A DNA stretch of 64,000 nucleotides from Treponema sp. J25 (GCF_004343725.1 NZ_PTQW01000010.1:62001-126000); one strand, 5' to 3'; positions 1 to 64,000 are shown, numbered from the stretch's first letter. The notes: generated by a model from the letters alone, not told the origin. Numbers and translations are program-made.

Positions 1-1449
1 CTGCCCATGACGGGATATCCCCAGTTCTTCCGGTTTGGGGAAGAAATCAATCCACATCTTCTTGCCATAGGCCGCAAGGGTCTCTTTTTCAACGGGGAGG
101 TAGTTCTTTATAATGGTCTCCGGGCTGGTACGGGTAATGTAGTTTCCGGTGGAGTCGATATATGCGGTCCCCCGCTGCGGGAAGGGATAGACCCAACGAC
201 CCACGCCGGTCTTCTTGGAGTAGTCCGGGTCCGTATCGGCCCACTTCTGTTCTTTTTCGGGAACCACCCGTTTGCCGTTCTGGATCACATAGTTCACATC
301 CTTAAGTCCCCAGTTGACGAGAATCTGGGCTTCTTCGGAGCAGTACCAATCGAGGAATTCAAAGGCCCGTTCCGGGTCCTTACAGGACTTGGAAATAGCA
401 ATACCCCAGCCACCAGAGAATCCGTAATCCTTGAGCATCGGGGACTTATACTTCTTGTCTGCCACGATGGGAAGGTACGCATAGGTCCGCTCGGGCATCC
501 CCTGTTGAATAAGGGATGTCCGGGCATCTCCATATCCCCAACGGGGATAGGCAATCCCTAAGACCCGACCGCTCGCGATCTTGGCCTTCCAGACATCCTC
601 TTTCTGGGTAAAGGATTCGGGATCCAACAGACCTTCGTGATAGAGCTGGTTGAGCCACTTATAGTACCGGTACATTTCGGGGTGAAGGAACTTGTACTGG
701 GCATCCAGGGTTTTCTGGTCCACGATCCACTGACCGTCATCGGGGAAGCCAATCACATAGTTACCCGGATTGGAAAGATCGATGTACCACTGCCAGGTGT
801 CGATAAGCAGGGATAGGCCGATGGTCTTCTGCCCGTTGATGGTGGGGTACTTCTTCATGTAAGCCCGCAGGGCATTGGCATAATCGTCCAGGGTTTCGAT
901 CTTGGGATAGCCCAGTTCTTTTAGTACCGCATGTTGAATCTGCATACACCCATCGGTGTCCCAGATACCATTCTTCACGCCGTAGGTTCCCACCGTGTAA
1001 ATGTGGGGATCCTTTACGGAGTTGCGGAGCCGCACAATCTGATCCCCGTAGAGTTCCTTGATGTACTTGCCCCGTTTAGCGATAAGATCGTCCAGGGGGA
1101 TCACCGCACCGGCCTCGATCAAAAGGGTTAGGTCTCCCTTTGCGTAGATCAGGTCGGGGTACTGACCGCTGGCAATCATGAGGGGAATCGCCTGCTGGTC
1201 CCCCGCCACCGGTCGATCTACCTTCAGGGTAACGCCGGTAAGCTCGGTGATTTTCTTTGCCACCGGATCCGTAAAGGGCATGTCCTCGGTCGCATCCACC
1301 GTAAAGAAGGTAAAGGTAATGGGAGTCTTGGTCCCCGCCGTCGTTTTACTACTGGTGGCGGCTTTTTGGTCTTTCTGTCCCTCTGCAAAACCAGAGAGGG
1401 TCACTGCTGTGGCCAGAAGTACGAACAGCATTTTTCGTACCACGTTCAT
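1..1449 (-). CDS. Extracellular solute-binding protein of a sugar ABC transporter (C-terminus cut)
   Basis: Open from the ATG at 1449 to the window edge, giving 483 codons without a stop; only the C-terminal end is missing. A canonical AGGAGG site precedes the ATG. The protein starts with a signal peptide (MNVVRKMLFVLLATAVTLSG, then FAEG) without a lipobox cysteine, so it looks like a soluble periplasmic binding protein rather than a lipoprotein. The body fits the LipO/family 1 binding proteins that partner LplB and LplC permeases, with the early PFTDPVAKKITELTGV segment and an aromatic-rich middle. It is the first gene seen upstream of nothing else in this window, lying 38 bp downstream of the LplC-like permease on the same strand. 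Its sugar is not readable from sequence, but the neighbouring GH3 and GH74 enzymes suggest beta-glucan or xyloglucan oligosaccharides (inference). Confidence 0.85.
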   Translation of the reverse strand, partial: MNVVRKMLFVLLATAVTLSGFAEGQKDQKAATSSKTTAGTKTPITFTFFTVDATEDMPFTDPVAKKITELTGVTLKVDRPVAGDQQAIPLMIASGQYPDLIYAKGDLTLLIEAGAVIPLDDLIAKRGKYIKELYGDQIVRLRNSVKDPHIYTVGTYGVKNGIWDTDGCMQIQHAVLKELGYPKIETLDDYANALRAYMKKYPTINGQKTIGLSLLIDTWQWYIDLSNPGNYVIGFPDDGQWIVDQKTLDAQYKFLHPEMYRYYKWLNQLYHEGLLDPESFTQKEDVWKAKIASGRVLGIAYPRWGYGDARTSLIQQGMPERTYAYLPIVADKKYKSPMLKDYGFSGGWGIAISKSCKDPERAFEFLDWYCSEEAQILVNWGLKDVNYVIQNGKRVVPEKEQKWADTDPDYSKKTGVGRWVYPFPQRGTAYIDSTGNYITRTSPETIIKNYLPVEKETLAAYGKKMWIDFFPKPEELGISRHGQ

Positions 1450-1487
1450 CGTTGCCTCCTTTCACTCAAAAATATATTCACCGGGGG

Positions 1488-2393
1488 TTATTCCTTAATG
1501 GCCCCCAGGGTGATTCCGGTGACAAAGTAGCGCTGGAGAAATGGGTACACCAAGACGATAGGCAGGGTTGCCACCATGGTGATGGCCATCTTGATGGCCT
1601 CGGGATTTTTTCGCGCCATTTTGATCGATTCGGAGTAGATATCTACCCGGCTTGAAGTCTGGGCACTATCTAACACTTTCATGAGTTCGTACTGCAGGGT
1701 GGTAAGGTTTTCGTTTCCCCGGGCGTAGAGGTACGTGTCGAACCAACTGTTCCATTGCCCCACGGCAATGAAAAGACCAATCGTTGCAAGAACGGGGGTA
1801 CACAGGGGGAGGATGATCTTAAAGAAGATGGTGATATCATTGGCCCCATCGATCCGGGCCGATTCCTGCAGGGATGGCGGAATCGTATCGATGTAGGAAC
1901 GGATCACAATCACATTAAAGGCGTTGATGAGGCCCGGGATGATATACACCCAAAAACTGTTGATAAGCCCCAGACTGCGGATTAAGAGATAGCCGGGAAT
2001 GAGTCCACCACTCACATACATGGTGATGACCAGGAGGGTGGAGAAACTCTTTTTAAAGACAAAATCATCCCGGCTTAAGGGATAGGCAAACATGGCGCAG
2101 CTTAACACGCCGAGAAGGGCTCCAATAACCGTCCGGAGTACCGATACCTGAAAGGCCCGGGGAAGGCGGCTCCCCCCTTCAAAAAGCACCCGGTAATTAT
2201 CCAGCGTAAACACCCGGGGAAAGATGGTAATTCCCCCCTTTACGGTATCGATGGGATCGTTCAATGACTTTGCGAGGATATTGAGAAAGGGATACAGGGT
2301 GATAACCACCACAAAGAACATAAAAACATTCAAAACCACATCAAAAAGGGAAAAATAGACCCTTCGATGGCTGATTAATCGTCGTTCTAGCAT
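1488..2393 (-). CDS. LplC/YtcP-type sugar ABC transporter permease
   Basis: A 301-residue inner-membrane permease of the binding-protein-dependent transport family. It has about six hydrophobic segments, the first at residues 15-38. The cytoplasmic EAA loop is visible as ESARIDGANDITIFFKIILP, followed by a PVLATIGLF membrane segment. The C-terminus (QRYFVTGITLGAIKE) is typical of the LplC/YtcP subgroup, which carries complex polysaccharide fragments. It lies 18 bp after the LplB-like permease and 38 bp before the binding protein, so the order is permease, permease, binding protein. No ATPase gene accompanies the set, which is usual for this subgroup because a shared MsmX-like ATPase often serves several transporters (known for Firmicutes; inferred here). 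Confidence 0.9.
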   Translation of the reverse strand: MLERRLISHRRVYFSLFDVVLNVFMFFVVVITLYPFLNILAKSLNDPIDTVKGGITIFPRVFTLDNYRVLFEGGSRLPRAFQVSVLRTVIGALLGVLSCAMFAYPLSRDDFVFKKSFSTLLVITMYVSGGLIPGYLLIRSLGLINSFWVYIIPGLINAFNVIVIRSYIDTIPPSLQESARIDGANDITIFFKIILPLCTPVLATIGLFIAVGQWNSWFDTYLYARGNENLTTLQYELMKVLDSAQTSSRVDIYSESIKMARKNPEAIKMAITMVATLPIVLVYPFLQRYFVTGITLGAIKE

Positions 2394-2411
2394 ATCGATA
2401 CCTTTTACTCC

Positions 2412-3350
2412 CTAAAAAATCTTCCGTTCCCCAAAGCGATGGGCCAGTTGATTCGCAATGACCAGCATCACAATGCTTACCCCGGATTTAAAAATTCCAA
2501 TGGCCGTTCCATAGGAGTAACGGAATAGGCCAATCCCAAAATCCAGGGCATACTTATCCAGAACCAACGCCTTTGGGGCTACCACGGCATTCCCTAACAA
2601 GTATTGCCGCTCAAAACCGATGTTGATGATATTTCCGATGCTCAGGATGAGAAGGGTAATCACCGTATACCGGATCCCGGGGAGGGTGATGTACCAGATT
2701 CGCTGGAGGCGGTTGGCTCCGTCGACCAGGGCGGCCTCGTACAGTTGGGGATCGATGGCGCTCATGGCGGCCAGGTAAATGATGGCGTTCCACCCCGTTT
2801 CCTTCCACATATCCGCAAAAACCACGATCCACCAGAAGAGATCCGGCTGGGTCATAAAATCAAAGGGTTTTTTCAGGATCCCCCAATCCACAAGCCATTC
2901 GTTGATAGGCCCGCTTAAGGAAAGCATAGAGGTGATGATGCTGGCCACGATAACCCAGGAAACGAAGTGGGGTAGATAAGAAACGGTCTGCACGAATTTT
3001 TTGAATTTCAAGCTGGTAAGTTCGTTAAGAAGAAGGGCAAACCCGATAGAAGAGGTAAAACCAAACACCAGGAGCAGGACACTCATCCCCAGGGTGTTCC
3101 ACAGGGCCTGATAAAACATGGGGGCCTTAAAAAGGGCTTCAAAATGTTTTAGCCCAACCCACTCTTGATTAAAGAAGCCCAGGTGGGGTTTGTAGTCCTG
3201 AAATGCAATGACCCAGCCTACCAGGGGAATGTAACAAAAGATGATAAGCCAGATCACAAAGGGCACCGACAGGGCAAGTAAGAAGCGCTGGTGCCAGAGT
3301 TTTTGGAGGAAAGCATTCCGCCGGGGCGCTGTTGAGGTTGCTGTCTTCAT
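2412..3350 (-). CDS. LplB-type sugar ABC transporter permease
   Basis: A 312-residue membrane permease, partner of the LplC-like protein downstream. A basic N-terminus (KLWHQRFLLALS) leads into the first membrane helix. The EAA loop reads YEAALVDGANRLQRIWYITL, and the protein ends AHRFGERKIF, a characteristic LplB tail. It is the first gene of the transporter transcript. No Shine-Dalgarno sequence is visible before the ATG. Instead a perfect TATAAT lies on the minus strand at 3365-3360, which would start the transcript about 3 bases before the ATG. The YesN-like regulator gene ends 69 bp upstream, so this transporter could be transcribed separately from the two-component genes. Confidence 0.9.
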   Translation of the reverse strand: MKTATSTAPRRNAFLQKLWHQRFLLALSVPFVIWLIIFCYIPLVGWVIAFQDYKPHLGFFNQEWVGLKHFEALFKAPMFYQALWNTLGMSVLLLVFGFTSSIGFALLLNELTSLKFKKFVQTVSYLPHFVSWVIVASIITSMLSLSGPINEWLVDWGILKKPFDFMTQPDLFWWIVVFADMWKETGWNAIIYLAAMSAIDPQLYEAALVDGANRLQRIWYITLPGIRYTVITLLILSIGNIINIGFERQYLLGNAVVAPKALVLDKYALDFGIGLFRYSYGTAIGIFKSGVSIVMLVIANQLAHRFGERKIF

Positions 3351-3359
3351 ATAGAAGGT

Positions 3360-3365
3360 ATTATA
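3360..3365 (-). promoter_or_regulatory. Candidate -10 box (TATAAT) directly before the LplB-like gene
   Basis: The minus strand reads TATAAT ending 9 bases before the ATG at 3350. No good -35 box is visible (TTTTTC or TTTTCC at the right distance). If used, transcription would begin around 3353 and leave almost no leader, which fits the lack of a ribosome-binding site before the gene. Confidence 0.4.
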
Positions 3366-3418
3366 GAGGAAGAGAAGAGGGGGAAAAACCCAAATTTTTA
3401 AGCAAAAACATGAGAATT

Positions 3419-4954
3419 CTAGTACTTTGCCCGATACATGCGGGGGGTCATGTGTTCGTATTTTCGAAACTTGGTAAAGAAATAGTCCACGCTGGAGTAA
3501 CCGACCATCTCCGAAATCTGGTATATCTTGAGGTCCGTTGTCTTAAGGAGTTTTTTGGCCGCCTCGATGCGGAGTCGGTCCAGGTAGGAATTAAAGGATT
3601 CACCGGTCTGTTCCTTAAAGCGCTTACCAAGGTAGGCACTGTTACAGTTAAAGATCTGACCCAGGGTTTCGAGTTTGAGGTCCTTATTGTAGTTGTTGCG
3701 TACATACTGGATAATTTTGAGGATGTTGTTTGCCGGAACTTCACTTACCAGAATATCCGCGAGGCCATTTACGTACGCATGCAGGGCATCGAGTACTTCG
3801 TCAAGGTAGCGGCTCCCAATAATCACGTTAATGACATCGGAAGCGGGGTTAAAAGAAAGTTCCTTCTCTGGATGGCGGGTAAATACGAGGCTCCGTAATT
3901 CCATGAGAAAGGTAATACAGAACTTTTTTACATCCATCTGGTGGAGAAGAGAAGTGTAGAGGGCATCCCGTAATCGAACGAAAAACTTATCGATCTTCGG
4001 GGTGTCGTAAATCTCCACAAAGGAAAGGAGTTCGCTTGCTGAAAAGGCGAGGGAATTAAAGTTGCCGGTCAGGGGTGGTGCCTTTTTCAGGGTAAGGCAG
4101 GGGATGTCCATTTCAAAAAAAAGCCGGCTGTAGAGGGCCTTTGCCTCTTTGTATGAAGTTTCTAGCCCTGCTAGGCCGTGGTGCCCCTCTCCCAGACTGG
4201 CAAAGGCGCCGATGTGGAGCCCCGAATCTTTTCGTTTTTCATGGTAATTCAGTCGTCGGTGAAATTGTTCCATGTAGCGAAGGATAACCTCTTGCCGTTC
4301 ATCGAAAAATATCATCACCACCATATTGTCCTGAATGAGGGTTTCGTGTTTTAAAAAAGAGAAATAGTCTTGCAAAGCCTTTTCTAAAAAGCGGAGCCTG
4401 TCTCCGTAGCCACAGAGTTCTGCGGATATAAGGGCCACCTGGAAATCCCGGTCAAAAGAGGGATCGCTGCGGTACTGCTGATACCGTTCTGGTTCAAGAT
4501 TGCCCGAAAGGATCTGACTGTACAGGTCCTTTTGGGCGAGTTGGGTGACCACGGCGAGCTGCTGAGAGATTTCCTTTTCTTTTGCAATAAGGACCGTGAT
4601 ATCCTTTATCCGTTCTGCTAATTCTTCTTCGTCTATGGGTTTTACCATGAAGCCTACGGCTCCTAAATTAACCGCATCCCGGGCAAACTCGAAATCCGCA
4701 TACCCCGTTAAGATAAGAAAACGGGGACGGTTCGCCTCCGATGCGGTTGCCCTGAGAATATCGATGCCACTGAGACCGGGCATCTTGATATCCAGGAGTA
4801 CCAGATCGGGTTTTAGGGTTCGAATAAGTTCAAGGGCGGTGATCCCGTTGGCCGCTTCTCCACAGATTTCCCATCCAAGGACCTGCCAATCGATAATCGT
4901 TTTTAATCCTGACCGAACCACCTCTTCATCATCGCAAATAAGCACTTGGTACAT
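3419..4954 (-). CDS. YesN-type response regulator, REC plus AraC DNA-binding domain
   Basis: A 511-residue transcription regulator. Residues 1-120 form a receiver domain with acidic residues D8 and D9, phospho-acceptor D55 in LVLLDIKMPG, and a late lysine (VKPIDEEE). A long middle region of about 270 residues follows. The C-terminal 100 residues are an AraC double helix-turn-helix (NCNSAYLGKRFKEQTGESF, then ISEMVGYSSVDYFFTKFRKY). The gene lies 23 bp downstream of the YesM-like kinase and just upstream of the sugar transporter, the standard order for YesMN systems controlling polysaccharide-uptake loci in Bacillus and Clostridium. Its likely targets are the adjacent transporter and perhaps the diverging GH3 gene (inference). 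Confidence 0.92.
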   Translation of the reverse strand: MYQVLICDDEEVVRSGLKTIIDWQVLGWEICGEAANGITALELIRTLKPDLVLLDIKMPGLSGIDILRATASEANRPRFLILTGYADFEFARDAVNLGAVGFMVKPIDEEELAERIKDITVLIAKEKEISQQLAVVTQLAQKDLYSQILSGNLEPERYQQYRSDPSFDRDFQVALISAELCGYGDRLRFLEKALQDYFSFLKHETLIQDNMVVMIFFDERQEVILRYMEQFHRRLNYHEKRKDSGLHIGAFASLGEGHHGLAGLETSYKEAKALYSRLFFEMDIPCLTLKKAPPLTGNFNSLAFSASELLSFVEIYDTPKIDKFFVRLRDALYTSLLHQMDVKKFCITFLMELRSLVFTRHPEKELSFNPASDVINVIIGSRYLDEVLDALHAYVNGLADILVSEVPANNILKIIQYVRNNYNKDLKLETLGQIFNCNSAYLGKRFKEQTGESFNSYLDRLRIEAAKKLLKTTDLKIYQISEMVGYSSVDYFFTKFRKYEHMTPRMYRAKY

Positions 4955-4977
4955 AGAGCCTTCTTCTCCTGGATGTT

Positions 4978-6786
4978 TTATGGTTCTTTAGTTGGAAGGG
5001 GAAGCACTATCGTCACAGTAGTGCCCTCTTCTTCTGTTGAATCGATGGTAATACCATAAGCGTCTCCGTAATACAGGTGAATGCGCTGTTGCACGTTTAA
5101 AAGACCTATGGAAGTACAGCGGCCCTCTTTGGGTTTTTGGAGTTGCTCCCGGATTTCCCAAAGACGTTCCTTGCTCATCCCTTTACCATTATCCTTGACC
5201 TGTATGGTAAGCAGGCCCTTTTCGCAACTGGTGGTAATGTAAATGAAGCCCCCTTCGATTTTTGATTCCAAGCCATGGGTGAAGGCATTTTCCACGATTG
5301 GCTGGAGTAAGAAGGGGAGGATAAGGATATGCTGGGCATCGCAGAGGGTTACGATGTCGTAATGTACCCTATTCCCAAAACGGATCCGCTGGATTTCAAG
5401 GTAGGAACTGACGAGTTCCAATTCAGATAAAAGAGTAACCGGTTTCTCTGAGAAGTCAAGACTGCGCCGCAGGATTTTTCCCAAAAGTTTTACCGTGTAG
5501 GCTACCTCCCTGTCCTGGTTTGCCAGGGCTTTCATTCGGATGGTTTCCAGAGTGTTGTACAGGAAATGGGGATTAATCTGGTTTACCAGCATCTTAAACT
5601 GGATTTCCCGTTGCTGCGAAAGGAGCTGCCCCTGTTCAATCTTTCGGACGTATACTTCCTGAATAAGTTCTTTTATATTTTGAATGGTAAGGAAAATGTC
5701 ATTGTGAATTTCCGCAAGTTCGTCTTTCCCTCCAATTGAAGGAAGGATAGCAAAGTCCTTTTGGACCACCCGATTCAATTCTTCCCGAATAAGGGTAATA
5801 CGGTGCCAGAAATATTTTGAAAAAAGCACAATGAAGGATATGGAAAATACGAGCCCCGCACTGAGGATGAGGAGGGAGAAGAGAATCATCGTTACCGTGG
5901 GGCGGAGAATGTCCTGCATGGGAATGGTATAGATGAGTTGAAAATCATTTACCGCCCCCCGTTTGGGAGAAAAGGTTTTCGTAATAACCGCATACTTGGT
6001 TTTGCCTATTTCCACCTTCAGTTTTCTTACTATTTCGTCTTTCCTGAAAAAATCCTTAGAGAGCCATTCGGGTGTTTTCCCGTACAGGGCGCTATCCTTG
6101 TTCCAGACGATCCGGTTGTCCATGGCAAGGTACAGAGAGAAGAAGTCTGCTTCAAACAGCCGATAGAGATAGTCCGGCGAAACCCCGATAGAAAGGACCC
6201 CAATACATTGGCCAGTCAGGGGTTTGCGGATAAGGCGAAAGAGAAAAATATACCTGTTTCGGGAAATAACATCCTCTTCCCATCCCCACATGATCCGGCC
6301 ATTTAGGAGGGTAGCTCGGCGGTACCATTCTCGATTTCGGATGCTATCGGTGGTTTGGATAAAGTAGGAGTTATTAAGGAGGGCCTGGTTCTCCACAAAA
6401 AGACGGATGCAGGCCACTTCGGGATGGAGCCGTAAAAAATCATCCAGAAAGGAGAGTTGGGTGTATTCTTCAAAGACTTCGACTACCGAATGGTATTCCC
6501 TCAGGACTGCCTGGTGAATCCGATCGTTAGCGTAAAATCGATCCGAAAGATCGACGATCTTTTCGAGGGCCATGCTCAGACTTTTTTCGAGCCGTAGTAC
6601 GTTTCCCTCCGCTTGCTGAAGATCCTTCTCCAGAAAATTGTTATACAAAAAGAGGGTAAGCATGGTCACAATAATGAACATGGGAAGAAGAAAACTAAAT
6701 CCATACAATACGAGGAGTTTTTTATCGATAGTCAAATTATTGAGGAATTCTTCTGTAATAGTAGCGATTTTTTTAGAGGGTCCCAT
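4978..6786 (-). CDS. YesM-type sensor histidine kinase
   Basis: A 602-residue membrane kinase. Membrane helices lie near residues 22-47 and 300-325, enclosing an extracytoplasmic sensor of about 250 residues. The His_kinase domain contains the phospho-acceptor motif NQINPHFLYNTLETIRMKAL, and the ATPase domain has VENAFTHGLES and VKDNGKGMS. It is the partner of the YesN-like regulator directly downstream. No clear Shine-Dalgarno site precedes the ATG at 6786; a GGGAAG lies 11 bases away. The divergent GH3 gene starts only about 55-66 bp away, so the two promoters must overlap or face each other, with an inverted repeat (6810-6828) between them. Confidence 0.9.
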   Translation of the reverse strand: MGPSKKIATITEEFLNNLTIDKKLLVLYGFSFLLPMFIIVTMLTLFLYNNFLEKDLQQAEGNVLRLEKSLSMALEKIVDLSDRFYANDRIHQAVLREYHSVVEVFEEYTQLSFLDDFLRLHPEVACIRLFVENQALLNNSYFIQTTDSIRNREWYRRATLLNGRIMWGWEEDVISRNRYIFLFRLIRKPLTGQCIGVLSIGVSPDYLYRLFEADFFSLYLAMDNRIVWNKDSALYGKTPEWLSKDFFRKDEIVRKLKVEIGKTKYAVITKTFSPKRGAVNDFQLIYTIPMQDILRPTVTMILFSLLILSAGLVFSISFIVLFSKYFWHRITLIREELNRVVQKDFAILPSIGGKDELAEIHNDIFLTIQNIKELIQEVYVRKIEQGQLLSQQREIQFKMLVNQINPHFLYNTLETIRMKALANQDREVAYTVKLLGKILRRSLDFSEKPVTLLSELELVSSYLEIQRIRFGNRVHYDIVTLCDAQHILILPFLLQPIVENAFTHGLESKIEGGFIYITTSCEKGLLTIQVKDNGKGMSKERLWEIREQLQKPKEGRCTSIGLLNVQQRIHLYYGDAYGITIDSTEEEGTTVTIVLPLPTKEP

Positions 6787-6809
6787 CGGTTATACTGCTT
6801 CCCACGCAC

Positions 6810-6828
6810 CTATCGTTTCTTGCGATAG
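6810..6828. promoter_or_regulatory. Inverted repeat CTATCG-N7-CGATAG between divergent kinase and GH3 genes
   Basis: Perfect 6-bp arms, 6810-6815 and 6823-6828, separated by 7 bases, inside the short divergent intergenic region. The symmetry and position suit a dimeric regulator site controlling both directions. A candidate plus-strand -10 (TAGTAT, 6826-6831) overlaps the right arm. No regulator can be named from the sequence. Confidence 0.35.
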
Positions 6829-6852
6829 TATCACAGCATCATGAGGTTGACA

Positions 6853-9800
6853 ATGGAAACCTATCCTTTTCGCGATCCCACCTTGCCGCTGGAAGAACGT
6901 CTTGCGGATCTTATGAAACGGCTCACGATAGAAGAAAAGCTTGCCCTTCTTCCTACCCAGCAGGCTGCCATCGAACGACTGGGTATCCCGGAGTATCACA
7001 TCGGAGCGGAAGGGGCCCATGGTTTTGTAGATCGAGAAGGGGTTTCCACCACCTTCCCTCAAACCATTGGTCTTGCCTGTAGCTGGGATCGGAGGCTGTT
7101 TCGAGAAATCGGAAAGGTTATTGGAGAAGAAGCCCGAGCTTACTTTAAAAAAAGTGGGAAAGGAGGACTTTCCCTCTGGTTCCCCACCATAGATATGGAA
7201 CGACATCCCCGTTGGGGGCGCACCGAGGAGGGCTACGGGGAAGACCCCTACTTAACCGGAGAACTGGCCGCTGAAATCATCCGGGGTGCCCAGGGGGAAG
7301 ATCCTTTTTACCTTCAGGTATCCTGTGCGCCTAAGCATTTTTTTGCTAACAATAACGAAAAGAATCGGGGGAGCTGTTCCTGTTCGGTAGATCCCCGCAA
7401 TATGTATGAGTACTATCTACCTGCCTTTGAGAAGGCCTTTCTCAAAGGGGACGCCTATTCCTTGATGACCGCCTATAACGAGGTGAACGGTATCCCCATG
7501 ATGATCCATCCCCTGGTGCGAGACCTTGTAAAAAACACCTGGGGACTTGAAGGCAAAGGTCATGTAGTCACCGATGGGGCCGATGTACGCTGTACGGTTC
7601 TCCTCCATCATTATTTTGAAACCCACGCACAAACTATTGCGGCGGCCTTAAAAAACGGGGTGGATACTATGACCGATGATCCTGCTCTGGTAATTCCCGC
7701 TGCCCGGGAGGCTCTGCAACAGGGATTGATGAGCGAAGCTGAACTGGACCGGGCCGTGGCGGCAAGCCTGCGAGTACGATTCCGTTTCGGCCATTTTGAT
7801 CCTCCCGGTATCTGTCCCTATGATCAACCTGTTGAAGAGGGCCCTGAAAGCCCTCGGAAAAGGGCTCTTGCCCGGCGGGCTGTGCAGGAATCGGTGGTAT
7901 TGTTAAAGAACGGTGTACCAGTAGAGGGACCCCAAAGGCCTCTTTTGCCATTAGATCTTTCTTCACCTATCCCATCGGGGAAAGGGGCAAAAATAGCCCT
8001 TATCGGGCCCCTTATAGATCACGTATATAGCGATTGGTATAGCGGCAATCCTCCCTATCGGGTGTCGGTGATGGATGCCCTTCGTCCGCTCGTAGAAGAT
8101 CAGTGGGGAAAAGAGGGGTTTATCTGCGAAAGAGCTTTAGACGAAGTATGCTTTACCACCATGGATGGCCGGCCCCTGGTGATAGATGGGGATGGGAACC
8201 TTCGGATTGGAAAGGTTCCCCCGGAGACTCCCGCCGCAGTTTTTGTCCGGGAAGATTGGGGCTGGGGAGCAAATACCCTCTATAGCCCTGAACGACAGCG
8301 CTACCTCGAAACAAAGGAGTCCTTTGACGTGTCACGTCAGCCAGCAGAAGGAGAGGACCTTTGGGGTGAAGGAAAAGGCTATGGAGATAGTCCCCTTAAA
8401 GTAACTGCTTCTACGACGTTAAATTGGTTTATTACCACCCTCTATAATCTGGTACCCGCACATATTGCTTCAAGGCGAGAAAGAAGTGGTATCGCAGAGC
8501 TCACAAAGGACGGCCCTTTTCAGCATGAAGCGATGCAGGAGCCAAAAGATGGGGGGACCGAACAGCAAAGGGCAAGGAAATTTGCTTTCTCCGAATGGAG
8601 AAAAACAGATACCATTGTGGGTTCCCCTTTCATCGAGAAAAACTGTGCCCTGTACCGGGAAGGTCCGGCGTTCCTCCGAACCTGGAATAGTAAGACCCTT
8701 CGTATTGATAAGGAAGGGAACTTTCACCTTGAACGGTTTTGTACCGAGCCTACGCCACTTATGATGCATCTTCTGCGGGATGGTATTGAAAAGGCGGTTG
8801 AAGCGGCAAAAGGGGCTGAAACGGTTATTCTCTGTCTGGGTAATAATCCAGTTATTAATGGAAAAGAAGAGGTCGATCGGCCCAGTTTGCGATTACCACC
8901 CTATCAGTCGGCCCTGCTTAAGGCGGTGCTGGCTGCAAATCCTCGGACGGTAGTGGTCCTAATGGCAAGTTATCCCTTTATGCTGGATGAGGAAGAGCGG
9001 GCAGCGCCGGCTATCGTGTATCTTGCCCATGGCTTACAGGAACTGGGAAATGGTCTTGTGGATGTGCTCGTGGGAAGGGTGAGCCCCGCGGGTCGGCTCC
9101 CCTTAACCTGGTACGAACGGGAAGAGGGGCTACCGGATATCATGGAATATGACATTATCCGTTCGGGCCTTACCTATCAGTATACTCGGCGACCTGTGCT
9201 CTTTCCCTTTGGTCATGGCCTTTCCTATAGTCGCTTTACCTATAAGGATCTTCGCTGTTCTTCCCCCCGTCTTGCCCCCGGCGCAGAGGTATCCATTCGT
9301 TGTACCGTGGTAAACGAGGGGCCTCTGCCGGCCGACGAGGTAGTTCAATTCTATGTAGCGTTTTATGGTTCGAAGGCCCCCCGTCCTTTGCGAAGCTTGA
9401 AGGGTTTTGAACGACTACACCTTAGGGTGGGCGAAGCTCGCCCGGTGGAATTTCGTTTGCGAGCCGAGGACCTGGCCATCTGGGATGTGCGGCAGGGTCG
9501 GTTCTGGGTGGAGCCGGGCCGGGCGAGCATCATGATCGGGGCCTCTTCCGAGGATATTCGTCTTTCCACGGAGATTGAAATACTGGGGGAAAGCCTGCCC
9601 CCCCGCTGCGCCGACTCTATTGAGGCCTGGAGCTACGACTCTTATCAGTGGTGTTATCTCCATGAAAAGCGGGGTGAACCTATACCGGCGGTGTTTGGAA
9701 CGACTAAAAGACAAGAGAAACTCCATGGGGGGGCAGCGTATGGTGTTGTAAATGGGGAGCATCCTCAGAAGAGTAAGACCCCTTTCCAGGGACAGGGGCT

Positions 9801-10188
9801 GCGAGCCCCCGGGGAGGGAAAAAACGATAGGAACGGAAGTGCCCAGGATATTCTTGAATCGGTCCTCTGGGTTCTTTACCGGGAAATAGATTTTGAGGGG
9901 GGAAAAACCGTTATTGAGGTTACTGCCGCGGCAGGGCCCGGAACTACTCTCGAACTTTATCTTGATAGTCTGGAAGGGCCTCCCCATGCAGTCCTTCCCC
10001 TTCCGACGACTACAGATATCTGTGCGATCCCCGATGCCCCCCAGCGGCCTGATCTTGTGTGGGCTACCCTGGCTTTCCCTATTGCACCGATTGAAGGTAT
10101 CCACGACCTGTACCTGGTATTTCGGGGGAATCTGGCCCTTCATCGGTTTAGGTTTGGCCCTACAGCTTCGGCGTCGGTTGCAACATAA
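6853..10188 (+). CDS. Large family GH3 beta-glycosidase with internal insert and C-terminal extension
   Basis: A cytoplasmic-looking GH3 enzyme of about 1111 residues, far longer than the usual 700-850. The N-terminal barrel covers about residues 1-320, with SLWFPTIDMERHPRWGRTEE, CAPKHFFANN and nucleophile candidate Asp in GHVVTDGADV. The second lobe begins at IALIGPLIDH but is interrupted for about 250 residues (part reading EDWGWGANTLYSPERQRYLE) before resuming at ETVILCLGNNPV. A fibronectin III-like domain (ADEVVQFYVAF, PLRSLKGFERL) follows, then about 190 residues I cannot assign. No signal peptide is seen. I chose the ATG at 6853 because GAGG (6843-6846) sits 6 bases before it; the in-frame ATG at 6841 has no ribosome site. 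Likely substrate is beta-glucosides or xylosides (family knowledge, not proven). Confidence 0.88.
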   Translation: METYPFRDPTLPLEERLADLMKRLTIEEKLALLPTQQAAIERLGIPEYHIGAEGAHGFVDREGVSTTFPQTIGLACSWDRRLFREIGKVIGEEARAYFKKSGKGGLSLWFPTIDMERHPRWGRTEEGYGEDPYLTGELAAEIIRGAQGEDPFYLQVSCAPKHFFANNNEKNRGSCSCSVDPRNMYEYYLPAFEKAFLKGDAYSLMTAYNEVNGIPMMIHPLVRDLVKNTWGLEGKGHVVTDGADVRCTVLLHHYFETHAQTIAAALKNGVDTMTDDPALVIPAAREALQQGLMSEAELDRAVAASLRVRFRFGHFDPPGICPYDQPVEEGPESPRKRALARRAVQESVVLLKNGVPVEGPQRPLLPLDLSSPIPSGKGAKIALIGPLIDHVYSDWYSGNPPYRVSVMDALRPLVEDQWGKEGFICERALDEVCFTTMDGRPLVIDGDGNLRIGKVPPETPAAVFVREDWGWGANTLYSPERQRYLETKESFDVSRQPAEGEDLWGEGKGYGDSPLKVTASTTLNWFITTLYNLVPAHIASRRERSGIAELTKDGPFQHEAMQEPKDGGTEQQRARKFAFSEWRKTDTIVGSPFIEKNCALYREGPAFLRTWNSKTLRIDKEGNFHLERFCTEPTPLMMHLLRDGIEKAVEAAKGAETVILCLGNNPVINGKEEVDRPSLRLPPYQSALLKAVLAANPRTVVVLMASYPFMLDEEERAAPAIVYLAHGLQELGNGLVDVLVGRVSPAGRLPLTWYEREEGLPDIMEYDIIRSGLTYQYTRRPVLFPFGHGLSYSRFTYKDLRCSSPRLAPGAEVSIRCTVVNEGPLPADEVVQFYVAFYGSKAPRPLRSLKGFERLHLRVGEARPVEFRLRAEDLAIWDVRQGRFWVEPGRASIMIGASSEDIRLSTEIEILGESLPPRCADSIEAWSYDSYQWCYLHEKRGEPIPAVFGTTKRQEKLHGGAAYGVVNGEHPQKSKTPFQGQGLRAPGEGKNDRNGSAQDILESVLWVLYREIDFEGGKTVIEVTAAAGPGTTLELYLDSLEGPPHAVLPLPTTTDICAIPDAPQRPDLVWATLAFPIAPIEGIHDLYLVFRGNLALHRFRFGPTASASVAT

Positions 10189-10482
10189 GCGGGAAGACCT
10201 ATTTTCTGTGCTCTTTGGGGTAGGAGTTTTCAGGAAGTGGTTCGTAATCCGAAAGGAGGGATCCCTAATTTCTCAAGGAAAAAACTTAAAAAAATGCGGT
10301 GGCCCCTTTTTCCCTCTCTTTTTACAATAAATGGTCACAGGGTAATCCGGGGCACGAAGGAAGAAGAATGTCCTGCCTTCCAGGTAGAGGTAGATTTTGT
10401 GGATGAAAAGAACCCTTCCTGCCCCGAATCCTCGACGTTTCTTAACCTTTACCAGAGAAGCACAAAGGAGGAGGTGTTTGCT
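10189..10482 (+). other. Leader region between the GH3 and GH74 genes
   Basis: About 294 bp with no gene I can support. The GH74 reading frame stays open upstream to 10237, but that stretch has no ribosome site or signal peptide and is treated as leader. A possible -10 (TACAAT, 10323-10328) is present without a convincing -35. GH74 may therefore have its own promoter as well as read-through from GH3. Confidence 0.4.
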
Positions 10483-13400
10483 ATGAAAAAAAAATTTTCC
10501 CTAATAGAAAGGGCTGTCCTTTGTATAGGCATCATAGGGGTTCTTGTAGGTTGCGCTTCGAGTGGAAGTCCCGCCGGTGGATCAAGTTCGGCGGCGGGCC
10601 CAAAAATCTGGAAGAATGTTTCCATCGTGGGTGGCGGTTTTGTCACCGGTATTATCTACAACACTAAACAGAAGGGCCTTGTCTATGCCCGTACCGATAT
10701 TGGGGGAGCTTACCGCTGGGATACCCAAAAAGAAGAGTGGATCCCCCTCACAGACTTTGCGGGAGTGGAAGACTGGGGGCGTCTTGGTATCGCCAGTCTT
10801 GCCACGGACCCGGTGGAACCCAATCGGCTTATTTTAGCCACAGGCATGTATACCAATGAGTGGGACCCCACCAATGGGGAAATGTTGATTTCGGAAGATT
10901 ACGGGAATACCTTTAAGCGGGTTCCCCTCCCGTTTAAGCTGGGGGCCAATATGCCAGGCCGGGGCATTGGGGAACGGCTTGCCATCGATCCAAACAACAA
11001 CAAAATTGTGTACTTTGGTTCATTCGGTAATGGCTTATGGCGGAGTTCCGATTATGGGTACACCTGGGAAGAGGTTACCTCCTTCCCTACCAGAGGAAAT
11101 GTGTACGATAAGGACTTTGAGACCTACTGTGGCGGCTTCCGGCATTTTCATGGGATTGGCTGGGTAGTGTTTGACCCCGCATCAGGAAAACCCGGCGAAG
11201 GGTCAAAACACATCTATGTGGGAGTGATGGATACGGGTGCTACCATTTACGAATCTACCGATGGAGGAGTCAGCTGGCATCCCCTTGCGGGCCAGCCCTA
11301 TGCGGAGGCCTACAAGCCGGGCGAAGCTCACGGTCATCTTTCTGAAAATTGTCCTTGCTACAAATACTATCCCATCAAGTGTACCTATTCTCCTGAGGGT
11401 GCCATGATTATCTCCTACAACGCCGGATTTGGCCCCTTTAGCTCGAGTTATCAGGGGGGGGCCATCTGGAAATATACCTTTGCCACTAAAACCTGGACCG
11501 ATATATCCCTGCCTAAGCATGATCACGACCCGAATCGCCGGACCGACGATCGGGGTGTGGGAAGCGTCGCCGTGGATTGGCAAAATCCCCAGGTGCTGGT
11601 GGCCTCTACTCTGAACGAATGGTGGCCCGATGAAGTATTGTATCGGAGTACCGATGGAGGAAAAACCTGGAACCCCATCTGGAGGATGACAACCTATCCG
11701 AACCGGGAAAACTACTATGAGCTCGACTACCGCCTGAGCCCCTGGATCGATTGGGGTACAGAGAAGGCCCTCCCCGAACAAAACCCCAAACTCGGTTGGA
11801 TGATCGTCGATATCGAAATCGATCCCTTTGACTCGAACAAGTTGCTCTATGTAACTGGGGCTACCATCTGGGGAAGTAAAAACCTTACCGATTGGGACAA
11901 GGGGAAAAAGGTAAAGATAGAAATCATGGCGAAGGGCATCGAAGAAACGGCGGTCCTTGACCTGATAAGTCCCCCAGAAGGGCCTCACCTGGTAAGTGGT
12001 ATGGGCGATATTGGAGGGTTTGTACACTGGGACCTGGCTAAAGCCCCCAACATGATTGTGGATCCCTACATTAGCGCCGTGAACAGCCTAGATTATGCGG
12101 GGCAAAAACCCTGGTTTATGGTGCGCATGGGGGACGGAAAGATGGGAATTAGTGATGATTACGGTCTAACGTGGAAACCGGCCCACAATTATATCGAAGG
12201 GGCCGATACGGGCTGGACTGGTTCTGTGGCGGTAGCCGCCGATGCATCGGTAATTCTCTGGGCCCCCGGTGGTAAGGATGTGCCGGTCTCATGGTCCGCC
12301 GATCGGGGGAAGACGTGGGTCCCCGCAAAGGGTATCCCTTCTAATGCCCGCCTTGCAGCTGATCGGGTGAATCCTGCCCGTTTCTATGCCTATCATGAGG
12401 GGGTTTTTTATGCCAGTACTGATGGGGCAAAGAGTTTTTCCGTGGTAAATACCCAGGTGTTTGCCGCAGGAAAGCGGGATGCGGCGGGGAAACTTCCCAA
12501 AAACGAAAAAGGGGAAGAACTCATGTCGGCTTCGGATTTTACTGCCGTTCTTGGACTGGAAGGACACCTGTGGTTTGCCGCAGGAAACCTGGGTCTTTTC
12601 CATAGTGTTGATGGAGGTAAAAATTGGGAAAGAATTCCCAATGTGGAAGCTGCTTCGGTAGTAGGTCTGGGTAAAGCAGCCCCCCGGGCTTCCTATCAGG
12701 CCCTGTACATTAATGGAAAAATAAAGGGAAAGTGGGGAATATACCAGTCGGACGATAAGGGAAAGAACTGGACTCGAATTAACGATGATCAGCATCAGTT
12801 CGGAGTTGCTAACACGGCGATTACCGGGGACCCCCGAATTTATGGGCGGGTATATCTGGCCACCAATGGGCGAGGAATTGTGTATACCGAGGGGGCTTCT
12901 ACAACCACGGGGGCCGAAACCCTGGCATGGGCGCAGGCAAAGATAGCCGAACGAACAAAGGCAGGGGGTGGTCCTGTTGAAGAACGGCCCGCCACCGATA
13001 ATGATTGTAATAGCCTCGCAGAAACCCTGGGACCCGTTAAACTGGTTATTGATCGGGACGTATCGATCCCCAGTGAACCCCCTTTAACGGGGGCCACCGC
13101 CACTGTAGTAGAGTTCGATGGACAAAAGGCCCTTAAGGTGACGGCTAACTCTAAAGGGGAAGTTCGCTTTGCCTATGTGCTTGAAAAACCCATCACCCTG
13201 GAAAACCTGGTGTATCTATCCTGGAAGATTGGCGGTTTTTACGGGGGAGAGGGAAACTATAACTGTGCCCTTATCTATAATGAAGGGGATGCTAAGGGGC
13301 GGCTTGTTTCATTCTATCTGGGTAAGATAGATAAAAATAAGTTGGTGGCGGTAAAGAACAACATCCGGGCCCATGAACAGTGGACTAAGAATTTTAAGAA

Positions 13401-13491
13401 AACCCGGGAGTTGTACGCCATTCAGTTCTGGACCGATAACCCCGCCAAGGTGCTCTATATCACTGACCTTTCGTTAAAGCCTGCTGAGTAA
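10483..13491 (+). CDS. GH74 xyloglucanase-like surface lipoprotein
   Basis: A 1002-residue exported enzyme. The start at 10483 is set by AAAGGAGG just upstream and by a lipoprotein signal (hydrophobic segment then LVGC), so it is probably anchored on the outer surface. The GH74 double seven-blade propeller is shown by YARTDIGGAYRWD near the N-terminus, which carries the family general base Asp, MGDIGGFVHWD in the middle, which carries the acid Asp, and about nine Asp-box repeats (for example STDGGVSWHP, SVDGGKNWERI, SDDKGKNWTRI). The last 140 residues form a separate beta-rich module, perhaps carbohydrate binding. GH74 enzymes cleave xyloglucan or related beta-1,4-glucans. With GH3 upstream it forms a degrade-and-import locus. 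A strong terminator follows. Confidence 0.92.
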   Translation: MKKKFSLIERAVLCIGIIGVLVGCASSGSPAGGSSSAAGPKIWKNVSIVGGGFVTGIIYNTKQKGLVYARTDIGGAYRWDTQKEEWIPLTDFAGVEDWGRLGIASLATDPVEPNRLILATGMYTNEWDPTNGEMLISEDYGNTFKRVPLPFKLGANMPGRGIGERLAIDPNNNKIVYFGSFGNGLWRSSDYGYTWEEVTSFPTRGNVYDKDFETYCGGFRHFHGIGWVVFDPASGKPGEGSKHIYVGVMDTGATIYESTDGGVSWHPLAGQPYAEAYKPGEAHGHLSENCPCYKYYPIKCTYSPEGAMIISYNAGFGPFSSSYQGGAIWKYTFATKTWTDISLPKHDHDPNRRTDDRGVGSVAVDWQNPQVLVASTLNEWWPDEVLYRSTDGGKTWNPIWRMTTYPNRENYYELDYRLSPWIDWGTEKALPEQNPKLGWMIVDIEIDPFDSNKLLYVTGATIWGSKNLTDWDKGKKVKIEIMAKGIEETAVLDLISPPEGPHLVSGMGDIGGFVHWDLAKAPNMIVDPYISAVNSLDYAGQKPWFMVRMGDGKMGISDDYGLTWKPAHNYIEGADTGWTGSVAVAADASVILWAPGGKDVPVSWSADRGKTWVPAKGIPSNARLAADRVNPARFYAYHEGVFYASTDGAKSFSVVNTQVFAAGKRDAAGKLPKNEKGEELMSASDFTAVLGLEGHLWFAAGNLGLFHSVDGGKNWERIPNVEAASVVGLGKAAPRASYQALYINGKIKGKWGIYQSDDKGKNWTRINDDQHQFGVANTAITGDPRIYGRVYLATNGRGIVYTEGASTTTGAETLAWAQAKIAERTKAGGGPVEERPATDNDCNSLAETLGPVKLVIDRDVSIPSEPPLTGATATVVEFDGQKALKVTANSKGEVRFAYVLEKPITLENLVYLSWKIGGFYGGEGNYNCALIYNEGDAKGRLVSFYLGKIDKNKLVAVKNNIRAHEQWTKNFKKTRELYAIQFWTDNPAKVLYITDLSLKPAE

Positions 13492-13510
13492 ATTAAGCAA
13501 TTACCCCAGC

Positions 13511-13546
13511 GCCCCTTTCTCAAAAGAGAAAGGGGCCTTTTATTTT
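13511..13546 (+). terminator. Rho-independent terminator after GH74
   Basis: A perfect 11-bp stem GCCCCTTTCTC/GAGAAAGGGGC with an AAAA loop (13511-13536) is followed by a T-rich run to 13546. It ends the GH74 transcript 20 bp after the stop codon. Confidence 0.9.
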
Positions 13547-13570
13547 GTTCGAGGGATTTTCTGGGAAGCC

Positions 13571-13724
13571 GATCCATCCCTGCCTCTGGAAGAACGTCTT
13601 GCGGATCTTATGAAATGGCTCACGATAGAAGAAAAACTTGCCCTTCTTCCTACCCAGCAGGTCGCCATCGAACTCCTGGGCATCCCGGAGTATCACATCG
13701 GAGCGGAAGAGACCCATGGTTTTG
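13571..13724 (+). pseudogene. Fragment duplicating the 5' end of the GH3 gene
   Basis: These 154 bases align without gaps to 6874-7027, the segment encoding GH3 residues about 8-58. I count 13 mismatches, about 92 percent identity. The reading frame is still open (LEERLADLMKWLTIEEKLAL, then AEETHGF), but there is no start codon or ribosome site, and similarity stops abruptly, 6 bp before the end of the convergent gene at 13731. Several differences change amino acids, for example R to W and RL to LL. It looks like a relic of a tandem duplication or recombination of the locus rather than a gene. Confidence 0.88.
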
Positions 13725-13730
13725 GGGGTA

Positions 13731-14804
13731 CTACCACGAGACCATCACTTTCAGGATAGGCCCGTAATGGTACAGGTACACCGAGGGGGAAGCGTCTACG
13801 TAGGCGCTGCTATCCACGGGGCCCCGGGGGGTGATGCAGGTGACGGTTTGCCCTCCAATCTGGAAGCCCAGACCGAGCCCCGCCCGGATCGGTCCGAGAT
13901 TCCCTACCCATTGGCCTCCCACAATAAGGTTGTAATCCACCAGCATGGCGATCTGGGTGGCGCTCCAGAGCTGAGCTCCCCCATTGGCGGTCGAGACCCA
14001 GGTAGCGGCCTCATCGCTGATATACGAAAGCCCAAGCCCAAAGCGATCCTGGGTGGCAAGCCAGATAGCAAAACCCTCAAATCCCGCGAGGATACCCCGT
14101 TTAAAGAATACCTGCTGAAGGGTATCAAGCCCGAGGAGCAACGAATAGATATGGAAATCCATGTCGGGTTGATAGGTGGCACTCTGGGGGGCCCACCAGA
14201 CCGAGTCCAGGGTTTCGTTATAGGTGAGGATGTTTAACTGGACCGGAAGCCGGTAGCTGGAATAGCCAAGGCCAAGATAATCGATTCCCTTATCAAAATA
14301 GTATAAGAGGTCCACATTGATAAGGGGATTATCAAAGGCATACTCGGGGGGCATCCCACTGACGGGATTCCCCGTCCAGACGGCGGTCCCCTTAAGGCGG
14401 GACTGCTGGTAGCGGAGGGTAAAGCCCTTAAAGCCAATGTATCCCATGAAGCGGTAGAGCTTTCCCACAAAGTTGCTGTCCACATCAATATTGATACCTA
14501 GACGGAGTCCCAGTTTCTTGATAAAGAGGTCCCCCTCGTAGGTGGTGGTGGCGGTGGTATCCATGCGGACATACATCTGGCTTGTCCGGGGCGTGGTGTA
14601 CCCAAAAAACTCGTCCATCAGGGCATCCCAGTCTCCGGACCCCCAGGTATCCCAGGGAACGATGGAAAAACTACCGCTTGCGGAAAGAGCTTCCTGCACA
14701 TTCCCCAGCGTAGGCAGGGCCCACTGACTCCACAGAAGTTCCGGGGAGCCCAGCCCCAGAAATGCCACGAACAACCCTATGGATAGAGGAAGGGATGCTT
14801 TCAT
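13731..14804 (-). CDS. Exported protein, predicted outer-membrane beta-barrel, unknown function
   Basis: A 357-residue protein with an N-terminal signal peptide (MKASLPLSIGLFVAFLGLG, probable cleavage near LLWSQW). After that the sequence is rich in alternating polar and aromatic residues, many Gly and Tyr, and short strands such as KLGLRLGINIDV, GFKGFTLRYQQS and GLGYSSYRLPV. This and the aromatic C-terminal residue (KVMVSW) suggest an outer-membrane barrel. I do not recognise the family. It stands alone on the minus strand, facing the GH74 terminator and GH3 relic. The start has TCCTCC on the plus strand, that is GGAGGA, just upstream of the ATG. Its link to the polysaccharide locus is only by position. 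Confidence 0.65.
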   Translation of the reverse strand: MKASLPLSIGLFVAFLGLGSPELLWSQWALPTLGNVQEALSASGSFSIVPWDTWGSGDWDALMDEFFGYTTPRTSQMYVRMDTTATTTYEGDLFIKKLGLRLGINIDVDSNFVGKLYRFMGYIGFKGFTLRYQQSRLKGTAVWTGNPVSGMPPEYAFDNPLINVDLLYYFDKGIDYLGLGYSSYRLPVQLNILTYNETLDSVWWAPQSATYQPDMDFHIYSLLLGLDTLQQVFFKRGILAGFEGFAIWLATQDRFGLGLSYISDEAATWVSTANGGAQLWSATQIAMLVDYNLIVGGQWVGNLGPIRAGLGLGFQIGGQTVTCITPRGPVDSSAYVDASPSVYLYHYGPILKVMVSW

Positions 14805-15084
14805 TAGTGGTTCCTCCCTCTTTCAGTATACATCACTTTTAACGATTTTGTTTAAAACCATAAAATCTTTGTAAATTACGGGGGAATGCTAGGCCCCGGG
14901 GGTTTTGTGTGCTATTATCAAAAAAAGAAGGGTAAGAAGAAACAGGAAGATGCGACGGGCATGACAGGAGTGCCCGGGGAAAAGGCTTCTACTCTGTTCC
15001 TGAAGGGGCCCTTCGAAAAGTTATATAGAAGTAAGTAGACTGGTAGATGATGCAAAGGGTGGTGGTGGCATCAAAGGACGTGGT
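14805..15084. promoter_or_regulatory. Divergent intergenic region with small hairpins
   Basis: The 280 bp between two divergent exported-protein genes hold no open gene I can support. There is an AT-rich part near 14830-14880 and two small palindromes: CGGGCA/TGCCCG (14956-14961 with 14971-14976) and the self-complementary GAAGGGGCCCTTC near 15002-15014. A small RNA or leader structure is possible, but I see nothing matching a known family. Confidence 0.3.
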
Positions 15085-15783
15085 GTGGATAGAAGAATTG
15101 CGATAAGAGACGCCCTTCCGTTGCGAAGGGGCCTATTTTTTTTTGTGGCCCTCCTTTTAGGTGTGGCCTTTGGGGATGTGACCCTTCAGGCCCAGGAAAC
15201 GGCAAAGGAAGGGAGCCCTTCCCCTGTACTTGAAACGGTGGCCTACGCCCTCCAGGGAGGCGGTGGGGTGTGGGCCTCCTGGCAAGAGGACTACGGGGTG
15301 CTTCCCCAGGCCCATTCCCAGTTCATGCTGGAGGTAAGTCGGGGAGAGCCCTGGCGAATAGCCCTGAGTATGGGCTTCCTCTTTGCCCAGCCTTCGGCGG
15401 TCTCCCCTTTCTGGTACCGTTACCGGGGGTTCTGGGCTACCCAGTTTGGCCTTGGCTACTCCTACAAAGGGAAAATTTTAGGAGAGTGGCCCCTTGCCCT
15501 CGGGGTGCGGGGAAGCCTTGCCCTGGCCCAGTATACCTATTCGGATTCCTACTTTTTCTTTCCCCTGGTGGAGGTACAAACGGAATTTCTTACCCTGCCC
15601 TTACATCTCCGATGGGAAGCGACCCTTTCGGGGACGCTGTCCTATCTCTTGCGGCGGGACATATACAATGTGGGAGGGGCCCTCATGGTAACCCTCCGCT
15701 GGTATCCCTGGAAAAAGGAACAGCCTTCCCTGATGGTGTCTTCCCCTGTTTCTTCTACCCAGGAGAGAGGGGCCTATGAATAA
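15085..15783 (+). CDS. Exported protein, predicted small outer-membrane barrel
   Basis: A 232-residue protein starting at GTG 15085, with AAAGGA 6 bases upstream. The N-terminus has a signal peptide (RRGLFFFVALLLGVAFGDVT, then LQAQET). The mature part alternates Tyr, Gly, Leu and Ser in strand-like patterns (GFWATQFGLGYSYKGKI, GVRGSLALAQYTYS, YNVGGALMVTLRWYPW). This resembles a spirochaete outer-membrane barrel, but no named family is recognised. It overlaps the next gene by 8 bp (ATGAATAA), so it is translated together with the caspase-like lipoprotein. This tight coupling is the best clue to its job. Confidence 0.6.
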   Translation: MDRRIAIRDALPLRRGLFFFVALLLGVAFGDVTLQAQETAKEGSPSPVLETVAYALQGGGGVWASWQEDYGVLPQAHSQFMLEVSRGEPWRIALSMGFLFAQPSAVSPFWYRYRGFWATQFGLGYSYKGKILGEWPLALGVRGSLALAQYTYSDSYFFFPLVEVQTEFLTLPLHLRWEATLSGTLSYLLRRDIYNVGGALMVTLRWYPWKKEQPSLMVSSPVSSTQERGAYE

Positions 15784-16750
15784 CAGAATACTGGTAGACT
15801 GTTTCTCCTGGGGGAGACTGCTTTTCATAGTACGAATTATTATGGTTCTGGGTGGGGGCCTTACCCTTGGAGGATGTACTATCCCCGAGGCATCCCAGCG
15901 GGTGGCCCTGGTGTACGGCGTGGCCGATTATCCGCCACTTAATGATGCTAATCCTGATGATAACGACCTCAGCGCCCCTACCAACGACGCGGCCAATATG
16001 GCGGCCCTCTTTACCCGCCAGGGGTACACGGTTACCCAGCGAACCGATTCGAACGTAACAAAGGCCGCTATCCTCTCGGATATTAAGAATTTGCAGGGTT
16101 TTTCGGGGCTTGTGGTCTTGTATTTTTCGGGCCACGGTACGGCGACTAGTGAAGGCAAAGCGGCCATCGTGCCCTACGATGCCCTGCAGGTAAGTGGTCA
16201 ATCCGTTACGTTGCAAGAACAAAACCTGATTACCGCCGCGGACCTCAAGGCTGCCTTTGACGGGGCGGGCATTACCCATCGGGTGCTCATCCTGGATAGC
16301 TGTTATTCTGGTGGCTTCGTGGACGCCGGGGCCACCACCGACGGGATACCCCCCGTGTACGGCTACCTGGATGACGGCACCAGCCGTTATGGCTTCTTCC
16401 TCGGGGCCCTGGGCGATGCCATTACCGCCTATGTTTCCTATGAAAGCTCGGACTCCACGGTGGTTCTTGCTGCGGCGGGCATGGGCGAGTATAGCTGGGA
16501 ATCAGAAACCTCTGGAGGAAGCCCTACGGGGGTCTTTACGTATTATCTTCTTCGAGGGGCCTCCTATGGGGATGCCGATGGGGATAGCTACCTTACTACC
16601 ACGGAACTCTATGCATATACGGCCTCCCGTATTGCGGCCGACTGGAATGCCTATTACCAGTCCTATCCTGCCGATAGTACCCAGTATGCGGATTTCCATC
16701 CCCATGTAAGCGGGAACGCCCGGGAGTATCTCCTCTTTAAAAAGGAGTAG
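15776..16750 (+). CDS. Caspase-like (peptidase C14) lipoprotein
   Basis: A 324-residue predicted lipoprotein. A hydrophobic N-terminal segment ends in LGGC, a good lipobox. The mature part is a caspase/metacaspase-type p20 domain: strand VALVYGVADY, an Asp/Asn-rich loop with NDAANMAALF, then LYFSGHGT with catalytic His120, and ILDSCYSGGF with catalytic Cys176. Both dyad residues are present. The C-terminal third contains TYYLLRGASYGDADGDSYLT, typical of bacterial C14 proteins. It should lie on the periplasmic or outer face of a membrane. It overlaps the preceding barrel gene by 8 bp and ends 50 bp before sbcD, to which it need not be related. Substrate and role are unknown. Confidence 0.85.
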   Translation: MNNRILVDCFSWGRLLFIVRIIMVLGGGLTLGGCTIPEASQRVALVYGVADYPPLNDANPDDNDLSAPTNDAANMAALFTRQGYTVTQRTDSNVTKAAILSDIKNLQGFSGLVVLYFSGHGTATSEGKAAIVPYDALQVSGQSVTLQEQNLITAADLKAAFDGAGITHRVLILDSCYSGGFVDAGATTDGIPPVYGYLDDGTSRYGFFLGALGDAITAYVSYESSDSTVVLAAAGMGEYSWESETSGGSPTGVFTYYLLRGASYGDADGDSYLTTTELYAYTASRIAADWNAYYQSYPADSTQYADFHPHVSGNAREYLLFKKE

Positions 16751-16800
16751 GGGCCTCGCTCCCCTTGACCGGCCGCTCCCGGGCCCTTTACAGTAGGGCC

Positions 16801-18069
16801 ATGAAGATCCTCCACACCGGTGACCTGCACCTGGGGCGGGTATTCCACGAACGGCCCCTTATCGAAGATCAATATCATATCCTGGAAGAACTCCTACGGA
16901 TCCTGCAGGAGGATCGCTATGATGCCCTGCTGATTGCGGGGGATGTGTACGACCGGTCCATCCCTTCCGCCGAAGCGGTAACCCTGCTGGGCTTTTTCCT
17001 TGCCCGATGCCGGGAAGTAAGTCCCCCCACCCGGCTGTGCATCATCAGTGGGAACCATGATTCGGCCCAGCGCCTTGCCTATGGAAAGGAACTCTTCCAG
17101 GCCATGGGGATCCACATTGCTACCACCATGGAAGAAAGCCAGAAGCCCCTCATTGTGGAGGATGCGGCGGGAAGACGAACGGCCTTCTTCCTCCTTCCTT
17201 TTTTGTATCCCACCCTGGAATGGGCAGAAGAAGAGGTGGACCCGGACCATGGAACCCCGCCACCCCCTGATTCCCAGAGGGAGCTTTCCTTTTCAACTAG
17301 TTCCGAACCGATGCTTCTGCGGCGCCAAAAAGAGCGTATGCAGCGGATTGCACGCCGCCTGGAACAGCAGCGAAGCCAGTGCTCTAGAGAGGGGGTAGAC
17401 CACAGCATCCTGGTGGCCCACCTTTTTGCCCGGGGAGGTGCGGAAAGTGATTCGGAACGCCTGCTTGTGGGAACGGCCGAACAGGTAGATCCGGCCCTTT
17501 TTGCCGGTTTTGATTACCTTGCCCTGGGGCATCTCCACCGAAACCAGCAGGTGTCCCCCAATGGCTGGTACAGCGGTAGTCCCCTGGCCTACAGTTTTGA
17601 TGAGGCGGATCAAACAAAGGTGGTCCTTTCGGTGGAACTCGAGCCAGGCCGGTCCCCCCTGGTTACCCCCATCCCCCTGCATCCCCTCCGGCCGTTGCGA
17701 CGGCTTTCGGGGCCCTTTGCATCTTTCTTACCCGGCGGCCCCCTCGAAAAAGAAGAGGGGGCCCTCCGTTCCTCGTATTTAGAAATTGAACTTACCGATG
17801 AGGCCCTTGTAGAAAATCCCCTGTCGATACTTCGCCAGCGATTTCCCTATCTTTTGTCGGTAAAACAAGACCGGGCCCTGACCCAGCTGAGTGTCCATCA
17901 GTTAGAAGTGCGCCGATCCCAGGGCCGGGGAGAAGGGAAAAACCTGGTGGAAGATTTTTCTCTGTTTCTGACGGAATTGTACCAGCAGGCTGATCCGGCG
18001 CGGCTAGAATTGTTTAACCGGCTGCTTCTTGAACTGGAACAACAGTACCAGGGAGGAGGTGCCCGGTGA
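16801..18069 (+). CDS. sbcD: Exonuclease subunit SbcD (Mre11-like nuclease)
   Basis: A 422-residue calcineurin-type phosphoesterase. Metal-binding motifs appear in order: HTGDLHLG, IAGDVYD, ISGNHDS, then VAHLF and LGHLHRNQ. With SbcC it forms the SbcCD nuclease, which opens DNA hairpins and processes protein-blocked ends in the cytoplasm. The ATG at 16801 is chosen because homology starts there (MKILHTGDLHLG). An upstream in-frame TTG at 16765 would only add unrelated residues, and no strong ribosome site is visible for either. Its stop codon overlaps the sbcC start by 4 bases (GTGA), so the two subunits are translationally coupled. Confidence 0.96.
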   Translation: MKILHTGDLHLGRVFHERPLIEDQYHILEELLRILQEDRYDALLIAGDVYDRSIPSAEAVTLLGFFLARCREVSPPTRLCIISGNHDSAQRLAYGKELFQAMGIHIATTMEESQKPLIVEDAAGRRTAFFLLPFLYPTLEWAEEEVDPDHGTPPPPDSQRELSFSTSSEPMLLRRQKERMQRIARRLEQQRSQCSREGVDHSILVAHLFARGGAESDSERLLVGTAEQVDPALFAGFDYLALGHLHRNQQVSPNGWYSGSPLAYSFDEADQTKVVLSVELEPGRSPLVTPIPLHPLRPLRRLSGPFASFLPGGPLEKEEGALRSSYLEIELTDEALVENPLSILRQRFPYLLSVKQDRALTQLSVHQLEVRRSQGRGEGKNLVEDFSLFLTELYQQADPARLELFNRLLLELEQQYQGGGAR

Positions 18070-21000
18070 AACCCCTTCAGCTCACGATGTTCAACATTGG
18101 CCCCTTTGTGGGGGAGCACCACATCGACTTTACTCGGCTGGCGGACATTTTCCTTATCTGCGGTAAGACCGGGGCAGGGAAAAGTACCATCTTCGATGCC
18201 CTCTGTTTTGCCCTCTATGGGGAGCTTGCCGGGAGCAGAACGGGCCTGTACAGTCGTATCAAGAGCGATTTTGCGGCCCTTACCGATGATTGCTGGGTCC
18301 GGCTCGATTTTTTCCTGGGCCCTGCCCGGTATCGGGTAGAACGCCATCCCCAGCAGGAACGGCCCAAAACAAGGGGCACCGGCACCACCACGGTGGATGA
18401 AACAGCCCTCCTCTTTCTCTGGGATGAAGGAACGGGATGGCAGTCCCTCAGTGGCAAGACCAGCGAAACCAACCGTATCATTCGGGAACTCCTGGGGCTT
18501 TCCCGGGAGGAGTTTTCTAAAATTGTCCTTCTCCCGCAGGGAGAATTTGCCCGCTTCCTCAGGTTGAATTCCACCGAACGGCAGCAGGTGCTTCAAAAGC
18601 TTTTTCCGGTGGAACAGGCGGTTCGGCTCCGGGAATGGGCCTCCCAGCGGGCCCGGGACCTTGCTTCCCGGCAAGAGGAAGCCCAGCGCCTTTTTCAGGA
18701 TATCCTTTCCCGCTATGACCCAGAACAGGGAAAGGAACGGAAGGAACAGCTTCGTCAAAGGGTGGATCATCTGGCAGAAAAGAAGGGACTCCTCGTGGAA
18801 CTCCGCAAACAGCTAGAAACCTACCTTTCCCTGGTGCAACGCTGGGAAACCATGGAAGGGCAGCGGAAAGAGGTGGGGGCGCAAAAAAAAGCCCTCGAGG
18901 TGCAGCGTCCTGCTATCCAGAGCCAGGAACACCTGCTTGCCCGAATTCAGGAAAGCCGGGCCCTCTTTCCTCTCTGGGAACAAGTCCAACAGGCCCGGCA
19001 GGATGTGGCAGAACGTACCCGAACGAAGGCGGAACGAGAAGCGGCCCTTGCCAGGTCCCGGGAGGAACTGGAACAACAGGAAGAAGAACGGCCCCGCTAT
19101 GAAAAACTCCGGGAAGAACTGAACCAACTGCGGGAACAACGGGGATTACTCGAACAGGCGGTAAAGGAAGAAGAAACCCTCTGCCAGAATCGGAAACTGC
19201 TGCAAGAACTACAACAAAAGAAGAGTCTTCTCGAGGCACGTCTGGGGAAGCTTACGGAGGCACTCCAGAATGAAACCCACCGTTTGGAAGAACTGGAAGG
19301 CCTTGCCGCAGCTTTCCCTGAGTATCAGGAAAAAAACTCGACCCTCCAGGACCTGCTGCGCCTGTACCGGGAGCTTCTTCAAAGGCGGGAAAAAATAGAT
19401 ACGTGGGAGGAGCAAGAAGGGCTTCTTCGGCAACAGATAGAGGAAAAAAGGAGAGCCATCCAGGAAAAGGAGAAAACCCTTGCGGCACTTGATGCGGAGC
19501 TTCGCCAGACCGAAGGGGCCCTCCTCCGTCAGCGGCAGGAACAGGCGGCGCTCTACCTGGCGGCCACCCTGCAGCCCGGTAGTCCTTGCCCTGTCTGTGG
19601 TTCAACCCATCATCCTCATCCTGCCCGGGCCGAGGGGGAATTGACCGATGTGGCGCCCCTTCTTGAAGAACTCCGCCAGAGGCGAGAACAGGTGCAGCAA
19701 GTCCTAAAGGATGTTGGCGCTTCCTATGGGGCCGCAGAAAGAGAGGCGGCCCTTATCCGCGAACAAAGGGAAGAGGCCCTGCGGTATTACCCTTCCATTC
19801 GGGAAAATTTGATGGCCCTGGAAGGGTCTTTCCCGGAACTGAAGGGCCTTACATCTTCTGACCAGTTCCCCTCGGGGGAGGGTATTCAACGGGCCCTTGC
19901 TGGTGCGAGTAGCCTTGCCACTGAAATGGCAGGGCTTTCCCAGAAGGCCAATCGGGCCCGGCAGGAACGGGATGCCCTTTTTGGTCACTATGTCCAGCAT
20001 CAACAGGAAATGGGAAACGTCCAGGCTGAGCTTGCCCGGCTGGAAGAGCAAATAAAAAACACGGAAACCCTCATTCGTGAACAGGAAGGCCGCCTTGTCC
20101 GTTTTACGGAAAAGTGGCAGACCGATTCGGTGGCAACTGCCTTGAGGCTGCTTACCCAACGTCTTTCTGAGGGGGATGCCGCTCTTGCCAGGTACGAGCA
20201 GCACCTTCAGGACCTGAAGAATCAAGGGGCTGCTATTCATAGCCAGTGTCAGGCGGCCACGGAACAACTAGAAGAGGCAGAACGTCGGGCTCAGGAACTT
20301 GCGGAACGATTTTCCCGGGCCCTGGCGGAAAGTGGCATTGCTACGGTGGCCGAACTGGAAGAACTTAAAAGGGCCCTGGAACAGGAAGAAACGCTCCAGG
20401 AAGGGATTAACCGCTTTTATCAGGAACAGCAGGCCCTTGAGGGGCGGCTCCATCAGATAGAACTTGAACAGACCCGCCTGCAGGAAGAACTCGGGGCCCT
20501 CAAGAAGAAGATGGTACCCCCGGCGCCGAATGAGGGGGGAACGCCGGTCCAGGCGGAAAGGGCCATTTCTCTTTCCGCGGAACCTGCGGAAATAATGCGG
20601 TTTTTCACAGAGGCGGAAATGCCCCTGGCGGAAGAGCTCCAGGATAGGCTTACAGGTCTGCAACAGGAAGAAACCGCCCTTACCCAACAGCGGGAGGACC
20701 TGTTACGGGAACTGGTTACGCTGGAAGAAGATGGTCGGCGGTATGAAGAAGCGAAAGGGCGGTACGAAAGCCTTCGGGAGGAATATGGTCGCCTTCGTAC
20801 CCTGGCGGATGACCTTTCGGGGAATAACCCTAAACGGATTGCCTTTGATGCGTGGCTGCTCCAGCTGTACCTTGCGGAGGTTGCCAGCTATGCCAACGGG
20901 CGGCTCCGCAAAATGAGCGAGGGGCGTTATTCCCTTCTTCTGCAGGGGGAACGAAGCGGCGGAAGGGGCCGGGCGGGACTGGACCTGGAAGTGTTTGATG

Positions 21001-21320
21001 CCTACACCGGCAAGGCCCGTCCCTGTCATACCCTTTCAGGGGGGGAGAGCTTTATGGCTTCCATCAGTCTTGCCCTGGGGCTTGCCGACTCTATCCAGAA
21101 TCGTTCGGGGGCTATTCGATTGGATGCCATTTTTATTGACGAAGGTTTTGGGAGCCTTGACGAAGCCTCCCTGGAGCTTGCCCTGGCCATCCTGGATGAG
21201 ATTAGGGAGCACCGCATGGTGGGCCTTATTTCCCACGTCCCCGAAATGAAAAACCGCATCCCCAGCCGAATCGAGGTAGTAAAAAGCATTTCCGGCTCTT
21301 CTCTGCGGATAGTGTCCTGA
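18066..21320 (+). CDS. sbcC: Exonuclease subunit SbcC (Rad50-like ATPase)
   Basis: A 1084-residue SMC-like ATPase starting at GTG. Walker A (GKTGAGKST) is at residues 33-41. Two long coiled-coil arms rich in Glu, Gln, Leu and Arg flank the zinc hook CPVCGSTHHPH, with Cys508 and Cys511. The signature motif LSGGESFMASISLALGLAD and Walker B (AIFIDEGFGSLDE) lie near the C-terminus. Hook cysteines of two molecules share a zinc ion in this family. It follows sbcD with a GTGA overlap. No T-rich terminator follows; instead a GC-rich repeat patch occupies the gap to pncB. Confidence 0.96.
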   Translation: MKPLQLTMFNIGPFVGEHHIDFTRLADIFLICGKTGAGKSTIFDALCFALYGELAGSRTGLYSRIKSDFAALTDDCWVRLDFFLGPARYRVERHPQQERPKTRGTGTTTVDETALLFLWDEGTGWQSLSGKTSETNRIIRELLGLSREEFSKIVLLPQGEFARFLRLNSTERQQVLQKLFPVEQAVRLREWASQRARDLASRQEEAQRLFQDILSRYDPEQGKERKEQLRQRVDHLAEKKGLLVELRKQLETYLSLVQRWETMEGQRKEVGAQKKALEVQRPAIQSQEHLLARIQESRALFPLWEQVQQARQDVAERTRTKAEREAALARSREELEQQEEERPRYEKLREELNQLREQRGLLEQAVKEEETLCQNRKLLQELQQKKSLLEARLGKLTEALQNETHRLEELEGLAAAFPEYQEKNSTLQDLLRLYRELLQRREKIDTWEEQEGLLRQQIEEKRRAIQEKEKTLAALDAELRQTEGALLRQRQEQAALYLAATLQPGSPCPVCGSTHHPHPARAEGELTDVAPLLEELRQRREQVQQVLKDVGASYGAAEREAALIREQREEALRYYPSIRENLMALEGSFPELKGLTSSDQFPSGEGIQRALAGASSLATEMAGLSQKANRARQERDALFGHYVQHQQEMGNVQAELARLEEQIKNTETLIREQEGRLVRFTEKWQTDSVATALRLLTQRLSEGDAALARYEQHLQDLKNQGAAIHSQCQAATEQLEEAERRAQELAERFSRALAESGIATVAELEELKRALEQEETLQEGINRFYQEQQALEGRLHQIELEQTRLQEELGALKKKMVPPAPNEGGTPVQAERAISLSAEPAEIMRFFTEAEMPLAEELQDRLTGLQQEETALTQQREDLLRELVTLEEDGRRYEEAKGRYESLREEYGRLRTLADDLSGNNPKRIAFDAWLLQLYLAEVASYANGRLRKMSEGRYSLLLQGERSGGRGRAGLDLEVFDAYTGKARPCHTLSGGESFMASISLALGLADSIQNRSGAIRLDAIFIDEGFGSLDEASLELALAILDEIREHRMVGLISHVPEMKNRIPSRIEVVKSISGSSLRIVS

Positions 21321-21350
21321 CTTCCTGACCCCTTCGTCAGAATGACCGCA

Positions 21351-21403
21351 GCCGTTCCAGGGAAGGGACCCGCTCCGCTGGGGCCGACAGCGTCCCCTCC
21401 GGA
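21351..21403 (+). repeat. 53-bp direct repeat, copy 1
   Basis: Identical to 21515-21567 apart from one base (C to T near the 3' end). Looser similarity continues about 20 bases further, to a shared GCTTCCCCA. Confidence 0.9.
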
Positions 21404-21422
21404 GGCGCTCGCTTCCCCATGA

Positions 21423-21463
21423 CCCTTGCTCCGTCGGCGCGACCGACGCCTGTGGAGCAAGGG
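21423..21463. repeat. Long inverted repeat (hairpin) between the two direct repeats
   Basis: Outer arms CCCTTGCTCC (21423-21432) and GGAGCAAGGG (21454-21463) pair perfectly over 10 bp. Inside, GTCGG (21433-21437) pairs with CCGAC (21443-21447). There is no T-run, so it is not a standard terminator. Confidence 0.75.
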
Positions 21464-21514
21464 AACCCACACCATTGTGCCCGCCGGGGGTCGCGGGACT
21501 CCGGGAACTGCTTC

Positions 21515-21567
21515 GCCGTTCCAGGGAAGGGACCCGCTCCGCTGGGGCCGACAGCGTCCCCTTCGGA
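21515..21567 (+). repeat. 53-bp direct repeat, copy 2
   Basis: Second copy of 21351-21403, 164 bp downstream in the same orientation, one mismatch. Confidence 0.9.
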
Positions 21568-21667
21568 GATGTGCCCGCTTCCCCAGGACACCGGCACCCT
21601 CGGTGCACCTGCGCCAGTACCGGGTCTTTCCCTTGCCGTGATGGAGGGCGAGGGGTATACTGGTGCT

Positions 21668-23122
21668 ATGAGGTCCGCCCTTTTTACTGACTTTTATGAA
21701 CTCACCATGGCCCAGGGCTATTGGAAAGAGGGGATGAACCGCCCGGCGGTTTTTGATATGTTTTTCCGTCGCCACCCCTTCCAGGGGGGCTTTTCGGTCT
21801 TTGCGGGGTTAGAACCCTTTCTTTCGGCTCTGGCGGAACTTCGTTTTAGCCAGGAAGACCTGGCCTATCTTGAATCCCTTGGCCTGTTTGAAGCTTCTTT
21901 TCTTCAGTACCTGGAAAATTTTCGCTTTACCGGGTCGGTGTGGGCCATGGACGAAGGCTCCATCGTTTTCCCTAACGAACCCCTCATCCGTATCGAAGCT
22001 CCTCTTATCGAAGCCCAAATCATTGAGGGACTCCTCCTCAATACCATCAATTTTCAGAGCCTTATCGCCACTAAAACGGCCCGGGTGTGGCTCGCTGCCC
22101 GGGGAGGGGCTATCTTAGAATTCGGGCTTCGCCGTGCCCAGGGGGCCGATGGGGCCCTTTCGGCAAGCCGGGCCGCCTTTATCGGAGGTGCCCGGGCCAC
22201 TTCCAATGTGCTCGCGGGCAAAAAGTATGGCATCCCCGTCATGGGGACCATGGCCCATTCCTGGGTCATGTCCTTTCTGGATGAGGAGGCCGCCTTTCGG
22301 GCCTATGCCTCCCTTTATCCGGAGAGAACCGTTTTTCTCATCGATACCTATGATACCTTGAAAAGCGGCCTTCCCCACGCGATTCGGGTAGGAAGGGACC
22401 TGGCCGCGCAGGGAAAGAAGTTTGGGGTTCGCCTTGATTCGGGGGATATCCACTACCTTTCCCGGGAGGTGCGTCGAGAGCTTGATGCGGCGGGACTTTC
22501 GAATGCCACCATCACCGTTTCTAACGAACTGGATGAGTATATCATCGAAACCCTTACCCGGGCGGGAGCCCCCATCGATAGCTGGGGTGTGGGTACAAAC
22601 CTGGTAACCGGCGGCAATGAGGCGGCCTTTACGGGGGTGTACAAACTGGTGGCCCGGCAAAACGCCGATGGAACCTTTGAGCCGGTCATGAAATTTTCCG
22701 ATAATCCCGAGAAAACCACGACGCCGGGCATAAAACAACTGTGGCGCCTCTACGATGGGGAAGGCCAGGCCGTGGCCGACGTGATGACCCTGGACCAACG
22801 CTGGCAGGGCCGGGACCCCGAAACACTTGAGGCTGGGAAGGACTATGCCTTTTACCATCCGGCGGGGGACTATCGACATTTCCATTACCACAATGAAGGA
22901 GCGGCAAAACCCTTGTTGCATCTTAAGATGAAAGAGGGCACCCTTCTGGAAGCTCCTCCTTCCCTGCAAGAACTTCAGCGGCGGGTGCAAGGGGGCCTTG
23001 AACAATTTGACGAAAGTTACAAACGGCTCCTTAATCCTCATATCTACAAAGTATCGATTACCCCTCTGCTTCGGGAATTAAAACTTTCTCTCATAAAATC
23101 ATACCTGGGAGAGGATGTATGA
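21668..23122 (+). CDS. pncB: Nicotinate phosphoribosyltransferase
   Basis: A 484-residue enzyme that joins nicotinate to PRPP to give nicotinate mononucleotide in NAD salvage. Family motifs are clear: TDFYELTMAQGYW at the start, NTINFQSLIATK, EFGLRRAQGADGALSASRAA (phosphoribosyl site), MGTMAHSWVMSF, LIDTYDTLKSG, VRLDSGDI and SWGVGTNLVTGG. The start at 21668 fits family length and homology. ATG 21641 is an alternative that adds 9 residues, and the frame is open further upstream only through repeat DNA. It overlaps thpR by 4 bases (ATGA), so the two are co-translated. Confidence 0.95.
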   Translation: MRSALFTDFYELTMAQGYWKEGMNRPAVFDMFFRRHPFQGGFSVFAGLEPFLSALAELRFSQEDLAYLESLGLFEASFLQYLENFRFTGSVWAMDEGSIVFPNEPLIRIEAPLIEAQIIEGLLLNTINFQSLIATKTARVWLAARGGAILEFGLRRAQGADGALSASRAAFIGGARATSNVLAGKKYGIPVMGTMAHSWVMSFLDEEAAFRAYASLYPERTVFLIDTYDTLKSGLPHAIRVGRDLAAQGKKFGVRLDSGDIHYLSREVRRELDAAGLSNATITVSNELDEYIIETLTRAGAPIDSWGVGTNLVTGGNEAAFTGVYKLVARQNADGTFEPVMKFSDNPEKTTTPGIKQLWRLYDGEGQAVADVMTLDQRWQGRDPETLEAGKDYAFYHPAGDYRHFHYHNEGAAKPLLHLKMKEGTLLEAPPSLQELQRRVQGGLEQFDESYKRLLNPHIYKVSITPLLRELKLSLIKSYLGEDV

Positions 23123-23745
23123 GTTCAGTGTGGTCGGGACCTGCAGAACATAGGGGAGAAAAAGCCCCCCTGCGAACCTTCCTTGCCCTGGAACTCCCCT
23201 CTGATTTTATCGATGAGATGGAGCGTGGCCTTGCCCCCTTAAAGGCGGCCCATGAAGACTTCCGGTGGACCACCCGAACCAATCTCCACCTGACCCTTGC
23301 CTTCCTGGGAAGCACGCCGGTGACGGTGGTGGACCAGCTACGGGAGGTTTTACTGCCCCTCTTGCGTGATGTGGTGCCTATATTGATTGCTGCGGAGGGT
23401 CTCCACCTATTTCCGCCCCGGCGGCCCGCCTCCGTGTTAGCCCTCGGCCTCGGTGCCGGTGGAGCCGATATTAGCCGTTTAGCCACGGCTATCGAAGAAG
23501 CGCTCCTCCCCCTTGCTCAGACGGTACCGCTTCCCGATTTCAGGCCTTCCCATCGTCCCTTTGTGCCCCATATCACGGTGGCCCGCTCCGGTCGTTTCTA
23601 TATTGTGCTGAGCCCCGAGGAACGACACCTCAGAATATCAGCCCAGGGTATCGTCACGCGCTGCACCTTCTTTTCCAGTGTATTGCAACGAGGTGGTCCC
23701 GTATACACCCCCCTCTGGTGGTGGGATTTTTTAGGGAAACAGTGA
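23119..23745 (+). CDS. thpR: RNA 2',3'-cyclic phosphodiesterase (LigT-like)
   Basis: A 208-residue cytoplasmic member of the 2H phosphoesterase family. Both catalytic HxTx motifs are present: HLTLAF near residue 58 and HITVARSG near residue 153. The family opens 2',3'-cyclic phosphate ends of RNA or nucleotides; E. coli ThpR gives a 2'-phosphomonoester. The gene overlaps pncB by 4 bases. A functional link to NAD metabolism is unproven, though NAD-dependent RNA processing is conceivable. About 15 N-terminal residues (SSVWSGPAEHRGE) precede the family start and may be a variable tail. Confidence 0.9.
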   Translation: MSSVWSGPAEHRGEKAPLRTFLALELPSDFIDEMERGLAPLKAAHEDFRWTTRTNLHLTLAFLGSTPVTVVDQLREVLLPLLRDVVPILIAAEGLHLFPPRRPASVLALGLGAGGADISRLATAIEEALLPLAQTVPLPDFRPSHRPFVPHITVARSGRFYIVLSPEERHLRISAQGIVTRCTFFSSVLQRGGPVYTPLWWWDFLGKQ

Positions 23746-23839
23746 CGCTCCTCGGTGGCACAATAGTCCTCTTCTCTGTACAAGGGGATTCTTTTCCGGC
23801 ATACTGGGGGCGCTGTTTTATATAAGGTAAGGAGGAACG

Positions 23840-24640
23840 ATGAAACGGTATGTGGTATGGGGAGCGGTGCTGCTCCTGGCAATGGTAGGTTGTACCAAAC
23901 AGGAAACCAGTGGGGACCTTTCATTAAAGAAAATAAAAGAGAAAGGTACCCTTGTTCTTGGACTAGATGATGCCTTTCCCCCTATGGGCTATCGAAACGA
24001 GCAAAATGAGATTGTCGGGTATGATATCGACCTTGCCCGGGAGGTCGCCAAGCGGCTTGGGGTTCAACTGGTACTCCAACCTATCGACTGGAACGCCAAA
24101 GAACAGGAACTTAACACCGGGAAAATCGATTGTATCTGGAATGGTTTTACCATTACCGAAGAACGGGCAAAAAACATCCTGTTTACTAAGCCGTACTTAA
24201 AGAATGCCCAGGTGGTGGTGGTTAAGAAGGATGCACCCTATCAGAAGCTAGAAGATTTAACAGGAAAGACCCTGGGCCTCCAGGCCGGGTCTTCCGCGGC
24301 GGAAGCATTGAATGCCAGTGGGGACTTTAAAAAAAGTTTGAAACAGGTTGTTGAATTTAAAGATAACCTGACGGCCCTGATGGACCTTGAAATTGGTGGG
24401 GTCGATGGGGTGTTGATGGACCGAATTGTGGCAAACGATAATATTCAGCGGTCGGGCAAGGCTTTTCGCATCATTCTTCCCGGTCTTGCAGAAGAAGAAT
24501 TCGGCATAGGGTTCCGCAAGCAAGATGTAGCCCTGCGAGATGCGGTAGAACAGGCCTTGCTTGCCATGGCAAAGGATGGAAAGCTAGCCGAGATTACCAC
24601 GGCCTGGTTTGGGGAAGATATTTCGATCCTGGGAAGATAA
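23840..24640 (+). CDS. Polar amino-acid ABC transporter binding lipoprotein
   Basis: A 266-residue family 3 solute-binding protein. A short signal ends in the lipobox MVGC, and a perfect AAGGAGG (23829-23835) precedes the ATG. The body shows KGTLVLGLDDAFPPMGY, VGYDIDLAREVAKRLG, IDCIWNGFTITEERA and LTGKTLGLQAGSSA, the standard pattern of cystine, glutamine or basic amino-acid binding proteins. It is followed 76 bp later by its permease, with a GC hairpin between that may reduce downstream expression, as is common after binding-protein genes. The exact ligand cannot be read from sequence. Confidence 0.92.
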   Translation: MKRYVVWGAVLLLAMVGCTKQETSGDLSLKKIKEKGTLVLGLDDAFPPMGYRNEQNEIVGYDIDLAREVAKRLGVQLVLQPIDWNAKEQELNTGKIDCIWNGFTITEERAKNILFTKPYLKNAQVVVVKKDAPYQKLEDLTGKTLGLQAGSSAAEALNASGDFKKSLKQVVEFKDNLTALMDLEIGGVDGVLMDRIVANDNIQRSGKAFRIILPGLAEEEFGIGFRKQDVALRDAVEQALLAMAKDGKLAEITTAWFGEDISILGR

Positions 24641-24679
24641 CCCCTTATAAACTGTTTACTTGTTTTCAAATAAGTACTG

Positions 24680-24699
24680 GGCCCCCTGAAAGGGGGGCC
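24680..24699 (+). terminator. GC hairpin between binding protein and permease (possible attenuator)
   Basis: GGCCCCC/GGGGGGCC around a TGAAA loop, with only TTGT following. The missing T-run argues for a partial terminator or mRNA-stabilising structure rather than a full stop. Confidence 0.45.
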
Positions 24700-24722
24700 T
24701 TGTATCGTGGAGTGAGGTGATT

Positions 24723-25361
24723 GTGGTTCCCCTACTCAAAACAATGCTCGAAGGCACAGGGATTTCCCTGGCTATTTTTTCTCTTACCCTCCTCTTTTCT
24801 ATACCCCTTGCTCTGCCGGTGGCCCTTGCTCGCCGTTCTCATACTTTTCTTATTCGAGGTCCGGTAAGTTTCTATGTGCTTATCATGCGAGGGACACCGC
24901 TTATATTGCAACTTCTCTTTGTCTATTTTGCGCCCTATTATCTCTTTCGTCTTTCTTATGATCGCTTTATTGCGGTGATTATCGCCTTTTCCATAAATTA
25001 TGCGGCCTATTTTGCAGAAATTTATCGGGGTGGCATTGATGCCATTCCCCGGGGGCAATGGGAAGCCGCCCGCAGTCTTGGTTTAACGTCGAGCCAGACC
25101 TTTTTCAAGGTGATTTTGCCTCAGGTGGTACGTCGTATTCTTCCTGCGATGGGAAATGAAGTTATTACCCTTGTAAAAGACACCGCCCTGGCTCAAACTA
25201 TTGGGGTAGCCGAATTGTTTCGGGTTGCCCAGAATGCCTCTGCCCGTCAGTTTTCCACGGTTCCTATTTTTATTGCCGGGCTTTTTTATTTTGGGATGAA
25301 CTGGATTGTCACGGTACTTTTTGAATGGGCTGAAAAGAAATTGGGATACTACAAAATGTGA
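24723..25361 (+). CDS. Polar amino-acid ABC transporter permease
   Basis: A roughly 212-residue inner-membrane permease of the HisM/GlnP type. It has about five hydrophobic helices and an EAA loop (WEAARSLGLTSSQTFFKVIL), with the conserved MRGTPLILQLLFVYF near residue 55 and NEVITLVKDTALAQTIGV further on. I prefer the GTG at 24723, because GAGG (24714-24717) lies 5 bases before it. The GTG at 24717 is in frame and also possible. It forms a pair with the preceding lipoprotein. The expected ATPase gene is missing, since the next gene is a diguanylate cyclase. Confidence 0.9.
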   Translation: MVPLLKTMLEGTGISLAIFSLTLLFSIPLALPVALARRSHTFLIRGPVSFYVLIMRGTPLILQLLFVYFAPYYLFRLSYDRFIAVIIAFSINYAAYFAEIYRGGIDAIPRGQWEAARSLGLTSSQTFFKVILPQVVRRILPAMGNEVITLVKDTALAQTIGVAELFRVAQNASARQFSTVPIFIAGLFYFGMNWIVTVLFEWAEKKLGYYKM

Positions 25362-25495
25362 CCCAGAGAAGGGTGAAAAAAGGTAGGAAGGGGCCAGGAA
25401 GTTAAGAGGGGGATCTCACTCTTGCGATATTTTTTTCTGTTCCCCATAGCAACAAAGGGGCTGGCATTGTATAGTACTCTAGTAGGGTTAAAGTC

Positions 25496-26638
25496 ATGGC
25501 TGACATCATTATTCGGCTGGATGTGATTGTTTTCTCCCTTTTCCTTATGCTTTTTATTTTATTTTCTATGTTCAGAACATTAGGTGCCCGAAATCTCAGG
25601 GAAAAACTGTATCTCCTTCTTGTTGTGGCGGTGGCCTGGATGCTTCTTCTGGAAATTCCTTACATTCTTGTAAATGGTAAACCCCACTGGGCCTGGCTCA
25701 ATATGGTGGATAACACGGTGTATCACATGACCCAGAGTATTCCCCTGGTTCTCTATGTGCTCTTAATGGATTTTTTTGTGTTTCAAGACAAGAAACGTCT
25801 GAAAATGCTTCTCGGCTACTGGAGTCCCTTTCTCGTTGTGGTTATGGCCCTTCCGATCATCAATCTTTTTGTTCCCCTCTTTTTCGTTATTGATGAACAG
25901 GGCTTCTATCAACGACGGTTGCTGCTTCCTCTCATGTTTGGGCTGAACTATGTGCCCCTGGGGGCGGTGTTTTATTTGCTCTGGGTGCACCGGCATCGTA
26001 TCGAGCGGCAGTTTTTGTTCGTCCTGTTCCTGGTACCGGTACCGGCCCTCCTGGCCAGCGTGTTTCAGTTTCTGGTGCCGGGCCTTACCCTGACCTGGCC
26101 TTTCGTGAGTCTGGGAGTCCTGGGGCTTGGCCTTTCGTTGCAACATAAACGGCTTACGGAGGATTATCTTACGGGGGCCTACAACCGGCAATATCTGGAT
26201 GAGTACCTTCATGGGAAGGTGCAAAATTGTAAACCCGGGAAAACCTTTTCGGCCTTTCTTATCGATGTGGATAATTTTAAAAAGATAAACGATGAATTTG
26301 GTCACAAAATAGGTGATGAGGCCCTTATAGAAAGTGTCCGTATTTTTCGGTCCGCGGTGCGTCAGACCGATATTATTGCCCGCTACGGGGGAGATGAATT
26401 TGTTATCGTGTTTGATATATCCGACCCGGTCAGTTTACAGAATCTGGCTGCCCGGATACAGCTTGCGGCGGATCGTTTTAACGCGAGTTCCGGCCATTTT
26501 TATAACCTTACGTTTAGTATAGGGATGGGGGTCTTCGATCCCCTGGTGGATAAAAATCTCGATACCTTTATAAAGCGGATCGATCTTGATATGTATACCG
26601 TAAAACGACGGAAAAAGACCAGCATGTATATGTTTTAG
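25496..26638 (+). CDS. Membrane diguanylate cyclase (GGDEF)
   Basis: A 380-residue protein with about seven membrane helices in the first 215 residues, the last two running from about 162 to 212, then a GGDEF domain. The active site reads RYGGDEFVIVF with intact GGDEF. The metal and substrate site FLIDVDNFKKINDEFGH is also intact, so it should make cyclic di-GMP from GTP. The N-terminal membrane part looks like a helical 7TM-type sensor. No RxxD inhibitory site is obvious before GGDEF. The gene stands alone, with about 134 bp upstream and gltX 75 bp downstream. The ribosome site is weak. Confidence 0.9.
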   Translation: MADIIIRLDVIVFSLFLMLFILFSMFRTLGARNLREKLYLLLVVAVAWMLLLEIPYILVNGKPHWAWLNMVDNTVYHMTQSIPLVLYVLLMDFFVFQDKKRLKMLLGYWSPFLVVVMALPIINLFVPLFFVIDEQGFYQRRLLLPLMFGLNYVPLGAVFYLLWVHRHRIERQFLFVLFLVPVPALLASVFQFLVPGLTLTWPFVSLGVLGLGLSLQHKRLTEDYLTGAYNRQYLDEYLHGKVQNCKPGKTFSAFLIDVDNFKKINDEFGHKIGDEALIESVRIFRSAVRQTDIIARYGGDEFVIVFDISDPVSLQNLAARIQLAADRFNASSGHFYNLTFSIGMGVFDPLVDKNLDTFIKRIDLDMYTVKRRKKTSMYMF

Positions 26639-26713
26639 CCCCTTTGTGATGATACAATGCCTCTTTGACCTTTTTCATTTCCCTCGCTATAATCCCCCTT
26701 CTAGGAGTAAACA

Positions 26714-28192
26714 ATGGAAGTACGTGTACGCTATGCCCCTTCTCCTACGGGGCTCCAGCATATTGGAGGGGTGCGGACAGCCCTCTTTAATTACCTTTTT
26801 GCCCGTTCACAGGGGGGGAAATTCATCCTTCGTCTGGAAGATACGGACCGCACCCGCTTTGATGAGGCCTTTGTTCAAAATCTCTATGATACCTTTGCCT
26901 GGCTTGGGATCCACTGGGATGAAGGTCCCGATGTGGGCGGACCCTTTGGCCCCTATGTGCAATCGGAGCGCTTTGCCCTGTATAAAGAATACGCCGAAGA
27001 ATTAGTGACCCTGGGCAAGGCCTATTACTGTTTTTGTTCGGAAGAACGGCTTGAGCGAATTCGTAAGGAACGGGAAGAATCCCATTCCAGCGAAAGCGGC
27101 TACGATCGGCACTGTCGGTCCCTGGATCCGGCAGAGGCCCAGCGCCGTGCCCGGGCCGGGGAACCCCATGTGATCCGTCTTAAGATTCCCCTGGGAGAGG
27201 TTACCCGCTTCCATGACCACCTCTTAGGCGATATCGAGTGGAAAAACGATGATGTAAATCCTGATCCGGTACTCCTCAAATCCGATGGCTTTCCTACCTA
27301 CCATCTGGCGAATGTGGTAGATGATCACCTCATGGGAATAACCCATGTTTTGCGAGCCCAAGAGTGGATTCCCTCCACCCCCCTCCATGTCATCATGTAT
27401 CGGGCCTTTGGCTGGGAACATCCTGAATACTGCCATTTACCCATGGTGATGGGCCAGGACGGGAAAAAACTCAGTAAGCGTCATGGGGCTACCAGCATCG
27501 ACGAATTCCGTCGCCAGGGGTATCTGCCTGAGGCGCTCATCAATTATGTGGCCCTCCTTGGGGCAAGCTATGAAGAAGGAAAGGATCTGTACACCCTGGA
27601 GGAACTGGCCCGTTCCTTTAGTCTGGATAAATTGAACAAGGCCCCTGCCACCTTCGACTATAAAAAACTGGAATGGTACAACGGTCAGTATATTCGGATG
27701 AAAGGCGATGAAGACCTGGCCCGGGAAAGCCTTCCCTTCGCAAAAGAGAGCGGCCTTTTTGGCAGTCCTGGGAAGGACCCCACCGAGGCCCAATGGCAGC
27801 GATACGTGGCCGCTATGCCCCTGGTAAAAGAACGGGCTAATTACCTTCCCGAAATACCCCAGAAATTGGGGTACCTCTTTGCGGAGCCGCCCCTTCCGGC
27901 AAAGGAGGAATTTGTTCCTAAAAAAGGGGACCTGGCTACCGCGGTGGTCATGCTGGAACGGCTTCGTTCCCTCTTACCCCAGATGGTGAGCCAGAGCGAG
28001 GCCGAATCGGAAGAAATGGTAAAAACCTACTGCGAAAAAGAACAGATCAAAATGGGCGATTTGATGATGCCCCTCCGGGTTGCCATTACGGGAAGCCGGG
28101 TAAGCCCGCCCCTCTTTGGGTCCATGCGTCTCCTGGGATTGGAGGTCTGTACCCAACGATTAGAACGCTCCCTTTCGTATCTAAAAGCATAG
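26714..28192 (+). CDS. gltX: Glutamyl-tRNA synthetase
   Basis: A 492-residue class I synthetase that charges tRNA-Glu. The HIGH-type motif is APSPTGLQHIGG near residue 8, and the KMSKS-type motif is KKLSKRHG near residue 252. The catalytic core also shows RLEDTDRTRF and the anticodon-binding part contains NKAPATFDYKKLEWYNGQYI. Length is normal. AGGAGT precedes the ATG. A hairpin terminator lies about 90 bp after the stop, so gltX appears to be a single-gene transcript. Confidence 0.97.
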   Translation: MEVRVRYAPSPTGLQHIGGVRTALFNYLFARSQGGKFILRLEDTDRTRFDEAFVQNLYDTFAWLGIHWDEGPDVGGPFGPYVQSERFALYKEYAEELVTLGKAYYCFCSEERLERIRKEREESHSSESGYDRHCRSLDPAEAQRRARAGEPHVIRLKIPLGEVTRFHDHLLGDIEWKNDDVNPDPVLLKSDGFPTYHLANVVDDHLMGITHVLRAQEWIPSTPLHVIMYRAFGWEHPEYCHLPMVMGQDGKKLSKRHGATSIDEFRRQGYLPEALINYVALLGASYEEGKDLYTLEELARSFSLDKLNKAPATFDYKKLEWYNGQYIRMKGDEDLARESLPFAKESGLFGSPGKDPTEAQWQRYVAAMPLVKERANYLPEIPQKLGYLFAEPPLPAKEEFVPKKGDLATAVVMLERLRSLLPQMVSQSEAESEEMVKTYCEKEQIKMGDLMMPLRVAITGSRVSPPLFGSMRLLGLEVCTQRLERSLSYLKA

Positions 28193-28280
28193 GATTATGG
28201 GGAACTCAAAAGAGGGAGCGGAGAGCCGGAGAACGGTAAGGGCTCAGACGAAAGGATGGCCCAAAAAGGGCCTTATCACG

Positions 28281-28319
28281 CCTGGGGAAAAGAAAAATGG
28301 AAATCCCCAGGGTTTATTT
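28281..28319 (+). terminator. Terminator after gltX
   Basis: CCTGGGGA (28281-28288) pairs with TCCCCAGG (28304-28311), loop of 15 bases, followed by GTTTATTTC. It lies inside the open frame that runs from 28197, which argues that the next gene starts further downstream. Confidence 0.6.
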
Positions 28320-28403
28320 CTGCGATGTTCTCTGTTGCCCCTTGCCGGTGGACCTGTAATCCGACTAAGTGGTGAAGCAAAAGCCCTTGTGCAGCGGTTC
28401 CCT

Positions 28404-29114
28404 ATGGTGCTTCTTATGCTGGTAGGTCTGTGTCAGCCCTTGAGGGGGCAGGGCCTTTCGGCGACTCTGGAAGGGGAACTGAGAAAAACCGGGGCCCTTA
28501 CCCGTTTTATCATGATGCCCCAGGGGCTGAGTCTACTGCCCCCCTTCCCGGATGCCCCGAGCATCGCCCAGGACCACGAAAGACTGAGGGCCCACGCCCG
28601 CCAGGAGGCCCTCTTTTACTATCCCCCCGGGACAATGCCTCCTTCTATCACGCCTTCCCAGGCGCTTCTGTTGATGGACCAGGCAGGCAGTCTTTCAAAT
28701 CTCTCTTACCGGGATGCGAAAAAGGGGATAATCCGCCTCTTCAAAAAAGTGTCGGAGCAACCCTTCCCCGAGAGGTCCAGTTCCTTTGAACGAAAATTCC
28801 AGGTGGAAGATGTGGATTTTGGAACGATTCTTTTTCATGCCTCCCTTCGCTTTATGAGCCAGGACGGAATCCACCTTCGGATGGAAAACCTCTCGCCCCT
28901 CCGTTTTTTGTGGTTCCCCGCGGTCCCAGAAAGGCAGGCCCTCATCGATTTATTTTATTTGCCCTCTGAAACGGGGGTCTACATTTATACGGTGTGGAGT
29001 GTCCGGGCAATCCTTTTTCTGCCCATCGAACACCTTGTGGCGCCACCCCTGTATTATCGGGCGATGGCGCTCAAAGGATGGTTTCAGAAACACATGGAGA
29101 CTGTAGAACGATGA
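28404..29114 (+). CDS. Exported protein of unknown function upstream of arginase
   Basis: About 236 residues from the ATG at 28404. The start is uncertain: the frame is open from 28197, but the first part has no signal sequence and contains the gltX terminator, while 28404 begins a hydrophobic signal (MVLLMLVGLCQPLRGQ). No ribosome site is clear for any start. The mature part has SFERKFQVEDVDFGTILFHA, a duplication-free mixed alpha/beta pattern, and ends with a hydrophobic stretch (SVRAILFLPIEHLVAPPLYY). I do not recognise a family. It overlaps the arginase gene by 4 bases (ATGA), so the two are co-translated even though one is exported and the other cytoplasmic. Confidence 0.6.
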   Translation: MVLLMLVGLCQPLRGQGLSATLEGELRKTGALTRFIMMPQGLSLLPPFPDAPSIAQDHERLRAHARQEALFYYPPGTMPPSITPSQALLLMDQAGSLSNLSYRDAKKGIIRLFKKVSEQPFPERSSSFERKFQVEDVDFGTILFHASLRFMSQDGIHLRMENLSPLRFLWFPAVPERQALIDLFYLPSETGVYIYTVWSVRAILFLPIEHLVAPPLYYRAMALKGWFQKHMETVER

Positions 29115-30022
29115 AGATTCGAGTCATAGAGCTTCCCCTGGATTTTGGGGCAAGTCGTCGGGGCAGTGACATGGGGCCCTCGGCGATTCGCCTCGCCGGT
29201 TTACGGCAGGCCATTCAAGAGCTCGGTCATACCTGCGAAGAGGCCTTCCCCGGTATTTCGGTTCCTGCCCAGGAGTTCCTGGAAGTAGGGGATCCCCAGC
29301 TTAAATACCTGGCACCCATAGCGGAGGCCTGTGAAGAGCTGGCCCGCCGGGTAGAACAGGCGGTTCTGGAAGGGTATTTCCCCCTTGTACTTGGAGGCGA
29401 TCATTCGATCGCGATTGGAACCCTGGCGGGGCTGGGAGCGGCGTATCAAAAGCAGGGGCTTCGCTGGGGTACCCTGTGGGTGGATGCCCACGGAGACTTT
29501 AACACCCCCGAGACAAGTCCTTCGGGGAACATCCATGGGATGTCCCTGGCCATCGCCTGTGGCTATGGACACCCCGATCTGGTGCATCTTCACGGGGCCT
29601 TTCGTAAACTTGATCCGGCTCATGTGGCCCTTGTGGGAGTGCGGGACCTTGATCCGGGCGAAAAACTCAACATGAAAAAGGCGGGGCTTTCTGTGTTCAC
29701 CATGACCGATGTGGATCGCCTGGGAATGGCCGAAACGGTACGCCGTTTGGTTTCCTTCTTTCGGGAACGGGTGGATCGGCTCCATGTGAGTGTGGACATG
29801 GATGTGATGGATCCCATGGTGGCTCCGGGGGTGGGGATTCCCCTGGCGGGGGGCTTTACCTACCGGGAGGTATTGCTCCTGGCGGAGGAACTGGCCGCTT
29901 CTGGGCTTCTTGCTTCTGCGGAGTTGGTGGAAGTAAATCCGGTGCTGGATGTCCGAAACCAGACGGCCCATATGGCGGTGGAGATTGCCCGGCGGCTCTT
30001 GGGGGGCAGGGTGTATGAATGA
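29111..30022 (+). CDS. rocF: Arginase (ureohydrolase family)
   Basis: A 303-residue cytoplasmic enzyme that hydrolyses arginine to ornithine and urea with two Mn ions. Metal-binding motifs are complete: GGDHSIAIG near residue 97, WVDAHGDFNTP near 123, and VSVDMDVMDPMVAPGVG near 228. The substrate loop NTPETSPSGNIHGM matches arginases better than agmatinases. The ATG at 29111 is chosen by homology and by the ATGA overlap with the preceding gene; the open frame upstream belongs to the overlap region. Formiminoglutamase or another ureohydrolase is less likely. Confidence 0.92.
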   Translation: MKIRVIELPLDFGASRRGSDMGPSAIRLAGLRQAIQELGHTCEEAFPGISVPAQEFLEVGDPQLKYLAPIAEACEELARRVEQAVLEGYFPLVLGGDHSIAIGTLAGLGAAYQKQGLRWGTLWVDAHGDFNTPETSPSGNIHGMSLAIACGYGHPDLVHLHGAFRKLDPAHVALVGVRDLDPGEKLNMKKAGLSVFTMTDVDRLGMAETVRRLVSFFRERVDRLHVSVDMDVMDPMVAPGVGIPLAGGFTYREVLLLAEELAASGLLASAELVEVNPVLDVRNQTAHMAVEIARRLLGGRVYE

Positions 30023-30042
30023 AAAAGGCCCTGTTCTCCCGG

Positions 30043-30061
30043 TTTTGTTACATTAACAAAA
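30043..30061 (+). terminator. AT hairpin after arginase
   Basis: TTTTGTTA (30043-30050) pairs with TAACAAAA (30054-30061) around CAT, with flanking AAAGGC/GCCTTT that can extend it. The T-run is poor, so termination is uncertain. Confidence 0.35.
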
Positions 30062-30071
30062 GAGCCTTTCC

Positions 30072-30100
30072 CTGTTGCAATTATCCAAAAAAATTATAAT
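30072..30100 (+). promoter_or_regulatory. Promoter of the small outer-membrane protein gene
   Basis: A perfect -10 TATAAT (30095-30100) with CTGTTG at 17 bases (30072-30077) as -35. TTGCAA (30075-30080) is closer to consensus but only 14 bases away. Confidence 0.5.
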
Positions 30101-30131
30101 ACTGGGGATATCATCGTATGTGGAGGATGTT

Positions 30132-30608
30132 ATGAAGCGAAGTTTCTTAATAGCTCTGGCGGTGCTCATCCTTATGGTAAGCCCTGTCGCACTCTTTGCG
30201 GCGGGACCCGGTGGTATGACCGGTCTGGGGGTCTACGGCAGTTTTGGGTCCACCGGCGGTATTTCCAGTGGAGGCGTAGGGCTTTCCCTGAAATTTTCGA
30301 GTTTCCCCGTCATAGGTTTAAAGTATGATTTTACCGCAAGCCGCTTTAATACTTCGATCGATTATTACGTGATTGATGCGGAAGGTTTAGGATCCAATTT
30401 TAGTTATTTCCTTGGGGTCGGGGGCTATTTTGGCATTGCCGGTGGAAATCAAGCGCAGTTTGATTTTGGACTCCGGATGCCCCTGGGTCTTCAGTTCTGG
30501 CCGATTAAAAAGTTTGAAATTTTCCTTTCTCCCCTCTTAGCAGTTCCCCTTTATCCTACGCCGAATGTGGGATTTGGGGTTGAACTGGGTGCCCGTATTC
30601 GATTCTAA
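30132..30608 (+). CDS. Small outer-membrane beta-barrel protein
   Basis: A 158-residue exported protein. The start at 30132 follows GGAGG (30122-30126) by 5 bases, and a clean signal peptide (MKRSFLIALAVLILMVSPVA, then LFAAG) follows. The mature part is Gly-rich with alternating strands (GVYGSFGSTGGISSGGVGLS, FGLRMPLGLQFW, GFGVELGARIRF) and ends in Phe, the pattern of an eight-stranded outer-membrane barrel. Similar small barrels are common in Borrelia and Treponema; I cannot name the family with certainty. A good promoter precedes it and the Nudix gene follows 43 bp later. Confidence 0.7.
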   Translation: MKRSFLIALAVLILMVSPVALFAAGPGGMTGLGVYGSFGSTGGISSGGVGLSLKFSSFPVIGLKYDFTASRFNTSIDYYVIDAEGLGSNFSYFLGVGGYFGIAGGNQAQFDFGLRMPLGLQFWPIKKFEIFLSPLLAVPLYPTPNVGFGVELGARIRF

Positions 30609-30651
30609 CGTTACCTTTTGTAAGGCATACAAGCTGCAGAAAGGGGGCATC

Positions 30652-31200
30652 ATGGGCTGGCGGAACCTGGAACGGACCTGTTTGCTGGATTGTGGTTTTT
30701 TTTCAGTTTTTCAGGTCCTCCGCCAGCGGGAAAATCAGCCGCCAGCCCCCTTTTATCTGCTCGATGCCCCCGATTGGGCAGGGGTTATCCCCGTGGTGAC
30801 CACCGAAAGGGGGCGGAGCCTGGTGATGGTCCGACAGTTTCGCCATGGTCTGGCAAAACGGTGTATCGAATTCCCGGGGGGTATTATCAGCCCCGGCGAA
30901 GATCCGGTAAAGGCCATAACCCGGGAACTCCTGGAAGAAACAGGATACATGCCTGAACTGGTAGTTCCTATTGGGAGTTTATCCCCTAATCCTGCCTTTA
31001 TGACCAATTCTTTTCATGCCTTTATTGCAGAGGATTGTAAAAAAGTTGCCGAACCACGTCTCGATGAACACGAGGACATTGAAGTAGTCCTGGTTCCCGA
31101 AGAAGAGGCTATCAACCTTGTCGGTGGAGAAGATATGGGGCACGCCCTTATGGTGGCGGCCCTTTTTTTGTATTACCGCTATATGGGAAAATGTATGTAA
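30652..31200 (+). CDS. Nudix hydrolase, ADP-ribose pyrophosphatase-like
   Basis: A 182-residue cytoplasmic enzyme with a complete Nudix box: GIISPGE, seven residues, then RELLEETGY. It lies in the ADP-ribose pyrophosphatase-like layout, with VVTTERGRSLVMVRQFRHG before the box and GSLSPNPAFMTNSFHAFIA after it. It probably hydrolyses ADP-ribose or a similar nucleotide sugar. The ATG at 30652 has AAAGGGGG nearby. The frame is open upstream but overlaps the barrel gene. A terminator-like hairpin follows the stop immediately. Confidence 0.9.
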   Translation: MGWRNLERTCLLDCGFFSVFQVLRQRENQPPAPFYLLDAPDWAGVIPVVTTERGRSLVMVRQFRHGLAKRCIEFPGGIISPGEDPVKAITRELLEETGYMPELVVPIGSLSPNPAFMTNSFHAFIAEDCKKVAEPRLDEHEDIEVVLVPEEEAINLVGGEDMGHALMVAALFLYYRYMGKCM

Positions 31201-31207
31201 TAGAATC

Positions 31208-31240
31208 CCTAAAAAACTCCATATGGGATTTTTAGGTTTT
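31208..31240 (+). terminator. Terminator after the Nudix gene
   Basis: CCTAAAAA (31208-31215) pairs with TTTTTAGG (31229-31236), with TCC/GGA pairing inside, followed by TTTT. Confidence 0.6.
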
Positions 31241-31334
31241 AATCTCGGGCAAGAACGTTCTAAATTTACCCTCAGAGTATATGTGATGTGGCTAACTAAG
31301 GTGTGGCAGCATATTACAAGTATGGGGGTAAGGT

Positions 31335-33407
31335 ATGCGGGCCTCTTATCTAAAAAAGATGATTCTGGGGTATGCCATTTTAATGATGGTTTCCGCTACG
31401 GTAGGATCGGATGATTTTGTTGTTTCTGTGACACCCCTTCTTTCAATTCCTGTGGGTCCCTCTATTGAAGGTGAAAATTTACAACTCTTTTCTGTAGGGG
31501 GAGGGGTGGGGATAAAGGGAGATTTCATCCCTTCCTTTGCTCCTTTCTTGTATGGGAGACTTTCAGGAGAAATGTGGCTTAGCCCTTTGAATAAGGCAGA
31601 TAGTAGCCTGACTTTTATTTTTGGAGGGGGCAACGGTGGCCTTTATTATAACATCCTTCCATGGCTTGCAGTAAAAATGGGAGGCGGTGGGGGAATGTAC
31701 CTTGCCCTTTCTGATTTTGGGATGGTACGGAATCCCTACGCAGAAGGAGGTCTAGAACTTGATTTTCGTTTAGGCCCTGCCCTTACCCTGCGGTTGGGAG
31801 GAACGTACAAATATTTGTTTACCCCCACTGTTCCTTTGTACGAAGGTTTTACTGCGCAGGTGGGGATCTCCTATGATTTAAAGGGTTCTAAAAAAGGAAG
31901 GGACCTCCAGATAGATCATACCTTAAAACCTGTTTTTCCTCTTTTTTATTCCCATTACGATAAAAACCCTATAGGAGAAATCATCCTCATAAACAAGGAA
32001 ACGCTTCCCTTGGAAAAAGTAAAAGTCTCCTTTTATGTAAAACAGTACATGGATACCCCTCGTTCGTGTTCAGAGATAAAGATGCTACCGGCGGGAGGAA
32101 AGGAAAGGCTACCACTCTTTGCACTCTTTAACGATTCTATTTTTAAGGTTACGGAAGGTACAAAGGTCGCAGGGGAAATCATAGTGGAATACCTGTATAT
32201 AGGTAGTGAAAGAAAAATAGCTCTTCCTGTGACGGTGCAAATCTATAATCGCAATGCGCTTACCTGGGATGATGACCGAAAGGTGGCTGCGTTTATTACC
32301 GCTAAAGATCCCGTGGTGCAACGTTTTGCCAAGAATGTGATTGCCAGTACTCAGAAAGAAGTTTTTCCTATTATCTCTGAAAATTTTAGAAATGCTTTTG
32401 CCCTTTTTCAGGCCCTATCGGCCCATAATATGAGTTATTCGGTGGATCCCCAAACACCGTATCATGCCTATTCGAATACCGAAGAAAAAATAGATTACTT
32501 GCAATTTCCTGTTCAAACGTTAGCCTATCGGGCAGGCGATTGTGATGATCTCTCGGTATTGTATGCATCGCTTCTTGAATCAGTAGGAATTCCCACCGCC
32601 CTTATTACCATTCCAGGTCATATATATGTGGCTTTTGATTGTGGCCTGTCTCCGGAAAAGGCAGAAAAACTTTTTGATATTCAAAATGACGTACTCATTC
32701 GTGATAATACGGTATGGATTCCTGTAGAAATCACTCTCATAAAGGAAGGTTTTGTACGTTCCTGGCGCATAGGGCTACAAGAGTGGGCGGAAGCAAAACA
32801 AGCGGGTACTGAGGGGTTCTATCTCGTACGGGATGCATGGAAAATATATGAACCGATAGGCTTCTTAGAAGGAAGCACGGCTATTCCCTTCCCTTCCTCC
32901 GAGGAGGTTGTAGAAAAATGTAAAAAGGAAGTTTTAAGGTTTTTCGAGATGTACGTAAAAGAAAGGGTCCTTGTTATCCAGAAAGAAGGGGAGCGGTCAA
33001 AGCTGCAAGCAGAACAAATTGCTAATCGCAAGGGAATTGTGTATGCCCAATTTGGGTTCCTGGATAAAGCGATAGAACAATTTAAATTAGCATCTCAAAA
33101 GGGAAACTATCCGCCGGCTCTGACGAATTTAGGAAATGTTATGTATTTAAAAGGGGATATGGAAGGGGCTTTACAGCAATACCAGGCGGCTCTCAGGGTA
33201 ATGCCCGATTCTGTTCCTGCCTTGCTGGGGGCTGCTCGGTGTTTTTACAGTTTAGGGGCCCTTTCTCAGACAAATGAAATTATTTCAAAAATAAAAAAAA
33301 TAAATCCCAATCTATCGCTTTCTGTTGAGTTAGCGGATGCGACGGTACCTAAGATTCGTGCTTCGGAATCTTTTAATGCTATGGAGGGGCAACTATGGGA
33401 CGAATAA
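31335..33407 (+). CDS. Envelope protein: barrel-like N-terminus, transglutaminase-like domain, TPR
   Basis: A 690-residue exported protein (signal MRASYLKKMILGYAILMMVS, then ATVGSDD). Residues about 25-190 are Gly-rich alternating strands like an outer-membrane barrel (FSVGGGVGIKGDFIPSF, VKMGGGGGMYLAL). A beta-rich middle follows. Residues about 380-450 are transglutaminase-like: YRAGDCDDLSVLYASLLESV with the Cys, then ITIPGHIYVAFD with the His and Asp. The C-terminal 130 residues hold TPR repeats (GIVYAQFGFLDKAIEQFKLA, LGNVMYLKGDMEGALQQYQA). The gene overlaps the next by 13 bp and starts a three-gene envelope operon. I know no named family with this order. Peptidase or cross-linking activity is only inferred. 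Confidence 0.75.
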   Translation: MRASYLKKMILGYAILMMVSATVGSDDFVVSVTPLLSIPVGPSIEGENLQLFSVGGGVGIKGDFIPSFAPFLYGRLSGEMWLSPLNKADSSLTFIFGGGNGGLYYNILPWLAVKMGGGGGMYLALSDFGMVRNPYAEGGLELDFRLGPALTLRLGGTYKYLFTPTVPLYEGFTAQVGISYDLKGSKKGRDLQIDHTLKPVFPLFYSHYDKNPIGEIILINKETLPLEKVKVSFYVKQYMDTPRSCSEIKMLPAGGKERLPLFALFNDSIFKVTEGTKVAGEIIVEYLYIGSERKIALPVTVQIYNRNALTWDDDRKVAAFITAKDPVVQRFAKNVIASTQKEVFPIISENFRNAFALFQALSAHNMSYSVDPQTPYHAYSNTEEKIDYLQFPVQTLAYRAGDCDDLSVLYASLLESVGIPTALITIPGHIYVAFDCGLSPEKAEKLFDIQNDVLIRDNTVWIPVEITLIKEGFVRSWRIGLQEWAEAKQAGTEGFYLVRDAWKIYEPIGFLEGSTAIPFPSSEEVVEKCKKEVLRFFEMYVKERVLVIQKEGERSKLQAEQIANRKGIVYAQFGFLDKAIEQFKLASQKGNYPPALTNLGNVMYLKGDMEGALQQYQAALRVMPDSVPALLGAARCFYSLGALSQTNEIISKIKKINPNLSLSVELADATVPKIRASESFNAMEGQLWDE

Positions 33408-35221
33408 AATATTGGTCCTTGGTGGTTGGTTTGGAAGTATGGGGCGCGCTCATTCTGTTAGGATCCTGTATGGACAGCGCGGTGGATATTGTAAAGGCCG
33501 CCACGATAGAGGTGATGAAAGCCCATGATCGGTATCTCAAAGTTTTAAAGATATCTCCTGATGCGAATGAGCAAGGGGTAAATCCGGGATGTCGTATTCG
33601 AGTTGTTTTTGATAGACCCCTTGATATGGAATCGGTATCATCTTCTACGGTGGAAGTAACTAAAGGAAATTATGAAGCGGTTATCTGGAGTGGGACCTTC
33701 GATGTAAAGACCAATACCCTTGATATTAAGCCCCAGAGTCTTCTGACTGAAGCGTCCTCCTATTATGTAACCCTGAGGGGAATAAAAGGGACCGATGGAA
33801 GTTCCTTGCTCAGTGAAATATCCTGGTCTTTTACAACCGGGGTGGGCCCTTCGGGTCAAGTCAAGGTAAAAAGCAGTAACCTAGAGAGCACAGATGGCTT
33901 TACGAACACTACGGGAGTGCAGATTACTATTAGTAGCCCAAACAGCCTGGCTCAGGAATTTACGGTAGCGGGGACGGCGGATGCTCTGAGTAATCCTGAA
34001 ACTAATGCCGCTTCCTGGACATGGAAACAAATAACTGAAACATGGAATTTTACCTTAGCAGGACAGGAAGAAGGGCGCCAGTATGTGTATGTGATCCTGC
34101 GACGCCCTGAACCGCTTCAGTATAGTGCAATACTTATTGGAGATATTGTATATGATAAGACAGCGCCTTCAGCGCCCACGGTAAGTGGGATCACGCCGAC
34201 CAATAATAAGAAGCCTACCTGGACATGGTCGAGCGGTGGGGGAGGGGGCAGTGGAGTATATCGATATCAATTGGACTCCACCAGCGGGAGTTGGACTCAA
34301 ACAACAGCGCTCTCCTTTAGTCCTAGTACTGATTTGACAGATGGTAGTCATATTCTGTATGTACAAGAACGGGATGCGGCGGGAAACTGGTCGAACAGTG
34401 GATCAAAGACCGTAGTGGTGGACACAGTACCGCCCGCAGCGCCCACGGTAAGTGGGACTAGTCCGACCACGAACCGTCGGCCTACCTGGACATGGTCGAG
34501 CGGTGGCGGAGGAAATGGCCAGTTCCGGTATTATTTATATGCTCCCCTGACCCCCGAGGGATATTCTGCCTGGAGCAGCGGCACCTCTTATACTCCCTCT
34601 ACGGATTTAGCGGATGGCACATATACTGTGGGGGTGCAAGAAAAGGATGAGGCGGGGAATTTGTCTTCTATGACTCTTAAGAGTATCAGCGTAAATGGGG
34701 TCCCCAATCCGCCAGTATTTACTGGCCCGGACACGGTAACCCTTTCCCAAACCCCCACCTGGTCCTGGCAATCCGGGGGATTCGGAATCGGGGTGTTCCG
34801 ATACTATTGGAATGGAAGCTGGTCGGCGGATACCACTGCCACCTCGTATACCCCTTCTACTCTGGCGGATGGCACCTATACCTTAGAGGTTAAAGAAAAG
34901 GATGCAAACGGGGACTGGTCCAGTACGAGCAGTCGGACGGTTGTGGTGACTTCCGTCATTCCCTATGATGGGCAAACGTACGTGAGTACGTTTAATTTAA
35001 CCCTTAAATGGCGAGGGATTGCAGTTGGATACACCTATACCATTCAAATATACGATAACAGTAGTAGTAGTTGGATTAGTTTGGGAAGTACCACCAATAC
35101 GTATTATCCGGTAGACTTTACTTCGAATACTTTGTATTGCTGGAGAGTCAAAGCTACAAAAGTGGGAACCGTCACTTATATTCCAAGTGAGACGGGAGCT
35201 AAATTCTGGACTGGTAAATGA
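33395..35221 (+). CDS. Lipoprotein with SbsA-type Ig domain and three Ig-like repeats
   Basis: A 608-residue predicted lipoprotein: hydrophobic N-terminus ending LLGSC. Residues about 45-150 match a bacterial Ig-like (Big_5/SbsA) domain (GVNPGCRIRVVFDRPLDMES, SYYVTLRGIKGTDG, SWSFTTG). Three related modules of about 85-90 residues follow, each with a PTWTWSSGG-like strand, a TPSTDLADGTYTVGVQEKD-like strand and a VVVD-like end. The C-terminus looks fibronectin III-like. Ig modules suggest an adhesive or scaffold surface protein. The gene overlaps both neighbours (13 bp and 4 bp), so the three proteins are made together. The first two repeats are nearly the same at DNA level. Confidence 0.8.
   Translation: MGRIKYWSLVVGLEVWGALILLGSCMDSAVDIVKAATIEVMKAHDRYLKVLKISPDANEQGVNPGCRIRVVFDRPLDMESVSSSTVEVTKGNYEAVIWSGTFDVKTNTLDIKPQSLLTEASSYYVTLRGIKGTDGSSLLSEISWSFTTGVGPSGQVKVKSSNLESTDGFTNTTGVQITISSPNSLAQEFTVAGTADALSNPETNAASWTWKQITETWNFTLAGQEEGRQYVYVILRRPEPLQYSAILIGDIVYDKTAPSAPTVSGITPTNNKKPTWTWSSGGGGGSGVYRYQLDSTSGSWTQTTALSFSPSTDLTDGSHILYVQERDAAGNWSNSGSKTVVVDTVPPAAPTVSGTSPTTNRRPTWTWSSGGGGNGQFRYYLYAPLTPEGYSAWSSGTSYTPSTDLADGTYTVGVQEKDEAGNLSSMTLKSISVNGVPNPPVFTGPDTVTLSQTPTWSWQSGGFGIGVFRYYWNGSWSADTTATSYTPSTLADGTYTLEVKEKDANGDWSSTSSRTVVVTSVIPYDGQTYVSTFNLTLKWRGIAVGYTYTIQIYDNSSSSWISLGSTTNTYYPVDFTSNTLYCWRVKATKVGTVTYIPSETGAKFWTGK
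34170..34239 (+). repeat. Ig-module DNA repeat, copy 1 (70 bp)
   Basis: Shares long runs with 34437-34506: the CAGCGCCCACGGTAAGTGGG run and the CCTACCTGGACATGGTCGAG run. It marks recent duplication of the Ig-like module inside the lipoprotein gene. Confidence 0.8.
34437..34506 (+). repeat. Ig-module DNA repeat, copy 2 (70 bp)
   Basis: Second copy, 267 bp (89 codons) after copy 1 and in frame. The differing bases lie mainly in the short turn between the two conserved runs. Confidence 0.8.
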
Positions 35222-35247
35222 AAAAGTTTGCTCGAAAGGAGGCCGGA

Positions 35248-36198
35248 ATGGGAATAAAAAAACTCTTCTTCCTGGTAGGGTTTATGGGTTTCTTCCCCGT
35301 GCTCATGTTCCTCACGGCGCAACAAGGGGTGGAGATCGTATGGGTCGAAGGAAAGGTTGAAGAACAGCAACAAGGAAACAAATGGACCTTTATAGAAGAA
35401 GGCACCACCGTACTTCCTACGGCGATTCTGAGGCTTTCCAGGGATACCCTGGTGGAACTTCGGTATGGACCTCTTCATATGAGGTTACGAAAACCCGGTG
35501 TATATAATCTGGCGGAGATTATTAGTTCCACTCGGGAAGCTCAGAAAAATTCTACGGGCCCTGGGATGATGGTGGAAAAGATTGCTCGACTTGTAGGAAA
35601 AGATACGACTTCTCCCGTTATTACTACCACCGCAGGCGCCAGAGGAGCAAGCGCGCAAGATAGTTCTCTCCTTGAAACAATGTGTTGGGATGAAGGAGAA
35701 AGAACAGAGGGTATAAAGGAAAAAGAAGATCCTTTCTTGTATATCCTTTCCCTTTATGCAGAAGGGGATTATCCTGCCGTAGTCAAAGGCGCCCAAGCAA
35801 TAAAACAAAGGGGAACGGTTTCCCCGGAAGAGGTGTTTCGTGCTACCTATTGGGAAGCGGTGGCGTTGTATGCCCAGGATCTCCTTTTGCCGGCCTTGCG
35901 GGTATTAGAAAATACGCCGTTTTATTCAAATGTGCCTGAATACGGCCCCGCTGTCTTTTTAAAGGCCCGCTTGTATATGGATATGACTGACTGGTCTCAA
36001 GCTTTAGGGTGTTTGCAGCAGTATGAGGGGGTAAATATATCTGTGAGGGATCGACAGGCCGCCTTGTTTTTACAGGCCCTTTGCTATGAAGGATTGGCGA
36101 AAAAAGGGGAGGCTAAAAAGGTATTGGAAATAGCCCAGGCCCTCGATCCAAACAGTGATGTGGGGCAGGAGATATCTGCTTATCTAAAGAGGATGTAA
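35248..36198 (+). CDS. FecR-like and TPR exported protein
   Basis: About 316 residues. I chose ATG 35248 because AAAGGAGG lies 5 bases before it and a signal peptide follows at once (MGIKKLFFLVGFMGFFPVLM). The ATG at 35218, overlapping the previous stop, is also in frame and would add 10 residues. Residues about 25-100 resemble a FecR domain (EIVWVEGKVEEQQQGN, TTVLPTAILRLSRDTLVELR). A linker follows, then about 170 residues of TPR-like helices (YWEAVALYAQDLLLPALRVL, ALCYEGLAKKGEAKKVLEIA). FecR-like domains bind or present surface partners in other bacteria. It closes the three-gene envelope operon, and a GC hairpin follows. Confidence 0.75.
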   Translation: MGIKKLFFLVGFMGFFPVLMFLTAQQGVEIVWVEGKVEEQQQGNKWTFIEEGTTVLPTAILRLSRDTLVELRYGPLHMRLRKPGVYNLAEIISSTREAQKNSTGPGMMVEKIARLVGKDTTSPVITTTAGARGASAQDSSLLETMCWDEGERTEGIKEKEDPFLYILSLYAEGDYPAVVKGAQAIKQRGTVSPEEVFRATYWEAVALYAQDLLLPALRVLENTPFYSNVPEYGPAVFLKARLYMDMTDWSQALGCLQQYEGVNISVRDRQAALFLQALCYEGLAKKGEAKKVLEIAQALDPNSDVGQEISAYLKRM

Positions 36199-36215
36199 AG
36201 ATCTTCGTTGAGGGG

Positions 36216-36240
36216 TGGGGCGCCATTCTCAGACGCCCCA
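36216..36240. terminator. GC hairpin between convergent genes
   Basis: TGGGGCG (36216-36222) pairs with CGCCCCA (36234-36240). It sits between the end of the envelope operon and the end of metY and could serve both, though no T-run is present. Confidence 0.45.
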
Positions 36241-36246
36241 CAGGCG

Positions 36247-37536
36247 TTATATCCTTCCCAGGCTTTGTTCAATATCGCCAATAATATCCTCTATCGATTC
36301 AAGGCCGATGGAAAGCCGAACCAGATCGGGACTGAGGCCCCCTTCCCGTTGCTGCTCTTCGGTAAGCTGGGAGTGGCTCGTGGACGCGGGATGTAGGGCA
36401 AGACTCTTCGCATCCCCCACGTTTGCCAGGTGAGAAAAGAGGCGCAACCCATCGATGAAACGCTCCGCTGCCGCTTTCCCTCCCCTGGGACCGAAGACCA
36501 CCATTCCCCCAAAACCCCGTTTCAGGTACCGCTGGGCTATGGGATAGGTGGGGTCAGTGGGAAGTCCCGGATAGCGTACCCAGGCTACCTTAGGATGCTT
36601 GGCCAGGAACTGGGCTACCTGTAAAGCGTTTTCGCTGTGCCGGCTCATGCGCAGGTGGAGCGTCTCTAAACCCTGGAGAAAGATCCAGGCATTGTCCGGT
36701 GAAAGACAGGCCCCCAGATTGCGCAGGGGAACGGTACGGAATCGGAGGGCAAAGGCAATCCGGGCGAGTTCTGGGGGTAAATCCAGGGCCCAGCGCAGGC
36801 CATGATAGTTTCGATCTGGCTGGGTAAAAAGGCTAAACCGGGGGTCGGACCAGTCAAAATTGCCCGCATCGGTCATGATGCCTCCAATGGCGGTCCCATG
36901 CCCTCCCATCCACTTGGTAAGGGAATTAATGACAATATTTGCCCCATGTTCGATGGTTCTAAGAAGGTAGGGGGTGGTGAAGGTCCCGTCGACGATGAGG
37001 GGCAGGTGATGTTTTTTTGCGATGGCCGCCACCGCTTCGATGTCGATCACATCGAGGACAGGGTTCCCGATGGTTTCGATATAAAACGCCCGGGTTTTTT
37101 CGGTGACCAGTCGATCGAAGCTTTCGGGGTCCCGGTGGTCCGCAAAACGTACGGTAATCCCCAGGTCCGGCAGAATCGCATCGAACATGGTATAGGTGCC
37201 GCCGTACAGGTTGGGGGCAGAGATGATTTCGTCCCCCGCCTTTGCTAAGGTTATAATCGCATAAAAGATGGCGCTGGTCCCTGAAGAAACCGCCACCGAT
37301 GCGGCTCCCCCTTCAAGAATACTGACCCGCTGTTCCAACACCTCGTTGGTAGGGTTGCCCAGGCGGCTGTAAATATTCCCAAATTCCTTGAGTGCAAAGA
37401 GTCGGGCCGCGTGGTCCGCACTTTTAAACACATAACTACTGGTTCGATACACCGGTACCGCCCGGGAAAGGGTGGTGGGATCCGGTTCCTGGCCACCGTG
37501 TAAAGTGGCGGTTTCAAAATGTTCGTATTTGTTCAT
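36247..37536 (-). CDS. metY: O-acetylhomoserine sulfhydrylase
   Basis: A 429-residue PLP enzyme of the Cys/Met metabolism family. The start at 37536 is fixed by GGAGG upstream and homology (MNKYEHFETATLHGGQEPDP). Motifs: SRLGNPTNEVLE, SGTSAIFYAI, LYGGTYTMF, and the PLP lysine in INSLTKWMGGHGTAIGG. It makes homocysteine from O-acetylhomoserine and sulfide in the cytoplasm. metA, which would make the acetylated substrate, lies just upstream on the same strand with a 212-bp gap, so the two form a direct-sulfhydrylation route. Related lyases (MetB, MetZ) are shorter, which supports MetY. Confidence 0.93.
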   Translation of the reverse strand: MNKYEHFETATLHGGQEPDPTTLSRAVPVYRTSSYVFKSADHAARLFALKEFGNIYSRLGNPTNEVLEQRVSILEGGAASVAVSSGTSAIFYAIITLAKAGDEIISAPNLYGGTYTMFDAILPDLGITVRFADHRDPESFDRLVTEKTRAFYIETIGNPVLDVIDIEAVAAIAKKHHLPLIVDGTFTTPYLLRTIEHGANIVINSLTKWMGGHGTAIGGIMTDAGNFDWSDPRFSLFTQPDRNYHGLRWALDLPPELARIAFALRFRTVPLRNLGACLSPDNAWIFLQGLETLHLRMSRHSENALQVAQFLAKHPKVAWVRYPGLPTDPTYPIAQRYLKRGFGGMVVFGPRGGKAAAERFIDGLRLFSHLANVGDAKSLALHPASTSHSQLTEEQQREGGLSPDLVRLSIGLESIEDIIGDIEQSLGRI

Positions 37537-37748
37537 CCTATGCCTCCGTAAAACATACCCCAATGACCCCAATTCTCCTTACGTTGGGGTTCAGGGCCTT
37601 TTTCTTTCCCCCAGGAATATTCTATATAAAATGATTTTCTGGGGGCCAGGTCGGCAGAAAGGGTGAAAGGTTTTCCCGTCGCCTTCTCTTCCGGTATCTG
37701 CCGTCTTCCTGAAAGAAGGCCAACGGGTGATATGGATGCTCTATGCCC

Positions 37749-38729
37749 CTAGCGGGGCATCGGACTTGCGGAGGCAAGGCTCGTTTCTACTGGTATATGA
37801 CCCCGTTCTGCGGGGGTGAGTTCCGCTAAATCGTAGGGGGTTTCCTGATACACGCAATAGTTAAGCCAGTTGGCGTACAAAAGGTGTGCGTGGGCCCGCC
37901 AGTTCATAATGGGGGTACGGCCTGGATCGTCGTCAGGGAAATAGTGGCGGGGAATTCTTATGGGGAGCCCCCGTTCCCGGTCCCGGTCGTATTCTGCTTT
38001 CAGGGTGAGTCGGTCATATTCGGGGTGGCCGGTAACAAAAATCATCCGGCGGTCCCGGGAACTTATCAGATAGAGTCCCGATTCTTCAGAGGTTGCAAGT
38101 ATTTTAAGCAGGGGATGTTGTGCCACATCCTCTTCCCGAATTTCGGTATGCCGTGACTGGGGCGCATAGAATTCTTCATCAAAGCCCCGCACTAGTGGTT
38201 CGAGGGGTTTCAAAAGGCGATGTTTAAAGATCCCAAAAACCTTTTCGGACACCGGATACTTGGGTATTCCAAAATGATGGTACAACCCTGCCTGGGCTCC
38301 CCAGCAGATATGCAGAGTAGACCACACGTTGGTAACGCTCCAGTCCATGATACGGACTAATTCTTCCCAGTAATCGACCTCCTCAAAGGGAAGGGTTTCT
38401 ACGGGAGCCCCGGTAATCACAAGACCATCGAACCGCTCCCCAAGGATCTCATCGGTGGTTTCGTAAAAAGTCTCCAGGTGTTCCTGGGGAGTGTTTTTTG
38501 AATCATGGCTTGCCATCCGAATAAAGCGAACATCCACCTGGAGCGCCGTATTCCCCAGCAGGCGTAACAGTTGGGTTTCGGTAACAATCTTTGTGGGCAT
38601 GAGGTTAAGCACCGCAATACGCAGAGGTCGGATATCCTGGTGAATCGCCCGCTCATAGGTCATGACAAAGATATTTTCTGTCTCTAAGACCGAACGAGCA
38701 GGAAGGTTGTCAGGAATACGTACGGGCAT
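37749..38729 (-). CDS. metA: Homoserine O-acetyltransferase, MetA type
   Basis: A 326-residue MetA-family acyltransferase, first step of methionine synthesis from homoserine. The catalytic Cys is in [14 protein letters not shown], and the His and Glu appear in [13 protein letters not shown]. Residue 111, in GAPVETLPF, is Glu. In this family Glu111 marks acetyl-CoA users, while Gly gives succinyl-CoA specificity (published for Bacillus MetA), so the product should be O-acetylhomoserine despite the usual name homoserine succinyltransferase. That matches the MetY gene downstream. GGAGG-like sequence (AGGAGGCACC) precedes the ATG. Confidence 0.94.
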
Positions 38730-38771
38730 AGGGTGCCTCCTCTTCCCGAAATTCTAGCTTTGAGGAGAATA

Positions 38772-38820
38772 TTACTAAATACGTCAGAAATGTCAAGACT
38801 AGTAAAAATGTTTTTAGTAA
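38772..38820. promoter_or_regulatory. Inverted repeat in the metA/GGDEF divergent region
   Basis: TTACTAAA (38772-38779) and TTTAGTAA (38813-38820) form 8-bp arms 33 bases apart. A second imperfect palindrome (AGTAAAAATGTTTTTAGT) lies in the right part. It could be an operator for metA, the diverging GGDEF gene or both. It does not match the MetJ box, and the region is too short for a SAM riboswitch. Confidence 0.35.
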
Positions 38821-38881
38821 GCTAGCCAAAAAAGTTTTGAGTATTTTCTTAAGGACGCAAAAAAAGTACTATATTTATACT

Positions 38882-40510
38882 ATGAATGATCGGCCCTATT
38901 CGGTAGGGAAAAGGATGCTTCTTTTTACGGGATTCTTTTCCTGTATTCTCATTCTTGCCTTGACCCTGCATTTTTACTATGGTATGTATCCCTATCTTCA
39001 GGAAAGTTCAAAAAGCTTTTTACAGGAGAAGAATCGTAGCCTAAATAATTTTATAGAGGCCTATTTTAATGAGATGATTCATACCCTGCAGATGTTAGCT
39101 TCTTATCCAGAGTTGTTGTCTTCTTCCCAGGGAGCCAAAGAGCATCAGCAATTAGTGGTGCAATACCTTTCAGCGGTTAAAAAGTTTAATACCCACGTAT
39201 ACCGGGTGTACAGTATATATCGAGATGGGACAATCCTAGCCCCTGATCCGATGCCGAAAAACAATGGGAGCATCCAGAGTTTTTCCTGGTATTTAGAAAG
39301 GCTTCCTCAATTACAACAGGAGGATCTCTTTATTGGATTCTTGCAGCAAGACCCCTCTTCTGGGGATGCCCTTTTGTCATTGCTCCATCGCCTTATACAT
39401 CCTGAATATGGTTTTGTGGGACTTCTTGTTATTGATAGCCGGGTAGAGAATATTGTAGATCAACTAAAATTTCGATCCAGTTTTTATACTTCTTCGTATA
39501 GTTTTATTTTGGATAAAAACCTGATATGTCTTGCCCATCCTCGGCAGGAACTCATAGGGGTGCATTTTCTGGATACGGTAAAGCTGCGTAGTGCCTTTGG
39601 CAAGTCTCTTTTTTTTAATTATGATTTTGAAGGAATACGAAAGATTGCCTACGCTTCATATCTAGAGAATAGCGGATGGTATCTGGTTACTACCGTTAAT
39701 GAAGAGGAATTATTTTCTCCCATAATAAAAATTATGTTAGTGTATGTTTTAGAGATAATTGTGTTAGTTCTTATCTTTAGTGTTATTTTTTATTATTTCT
39801 GGAACCATGAAATTCTTGAGCCCCTTCGGAGTCTCCGTGAATATGTATATACGGTAATTCATAATGATTCGCTAGTAGAATCAGGGATAACGCTTTCATT
39901 GCCAAACCATGAAATAGGGCAAATTGCCCAATACATTGGCAAGTTAACAAGTCAATCGTTGTATCAGAAAAATCAAGAGCTCTTAGAAAAGAATAAGCTT
40001 CTAGAATCATTAGCAATCCATGATTTTTTAACGGGTCTCTTTAACAGAAGAAAAATCGAAGAGCTTTTAAAAACAGAGTATGAACGATGTGTCCGCTACA
40101 ACACTTCCCTGAGCCTTATCCTGTATGATATTGATTTCTTTAAGAACGTAAACGATAGCTATGGGCATCAAGAGGGTGATAGGGTTTTGAAGGAACTTAC
40201 CTTACTTATTTCTCATAATATCCGTAAAACCGATATGCATGGTCGGTGGGGAGGAGAAGAATTCCTGGTGATCCTGCCTGAAACTCCCATCTCTGTTGTT
40301 CAGGAAGTAGCAGAAAAATTACGGAAAGTTGTAGAATCCCACGATTTTGAGCTTCCCCAGCACATAACGATAAGTGCGGGGGTAACCGTTGTACAAACCG
40401 ATGAAACTCTAGATAAGGTGCTCCAGCGGCTTGACTCGGCGTTATATATGGCTAAGAAGACAGGAAGAAATAGGGTGCACGCGGAATGGCCGGAAAACGG
40501 CTACGTTTAA
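38882..40510 (+). CDS. Membrane sensor diguanylate cyclase (GGEEF)
   Basis: A 542-residue protein. Two membrane helices (about residues 11-32 and 282-307) enclose a periplasmic Cache-like sensor of about 250 residues. A HAMP-like linker (EPLRSLREYVY) and a short coiled coil follow, then a GGDEF domain with HDFLTGLFNRRKIEELL, ILYDIDFFKNVNDSYGH and active site RWGGEEFLVIL. GGEEF is an active variant, so cyclic di-GMP synthesis is likely. The in-frame TTG at 38837 is rejected as start; ATG 38882 has no ribosome site but a TACTAT box (38867-38872) lies 9 bases upstream, which would give a nearly leaderless mRNA. Confidence 0.9.
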   Translation: MNDRPYSVGKRMLLFTGFFSCILILALTLHFYYGMYPYLQESSKSFLQEKNRSLNNFIEAYFNEMIHTLQMLASYPELLSSSQGAKEHQQLVVQYLSAVKKFNTHVYRVYSIYRDGTILAPDPMPKNNGSIQSFSWYLERLPQLQQEDLFIGFLQQDPSSGDALLSLLHRLIHPEYGFVGLLVIDSRVENIVDQLKFRSSFYTSSYSFILDKNLICLAHPRQELIGVHFLDTVKLRSAFGKSLFFNYDFEGIRKIAYASYLENSGWYLVTTVNEEELFSPIIKIMLVYVLEIIVLVLIFSVIFYYFWNHEILEPLRSLREYVYTVIHNDSLVESGITLSLPNHEIGQIAQYIGKLTSQSLYQKNQELLEKNKLLESLAIHDFLTGLFNRRKIEELLKTEYERCVRYNTSLSLILYDIDFFKNVNDSYGHQEGDRVLKELTLLISHNIRKTDMHGRWGGEEFLVILPETPISVVQEVAEKLRKVVESHDFELPQHITISAGVTVVQTDETLDKVLQRLDSALYMAKKTGRNRVHAEWPENGYV

Positions 40511-40550
40511 GGGTATCGGTGGTACAAAAAGTTTTTCCACTCATCATACA

Positions 40551-40574
40551 AAACAGGAAGAGATTTCCCTGTTT
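40551..40574 (+). terminator. Terminator-like hairpin after the GGEEF gene
   Basis: AAACAGG (40551-40557) pairs with CCTGTTT (40568-40574), followed by CTTCTTCAATTTT. A second pair, CTTCAATTTT (40578-40587) with AAAATTGAAG (40630-40639), makes a longer structure in the 160-bp gap between convergent genes. Confidence 0.5.
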
Positions 40575-40671
40575 CTTCTTCAATTTTACCACTTCTAAGA
40601 ATCCGTAGTACCGCGCAAATATTTTTACGAAAATTGAAGGGGTGTTTTTCATATCTTATGCTTCGTATCCT

Positions 40672-41511
40672 TTATATCTTTTTGTCTTTACATAAAAGAA
40701 GGGCTATGCGATCTCCATAGTTAAAGGTTTTAGCGGCCCAATCGAAAAAAGCCTTTTTGAGAGGAGAAATACTTCCCCGGGTATGACCACTACCAAAGCG
40801 GGTCGTGTGCAGAATACGGATATTCTGTCGTTTTAAGAAATGACGCAACCCCTGGTAGGTGGGAATGTTCAGGTGTTCATCGGCCATGAAAAAACGCCAC
40901 CCCTCACCCTGGCGTTCGGAGATCCATCCTGCAACGGGTACTTCGAGAACAACAAGGCCCTCCTCTTTTAATACCCGTCGAAGGTGAAAAAAACAGGATT
41001 CCATATCGGAGAGGTGCTCAAGAATGTGGAAAAGAAAGAGATTATCTACCGAATCGGAGGGAAGTTGCTCAAGGCCACCCTTGTAGATACGATATCTCCC
41101 CGGAGGAATTTGTTCCAGTAAGGGCGTTGATATATCCAGGCCGATGATATCCCGTCCCCCCTTTTCGTAAAGATAGTGGAGAAACATCCCGTTGGCGCAA
41201 CCCAGCTCGGCGTTCGTATGATTTTTTATTCTCTCCAGGGGAAAACGAAGCTCCTGGAGGGTCATATCCCGTTCTTTTTGGAGGACCGCATATCCCTGGG
41301 GATCTAAGTAGCCCGCATTAAGAATTTCTTTAATTTCGGGGTACTGTTGATAATAGGCATCAAGAACATCCTGAGTGGGATAGGGAACCTGTCGGTAGGA
41401 ACCACAGGCGCTGCATCGATAATAATATATGATTTCACCGGTAAGAAGGGACTTTTTTGTATGCCGTTCTCTCAGAGCGGGCTCCAGGCAGAAGGGGCAG
41501 CGCATGTTCAT
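40672..41511 (-). CDS. SAM-dependent methyltransferase with N-terminal zinc ribbon
   Basis: About 279 residues. The N-terminus has two Cys pairs (MRCPFCLEP and YRCSACGSYRQ) forming a zinc ribbon. The rest is a class I methyltransferase: motif I NAELGCANGMFLHYLYEKGG, an acidic strand DIIGLDIS, then LFLFHILEHLSDMESCFFHL and LKEEGLVVLEVP. This layout is common among modification enzymes of sugars, lipids or small metabolites. Starts at ATG 41511, ATG 41505 and TTG 41547 are in frame; none has a clear ribosome site. It lies 57 bp or less after gcvH on the same strand, so they may be co-transcribed. The substrate is unknown. Confidence 0.75.
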   Translation of the reverse strand: MNMRCPFCLEPALRERHTKKSLLTGEIIYYYRCSACGSYRQVPYPTQDVLDAYYQQYPEIKEILNAGYLDPQGYAVLQKERDMTLQELRFPLERIKNHTNAELGCANGMFLHYLYEKGGRDIIGLDISTPLLEQIPPGRYRIYKGGLEQLPSDSVDNLFLFHILEHLSDMESCFFHLRRVLKEEGLVVLEVPVAGWISERQGEGWRFFMADEHLNIPTYQGLRHFLKRQNIRILHTTRFGSGHTRGSISPLKKAFFDWAAKTFNYGDRIALLLCKDKKI

Positions 41512-41568
41512 ACAAGCAGTGTAAAAAATGAGGAACCCCTTTGGCAAGAGCGGGGCGCGGTTTTCCTT

Positions 41569-41952
41569 TCAGAATTCGCCGATAAAAGTCCGGTACTCTT
41601 CGGGGGATAGGAGGCCGGAAAATTGTTCTGGCTTCTCCCCTTGCAGTTGGAATATCCAGCCCTTTCCGTAACAATCGTGACCTATCCATTCGGGATGTTT
41701 CTCCAGGGCCTTATTAACGGCGATCACCGTTCCTGCAAGGGGCATGATAAGATCCTGCGCGGCCTTTGCCGATTCGATTACTCCCCACACCGCTCCTGCT
41801 TCGTAATGATGGGCTACCCGGGGAAGTTCGATATACACGATATCCCCGAGGGATCGCAGGGCATGATGGGTAAGCCCCACCACAAAGAGGCTCCCTTCTT
41901 TTCGGACCCAGAGGTGTTCCTTGCTGTACCGGGCGCTGGTATCGATATGCAT
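41569..41952 (-). CDS. gcvH: Glycine cleavage system H protein
   Basis: A 127-residue lipoyl carrier. The early YSKEHLWVRKEG and the lipoylation motif VIESAKAAQDLIMPLAGTV (lysine in ESAK) are typical, as is the end LSPEEYRTFIGEF. H protein shuttles the aminomethyl group between P and T proteins. No gcvP, gcvT or lipoate genes are in the window, so it either serves enzymes encoded elsewhere or has another lipoyl role. No glycine riboswitch is visible upstream. AAGGGAA precedes the ATG. Confidence 0.9.
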   Translation of the reverse strand: MHIDTSARYSKEHLWVRKEGSLFVVGLTHHALRSLGDIVYIELPRVAHHYEAGAVWGVIESAKAAQDLIMPLAGTVIAVNKALEKHPEWIGHDCYGKGWIFQLQGEKPEQFSGLLSPEEYRTFIGEF

Positions 41953-42047
41953 GTGCGGTTCCCTTATCCTCTTCTCTATTCCCTTTCGTGGTCCTCAGCA
42001 GGCTTACTATACCGGGGGGTAGAGAAAAAGGCAAGGTTTTACTGTTG

Positions 42048-42076
42048 AGCTTTTCCGCCCTGGGACCAGAAAAGCT
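42048..42076. repeat. Inverted repeat between gcvH and the riboflavin operon
   Basis: AGCTTTTC (42048-42055) pairs with GAAAAGCT (42069-42076). It lies upstream of both divergent units; a regulatory site or a small RNA structure is possible. Confidence 0.35.
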
Positions 42077-42104
42077 ACAACCCAGAGTGAATGGTTGCAA
42101 GTAG

Positions 42105-42133
42105 TTGACAGAAAGAGTTCTGTTTCGTATGGT
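42105..42133 (+). promoter_or_regulatory. Promoter of the riboflavin-uptake operon
   Basis: Perfect -35 TTGACA (42105-42110), 17 bases, then TATGGT (42128-42133). Transcription would begin near 42140, at the 5' edge of the FMN riboswitch. Confidence 0.65.
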
Positions 42134-42142
42134 AATACATAG

Positions 42143-42272
42143 ATTTTCAGGGTCGGGTGAGCCCTGCGATGCAGGGTAATTCCCTACCGGCGGTGATAGC
42201 CCGCGACTTGGCCATGGCCAACTGAATCGGTGAAATTCCGATGCCGACGGTATAGTCCGGATGGAAGAAAAT
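42143..42272 (+). ncRNA. FMN riboswitch (RFN element)
   Basis: Conserved RFN blocks appear in order: GGTCGGGTGAGCC, AATTCCCTACCGGCGGTGAT, AGCCCGCGA, GGTGAAATTCCGATGCCGAC, then GGTATAGTCCGGATGGAAGA. Closing helix P1 pairs ATTTTC (42143-42148) with GAAAAT (42267-42272). It senses flavin mononucleotide and lies directly before the riboflavin transporter genes, so it should switch off uptake when FMN is plentiful. An antiterminator and terminator follow, showing transcriptional control. Confidence 0.96.
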
Positions 42273-42348
42273 CTACCAAATTCTTCAAGCGGCCGTAGAA
42301 GAATTTGGTCAGCGATTTTCGATGAAAAGCACCCTGGATATCATCCGG
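42257..42348 (+). promoter_or_regulatory. Predicted antiterminator of the FMN riboswitch
   Basis: Three nested pairings are possible: CCGGAT (42257-42262) with ATCCGG (42343-42348), GAAAATC (42267-42273) with GATTTTC (42315-42321), and a perfect 12-bp stem ACCAAATTCTTC (42275-42286) with GAAGAATTTGGT (42298-42309). The first uses riboswitch core bases and the 3' half of the terminator; the second uses the P1 strand. Forming it excludes both the FMN-bound fold and the terminator. Confidence 0.6.
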
Positions 42349-42359
42349 GGTTTTTTTTT
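42332..42359 (+). terminator. FMN-controlled terminator before rfuA
   Basis: CCCTGGAT (42332-42339) pairs with ATCCGGGG (42343-42350), one G-T pair, ATC loop, followed by nine T (42351-42359). Confidence 0.88.
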
Positions 42360-42392
42360 GCCCCGGTAATATCCGAGGAAGGAGGATCGATT

Positions 42393-43493
42393 ATGAAGAT
42401 CCTGAGGGTACCCGAAAAGAGGGGTAGCAAGTTTTTGTTTGTAGGGATTGGTTTTATTCTGTCCGCCGCATTGGCCGTGGCAGGGGGTGTACGCGATAGC
42501 CAGGGTTCCGGTGCGAATACAGGAGGAACTCCTAAAAAAGCCTCCATTGCCGTCTTTGTGCCCGGAGTTACCGCCGGAAGCCCCGTTTATGAGATGCTGG
42601 TAAAAGGGGTGGAACGGGCAATACAGGAGAATCCGGGGGTGGCCCTTAAAATCCTGGAGGCCGGGTATAACCAGGCCGAATGGGAAACAAAGCTCACAAG
42701 CCTTGCCGCCACGGGTCAATATGACCTTATCGTATCGTCTAACCCGGCCCTTCCTGCGCTGTGTGCTCAGGTGGCTAAAAAGTTTCCCCGCCAGAAATTC
42801 TTATTACTTGATGGGGAACTCGCGGGTAATCCCCAGATCTATACCCTCCGGTATAACCAGCGAGAACAGGGATATATGGCAGGGTACCTGGCGGCTTTGT
42901 ATGTTCAGGATCTGGCCCGGCGATCCGGTAATGCCGGAAAAACCGTGAGTAAGCGGCTTGGGCTTCTGGCAGGCCAGGAGTACCCCGCCATGAATGAGAT
43001 TATCCTGCCCGGTTTTCGGTCAGGGGCCCAGGCGGTGGATCCCGCCTTCGAAGTGGATTTCCGGGTGCTGGGGAACTGGTATGATGCTTCCAAAGCGGGA
43101 GAACTGGCCCGCAGCATGATCCGGGGCGGGGCTCAGGTTATTCTCCCCATCGCAGGAGGGGGAAATCAGGGGGTGCTGCAGGCCGCGGAAGAAGCCGCCA
43201 TTAAGGTCCTCTGGTTTGATGTTAACGGTTATGCCCTAAAGCCTGGCGTGGTGATCGGGAGCTCTATCCTTCGGCAAGACCGGGCGGCCTACGAAAAGGT
43301 GACCCTGTATTTGCAGGACAAGCTTCCCTTTGGGAAGGCGGATCTGGTGGGAGTAAGGGAGGGCTATGTGGACTTTGTAGACGATGACCCACTCTATCTC
43401 CAGGCAGTGCCTGCGGCGGTCCGCGAATCGATGGGGAACCTCCTTGCCCGCCTGCGAAAGGGAGAACTCATTATTCCGGAACGGGAAAAATAG
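42393..43493 (+). CDS. rfuA: Riboflavin ABC transporter binding protein RfuA (BMP family)
   Basis: A 366-residue exported binding protein of the BMP/PnrA family. The start at 42393 has GGAAGGAGG upstream. The signal runs to about FILSAALAVAGG; there is no lipobox Cys, unlike the Treponema pallidum homologue, so it may be free in the periplasm or held by an uncleaved signal. Family motifs: IAVFVPGVTAGSPVYEMLVK, YDLIVSSNPAL, YNQREQGYMAGYLAAL, GAQVILPIAGGGNQG, VGVREGYVDFVDDDPLY. The FMN riboswitch upstream and the transporter genes downstream give the riboflavin assignment (RfuABCD, known in spirochaetes). Confidence 0.92.
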   Translation: MKILRVPEKRGSKFLFVGIGFILSAALAVAGGVRDSQGSGANTGGTPKKASIAVFVPGVTAGSPVYEMLVKGVERAIQENPGVALKILEAGYNQAEWETKLTSLAATGQYDLIVSSNPALPALCAQVAKKFPRQKFLLLDGELAGNPQIYTLRYNQREQGYMAGYLAALYVQDLARRSGNAGKTVSKRLGLLAGQEYPAMNEIILPGFRSGAQAVDPAFEVDFRVLGNWYDASKAGELARSMIRGGAQVILPIAGGGNQGVLQAAEEAAIKVLWFDVNGYALKPGVVIGSSILRQDRAAYEKVTLYLQDKLPFGKADLVGVREGYVDFVDDDPLYLQAVPAAVRESMGNLLARLRKGELIIPEREK

Positions 43494-43578
43494 CTTGTGA
43501 AACGGAAAGTTCCGGGGGGCTTCTCCTCTACTCATATCTTGAGGAGAGGAAAAGGGGCCCCTCCCATAAGGGGGTACG

Positions 43579-45168
43579 GTGATAGAACTAGACCGGGTTT
43601 ACAAATATTTTCCCAGCAACGGGGTCTTTGCCGTTCAGGATGTGTCGGTGCTCTTTCGCCCCGGGGAAATTCATGCCATGGTGGGAGAAAATGGGGCGGG
43701 GAAATCCACGTTGATGCATATCCTGGCGGGGGCCCTGGCTCCCAGTGCGGGGGAAATTCGGCTCGATGGCAAACCCCGGCGTTTCTTCTCGCCGGCGGAT
43801 GCCCTTGAAGCGGGCATTGGGATGGTGGTGCAACATCCGGTTCTGGTCCCGGAAATTTCTATCTGGGAATACTGTGTCCTCGGGGCTGAGCCTGGCTTCC
43901 CCTTATTTCTTGACCGAAAAAAAGGAGCCCAGCAGGTCCAGACTCTTTCGGATCGATGGGGTTTTGGACTGAATGTGCACTGGAACACCGATGGTCTTAC
44001 GGTCAGTCAGCGCCAGAAAACGGCCCTTCTGGCGTTGCTCTGGCATAGGACGCGGTATCTTATTCTCGATGAACCTACGGCGGTGTTGTCTGCGCAGGAA
44101 ACAGAGCACCTCTTTGAACTTCTTAGAAAGCTCCGGGATGAAGGAATAGGAATTATTTTTATTTCCCATAAGATTCAAGAGGTGCTCCATCTGGCAGATC
44201 GCATAAGCATTCTGCGAAAGGGCCGGCTGGTGGGAACCTATGCGGTTGGTGAGTATGCAGAGAATACCTTGTTTCATCTCATCATGGAAGCAATGTCAGG
44301 AAAGGAAGCAAGAAAGGACCTAGCCGCAGCGGCGCGTGAAACAGATTATCCTTCCCTGCAATCTTTACCGGTACAAAATGAGTCCACCGAGGCAATCCTG
44401 GAGGTAGCCCATGTGGAAGTCCATGAGGAAGGCTACGCTTCTCTCTGGGACCTTTCGTTTTCCGCCGGCGGTGGAGAAATTCTGGGTATTACGGGGGTTC
44501 GGGAAGGAGGTCTTGAAACCCTGGAGCAGGTTCTGGCGGGCTTTATTAGGCCCCGCAGGGGTACAATCCGTTTTGGGGAAGAGGACCTTTTGAATCCCGG
44601 CGGCCCCTTACGGGTAAGGGCCCTGGGGGGCGTATATGTGGCCAGTGAACGCTGGGGAGTTGCCATGGCGCCCCAGCTTAGCCTCTGGGAGAGCCTCGTG
44701 ATCCATGCCCATCGCCGGTATATTCGACCCTTCCTGAGACCGTTGCAAATTCTGGATTTCAAGGCCCTCGAGGAATGGGTACAGCGTATTATGGAGCAGG
44801 CCGGGGTAACGGGTTCGCCGTATCAGGGGACCCATTCCTTTTCCGGAGGTCAATTACAGCGCCTCTTGATATATCGAGAGTTGCAGGAACCCTGTCGATG
44901 GGCTCTCTTATCGGAACCCTTCCGGGGCCTGGATTTTGAGAATCAGGAGATAATTATTGAACAGTTGCAGAGCCTCGCTCGTCGAGGAATTCTTTTGATT
45001 GTGATGAGTACGGACGTGGACCTTCTATTCCGGGTATGCACCCGTATCCTTGTGGTAAGTCACGGCCGTATACGGCTTGATCGGCCATTACCTACCACCG
45101 AACCAACCGATTATTCCCCCGCCAATGAGCGGTTGTATCAAGACATCATCTATGCTATGAACGGATGA
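43579..45168 (+). CDS. rfuB: Riboflavin ABC transporter ATPase RfuB (two nucleotide-binding halves)
   Basis: A 529-residue duplicated ATPase starting at GTG. The first half has Walker A GENGAGKSTLMHIL and Walker B RYLILDEPTAVLSAQE, but its signature is atypical (LTVSQRQKTALL). The second half has a changed P-loop (GVREGGLETLEQVLAG, no GKS), a good signature FSGGQLQRLLIYREL, and a Walker B-like WALLSEPFRGLDF. This asymmetry is usual in BMP-type and sugar transporters, where one site hydrolyses and the other is weak. The gene lies 85 bp after rfuA and 72 bp before rfuC. Confidence 0.92.
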   Translation: MIELDRVYKYFPSNGVFAVQDVSVLFRPGEIHAMVGENGAGKSTLMHILAGALAPSAGEIRLDGKPRRFFSPADALEAGIGMVVQHPVLVPEISIWEYCVLGAEPGFPLFLDRKKGAQQVQTLSDRWGFGLNVHWNTDGLTVSQRQKTALLALLWHRTRYLILDEPTAVLSAQETEHLFELLRKLRDEGIGIIFISHKIQEVLHLADRISILRKGRLVGTYAVGEYAENTLFHLIMEAMSGKEARKDLAAAARETDYPSLQSLPVQNESTEAILEVAHVEVHEEGYASLWDLSFSAGGGEILGITGVREGGLETLEQVLAGFIRPRRGTIRFGEEDLLNPGGPLRVRALGGVYVASERWGVAMAPQLSLWESLVIHAHRRYIRPFLRPLQILDFKALEEWVQRIMEQAGVTGSPYQGTHSFSGGQLQRLLIYRELQEPCRWALLSEPFRGLDFENQEIIIEQLQSLARRGILLIVMSTDVDLLFRVCTRILVVSHGRIRLDRPLPTTEPTDYSPANERLYQDIIYAMNG

Positions 45169-45240
45169 GAGGCCTATCATGATTCCTTGTAAAATAGGTA
45201 ACCAGCTTTTAGCAGTCCCCGTATCCATGAGAGGCTAATT

Positions 45241-46347
45241 ATGCTGTTTCGTAAGGGTATCCCCAGAAAAAGTGTTATGTCTGTGAGGGGACTCCTCCTG
45301 TCCTGGGGCGGGCTTTTGCTCATCACCCTGGTGGTGATAAGCCTTGCAAGTCCCGACGCTTTTTCCACTGTAAAGGCCTTCTTTATCACTCCCTGGAGTT
45401 CTCCCTGGTTCGTGGGGAACCTTCTGGATCTGTTTAGTCTTTACCTGCTTACCTCCTTGGGAATCACGATGGCCTTTGTAGGGGGCACCTTTAACCTTGG
45501 CGGAGAAGCCCAGATGTACTGGGGAGGTATAACGGCCTCCCTGGTCTTGCTCCGGCTTCCGGAGGGAAGCTCCCCCTTTCTTTCTCTGTTGTTAGCCTCC
45601 CTGGTAGCCGCCGGGACCGGCGCCCTTCTGGGGAGTGTAAGTGGCGTACTTAAGCGTTTCTATGGGGCCGATGAACTTATTACCACCTTTTTGCTGTCCC
45701 TCGCGGTGGCCCCCATAGGGGATTACCTCTTATCGGGGCCCCTGCGGGATCCGGCGGGCAATCTGCTGGCCACCCCCCGTTTTGCGCCAGAGCGACGACT
45801 TCCGCTGTTGTTGCCCCCTTCCACTTTAAATGGGTCTCTCCTTATCGCCTGTTGTATGCTGGGCATCATCCTTTTCTTTTTGTATCGAACAGGCTGGGGG
45901 TACCGCTACCGCATTGGTGGGGCAAGTCCTGCCTTTAGTCGCTACGGAGGCAACAACCCCCTGGCCCTGATAATCCCTTCCCTGACTGTTTCGGGGGCCC
46001 TCCATGGGCTCGCTGGTTTTGGTGCGGTGGCAGGAACCGCGGGCCTCTGTCATCAGGGGTTCTCCGGCGGCATAGGATGGACCGCTATTACGGTTGCCCT
46101 GGTGGCTCGTACCATCCCTCTTGCGCTTGTTCCATCGGCGCTTCTCTTTGCCTGGCTTAAAACGGGTTCAGAAATTGCTCAACTTCAGGGATCTCTTGAT
46201 ATGGATGCGGCTACCCTTATTCAGGCTCTGGTGCTTCTTCTGGTGACGGTTCAAATACGAGGGGACCTGGCGGAAAGATTGGAAAAATTTCTGAAGGGCT
46301 TTCCCTTCGATCGATGGAAGCGTTCCCCCGGAGGTACTACAAAATGA
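45241..46347 (+). CDS. rfuC: Riboflavin ABC transporter permease RfuC
   Basis: A 368-residue inner-membrane permease of the branched-chain/BMP permease family. There are about nine hydrophobic segments; GITMAFVGGTFNLGGEAQMY is the conserved early motif and GASPAFSRYGGNNPLALI resembles the family cytoplasmic loop. AGAGG lies 7 bases before the ATG. Its stop codon overlaps the preferred start of rfuD by 4 bases (ATGA). With RfuD it forms the membrane channel. Confidence 0.9.
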   Translation: MLFRKGIPRKSVMSVRGLLLSWGGLLLITLVVISLASPDAFSTVKAFFITPWSSPWFVGNLLDLFSLYLLTSLGITMAFVGGTFNLGGEAQMYWGGITASLVLLRLPEGSSPFLSLLLASLVAAGTGALLGSVSGVLKRFYGADELITTFLLSLAVAPIGDYLLSGPLRDPAGNLLATPRFAPERRLPLLLPPSTLNGSLLIACCMLGIILFFLYRTGWGYRYRIGGASPAFSRYGGNNPLALIIPSLTVSGALHGLAGFGAVAGTAGLCHQGFSGGIGWTAITVALVARTIPLALVPSALLFAWLKTGSEIAQLQGSLDMDAATLIQALVLLLVTVQIRGDLAERLEKFLKGFPFDRWKRSPGGTTK

Positions 46348-47213
46348 TGCAACTCCTTTTAGAACTGGGAATTGCCAGTACCCCTCTGTTTCTAGCTGCC
46401 CTGGGGGCCCTGGTAACTGATTGTAGCGGTACCCTGGGAATCTTCCTTGAAGGAAGTGTTACGATGGGGGCCTATCTTTCATATGTGCTGGGGGTGTACA
46501 GTGGTTCTTCCTGGGGGGCGATAATAATACCGGCCCTTGCGGGGGGGCTTGTCGGGGGGGCTCTGGGATGGTTTGTTACGGTTACCGGGGCAAATCCCTT
46601 TGTGGCTGCCCTGGCAATGAATATGCTGATAGGGGCCTATGTTTCTCATAGTGAGGCCCTTTTGTTTGGAAGCCGCGGGGTCTTACAGGATTCTCGGTTC
46701 TCAGTCCTTGCTCTGGTGAGGGACAAGACGCTGTATACCAGCCTAAGTATGGGGTTTGCCCTGCTTACGGCCCTTGTCTTGTGGTATGCCCTCTATAGGA
46801 CTCCCTGGGGCTTACGGCTCCGGTGCAGCGGCAGAAGCCTTGAAGCGGCGAGGCTCAAGGGTATACGGCCAGAAGGATATCGGATTTCTGCCTGGGCCAT
46901 AGGGTCTGCCCTGGCGGCGGCTGCCGGAAGCCTTATCACCCTCCGATTAGGGGCCTTTGTACCCGGTAGTACTACCGGGAGGGGCTGGATTGCCCTGGTG
47001 CTCATCTTCCTGGGGTTTAAGAAGATTGGAGGAGTTCTGGTAGGAACCTTTCTTTTTTCTCTTCTTGAGCGTATAGGGTTTGCCTCTCAAGCCCGCCTGC
47101 ATATACCCGCCACAATTCTTCTGGGACTTCCTTTCTTTTTGGCTCTTATGTTATATACTGTAAGCCAGGTAATCCAGAGGAAACAGTGGCGCCACCATGA
47201 CCGTTCAACATGA
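46344..47213 (+). CDS. rfuD: Riboflavin ABC transporter permease RfuD
   Basis: A 289-residue membrane permease, sister of RfuC. I chose ATG 46344 because GGAGGT (46330-46335) precedes it by 8 bases and it gives an ATGA overlap with rfuC; ATG 46314 is in frame but deeper in rfuC. Motifs include FLAALGALVTDCSGTLGIFL and the loop RCSGRSLEAARLKGIRPEGY, with the late GRGWIALVLIFLGFKKIGG typical of BMP permeases. It overlaps the next gene by 17 bp. Confidence 0.9.
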   Translation: MMQLLLELGIASTPLFLAALGALVTDCSGTLGIFLEGSVTMGAYLSYVLGVYSGSSWGAIIIPALAGGLVGGALGWFVTVTGANPFVAALAMNMLIGAYVSHSEALLFGSRGVLQDSRFSVLALVRDKTLYTSLSMGFALLTALVLWYALYRTPWGLRLRCSGRSLEAARLKGIRPEGYRISAWAIGSALAAAAGSLITLRLGAFVPGSTTGRGWIALVLIFLGFKKIGGVLVGTFLFSLLERIGFASQARLHIPATILLGLPFFLALMLYTVSQVIQRKQWRHHDRST

Positions 47214-49497
47214 TATCGATCTTTTTTTTGAAGTCTCTATCGGCTACCTTTCCATTATTACGCGGGAGGGCCATTTCCTTAAGGTCAGTCGCTCCTGGAG
47301 TGTTTCTCTGGGGTGGCCGGAACATGAACTCATTGGTCGGCCTATTCAGGATTTTATTCATCCCGAAGACCGAGAACGGGGGCTCCGTTCCTGGAATCTT
47401 TTAATCAGTGGTATTCCCCTTAAGGACATCCACCTCCGTTTTAGGCGGGCCGATGGGGCCTGGCTCTGGCTTTCGGTTTCGGCGGTGTTGGTGCCCGACA
47501 GTGATGCCATCATCCTTTCTGCCTTTGATATTACCCAGCAACGGGAAATAGAAGAGCATCTCCGGCAGGCCCGCCAGGAGGCGGAACGGGCCAACAAAGC
47601 AAAAAGTCAGTTTATCGCCACCATGAGCCATGAGCTACGAACTCCCTTGAATGCGGTGTTGGGGTATGCCCAGCTTCTGGGAACCTATGTATCCAGTGAA
47701 GAGGGTAAGCGGTATCTCCAATCGATTGAAAGTTCCGGTAAGGCCCTGCTGGCCCTTATTAACGATATCCTTGATTTGAGCAGGGCCGAGTCGGGACGAA
47801 TAGAACTGCTTCCCATCCCCTTTGAAATTCGGGGCCTGGTGGAAGAACTGGAGCACATCTTTCGCCTGCAGGCGGAAGAGAAAAATCTCCTGGTGGAGTT
47901 TCAAGTTACCCCGGAGGTGCCCCGCACGGTTCTCCTTGATCAGGCTCGTCTTAGGCAAATCCTGGTCAACCTTATCGGGAACGCCCTTAAATTTACCGAC
48001 GAAGGGTCAGTGCGCCTTCTTTTAGATGCCGTGGCGGAAGAGGGGGCCGAAATGCCTGAACAAAAAAGCTATAAGTCGACCCTCGTTATTAAAGTAATTG
48101 ATACTGGAATCGGTGTCTCTGAGGAGGCCCGTTCGAAAATATTTGATCCCTTTACCCAACAGGATCCTTCAATTTATAGAAAATATGGGGGGACAGGGCT
48201 GGGGCTTGCCATCGTTAAACGTCTGCTGGATCTCATGGGTGGTACCATTTATTGTGAATCGAACGAACCCCGGGGAAGTCGGTTTATTGTTCGGATTCCC
48301 CGGGTTTCTTCGGCAGGAAGAGGAGAAGGCCTGCTTATATCCTTTGGGAAAGGTCCTCAGGAGCGAGTTGCGGTCCCCTCAGAACTCCCCTTACCCCAGC
48401 CGGTATCGGTTCAAAGGGGTAAGAAAAAGTCTGAATCGCTCCAAGGGAGGAGAAAGTCCTCCCTTGCCCAGCGCTTGTCTGAAAAGGAGAAAGAAACAGA
48501 AAATCTCATTGTCCTGGTTACCGATGATGCTGCCTGGGCCCGGTCCATTGAGCAGAAGTTAGAAAAGCTCAAGGCCCGATATTTAGGGGTTCCCTTTGCT
48601 TCAATCCACTTTTATCCTATTCAATCGGTACAGGGAATTATAGTGGATTTTCGAGATATGGGATGTTATTCGGGAGACCTCCATCGCCTTTTTAGAAAAT
48701 GGGTAGAAGGGTATCGGCTTCCCTGTGTGGTCGTCACGATCCCGGCTTATCAGGAACGGTTTATTCACGCCCTCCAGGATGGAAAAATCGATCTGGTTCT
48801 GGAACCGGTCCAGGGGGAAGAACTTCTCTTTCGGTTTAAAAATCAGATGGAGCTTAAAATGAACCGTCTCCGTTTAACGGCGGTCCATCGTAGCCTGGCC
48901 GAAACCACCGCCCGATTGATGCGGCTTTCTTCGACGGTGGATCTGCTTTCGTCGGTGGATACCCTTACGGGCCTGTGTAATCGGCATTCCCTCTGGGAAA
49001 AACTGCTCCTCTCTTTACAAGACGCATCCCAACGGCAGGAACCGGTGGCGGTGTTCTTGTCCGATCTGGAGCATCTTAAAAATATCAACGACCGCCTGGG
49101 ACAACGGGCAGGAGATCTTGTCCTCAGTGAATGTGGCCGACGACTTTCCGCCCTTCTTCCGCCTCCCGCAATAGTAGGGCGCTGGAGTGGCGAAGAATTC
49201 ATGGTGATTCTTCCAGGGAAGACTCAAGAGTCTGCCCGGGCTCTTATTCAGGAAGTGGCCCATAAGATCCAGGACCCTCCTGTGTACTTTGATCATGTTC
49301 CTTTAGAATTTCATCTTGTGTTTGGTGGGGCGGTGACGATCCCCCAGATGAATGGAAATGAGCAAAGCCCGCAAACCTGGGAAACCCTGGCATCCTTCCT
49401 TGTTCGTACCGCCGATGACGCGGTGTTCCGGTCGAAAAATCGCGGCGGTACCACTATCGAATGTATTGAGACAGGCATAAGAGGAGCGTATAGTTAA
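47197..49497 (+). CDS. PAS histidine kinase fused to a GGDEF-like domain
   Basis: A 766-residue cytoplasmic signalling protein with no membrane helix. Order: PAS (residues about 10-125, SIITREGHFLKVSRSWSVSL); HisKA with the phospho-acceptor in FIATMSHELRTPLNAVLGY; ATPase domain with NLIGNALKFTDEG, DTGIGVSE and GGTGLGLAIVKRL; a degenerate receiver-like segment at about 435-545 (NLIVLVTDDAAWARSIEQKL) without an obvious phospho-Asp; then GGDEF with SSVDTLTGLCNRHSLW, LSDLEHLKNINDRLG and the altered active site RWSGEEFMVIL. SGEEF in place of GGEEF may lower or remove activity. It overlaps rfuD by 17 bp, so it belongs to the riboflavin operon transcript. Its PAS domain might bind flavin (inference). 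Confidence 0.88.
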   Translation: MTVQHDIDLFFEVSIGYLSIITREGHFLKVSRSWSVSLGWPEHELIGRPIQDFIHPEDRERGLRSWNLLISGIPLKDIHLRFRRADGAWLWLSVSAVLVPDSDAIILSAFDITQQREIEEHLRQARQEAERANKAKSQFIATMSHELRTPLNAVLGYAQLLGTYVSSEEGKRYLQSIESSGKALLALINDILDLSRAESGRIELLPIPFEIRGLVEELEHIFRLQAEEKNLLVEFQVTPEVPRTVLLDQARLRQILVNLIGNALKFTDEGSVRLLLDAVAEEGAEMPEQKSYKSTLVIKVIDTGIGVSEEARSKIFDPFTQQDPSIYRKYGGTGLGLAIVKRLLDLMGGTIYCESNEPRGSRFIVRIPRVSSAGRGEGLLISFGKGPQERVAVPSELPLPQPVSVQRGKKKSESLQGRRKSSLAQRLSEKEKETENLIVLVTDDAAWARSIEQKLEKLKARYLGVPFASIHFYPIQSVQGIIVDFRDMGCYSGDLHRLFRKWVEGYRLPCVVVTIPAYQERFIHALQDGKIDLVLEPVQGEELLFRFKNQMELKMNRLRLTAVHRSLAETTARLMRLSSTVDLLSSVDTLTGLCNRHSLWEKLLLSLQDASQRQEPVAVFLSDLEHLKNINDRLGQRAGDLVLSECGRRLSALLPPPAIVGRWSGEEFMVILPGKTQESARALIQEVAHKIQDPPVYFDHVPLEFHLVFGGAVTIPQMNGNEQSPQTWETLASFLVRTADDAVFRSKNRGGTTIECIETGIRGAYS

Positions 49498-49500
49498 GGT

Positions 49501-49887
49501 ATGCATGTAGACGATCCAGAAGTAGGAAAAAATATCCGGGAATTAAGCGAAGCCCTTGCTAGGGCAGATGACGGGGCCCTCATCGAAGCTTTTTTGCAGA
49601 GCCTGTTAACCCCCGCAGAATTGGCGGATATTGCGGCCCGCTGGGCCCTGGTAAAAGAATTGGACCGTAAAACACCTCAACGAGAAATAGCCCGCAAATT
49701 AGGACTATCCCTCTGTAAAATTACCCGCGGGTCCCGGGAGCTTAAAAAGCCAAATAGCCCCTTTCGGGCGATGTTCAACCTTATACAGTCCCCACCTGAA
49801 AGGAATGCCGTGCCAGGGCCCGCCGCCCCCGTTCAATCCATACCACGCAAAATGCCAGGAGAAGACGGGGAACCATCACCCAGATAA
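49501..49887 (+). CDS. trpR: TrpR-family DNA-binding repressor
   Basis: A 128-residue protein. Residues about 1-100 match the Trp repressor fold: LIEAFLQSLLTPAELADIAA, RWALVKELDRKTPQREIARK, and the recognition part LGLSLCKITRGSRELKK, which resembles E. coli TrpR ATITRGSNSLK. The corepressor arginines appear to be kept, but ligand cannot be proved; YerC-like relatives do not bind tryptophan. The last 30 residues (Pro-rich) extend past the usual end and lie antisense over the tail of the next gene. It follows the kinase by only 3 bp, so it is probably in the riboflavin operon. No trp genes are in the window. Confidence 0.85.
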   Translation: MHVDDPEVGKNIRELSEALARADDGALIEAFLQSLLTPAELADIAARWALVKELDRKTPQREIARKLGLSLCKITRGSRELKKPNSPFRAMFNLIQSPPERNAVPGPAAPVQSIPRKMPGEDGEPSPR

Positions 49888-50764
49888 GGGGAACCCCGAG
49901 GGCAACAAAGAGCAGGGTATCCTCCAGAAGGGAATGGCTTATTCCTACATGGTGATTGAAGAGGTCCCCCTCTGAGAGGCTTAGTTTGCCCCGATCTACC
50001 TGTTCGATTAAGAGGGCCGAACCATAGGTAAGGCCAATGGCGTTTGCCACGATCCACACAAAACCCGTGTTGGGAGAAAGCCCGAACAATTGCATGAGGG
50101 GAGCAAGCAAGCGCCCCAATGCTTCGAGCCAGTGAAAGGCTTCCATGATTTTTTGGAGAACCATCAGAAGAAAAACGATAATCGACATCTTGATGATGAG
50201 GCGAAGGTTCTGAAAAAACCAGCCCTTAAGAAGGAGGGGAAGCTGGGACCACGAAAAAGGCCCCTGCGGACTTCCTGTTTCTGCAAAAGGATGAATCTTT
50301 GCCATATCAACGGGGAGGATCCAGTGTAGAATCCAGGCAGCAAAAAGGGCCACGCCGATTCTGAGTAGCACCATTTTGGTAATAGAGGAACCCGTTTTTT
50401 TCATCACCATGGTTTCTACAATGATGCTGTGGGCAATAAGACACATGACGGCCAGTAAGGTTACTTCCCGTAGGTTTAGATGTAACGTCCCCATGACCGC
50501 AATGGCAGAGTAGATGTTCAAGAGAATGGAACTTACGAACACCAGCCCACTTTCTCCGGGCAGTCCCAGGAATTGCATGAGGGGATTGAAAAAAACCGCA
50601 ATGACCGACAGAATACCGGTTATGTCCAGAATAAAAACCCCAAAAGAAACAGGTACCGTGATGCTTATTAAGAAACGGATAGTACTCAGACTTGGTTTTA
50701 GGGCGGCCCTGATGACCCCCGTAATACGGGGGAGTAGTTTTTGGGATATGTTTTTTTGTTCCAT
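49781..50764 (-). CDS. Gate-domain (nucleoside recognition) membrane protein
   Basis: A 327-residue inner-membrane protein with about eight helices. It has two Gate-like halves, typical of nucleoside-recognition or spore-maturation-like proteins: FISITVPVSFGVFILDITGI, FLGLPGESGLVFVSSILLNI and CLIAHSIIVETMVMKKTGSS in the first, and LFGLSPNTGFVWIVANAIGL with HHVGISHSLLEDTLLFVALG in the second. Its substrate is unknown. It runs convergent to trpR with a 107-bp overlap of the coding ends, an unusually long one. It is transcribed alone; the divergent DUF4954 gene starts 56 bp away. Confidence 0.88.
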   Translation of the reverse strand: MEQKNISQKLLPRITGVIRAALKPSLSTIRFLISITVPVSFGVFILDITGILSVIAVFFNPLMQFLGLPGESGLVFVSSILLNIYSAIAVMGTLHLNLREVTLLAVMCLIAHSIIVETMVMKKTGSSITKMVLLRIGVALFAAWILHWILPVDMAKIHPFAETGSPQGPFSWSQLPLLLKGWFFQNLRLIIKMSIIVFLLMVLQKIMEAFHWLEALGRLLAPLMQLFGLSPNTGFVWIVANAIGLTYGSALLIEQVDRGKLSLSEGDLFNHHVGISHSLLEDTLLFVALGVPLIWVMVPRLLLAFCVVWIERGRRALARHSFQVGTV

Positions 50765-50820
50765 GGGCCCTATTTAGACCCCATTGGGGAACTCTTGTCA
50801 AGTGAAACAGGGGAACGAAT

Positions 50821-53202
50821 ATGAAAGAAGTACACTATTTCCCTATTGATCGCTATGGATACGATTTTATTCCACCCGAATTCGTCCCTGCAGGAAAAGA
50901 TGAGTACTGGCTCAGGAATAAACAGGTTCAGGCAGAAAATAAACATTGGCGGGGCCTTGAAGCTTCGGAAATAGAAATTCTTGTAAAGAACAATAACTAT
51001 TGCTCCAATTGGGATAACCTTCTGGTTTCCGATCCCTTTGATGCACGCCTTATCAGGGATTCTCAGTTTTATGGACTCGTTCGTTTGGGTAAGCTGGAAC
51101 GGCTTCTTATCCAGCATCATGATTTTCGAATCCCTACGGGGATTCGCAATAGTACGATTATTTCCTGCGATATTGGGGATAACTGCGCTATCCAGGATGT
51201 CAGGTACCTTTCTCATTACATTATCGGAGACACGGTGATCCTTTCCCGGATCGATGAGATGCAGTGTACCAACCATGCTAAGTTTGGGAATGGGATCCTG
51301 ACGGACGGAGAAGAGGAATCGGTTCGGATCTGGATCGATGTGATGAACGAAGCCGGGGGGCGCTCCATCCTTCCCTTTGAGGACCTTATCCCCGCCGATG
51401 CCTATCTGTGGGCGAGCTACCGGGACGATGCAAGACTGGTCCAGCGTCTTGCAGAAATTACCCAGGCCCAGTATGGGGCCCCCCGGGGGCGGTATGGAAT
51501 GGTGGGGCCGGCCACGGTTATTAAAAGTTGTAGAATAATCAAGGACGTGTACATTGGTTCCTGCGCCTATATTAAGGGAGCCAATAAACTGAAGAACCTT
51601 TCCATCCTTTCCAGCGAGGCAGAGCCCAGCCAGATAGGTGAGGGCGTGGAATTGGTGAACGGTATTGTGGGCTATGGCTGTCGGGTCTTTTATGGGTGCA
51701 AGGCGGTCCGTTTCGTGATGGGTCGAAACTCGGCATTGAAATATGGGGCCCGGCTTATCCACTCCGTCCTTGGCGACAATTCTACCGTGTCGTGCTGTGA
51801 AATTCTTAATAACCTTATTTTCCCCTTCCATGAGCAGCATCACAATAATTCCTTTTTAATTGCAAGCCTTGTGCAGGGACAATCAAACATTGCGGCGGGG
51901 GCCACCATTGGTTCAAACCATAATAGCCGTGCCAACGATGGGGAACTCCGGGCCGGGCGGGGGTTCTGGCCGGGCCTCTGTGTAAGCCTGAAACACCCCA
52001 GTCGATTTGCGTCGTTTATCATTATCGCAAAGGGCTCCTATCCCTATGAACTCCATATCCCCTTACCCTTTAGTCTGGTAAACAATAATGTTTTCCGGGA
52101 TGAGCTTGAGGTAATGCCCGCCTATTACTGGATGTACAACCTCTATGCCCTGGAGCGAAACAGTTGGAAATTTCGGATGCGGGATAAGCGGGTAACCCCG
52201 GTGCAACGGATTGAGACTGAGTACCTCGCCCCTGACACGGCCTCTGAAATTCTGAACGCCATGGAGTTATTAGAGCTCTGGGTAGGCCGGGCCTACCGTG
52301 CAGCCCAGGGGAAAGACAGTCCCCGTCCTGAAAGGGGAGGGACCGCAAAAGGAGGTTCCCTGTCCACGGACGAAGAACTCCGTGCCCTGGGCCGGCGTCT
52401 TTTGCTCGAGGAACCGGCCGTGGTGGATAGTCTCGACGTGTTGGGAGAAGGGCTTGAGCGGAGCAGTCGGCCCTGTCGTATTCTCAAGGTTCGGCAGGCC
52501 TATGAAGCCTACCGGGACATGCTCCGGTATTATTGTATAAAAACCCTCGTCCTGTCGGAACCGCCTGCGGTGAAAGAAGCCGCCCGCAGGATCTTCGAGA
52601 CAAAAAACCTCACTTTGAACAGTGAAAGTGGAGAGACAACGGGGAACAACTTCTTCCTGGTGGCCGCCTTATCGAAGGTTGCCTCAACAGGTGGAGGTGC
52701 CTCGGCGGAGCTGTCTTCCCCTGCTGCCTGGGAGAACTTCGGAGGACAGCTGGTACCCGCCTCGCGGGTCGATGCCTTGCGGCAGGCGATTCGCGAAGGC
52801 CGGATCTGTTCCTGGGATGAAATCCATGCCACCTACGAAGAATGGTTCCGTCGGTATCCGGAGGATCGTCTATCCCATGCTCAGCAACTGGTATGCATCC
52901 TTTTTGAACGAGGTCTTATGGCTTCGTGGATGCAGGAAAGTACCCTTCAGCCAGCGCCGCTTGTGGAGGAACTAAAAAAGGTATACGCCCTTTCCCAGTG
53001 GATGGAAAACGAGGTGCGCCACAGCAGGGAAAAGGATTATACCGATCCCTTCCGGGCGATTACCTACCGGAACAAAGAGGAGATGGAGGCGGTGCTGGGG
53101 CGACTTGAGGATAATCCTTTTATTGGAGTTTTCCAGGAAGAATGCCGAAAATTTAGAGAAATCTTACAACGATTCATAGAAAAATGGAGTTCTTCCATAT
53201 GA
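50821..53202 (+). CDS. DUF4954-family protein
   Basis: A 793-residue protein of the DUF4954 family, known mainly from spirochaetes and Bacteroidetes. The N-terminal two thirds contain parallel beta-helix-like repeats with regular short turns (STIISCDIGDNCAIQDVR, GYGCRVFYGCKAVRFVMGRN, GDNSTVSCCEILNNLIFPFH, NIAAGATIGSNHNSRANDGE), similar to hexapeptide acyltransferase folds. The C-terminal part is helical and charged. No signal peptide. Sugar-nucleotide or acyltransferase activity has been suggested for such folds but is unproven. The ribosome site is AGGGG 8 bases before the ATG. It overlaps the cyclase-like gene by 4 bases (ATGA), a strong sign of joint function. Confidence 0.85.
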   Translation: MKEVHYFPIDRYGYDFIPPEFVPAGKDEYWLRNKQVQAENKHWRGLEASEIEILVKNNNYCSNWDNLLVSDPFDARLIRDSQFYGLVRLGKLERLLIQHHDFRIPTGIRNSTIISCDIGDNCAIQDVRYLSHYIIGDTVILSRIDEMQCTNHAKFGNGILTDGEEESVRIWIDVMNEAGGRSILPFEDLIPADAYLWASYRDDARLVQRLAEITQAQYGAPRGRYGMVGPATVIKSCRIIKDVYIGSCAYIKGANKLKNLSILSSEAEPSQIGEGVELVNGIVGYGCRVFYGCKAVRFVMGRNSALKYGARLIHSVLGDNSTVSCCEILNNLIFPFHEQHHNNSFLIASLVQGQSNIAAGATIGSNHNSRANDGELRAGRGFWPGLCVSLKHPSRFASFIIIAKGSYPYELHIPLPFSLVNNNVFRDELEVMPAYYWMYNLYALERNSWKFRMRDKRVTPVQRIETEYLAPDTASEILNAMELLELWVGRAYRAAQGKDSPRPERGGTAKGGSLSTDEELRALGRRLLLEEPAVVDSLDVLGEGLERSSRPCRILKVRQAYEAYRDMLRYYCIKTLVLSEPPAVKEAARRIFETKNLTLNSESGETTGNNFFLVAALSKVASTGGGASAELSSPAAWENFGGQLVPASRVDALRQAIREGRICSWDEIHATYEEWFRRYPEDRLSHAQQLVCILFERGLMASWMQESTLQPAPLVEELKKVYALSQWMENEVRHSREKDYTDPFRAITYRNKEEMEAVLGRLEDNPFIGVFQEECRKFREILQRFIEKWSSSI

Positions 53203-54701
53203 AAAGTTTGAGCGATTACACCAGTAGTACCGCTGCAACGGAACTGTATGCCTTTCTTGCGGAGCTTGTGGTCAATGAAGAGGTAACCAGTTTTTCCCAA
53301 CTCATGGAACTGGTGGAAAAACTCCCCCGGGATAACCGTTTTATGGCGGTAATCCCCCGCATTTTTAAGCTTATTCAAAAACTCCAGTGGGGCTTCTTTC
53401 GGGATATCGATCCTGAACAGTATCCCAAGATATGGAAAGAGGTGGTGGTTCCCCATCCCGAATTTAAGCAGTGCGGGGACTTAAAACGGAACCTGACTAT
53501 TTCTGATATCTATGTGGGGATTCTGGATCTCCATGGGTATACACGGTTTTGTGAAAAAAATAAGAATAACCTTTCCATGTTGCAGATGCTGGACGACCTG
53601 ATTCAGGTAGATCTTTTGAATATTGCCAAAAAGTATAATGTGGTGTTCCAGCGACGCCAGGGGGACGAAATGGTACTGGTGGGGGCTTCCGCGGCGGATG
53701 TCCTGGCGGTTACCCTCCTGGTGATTCAAGCCTTTTCTAAGCAGCGAACCATCCATTTTAAGGGTGATGATGCATTGCGGACCGGTAACAGTGTGATCCT
53801 GGAAGAAATGCATGTTTCTGCGGGCATTGCGGGGGGTAAGAAATTTACCCCCTTTATTATCACCAAGGATGGGGATCTTTCCGGCGGCGTTATCAATACG
53901 GCGGCCCGGCTTCAGGGTCGGGCAAATGAGCTATCCAGTACCCGTTCCTGTATTATTGTGAGTAGAACCGTCTACAGCAGTTTTGTCTCCGAGATGAAAG
54001 TTTCCCCCCATCCCTTCTTTTCTAAGGTCGAGGTAAAATTCTTTGACTCCGGCTGGATCAGTTTTAAAGGTATTTCGGTGGCGGTCCACGAGGTGCTGTT
54101 TACGAGTCAGGATATGAACCGCCTGCTGTACGAAGAGCAATTCCAGAGCCTGTATAAAGCCATCGACAACGGGGCATGGAAAGATGGGATTTTTATCTCC
54201 CTTATGCATCTTTTAATGAAGATCTTTAAGGTTATCCCCAAATTTCGAATTACCGTAAGCCTCCATGGGAAAAACGAGGTGTTAGAAAATGAGGATTGTA
54301 TCAAACTTGCCCAGGATACGGCGAACCTGTTTCGGATAACCCAGAACTACGGAGCCGCCATTGCTTCCCTGGGGCGCCTTGTGGAATGCATCGAGGCGAT
54401 CCCTAACTTTGACCGTCTCTGTCTCGAGTATAGCCGCTGTATTTATGCAGCCTACAAAGATGTTCAAGAAGAATTCGAAAAACGGGTGGAAGAAAAAATA
54501 GAAGAAAAAATTCCCCAGGTCTTGCCTGCAAAATATAAGGCCGCCTATGAGGAAGGAAAACGGGGCGCAGAGATTTATCAGAAATTAAAGGACCGGGTAT
54601 TTCAAACCCTCACGCCTCTTGAACTATCTCTTCTCTGGTCCTCCGTGGTTGACGGGACCTTGAAAAACAAGGAAATATCGATTCATTCGGGAAAGAAATA
54701 A
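53199..54701 (+). CDS. Class III adenylyl/guanylyl cyclase-like protein
   Basis: About 500 residues. The start at 53199 overlaps the previous stop (ATGA) and has GGAG 8 bases upstream; ATG 53184 is also in frame. A helical N-terminus (1-105) precedes a class III cyclase domain: metal Asp110 in VGILDLHGYTRF, Asp156 in RRQGDEMVLVG, adenine-type Asp226 in GDLSGGVIN, then Asn233 and Arg237 in VINTAARLQ. These match the catalytic set, so it could make cyclic AMP, though not shown. The C-terminal 200 residues are helical with a charged segment (EEFEKRVEEKIEEKIPQVLP). No membrane helix. Its partner is probably the DUF4954 protein. Confidence 0.78.
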   Translation: MKSLSDYTSSTAATELYAFLAELVVNEEVTSFSQLMELVEKLPRDNRFMAVIPRIFKLIQKLQWGFFRDIDPEQYPKIWKEVVVPHPEFKQCGDLKRNLTISDIYVGILDLHGYTRFCEKNKNNLSMLQMLDDLIQVDLLNIAKKYNVVFQRRQGDEMVLVGASAADVLAVTLLVIQAFSKQRTIHFKGDDALRTGNSVILEEMHVSAGIAGGKKFTPFIITKDGDLSGGVINTAARLQGRANELSSTRSCIIVSRTVYSSFVSEMKVSPHPFFSKVEVKFFDSGWISFKGISVAVHEVLFTSQDMNRLLYEEQFQSLYKAIDNGAWKDGIFISLMHLLMKIFKVIPKFRITVSLHGKNEVLENEDCIKLAQDTANLFRITQNYGAAIASLGRLVECIEAIPNFDRLCLEYSRCIYAAYKDVQEEFEKRVEEKIEEKIPQVLPAKYKAAYEEGKRGAEIYQKLKDRVFQTLTPLELSLLWSSVVDGTLKNKEISIHSGKK

Positions 54702-54768
54702 CCCCGGGGGGACCTTTACTGTTTTTTCCTTTCTCGAATTTTCGAAAACCGGTAGAGGGTTCCATTCC

Positions 54769-56259
54769 TTATGCAATGCTATCTTTTGCTATGTTGAGGA
54801 TTTTCGTCTCTGCCCCCAGGGCAAGACCCTGGTCTCGCTGCATTGGATTCACAATAAGGATGCTGTCGGATCGATCAAGAGAAAAGAACGGTTTTTCCGC
54901 AGGATAGCCTTCCCCTCGTTTTGCGGAAAACGCTACCCGTCCCGAAGGGCCGCAGAGGATAAAGCGGGTTCGGCCTGCCTTGTTAAGCATGGGTTCTGAA
55001 ACAACGCGGAAGGGTCCCAGCAATGTGGGATCCTTCGTCGTAGTGGGCAAGGGGGGGGCTCCCGGATCAGGGATTTGCGTCGCTTCCTTTCCTGTCGCTC
55101 CCTTTTTTATAGCAGTCACCGTATCGGGAAAAAGGTCCTTTCCATCGTCCAATAATAGTTCCTTTTTTTGAAACACAAAGGCCGTGGTTTTAATCAGGTC
55201 TTTATTCAGGCCGAGCCGCTGGGCAAGGAGACGGGTAGTGGAGGGGAGAAAACTGCGGAAATGGCTATGGCAGGTCTGGTTGGAACCCGTGAGGGCTGGG
55301 CAGGAAGCGGTATAGAAACAGGGGGCCCAAATCTCCAGGGTATCGATGGTAAGGAGCCGGTCTCGCAGAGCAAGGGCTTCCCGGCTACTGGTCATGGTGG
55401 CCGGTTCTAGGATGATAAGAAGCCCCCCCCCTCTTAAAAGGGAGAGTACCCCCATAAGAAAGGCGAAGCGACGGTCAATGCGATCTTCCCTATCGGGCCA
55501 CAGTTCATTGAGGACATGCCCAAGGAAAACGACGTCATACTGTCCCTGAGGAAGAGGGTCCTCTCCTGCTTTCCAGAGGGGAACCCCCTGGTAGGTGTAT
55601 CCTGCCTGCTGGGCGAGAAAAGCCCCTATCTCTACCGCTTCTGAACTCCGGTCACAGGCGGTAATATGGATAGGGGTGTCACTGCCCCGGCTCCGAAGCC
55701 AATCGGCCACGGCAATGCTCCCCGGTGCGGGGCCAGCACCCACATCAAGGATACGGATCGGCTCGGAGGGTACGGTTTTCAGTATGTTCCCGGAGGTAGC
55801 TTCGTTTTCCCAGGCCTTTCTGGCTTCTACCATATTGAGCATTCCCTCTACCTGGGCTCGAGAGATAAACCAGTAGAATAAAAGGTAACTTCCCAGTAGG
55901 GCCCTTTCCTGCATATATGAGCGACCCACCAGATCTCGGTTTCCCGTGAGACCTCGCTGGAGAGTGAGTAGGTCCTTTTGCACCGCTTCAATTTCTATGG
56001 GTGTAAGGGGCCCCTGCCACTGGCGAGAGCGGAGCGTGTTTTGCAGAGAACCTAACCAATCGGCCATATCGTTGTGTGACCGATGCTCCCCTGAGGTGTA
56101 GCGGACACGATGGGGCTCCCTCAAGGCTCGCCAGATGGCCCGGCAGAGCCCTTCCCAGCGGCCGGTGGCCCTCTGAAACAAAGGGACATTAGTCTGTTGG
56201 GTGTTTTTCCCCATGCAGTGGTCTCCGTTACCCATGGATTTGTGTATGCGGTCGGTCAT
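54769..56259 (-). CDS. Rsm22-like rRNA methyltransferase family protein
   Basis: A 496-residue protein. The SAM-binding motif is ILDVGAGPAPGSIAVADWLR near residue 168, followed by DVVFLGHVLNELWPD and LLRGGGLLIILEP, the Rsm22/METTL17 pattern. A cysteine set (APCFYTASCPALTGSNQTCH) matches the region where mitochondrial METTL17 binds a 4Fe-4S cluster. The C-terminus has an OB-like part (KAGRTRFILCGPSGRVAFSA). Family members bind the small ribosomal subunit. The ATG at 56259 lacks a ribosome site; ATG 56214 has GGAG 8 bases upstream and may be the true start (481 residues). Confidence 0.8.
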   Translation of the reverse strand: MTDRIHKSMGNGDHCMGKNTQQTNVPLFQRATGRWEGLCRAIWRALREPHRVRYTSGEHRSHNDMADWLGSLQNTLRSRQWQGPLTPIEIEAVQKDLLTLQRGLTGNRDLVGRSYMQERALLGSYLLFYWFISRAQVEGMLNMVEARKAWENEATSGNILKTVPSEPIRILDVGAGPAPGSIAVADWLRSRGSDTPIHITACDRSSEAVEIGAFLAQQAGYTYQGVPLWKAGEDPLPQGQYDVVFLGHVLNELWPDREDRIDRRFAFLMGVLSLLRGGGLLIILEPATMTSSREALALRDRLLTIDTLEIWAPCFYTASCPALTGSNQTCHSHFRSFLPSTTRLLAQRLGLNKDLIKTTAFVFQKKELLLDDGKDLFPDTVTAIKKGATGKEATQIPDPGAPPLPTTTKDPTLLGPFRVVSEPMLNKAGRTRFILCGPSGRVAFSAKRGEGYPAEKPFFSLDRSDSILIVNPMQRDQGLALGAETKILNIAKDSIA

Positions 56260-56322
56260 AGCCAGGGCGGGGCGTTTTTCTCTTTTATTACCCTTTGTGG
56301 GGGAATCTTTGGGGTAACCTTT

Positions 56323-56526
56323 TTACTGAATGGGTTTAGCCGTATATCCCGCATCGGCAATGGTCGAAATGATTTCTTCCGCCGGCGCTTCCGATTCCAC
56401 TTCTACCCGTTTGCCCGCCACATCGATGGACCATGCCTGAGCCTTGCCCCATTCTTTTAATGATGCTTCGATATGCATCTTGCAGTGATTGCAACTCATA
56501 TCGGGAACAGAAAAGACATATTTCAT
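56323..56526 (-). CDS. Copper-chaperone-like HMA domain protein
   Basis: A 67-residue single heavy-metal-associated domain with the metal motif MSCNHC at residues 10-15 and the fold pattern KYVFSVPDM, VAGKRVEVES, EEIISTIADAGYTAKPI. This is a CopZ-type Cu(I) carrier by family. A strong AAGGAGTGAT site precedes the ATG. It lies between the Rsm22-like gene and pepT, all on the minus strand. No copper ATPase is in the window, so its partner must be elsewhere; another soft metal is possible. Confidence 0.88.
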   Translation of the reverse strand: MKYVFSVPDMSCNHCKMHIEASLKEWGKAQAWSIDVAGKRVEVESEAPAEEIISTIADAGYTAKPIQ

Positions 56527-56584
56527 AGGATCACTCCTTCTACATACAATATTGTACTGGGCCGAGGGCCCGCTCTTCCCTCTT

Positions 56585-57865
56585 CTATTTTTTTGCCCAC
56601 AGTTGCACCAGTTCTATCAGGGTGCGGGTTGCCACGACCATGTCCGAAAGGCTTACCCATTCGGTCCGGCTGTGAAAGTTGTGTCCCCCGGTGTAAATGT
56701 TGGGGGTCGGTATGCCCATTTCGGTAAGCCGGGACCCATCGGTTCCACCTCGGATGGGCTTTAAGTAGGGTTCTACGCCGGCCTTTCGGGCTGCTTCCAT
56801 AAGCAGGGCCAGGACTTCGGGCCGTTCATCAATCTTTTGTTTCATGTTTCGATACTGGAATTGGGGACGAACCTCCACCCGTCCGCCGGGGAATTGGGCT
56901 TCCACGGTCTTTGCAAAGCTTTCGAGGGCCCCAAGCCGCCGTTCCATTTCCTTTTCATCAAAGTCTCGAAGGTAAATCTCCAGAGAAGCCTCTTCCAGGT
57001 CTCCCTTTATTTCGATGGGGCAATAATACCCGTAGTAGCCATCGGTGGCTTCGGGGCTTTCTGAGCGGGGTAACAGGGTGGCGTAGGTAGCCGCCATGAG
57101 GGTGGCATTGGCAAGTTTCCCTCGGGCCTGCCCTATGTGAATCGCCTTGCCGTGAAAGTACACGTCCGCCTTGTAGGCGGTAAAACATTCGGCCTCTATT
57201 TCTCCCGCCGGTCCTCCATCGAGGGTGTAAAAGGCAGTGGCCCTCATGTGTTCCCGGGGGAACTCGGGGAGCCCCTTGCCGGTTTCTTCGTCGGGGGAAA
57301 ACACTATTTCGAGGGGCCCATGGGGCACTTCCGGATGGTTTTTAAGGTACCGGAGAAGGGTCATGATTTCGGCGATTCCTGCCTTGTCATCGGCCCCTAA
57401 AAGGGTGGTCCCATCGGTATGGATGATGGTATCCCCGATGCGCTCTGCCAGGGCTTCATCGCTGGTAGGATCCAGAACCACCCCGTCCTGAAGGGTAATT
57501 CGCTCGCCCTGATAGTTTTCACAGACGATAGGGTGTACGTCCTTACCGGACACATCGCTTGCCGTGTCCATATGGGCAAGGAACCCAATGGTGGGGGCTC
57601 CTTCGTAGCCTTTGCTCGCCGGTAAGCGGCTAATCACATAGCAGTGATCCGTCAGCGTTACTTCGGGAATACCGAGTTCCTGAAGTTCCTTTACCAGCAG
57701 TCGGGCCAGATCCCATTGGCCGGGGGTAGAAGGAGTTTCGGCAATATGGCGATCACTGGTGGTCCATATCTGGGCATAGCGAATAAAAGAAGAACGCAGG
57801 GATTCTACCAGTTCTGAATCTCCAAGGCGCTCCTTAAAAGTTTTGGGATTCTTCGTTGTTTTCAT
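56585..57865 (-). CDS. pepT: Peptidase T (tripeptide aminopeptidase)
   Basis: A 426-residue M20 metallopeptidase that removes the N-terminal residue of tripeptides in the cytoplasm. Metal and catalytic motifs: FLAHMDTASDVSGKDV, TLLGADDKAGIAEIM, IVFSPDEETGKGL, and the late GGTDGSRLTEMGIPTPNIYT with metal His in GGHNFHSRTEW. Length is normal for PepT. No ribosome site is visible before the ATG; a TTATAT sequence lies just upstream, so a short-leader transcript is possible. It is followed 58 bp later by the HMA gene. Confidence 0.94.
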   Translation of the reverse strand: MKTTKNPKTFKERLGDSELVESLRSSFIRYAQIWTTSDRHIAETPSTPGQWDLARLLVKELQELGIPEVTLTDHCYVISRLPASKGYEGAPTIGFLAHMDTASDVSGKDVHPIVCENYQGERITLQDGVVLDPTSDEALAERIGDTIIHTDGTTLLGADDKAGIAEIMTLLRYLKNHPEVPHGPLEIVFSPDEETGKGLPEFPREHMRATAFYTLDGGPAGEIEAECFTAYKADVYFHGKAIHIGQARGKLANATLMAATYATLLPRSESPEATDGYYGYYCPIEIKGDLEEASLEIYLRDFDEKEMERRLGALESFAKTVEAQFPGGRVEVRPQFQYRNMKQKIDERPEVLALLMEAARKAGVEPYLKPIRGGTDGSRLTEMGIPTPNIYTGGHNFHSRTEWVSLSDMVVATRTLIELVQLWAKK

Positions 57866-57897
57866 ACATATATAATGCTGAATATTTTGGTCAGGGT

Positions 57898-57926
57898 AAA
57901 GAGGGAGGGGGCTAACTCCCTCTTTT
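57898..57926. terminator. Terminator between the GH2 gene and pepT
   Basis: A perfect 10-bp stem AAAGAGGGAG (57898-57907) with CTCCCTCTTT (57916-57925). It lies 15 bp past the GH2 stop on the minus strand. The T-run is mostly inside the stem. Confidence 0.6.
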
Positions 57927-57940
57927 GCCTCCTCCTCAAC

Positions 57941-60900
57941 CTAGGGATTAAAGCGGAACCAGCCGAAGTCAAAGGATGAGCCGGGCAAAAACACGAAGGA
58001 AAGGTTTAGCTTTTTCCCCCGAAAACTTGACGGCAGTTCTGCAAGGGGGAAGGTCTCTTCCCCATAGTCTTGGGTATGGGTAAATTCTACCAGTTGAACC
58101 GCTGTTTCTAAACCATCGCTGAACCGCAGATGAATGCTGTTTTTATCGGTCCGGGAACGGCCATAGATGGTGATGGACCGGGGAAGGGTTTCCTCAAAAA
58201 GAAGCTCCGTAAAGGTGATGGTAACGTTGTTGCCTATTTCTTCGATGCCCTGTTCGGCAAGGCGGAAACTATCTCCGTAGAGTTCGTCGTAGTCCAGAGC
58301 GCGTATAGTGGTAAAGGTGCGGTTCTGTTTTTCAAACACGAAGCCCTTGATGTGCATCTTCGCGGTGGTAACAAAATACAGGGATTGGAGTCCCCGAAGG
58401 CGTCGCTTTAACCGGTAGGTTTCTTCCTGATACACATTCCAGATGCTCTTTTTCTGGTATACCAGGTCCCCCAATAGGGTGCTCCCCGGTTTTTGTGGGT
58501 GTCCATCCCATACTTCAAGATGATAGGCTTCGTCATTCAACGTAAAGATTGGCAACATAATGGTATCTGAACCGTGGGAACCAAAATCAAGGTCCCTGTA
58601 GCCGACGATGGTCATGCTGTCCCGGGCGGTGGCAATCCCCTGTTCGTTACCCGGCCCCAGGTCTCCGTTTGAATCATCATAGAGGCCCGCCGAAATGAAC
58701 TGGTACGGGTCCTTGTGGAGGTTCCCGAATCCCCGGGCGGTAAATTCCAGTTGGGAGATAAGGCGCACCGTGTTAGTCCCGTTGGTGCTCATACATCGAA
58801 CCCGGAACTCCCCATCTCCCCGGGGACGGACTATGGCCCGGTTCCCCTGGGGGTCTATCTTGGCCAGGGGGGTCTCGATACCGCTTGCGGTAACCACCGA
58901 CCAGGAAAGGTCCTGGTAACTCGTGTTTGCCGGGTACAGGCGGGCTTCCAGGGTAGCCTCTGGACTCTCAGGTGTGAGATTCTGGTTCCCGTCCAAGAGC
59001 AGTAGTTCAATTTTCCTGAGGGGAATTTCCTCTTCATTTCCCGTATGAATGGGCCGGGGGCTGTTCCGTGCTATGACGTTGTAATGACAAAGGTCTTGCT
59101 TTTCTGAGGGAACGGCGGTAAGGGTAATAGTGGCCGCCTCTAATCCAGGACTATGCACCCTAATGGTAAGGGGGCCTACTTCCTTGGTGGCTCCCACTAG
59201 GGCCATAAGTTTGCCATTAAAAAGACGGCGACTGGTGCCTTTGTAGGAGTCGTAATCGGTGCTGTCCCCATTATCAAGTCCGATGAGTCGACCCGCACCG
59301 GTCACTTCCACCATTACCCGGTTGCTGGCATTTTCTACAGGGTTGCCTGCGGCATCTTCCATGCTGATGGTGACAAACAGGAGGTCTCTGCCGTCTGCTT
59401 CAAGATACGGTTTAGAAGGAGAAAGGATTATTCGGGCGGGATCCCCAAAGGAACGACGGACGGCCCTTGCGATACATCGACCTGTTTCATCATATGCCAG
59501 GGCTACCAGTTCTCCCGGTTCGTAGGGGATTTTCCATGTGGCTACCTGATCCGTTCCCTGGTGGTGGTCTATATCCTTAGTTCCGATACATCGGCCGTTA
59601 CAATACAGGGCAATCCGGGGCGCATTGGAACAGACCCGGACATCGATGAGTTGTCCCGGATTCCAGTCCCAGTAGGGGAATATGTGGATCATCGGTGCCC
59701 TTTTGTAATCGGTCCATGCGGCTTGATAAATATAGTAGGAATCTTTAGGAAAGGCGGCCGTGTCAATCTGCCCAAAGTAGGAATTCTTAGTGTGATAGGG
59801 AGTGGGTTCGCCGATATAATCAAAGCCGCTCCAGATAAACATCCCCAGGGAAAAGGGCGTATCCCGGTCAGCGGCGATACAGGCTTCGTGGGAACGGGCT
59901 CCCCAACTGGTGGGGCTATTCCCCAGGGCAGAACACTGCTGGTCTACCTCAGCGAGGATGGTGCATTCATAGGGGAAGTGATACACCCCCCTGCTTTGAA
60001 CCACCGAGGCGGTTTCACTGCCATAGATTACCCAGTGGGGGTACCTGCGGTGGTGTTCCTGGTAGTATTTTTCCGCATAGTTATACCCCGCGTAGGTAAG
60101 AATATCCGCACACTTTTGGGCATTTTCCCAGGGCATAAAATTAGAACCAATGGTAACCGGCGCATTCCCTTTGGGATCGTGACGGCGAACCTCCTGTAAC
60201 AAGAGCCAGGTGAGTTCCTGTCCCCGTTGGTCTGCGTGGGTATCGTAAATTTCATTACCGATACTCCACATCAAAAGACTCGGATGGTTCCGATCCCGGC
60301 GAATCCAGCTTGCCACGTCTTTTGCGTACCACTGAGGGAAAAACCGGGCGTAGTCGTAGGAAGTTTTGGGGCGTTCCCACATGTCAAAGGCTTCTGAAAG
60401 GATAAAAAAGCCCATTTCATCGGCCAGGTCCATCAGGGCCGGGGCACACATGTTGTGGGCAGTCCGGATGGCGTTTACCCCCATCTTTTTAAGGAGGCCC
60501 AGGCGATACCGCATAGCTTCTTTATTAAAGGCTGCCCCCAGAGCGCCCAGGTCATGGTGTTCGCAGGTACCATGGAGTTTTAAGGGAACCCCGTTTACAA
60601 AAAGCCCTTTTTCGGGGTCAAAGTTCAAAGTTCGGAAACCGATGGAATTTCGCTGTACTTCGATACACTGGCCGGTACTATCTAATAGGCGCGTTTCCAG
60701 GGTATACAGGTGGGGAGTATCGGGGCTCCAGAGAAGGGGATTCTGGACCCGGAATTGTTGGGTATCCCGATTCATCAGGGGCAGGAGGGGCCGTTTGCTG
60801 GTAGCAATACACTTTCCCTGATACGAGAGTCGATGTTCCAGTTCCAGGTTTGACTGAGGGGACCCTTCTCTTTCTGCAAAGATGGCGGTTTCTTCCTGTT

Positions 60901-61444
60901 TTGTTTTTGTTGCTTCCCAGGCAGGATTCCCCTGCACCAGTTCGGTTTCAATTTCTACAAGCCATTCTCCCTGAATCTGGCGTACCGTCACATATATCCC
61001 ATGGGTGGGAATATAGGCCTGTCCTCGAGTCATGAGGTATACATCCCGGTATATCCCTGCGCCAGAATACCAGCGGCTATTGGGACTTTGATGCACTACC
61101 TTAAGGATTACCTCATTGGTTCCTTTTTTAAGGAAGGGAGTAATCTCGTGTTCAAAGGAGGAATACCCGTATTTCCACTGACCTGCCTCAAGGCCATTCA
61201 CGTAGAGGGTGCTATCCATGTAAACCCCTTCAAAATAAAGGGCCACATGGCTGTTTTCATCGCGATCTAAGGAAAAACGTTTCCGATACCAGCCAATACT
61301 GTCTTCGTAAAGTTTTGTGCTATCCTCGATAAGCCAATCGTGGGGAATTTCTACAGGAGAAAAGGGAAGCCCTTCCCAGGAGGTACCCCCCAGGGGCGTT
61401 TTTGCAAATTCCCAGCCATCGTTCCAAAGGTATTTCTGATTCAT
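57941..61444 (-). CDS. Large family GH2 beta-glycosidase
   Basis: A 1167-residue enzyme with no signal peptide, so cytoplasmic. GH2 layout: N-terminal jelly-roll (YFEGVYMDSTLYVNGLEAGQ), an Ig-like domain, the catalytic barrel with acid/base Glu in LLMWSIGNEIYDTH and nucleophile Glu in WVIYGSETASVVQ, a DUF4982-like module (PYWDWNPGQLIDVRVCSNAP), then further Ig-like and sugar-binding-like modules (ITIYGRSRTDKNSIHLRFSD). Substrate by family could be beta-galactosides, and the extra modules are typical of plant-polysaccharide degraders. AGGAGC precedes the ATG. The second LplB/LplC transporter lies close by on the other strand, suggesting shared use. Confidence 0.92.
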   Translation of the reverse strand: MNQKYLWNDGWEFAKTPLGGTSWEGLPFSPVEIPHDWLIEDSTKLYEDSIGWYRKRFSLDRDENSHVALYFEGVYMDSTLYVNGLEAGQWKYGYSSFEHEITPFLKKGTNEVILKVVHQSPNSRWYSGAGIYRDVYLMTRGQAYIPTHGIYVTVRQIQGEWLVEIETELVQGNPAWEATKTKQEETAIFAEREGSPQSNLELEHRLSYQGKCIATSKRPLLPLMNRDTQQFRVQNPLLWSPDTPHLYTLETRLLDSTGQCIEVQRNSIGFRTLNFDPEKGLFVNGVPLKLHGTCEHHDLGALGAAFNKEAMRYRLGLLKKMGVNAIRTAHNMCAPALMDLADEMGFFILSEAFDMWERPKTSYDYARFFPQWYAKDVASWIRRDRNHPSLLMWSIGNEIYDTHADQRGQELTWLLLQEVRRHDPKGNAPVTIGSNFMPWENAQKCADILTYAGYNYAEKYYQEHHRRYPHWVIYGSETASVVQSRGVYHFPYECTILAEVDQQCSALGNSPTSWGARSHEACIAADRDTPFSLGMFIWSGFDYIGEPTPYHTKNSYFGQIDTAAFPKDSYYIYQAAWTDYKRAPMIHIFPYWDWNPGQLIDVRVCSNAPRIALYCNGRCIGTKDIDHHQGTDQVATWKIPYEPGELVALAYDETGRCIARAVRRSFGDPARIILSPSKPYLEADGRDLLFVTISMEDAAGNPVENASNRVMVEVTGAGRLIGLDNGDSTDYDSYKGTSRRLFNGKLMALVGATKEVGPLTIRVHSPGLEAATITLTAVPSEKQDLCHYNVIARNSPRPIHTGNEEEIPLRKIELLLLDGNQNLTPESPEATLEARLYPANTSYQDLSWSVVTASGIETPLAKIDPQGNRAIVRPRGDGEFRVRCMSTNGTNTVRLISQLEFTARGFGNLHKDPYQFISAGLYDDSNGDLGPGNEQGIATARDSMTIVGYRDLDFGSHGSDTIMLPIFTLNDEAYHLEVWDGHPQKPGSTLLGDLVYQKKSIWNVYQEETYRLKRRLRGLQSLYFVTTAKMHIKGFVFEKQNRTFTTIRALDYDELYGDSFRLAEQGIEEIGNNVTITFTELLFEETLPRSITIYGRSRTDKNSIHLRFSDGLETAVQLVEFTHTQDYGEETFPLAELPSSFRGKKLNLSFVFLPGSSFDFGWFRFNP

Positions 61445-61519
61445 ACAAGCTCCTATGAAAAATATGGGTGAATATCTTTTTATCCCGCGGGTCCCGAAAA
61501 GGCAGCGGTCATGTCAGTC

Positions 61520-62065
61520 TTATGTTCTGGAAGCAGGCCACTCCTTATAGCGGATCTTCCCTTCCTGGGCTTCTTCGTACCGGGCCATCATGAAAAGTAA
61601 GTCCGAAAGACGGTTCACATACCGCAGGGTTGGGCCGTCCACTGCTTCGGTATGAGACAGGGCAACGATGCGCCGTTCTGCCCGTCGGCAGATGCTGCGG
61701 CATATGTCGAGCCGGGCAGAGGCAGGGGTGGCCCCGGGAATCACAAAGCCTTTAAGGGGAATTTCTGCTTCTAATTGGTGAACCAAACTGGTAAGGCGTT
61801 CCACATCCTCATCCGTCACGGGGTATATATAGGCTCCTGGCGTGGAGGTTGCCAAAGAGCCGGCCACCCTGAAGAGGTCCTCCTGTATGGTCTCGATAAG
61901 ACCCTGTATGCGAAGGGTGTGCACCATATGGCGGGCATCTCCCAGAAAGGAATTGAGTTCGTCTATGGTACCGTAACTTTCTACACGAAGGGAATCTTTG
62001 GGTACCCGTTCACCCGACCACAGGCTTGTGGTCCCGTTATCGCCGGTTTTGGTGGATATGCTCAT
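61520..62065 (-). CDS. Corrinoid adenosyltransferase, PduO type
   Basis: A 181-residue cytoplasmic enzyme that transfers the adenosyl group of ATP to cob(I)alamin. PduO-type motifs: TKTGDNGTTSLWSGERVPKD at the N-terminus, SYGTIDELNSFLGDAR, and the late ASARLDICRSICRRAERRIV and RYVNRLSDLLFMMARY. GAGGTG precedes the ATG by a normal distance. No other cobalamin genes or B12-dependent enzymes are in the window. It lies 75 bp upstream of the GH2 start on the same strand and diverges from the second transporter. Confidence 0.94.
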   Translation of the reverse strand: MSISTKTGDNGTTSLWSGERVPKDSLRVESYGTIDELNSFLGDARHMVHTLRIQGLIETIQEDLFRVAGSLATSTPGAYIYPVTDEDVERLTSLVHQLEAEIPLKGFVIPGATPASARLDICRSICRRAERRIVALSHTEAVDGPTLRYVNRLSDLLFMMARYEEAQEGKIRYKEWPASRT

Positions 62066-62147
62066 GTCGACACCTCGTTAGGGTATTATGAGAACTTCCT
62101 GCTCCCTGTACAAGATGTAAAATTACAAGAAAAACCTGTAAAAATTG

Positions 62148-62175
62148 GTTGACAGGATAAAAGATATGCTAATAT
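62148..62175 (+). promoter_or_regulatory. Strong promoter of the second LplB-like gene
   Basis: Consensus -35 TTGACA (62148-62153), 16 bases, -10 TAATAT (62170-62175). The predicted start is near 62182, only about 4 bases before the ATG. The palindrome ATACTAGTAT (62174-62183) covers the start site and may be an operator. Confidence 0.7.
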
Positions 62176-62185
62176 ACTAGTATCC

Positions 62186-63127
62186 ATGGATGGAACACAA
62201 CGGACAATTAAATTGAGAAGGCGGGAGCAGTACTGGCGACGGTATTGGTCCCTGTATGCGATGCTGTCGTTGCCATTGGTATATTTTTTCATCTTTCGGT
62301 ATATACCAATGACCTATATCCAGATTGCCTTTAAAAACTACAGCATCGTGAGGAGTCCCTGGGAGATGCCCTGGGCGGGAAACTATGGGTTTGAATATTT
62401 TATTAAGGCCTTTGCAAACCGGGACTTTCTCAATGCCCTGCGGAATACCCTGATGCTCAACTTGCTCGACCTGGTGATGGGCTTCCCCGCTCCTATTATT
62501 CTGGCCCTTATTCTGAACGAGCTTCCCTATAAACGGTTTAAGCGGGTAACGCAAACGATTGCGTATATGCCCCACTTCCTCTCCTGGGTTATCATTGCAG
62601 GAATGGCCCTTCAGTTGCTTGCTCCCACAAGCGGTCTTATCAATATTTGGTTGCAAAAGATGGGGATTCAGCCTATTCCGTTCCTGAACCAGCCGGGTCA
62701 CTGGGTGGGAACCTACGTGGTATTGGGAATCTGGCAAAGTGTGGGATGGAATACGATTATATATCTTGCGGCTATTACGAGTATCAATCCGGAACTCTAT
62801 GAAGCGGCCGCCATCGATGGGGCGGGCCGTCTCCGGCGAATCTGGCATGTAACGTTGCCGGGTATTCGTTCCACTATTATTGTGCTCCTCATTCTTTCGT
62901 TAGGAAGGATCCTGGGAAGTGATTTTGATCGGCCCTTTGCCCTCCGGAATCCCCTGGTAAAAGATGTGTCCGATGTAATTTCTATCTTTGTATATAACTA
63001 TGGGGTACGGGGGCTCCAGTTCTCCCTAACTACGGCGGTAGGATTGTTCCAATCGGTGGTAAGTGTAAGTTTCTTGCTTCTGGCGGATAAGCTCGCCAAA
63101 AAGTTTGGCGAACGGGGCATTGTGTAA
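62186..63127 (+). CDS. LplB-type sugar ABC transporter permease (second system)
   Basis: A 313-residue membrane permease, paralogue of the protein at 2412-3350. The basic N-terminus (RTIKLRRREQYWRRYW) leads to the first helix; EAA loop YEAAAIDGAGRLRRIWHVTL; end LAKKFGERGIV as in LplB. It starts the second transporter operon, followed 12 bp later by its LplC-like partner. No ribosome site precedes the ATG, and the promoter lies so close that the mRNA should be nearly leaderless. Position next to the divergent adenosyltransferase and GH2 genes suggests, but does not show, that it imports substrates for the GH2 enzyme. Confidence 0.92.
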   Translation: MDGTQRTIKLRRREQYWRRYWSLYAMLSLPLVYFFIFRYIPMTYIQIAFKNYSIVRSPWEMPWAGNYGFEYFIKAFANRDFLNALRNTLMLNLLDLVMGFPAPIILALILNELPYKRFKRVTQTIAYMPHFLSWVIIAGMALQLLAPTSGLINIWLQKMGIQPIPFLNQPGHWVGTYVVLGIWQSVGWNTIIYLAAITSINPELYEAAAIDGAGRLRRIWHVTLPGIRSTIIVLLILSLGRILGSDFDRPFALRNPLVKDVSDVISIFVYNYGVRGLQFSLTTAVGLFQSVVSVSFLLLADKLAKKFGERGIV

Positions 63128-63139
63128 TGGGGGAGTGCC

Positions 63140-64000
63140 ATGGTTAAGTCGAGAGAATCAAAATATTTAGATTACATACTGGTAGCGATTTGTTTAGGGG
63201 TTATCGTTGTTTGTATCCTTCCCATGATAAATCTTCTAGCCCGCTCTTTGAGTTCGGCGGAATATCTTATCCGGAATGAGGTAACCCTCTGGCCAAAGGG
63301 ATTTAATATTGAAGCCTATAAACTGGTGTTGGGAGATAGCAAGTACACCTGGGCCATGGTGTGGACGGCGATTATTACGGTGGCGGGGACCTTCCTTTCG
63401 TTGTTCATGACCACCATATGCGCCTACCCCTTAACCTATGATAAGCTGAAGGGGAGGAAATTCTTTAGCACCTATATTCTTTTTACCATGTATTTTAGCG
63501 CGGGGACCATTCCGATGTATCTTCTTCTTAAGGATCTGCGCCTCTTAAATCATCCTCTGGTATTGATTGTTCCCTACTGTTTAAGCGTCTTTAACATGAT
63601 CCTTATGCGGAACTATCTGTATACCATTCCTGATAGTTTAAGAGAATCCGCAGAAATCGATGGGGCAAGCCCTACCAAGATTCTTACCAGTGTGTACCTT
63701 CCCCTTTCTACTCCGGTTATTGCGACCCTGGCCCTGTTTTATGCGGTAGGCCGCTGGAACGGGTTTTCCGATGCCCTCATGTTCATGAATAAGCGGGAAT
63801 ACTGGCCGATTCAATTGTTACTGTACAACCTGATTAATGCGGTATCCAGTATCGAAACCTATTCCCAGGAAGGATTTACCCAGCCCGGTCTTAGTGAAAC
63901 CCTGAAGGCGGCGGCAATTATGATTGCCACGATTCCCATATTGCTCGTGTATCCCTGGTTGCAGCGTTACTTTATCCAGGGAGTTACCCTTGGGGCTATT
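63140..64000 (+). CDS. LplC/YtcP-type permease (second system, C-terminus cut)
   Basis: Open from the ATG at 63140 to the window end, 287 codons. Only a few C-terminal residues are missing, since the visible end QRYFIQGVTLGAI is the usual LplC tail. EAA loop: ESAEIDGASPTKILTSVYLP. GGGGGAG lies before the ATG. It pairs with the LplB-like permease 12 bp upstream. A binding-protein gene is expected just beyond the window, by analogy with the first transporter at 1-3350. Confidence 0.92.
   Translation, partial: MVKSRESKYLDYILVAICLGVIVVCILPMINLLARSLSSAEYLIRNEVTLWPKGFNIEAYKLVLGDSKYTWAMVWTAIITVAGTFLSLFMTTICAYPLTYDKLKGRKFFSTYILFTMYFSAGTIPMYLLLKDLRLLNHPLVLIVPYCLSVFNMILMRNYLYTIPDSLRESAEIDGASPTKILTSVYLPLSTPVIATLALFYAVGRWNGFSDALMFMNKREYWPIQLLLYNLINAVSSIETYSQEGFTQPGLSETLKAAAIMIATIPILLVYPWLQRYFIQGVTLGAI

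Follow-up and report, generated by a model that had tools for sequence, protein, structure and literature searches.

Three overlapping open reading frames on the plus strand lie near the middle of the window, by which is meant the whole 64,000-nucleotide stretch of Treponema sp. J25 DNA analysed. Gene A (31335..33407) encodes 690 amino acids, with barrel, Ig-like, transglutaminase (TG)-like and TPR parts and an acidic W-x-E tail. Gene B (33395..35221) encodes an Ig-repeat lipoprotein of 608 amino acids, and gene C (35218..36198) a protein of 326 amino acids with a signal peptide, an unassigned beta-rich domain and, at the C-terminus, a TPR. The ORFs and a direct reading of the sequence confirmed the overlaps of 13 bp between A and B (33395..33407, unstranded) and of 4 bp, ATGA, between B and C (35218..35221, unstranded) on which a preliminary description of the locus had based a three-gene envelope operon. 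The A/B overlap reads CT ATG GGA CGA ATAA, where A ends in W-D-E-stop and B starts with M-G-R-I.

The neighbours of the trio are functionally unrelated: arginase-family, NUDIX, Cys/Met-metabolism PLP enzyme, homoserine O-succinyltransferase and GGDEF genes. Scans for promoters and terminators near the operon gave results no better than shuffles. Upstream of A, with the NUDIX gene in between, a small predicted outer-membrane barrel protein with a weak DUF3996 match is encoded at 30120-30608. Elsewhere in the window, a hybrid sensor protein with PAS, HisKA/HATPase and a C-terminal GGDEF is found at 47197-49497, and the regions 6841-13491 and 57941-61444 encode glycoside hydrolase family 3 with CBM6, a protein with a BNR/sortilin-like propeller and one of glycoside hydrolase family 2. 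Together these genes are signs of a carbohydrate-degrading habit.

Gene C had been described as FecR-like with TPR. The TPR was matched in Pfam, weakly, and the FecR identity found no support: Pfam scans of C and its relatives gave no FecR match at E<=1, and PF04773 matched only other genes of the J25 genome. Homologues of C are few. In two order-level relatives (G056 and G047) the orthologues, 37-39% identical, are near an ABC transporter cluster and far from A, and a C-like gene of G055 overlaps the ORF before it by 4 bp, so C-like genes join other operons. No A-B-C set was found elsewhere, an outcome named beforehand as speaking against the trio, and clustering of the neighbours in 113 loci revealed no recurring third partner beyond species-level synteny. 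A conserved three-gene operon was rejected for the position of C away from A in other genomes. C appears from these comparisons to be a local addition or accessory outside the conserved module, and the conserved unit consists of genes A and B, not the trio. The surface machine of the preliminary description is retained in this reduced form, as A and B co-occur across many spirochaete lineages.

Predicted architecture of the gene A product

The gene A product starts with a signal peptide. Its AlphaFold2 model, from an alignment of 30 relatives, had a mean pLDDT of 85.9, and the structure models of A were built from 25-30 sequences. Residues 28-181 (31416..31877, plus strand) are predicted by AlphaFold2 to form an eight-stranded outer-membrane beta-barrel, which aligned with OmpA, NspA and OmpW at Z 17-19 in VIA-align. 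The last barrel strand has the pattern G-x-x-Y/F-x-L/F, with conserved G177, aromatic residue 180 and L/F182, and resembles the BAM beta-signal. An even-stranded barrel with both ends inside leaves the remainder of a protein in the periplasm. From the even strand number of the barrel, the Ig-like, TG-like and TPR parts of A are therefore predicted to be periplasmic.

These parts follow on the same strand as an Ig-like beta-sandwich (residues 191-310, 31905..32264; AlphaFold2 and fold matches), a TG-like cysteine hydrolase domain (residues 314-505, 32274..32849; fold matches and a Transglut_core match near the cut-off) and a helical linker with TPR (residues 522-665, 32898..33329; Pfam, AlphaFold2 and VIA-align). 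The barrel, TG-like and TPR composition first proposed for A was thereby confirmed, with TPR and Transglut_core as sequence matches and the barrel, Ig-like and TG folds in the AlphaFold2 model. The C-terminal tail is conserved as well, and 102 of 123 members have a Trp within the last ten residues, mostly as W-acidic.

The first VIA-align run was dominated by TPR and barrel rows, and the Ig-TG core was then folded and searched separately. The core alone was modelled by AlphaFold2 with a pLDDT of 85.8 and matched a putative Bacteroidota protease (3kd4; Z 10.0, rmsd 2.8, 131 residues), PNGase (Z 9.4), a Cytophaga cysteine protease (3isr; Z 9.3), transglutaminase 3 (Z 9.0) and LapG (Z 8.8); factor XIII was also among the TG-fold matches. 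The Ig part aligned with the last domain of transglutaminases and of protein 4.2. Transglut_core scored 22.6 bits in hmmscan against a cut-off of 23, and 26.4 bits, over the cut-off, in the genome search. The fold matches, together with Transglut_core matches in 19 of the 30 aligned members, support the assignment of the domain to the TG/papain-type cysteine hydrolases, at Z values (8.6-10 for the set) that are moderate for a mixed domain. Structure prediction, named beforehand as a check of the TG-like fold, bears it out.

Distribution and active site of the A family

Judged by sequence, A represents a protein family of the Spirochaetota. Homologues occur in many relatives, often in several copies per genome, and the J25 genome has one. 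A scan of one genome per species gave 268 A loci, obtained with a contig search pattern that accepted Cys or Ser at the site, so dead copies with Ser could be included. The best 80 of the 268 were nearly all from spirochaetes and mostly from environmental MAGs; the only strain among them is Candidatus Marispirochaeta associata JC231, which carries the A-B pair (L085), and a single Pseudodesulfovibrio bin with A is probably mis-binned. In an even draw of the phylum the A core was present in 19 of 149 members. It was not found in the genomes of family f3 that were searched, one of them of 1.1 Mb, and the family was likewise not found in the class-level genomes of 1.0-1.5 Mb searched. The nearest relatives of J25's A are in another family of the order, and its own family has divergent forms only. 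The GC content of A is 0.43 versus 0.51 for the window, and horizontal transfer of A is possible.

Family conservation predicts Cys403 (32541..32543) and His429 (32619..32621) to be catalytic and places Glu465 (32727..32729, all plus strand) as the third residue of the triad. The Cys and His previously noted in A thus stand, and the Asp is replaced by this family-conserved Glu. The three residues were intact in 115 of the 126 members with an aligned site and were all lost in the other 11, with no intermediates (n = 0). The 11 triad-less members form one clade (support 1.0), and every one of their genes is directly followed on the same strand by an intact paralogue. Ten of these intact partners are in the tree, where they form a second clade together with four more intact members (support 0.93). 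These sequences are most simply read as an old pairing of pseudoenzyme and enzyme. Tandem dead and live copies with matching tree topologies are seen in L044, L049, L057, L043, L042, L148 and others.

In some relatives the barrel is exchanged for another N-terminal head. L113 has a WD40 propeller and L125 a TPR array in its place, and in neither does a lipoprotein gene follow A. In L101 a papain-family peptidase with a lectin-like domain takes the place of the barrel, and a B-type lipoprotein gene follows. From these WD40, TPR-array and papain-like heads, the TG-TPR part of A appears to be a module able to take other heads, and forms with a WD40 or TPR head apparently manage without B. L122 is also among the TG-TPR cores with other heads.

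Pairing with lipoproteins of conserved N-terminus

Intact A genes with enough downstream sequence (n = 105) were scored for a lipoprotein gene starting within -45 to +100 nt of A. By this fixed rule 74 of the 105, related loci not being independent, had such a gene directly after A. The number rose to 81 (approximately 77%) with seven pairs recognised by eye, including J25's own B, whose signal-peptide Glu fails the automatic rule. By nearly the same rule, 25 of 688 other genes in the A loci (3.6%) had a lipoprotein gene next. The loci were gathered by A only, so the statistic is not circular, and A and B are paired more often than by chance. About a quarter of the intact A genes have no lipoprotein gene directly behind.

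The commonest offsets of the B start relative to the A end were -13 and -4, with the 13-bp offset in 24 of 74 relatives and an overlap of any length in 52 of 74. The 13-bp overlap was rejected as a selected signal in itself: it arises from the conserved W-x-E-stop of A together with an adenine preceding TGG. Loci without B downstream retain the W-acidic tail too, and the overlap is therefore, as far as can be read from the sequences, mostly a by-product of the A tail.

The B protein of J25 has the lipobox LGS-Cys25, read from the sequence, which qualifies it as a lipoprotein, and Pfam matches to Big_5, Big_13 and Y_Y_Y agree with its earlier description as an Ig-repeat lipoprotein. The lipidated Cys25 and a conserved mature N-terminal segment defined by alignments, for which a docking role is suggested, occupy residues 25-52 (33467..33550). 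The Big_5 domain is at 33536..33838 and the Ig/Y_Y_Y repeats, the variable cargo part, are at 34199..34951, all on the plus strand by Pfam.

The B proteins have a mature N-terminus of the type C-x-N-P-L in common, of which the first ~25 residues are kept and the rest of the protein is exchanged. When 81 B proteins were aligned from the lipidated Cys, Asn was found at position +3 in 46, Pro at +4 in 36 and Leu, Ile or Val at +5 in 65; beyond these the sequences show a helix-like pattern with many E and V residues. The strict pattern C.[NSD][PSAN][LIV] was present in 39 of the 81 versus 2 of 52 other lipoproteins (p 9e-9), and both of these two adjoin an A gene. The helical hydrophobic moment of positions +5 to +18 was 0.378 versus 0.242 in shuffled sequences, and the strand moment was no different, which suggests that the segment is helix-like and amphipathic. 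No cleavage motif and no conserved Lys or Gln stands out in the shared segment.

The closer two A proteins are in identity, the more similar are residues +1 to +28 of their B proteins (Mantel r 0.35); the last 100 residues hardly track A identity (Mantel r 0.06). A profile of the window-type B N-terminus gave seven strong matches in 14 genomes, all immediately behind an A gene. The same search found no convincing unlinked copies, and the idea of orphan cargo was dropped. According to Pfam tallies, the cargo following the N-terminus comprises Big_5, Big_13, FG-GAP, InlB-like, NHL and other propellers, PKD, ASH/HYDIN-like, cadherin-like, fn3 and BNR domains. A subset of very large B proteins, of about 1850-1960 aa and starting with C-x-N/S-P-L...TPP-E-V-x-S-x-Y-P, is encoded in L109, L112, L130, L132, L136, L143, L144, L146, L147 and L150. 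The conserved N-terminus of B, its swappable cargo, the Glu of the triad and the pseudoenzyme clade were all absent from the preliminary description.

A proposed surface module and its relation to known systems

The computed folds, the conserved triad, the pairing of the genes, the N-terminal motif, the exchange of cargo and the pseudoenzyme clade may be combined into the following picture. A would be anchored in the outer membrane via its OmpA-like eight-strand barrel, and B would be a lipoprotein of the same membrane whose lipidated Cys leads straight into a short conserved amphipathic helix, with an exchangeable domain for adhesion or binding behind it. A would recognise B at this membrane-proximal helix, with the TPR as docking surface, and the Cys-His-Glu site would act on B near the helix. 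The most likely reaction would be that of a cysteine protease clipping, maturing or releasing B, as LapG does on LapA-type adhesins, given that LapG and other proteases are among the fold neighbours and that no Lys or Gln is conserved in the segment common to the B proteins. In a looser form, A would be a periplasmic partner that docks on the B helix and then processes, holds or aids the display of B.

A dedicated partner binding the B helix is suggested by the gene pairing, the cognate tracking of the N-terminus, the cargo exchange and the intact active site, and L101, which keeps its B gene although a papain-family peptidase replaces the barrel, is a further point in favour. Physical binding between A and B is likely and surface exposure of B is, with somewhat less assurance, probable. 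Proteolysis of B by A, rather than cross-linking or another reaction, is a tentative reading that falls a little short of even chances. For the whole proposal, a dedicated two-protein outer-membrane module in which A processes B at the membrane-proximal helix, the chances appear about equal either way. Against it stand the quarter of intact A genes with no lipoprotein gene directly behind, the WD40- and TPR-headed forms and the lack of an evident cleavage motif, and the conserved segment could be a signal for sorting or for the membrane with which A has no contact. The A-B modules look like an undescribed dedicated system for diverse cell-surface proteins of environmental spirochaetes; no paper describing the A family was found in the open-access literature, which is weak evidence of absence.

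Slam proteins combine an N-terminal TPR with a large C-terminal SlipAM barrel. A resembles them as an outer-membrane barrel and TPR protein encoded beside the lipoprotein that it would serve, but differs in having an N-terminal eight-strand barrel, Ig-like and TG-like domains and a C-terminal TPR, and in partner lipoproteins that have only the N-terminus in common. Approximately 52% of Slams adjoin a lipobox gene, and Slam cargo has a common TbpB-like fold (PMC5449769). A stands beside a lipoprotein gene in 81 of 105 cases against the 3.6% baseline, and Pfam scans covering A plus 29 relatives gave no SlipAM match. A could be a Slam-like helper that assists the flipping or assembly of its own lipoprotein at the cell surface, where the TG-like domain would serve for binding, as a chaperone or for trimming after export; the adjacency, the barrel and TPR within one protein, the surface-like cargo types and the maintenance of a catalytically dead paralogue clade all agree with this. 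We regard it as unlikely, since an eight-strand barrel is too narrow for protein export, SlipAM is missing and the triad intact in 115 of 126 members points to chemistry and not to docking alone.

Less likely still is a link between A and B that consists of regulation or neighbourhood inheritance only, with A acting on something else, such as peptidoglycan or the amide bonds of glycoproteins, as the fold match to PNGase and the relatives without B would allow. The B segment could in that case be a generic outer-membrane sorting signal, but other lipoproteins of the same loci are without the motif, and in the 14 genomes the window-type motif occurs only behind A and tracks the A phylogeny. The least probable is the original idea that A cross-links B, or B to peptidoglycan or to other surface proteins, by transamidation, which has in its favour the TG-like fold with its Cys-His pair and an Ig-like domain beside it as in true transglutaminases, and against it a cargo far from always Ig fibres, a shared segment without conserved Lys or Gln, a predicted topology that puts the enzyme in the periplasm and not at a surface fibre, and Glu in place of Asp. 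What is kept of the proposed machine for an Ig-repeat fibre is the TG-like enzyme, the TPR and a surface-type lipoprotein; Ig repeats are one cargo type among many, so that cross-linking of Ig fibres explains the module poorly in general.

LapG is a small soluble protease with a Cys-His-Asp triad that acts on type I-secreted substrates. The preferred reading, processing of B by A, is analogous to LapG and LapA in that a periplasmic TG/papain-like cysteine hydrolase would act close to where a large repeat adhesin is anchored in the membrane by its N-terminus. A differs from LapG (peptidase C93) by its barrel anchor, its Cys-His-Glu triad in place of Cys-His-Asp and its lipoprotein partner; it scored 13.9 bits with the NCBIfam LapG model (cut-off 320) and gave no Pfam match to peptidase C93. 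By analogy, A may work like a Slam or LapG, but it falls short of the defining tests of both and belongs to neither.

In Borrelia the LptD homologue BB0838 moves surface lipoproteins (reviewed in PMC13317210). It is likewise a spirochaete route for such proteins, but has an Lpt-type barrel and several substrates, and nothing in the domain content of A relates the two. That the A-B modules are a further spirochaete-specific route to make and control surface lipoproteins, in which the helix code, read by the membrane-anchored cysteine enzyme, makes any fused binding domain a client and, in an old branch, the dead enzyme copy tunes the live one, is a wider reading that we hold to be rather unlikely. 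Few machines are known for the arrival and control of lipoproteins at the diderm surface, above all in spirochaetes. The A-B module offers a specific enzyme, a specific recognition segment and a wealth of natural cargo swaps, with which docking, processing and display become directly testable, and if the B helix is a portable signal it would show how one enzyme may serve very different surface domains.

The N-terminal 260 residues of the anti-phage ProA model (NF058533) matched the Ig-TG core of A at residues 212-472 (31968-32750; E 1.6e-9). ProA is a protein of 1903 residues, and the A locus has no sign of a defence context. Phage defence was set aside, the match scoring 35.8 bits against a cut-off of 1500, with no PADLOC match and no description in literature searches. 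With the Transglutaminase-like superfamily (PF01841) A has both the sequence match and the TG/papain-type fold in common, as well as Cys and His, and it departs from the superfamily in the Glu for Asp and in the domain order barrel-Ig-TG-TPR.
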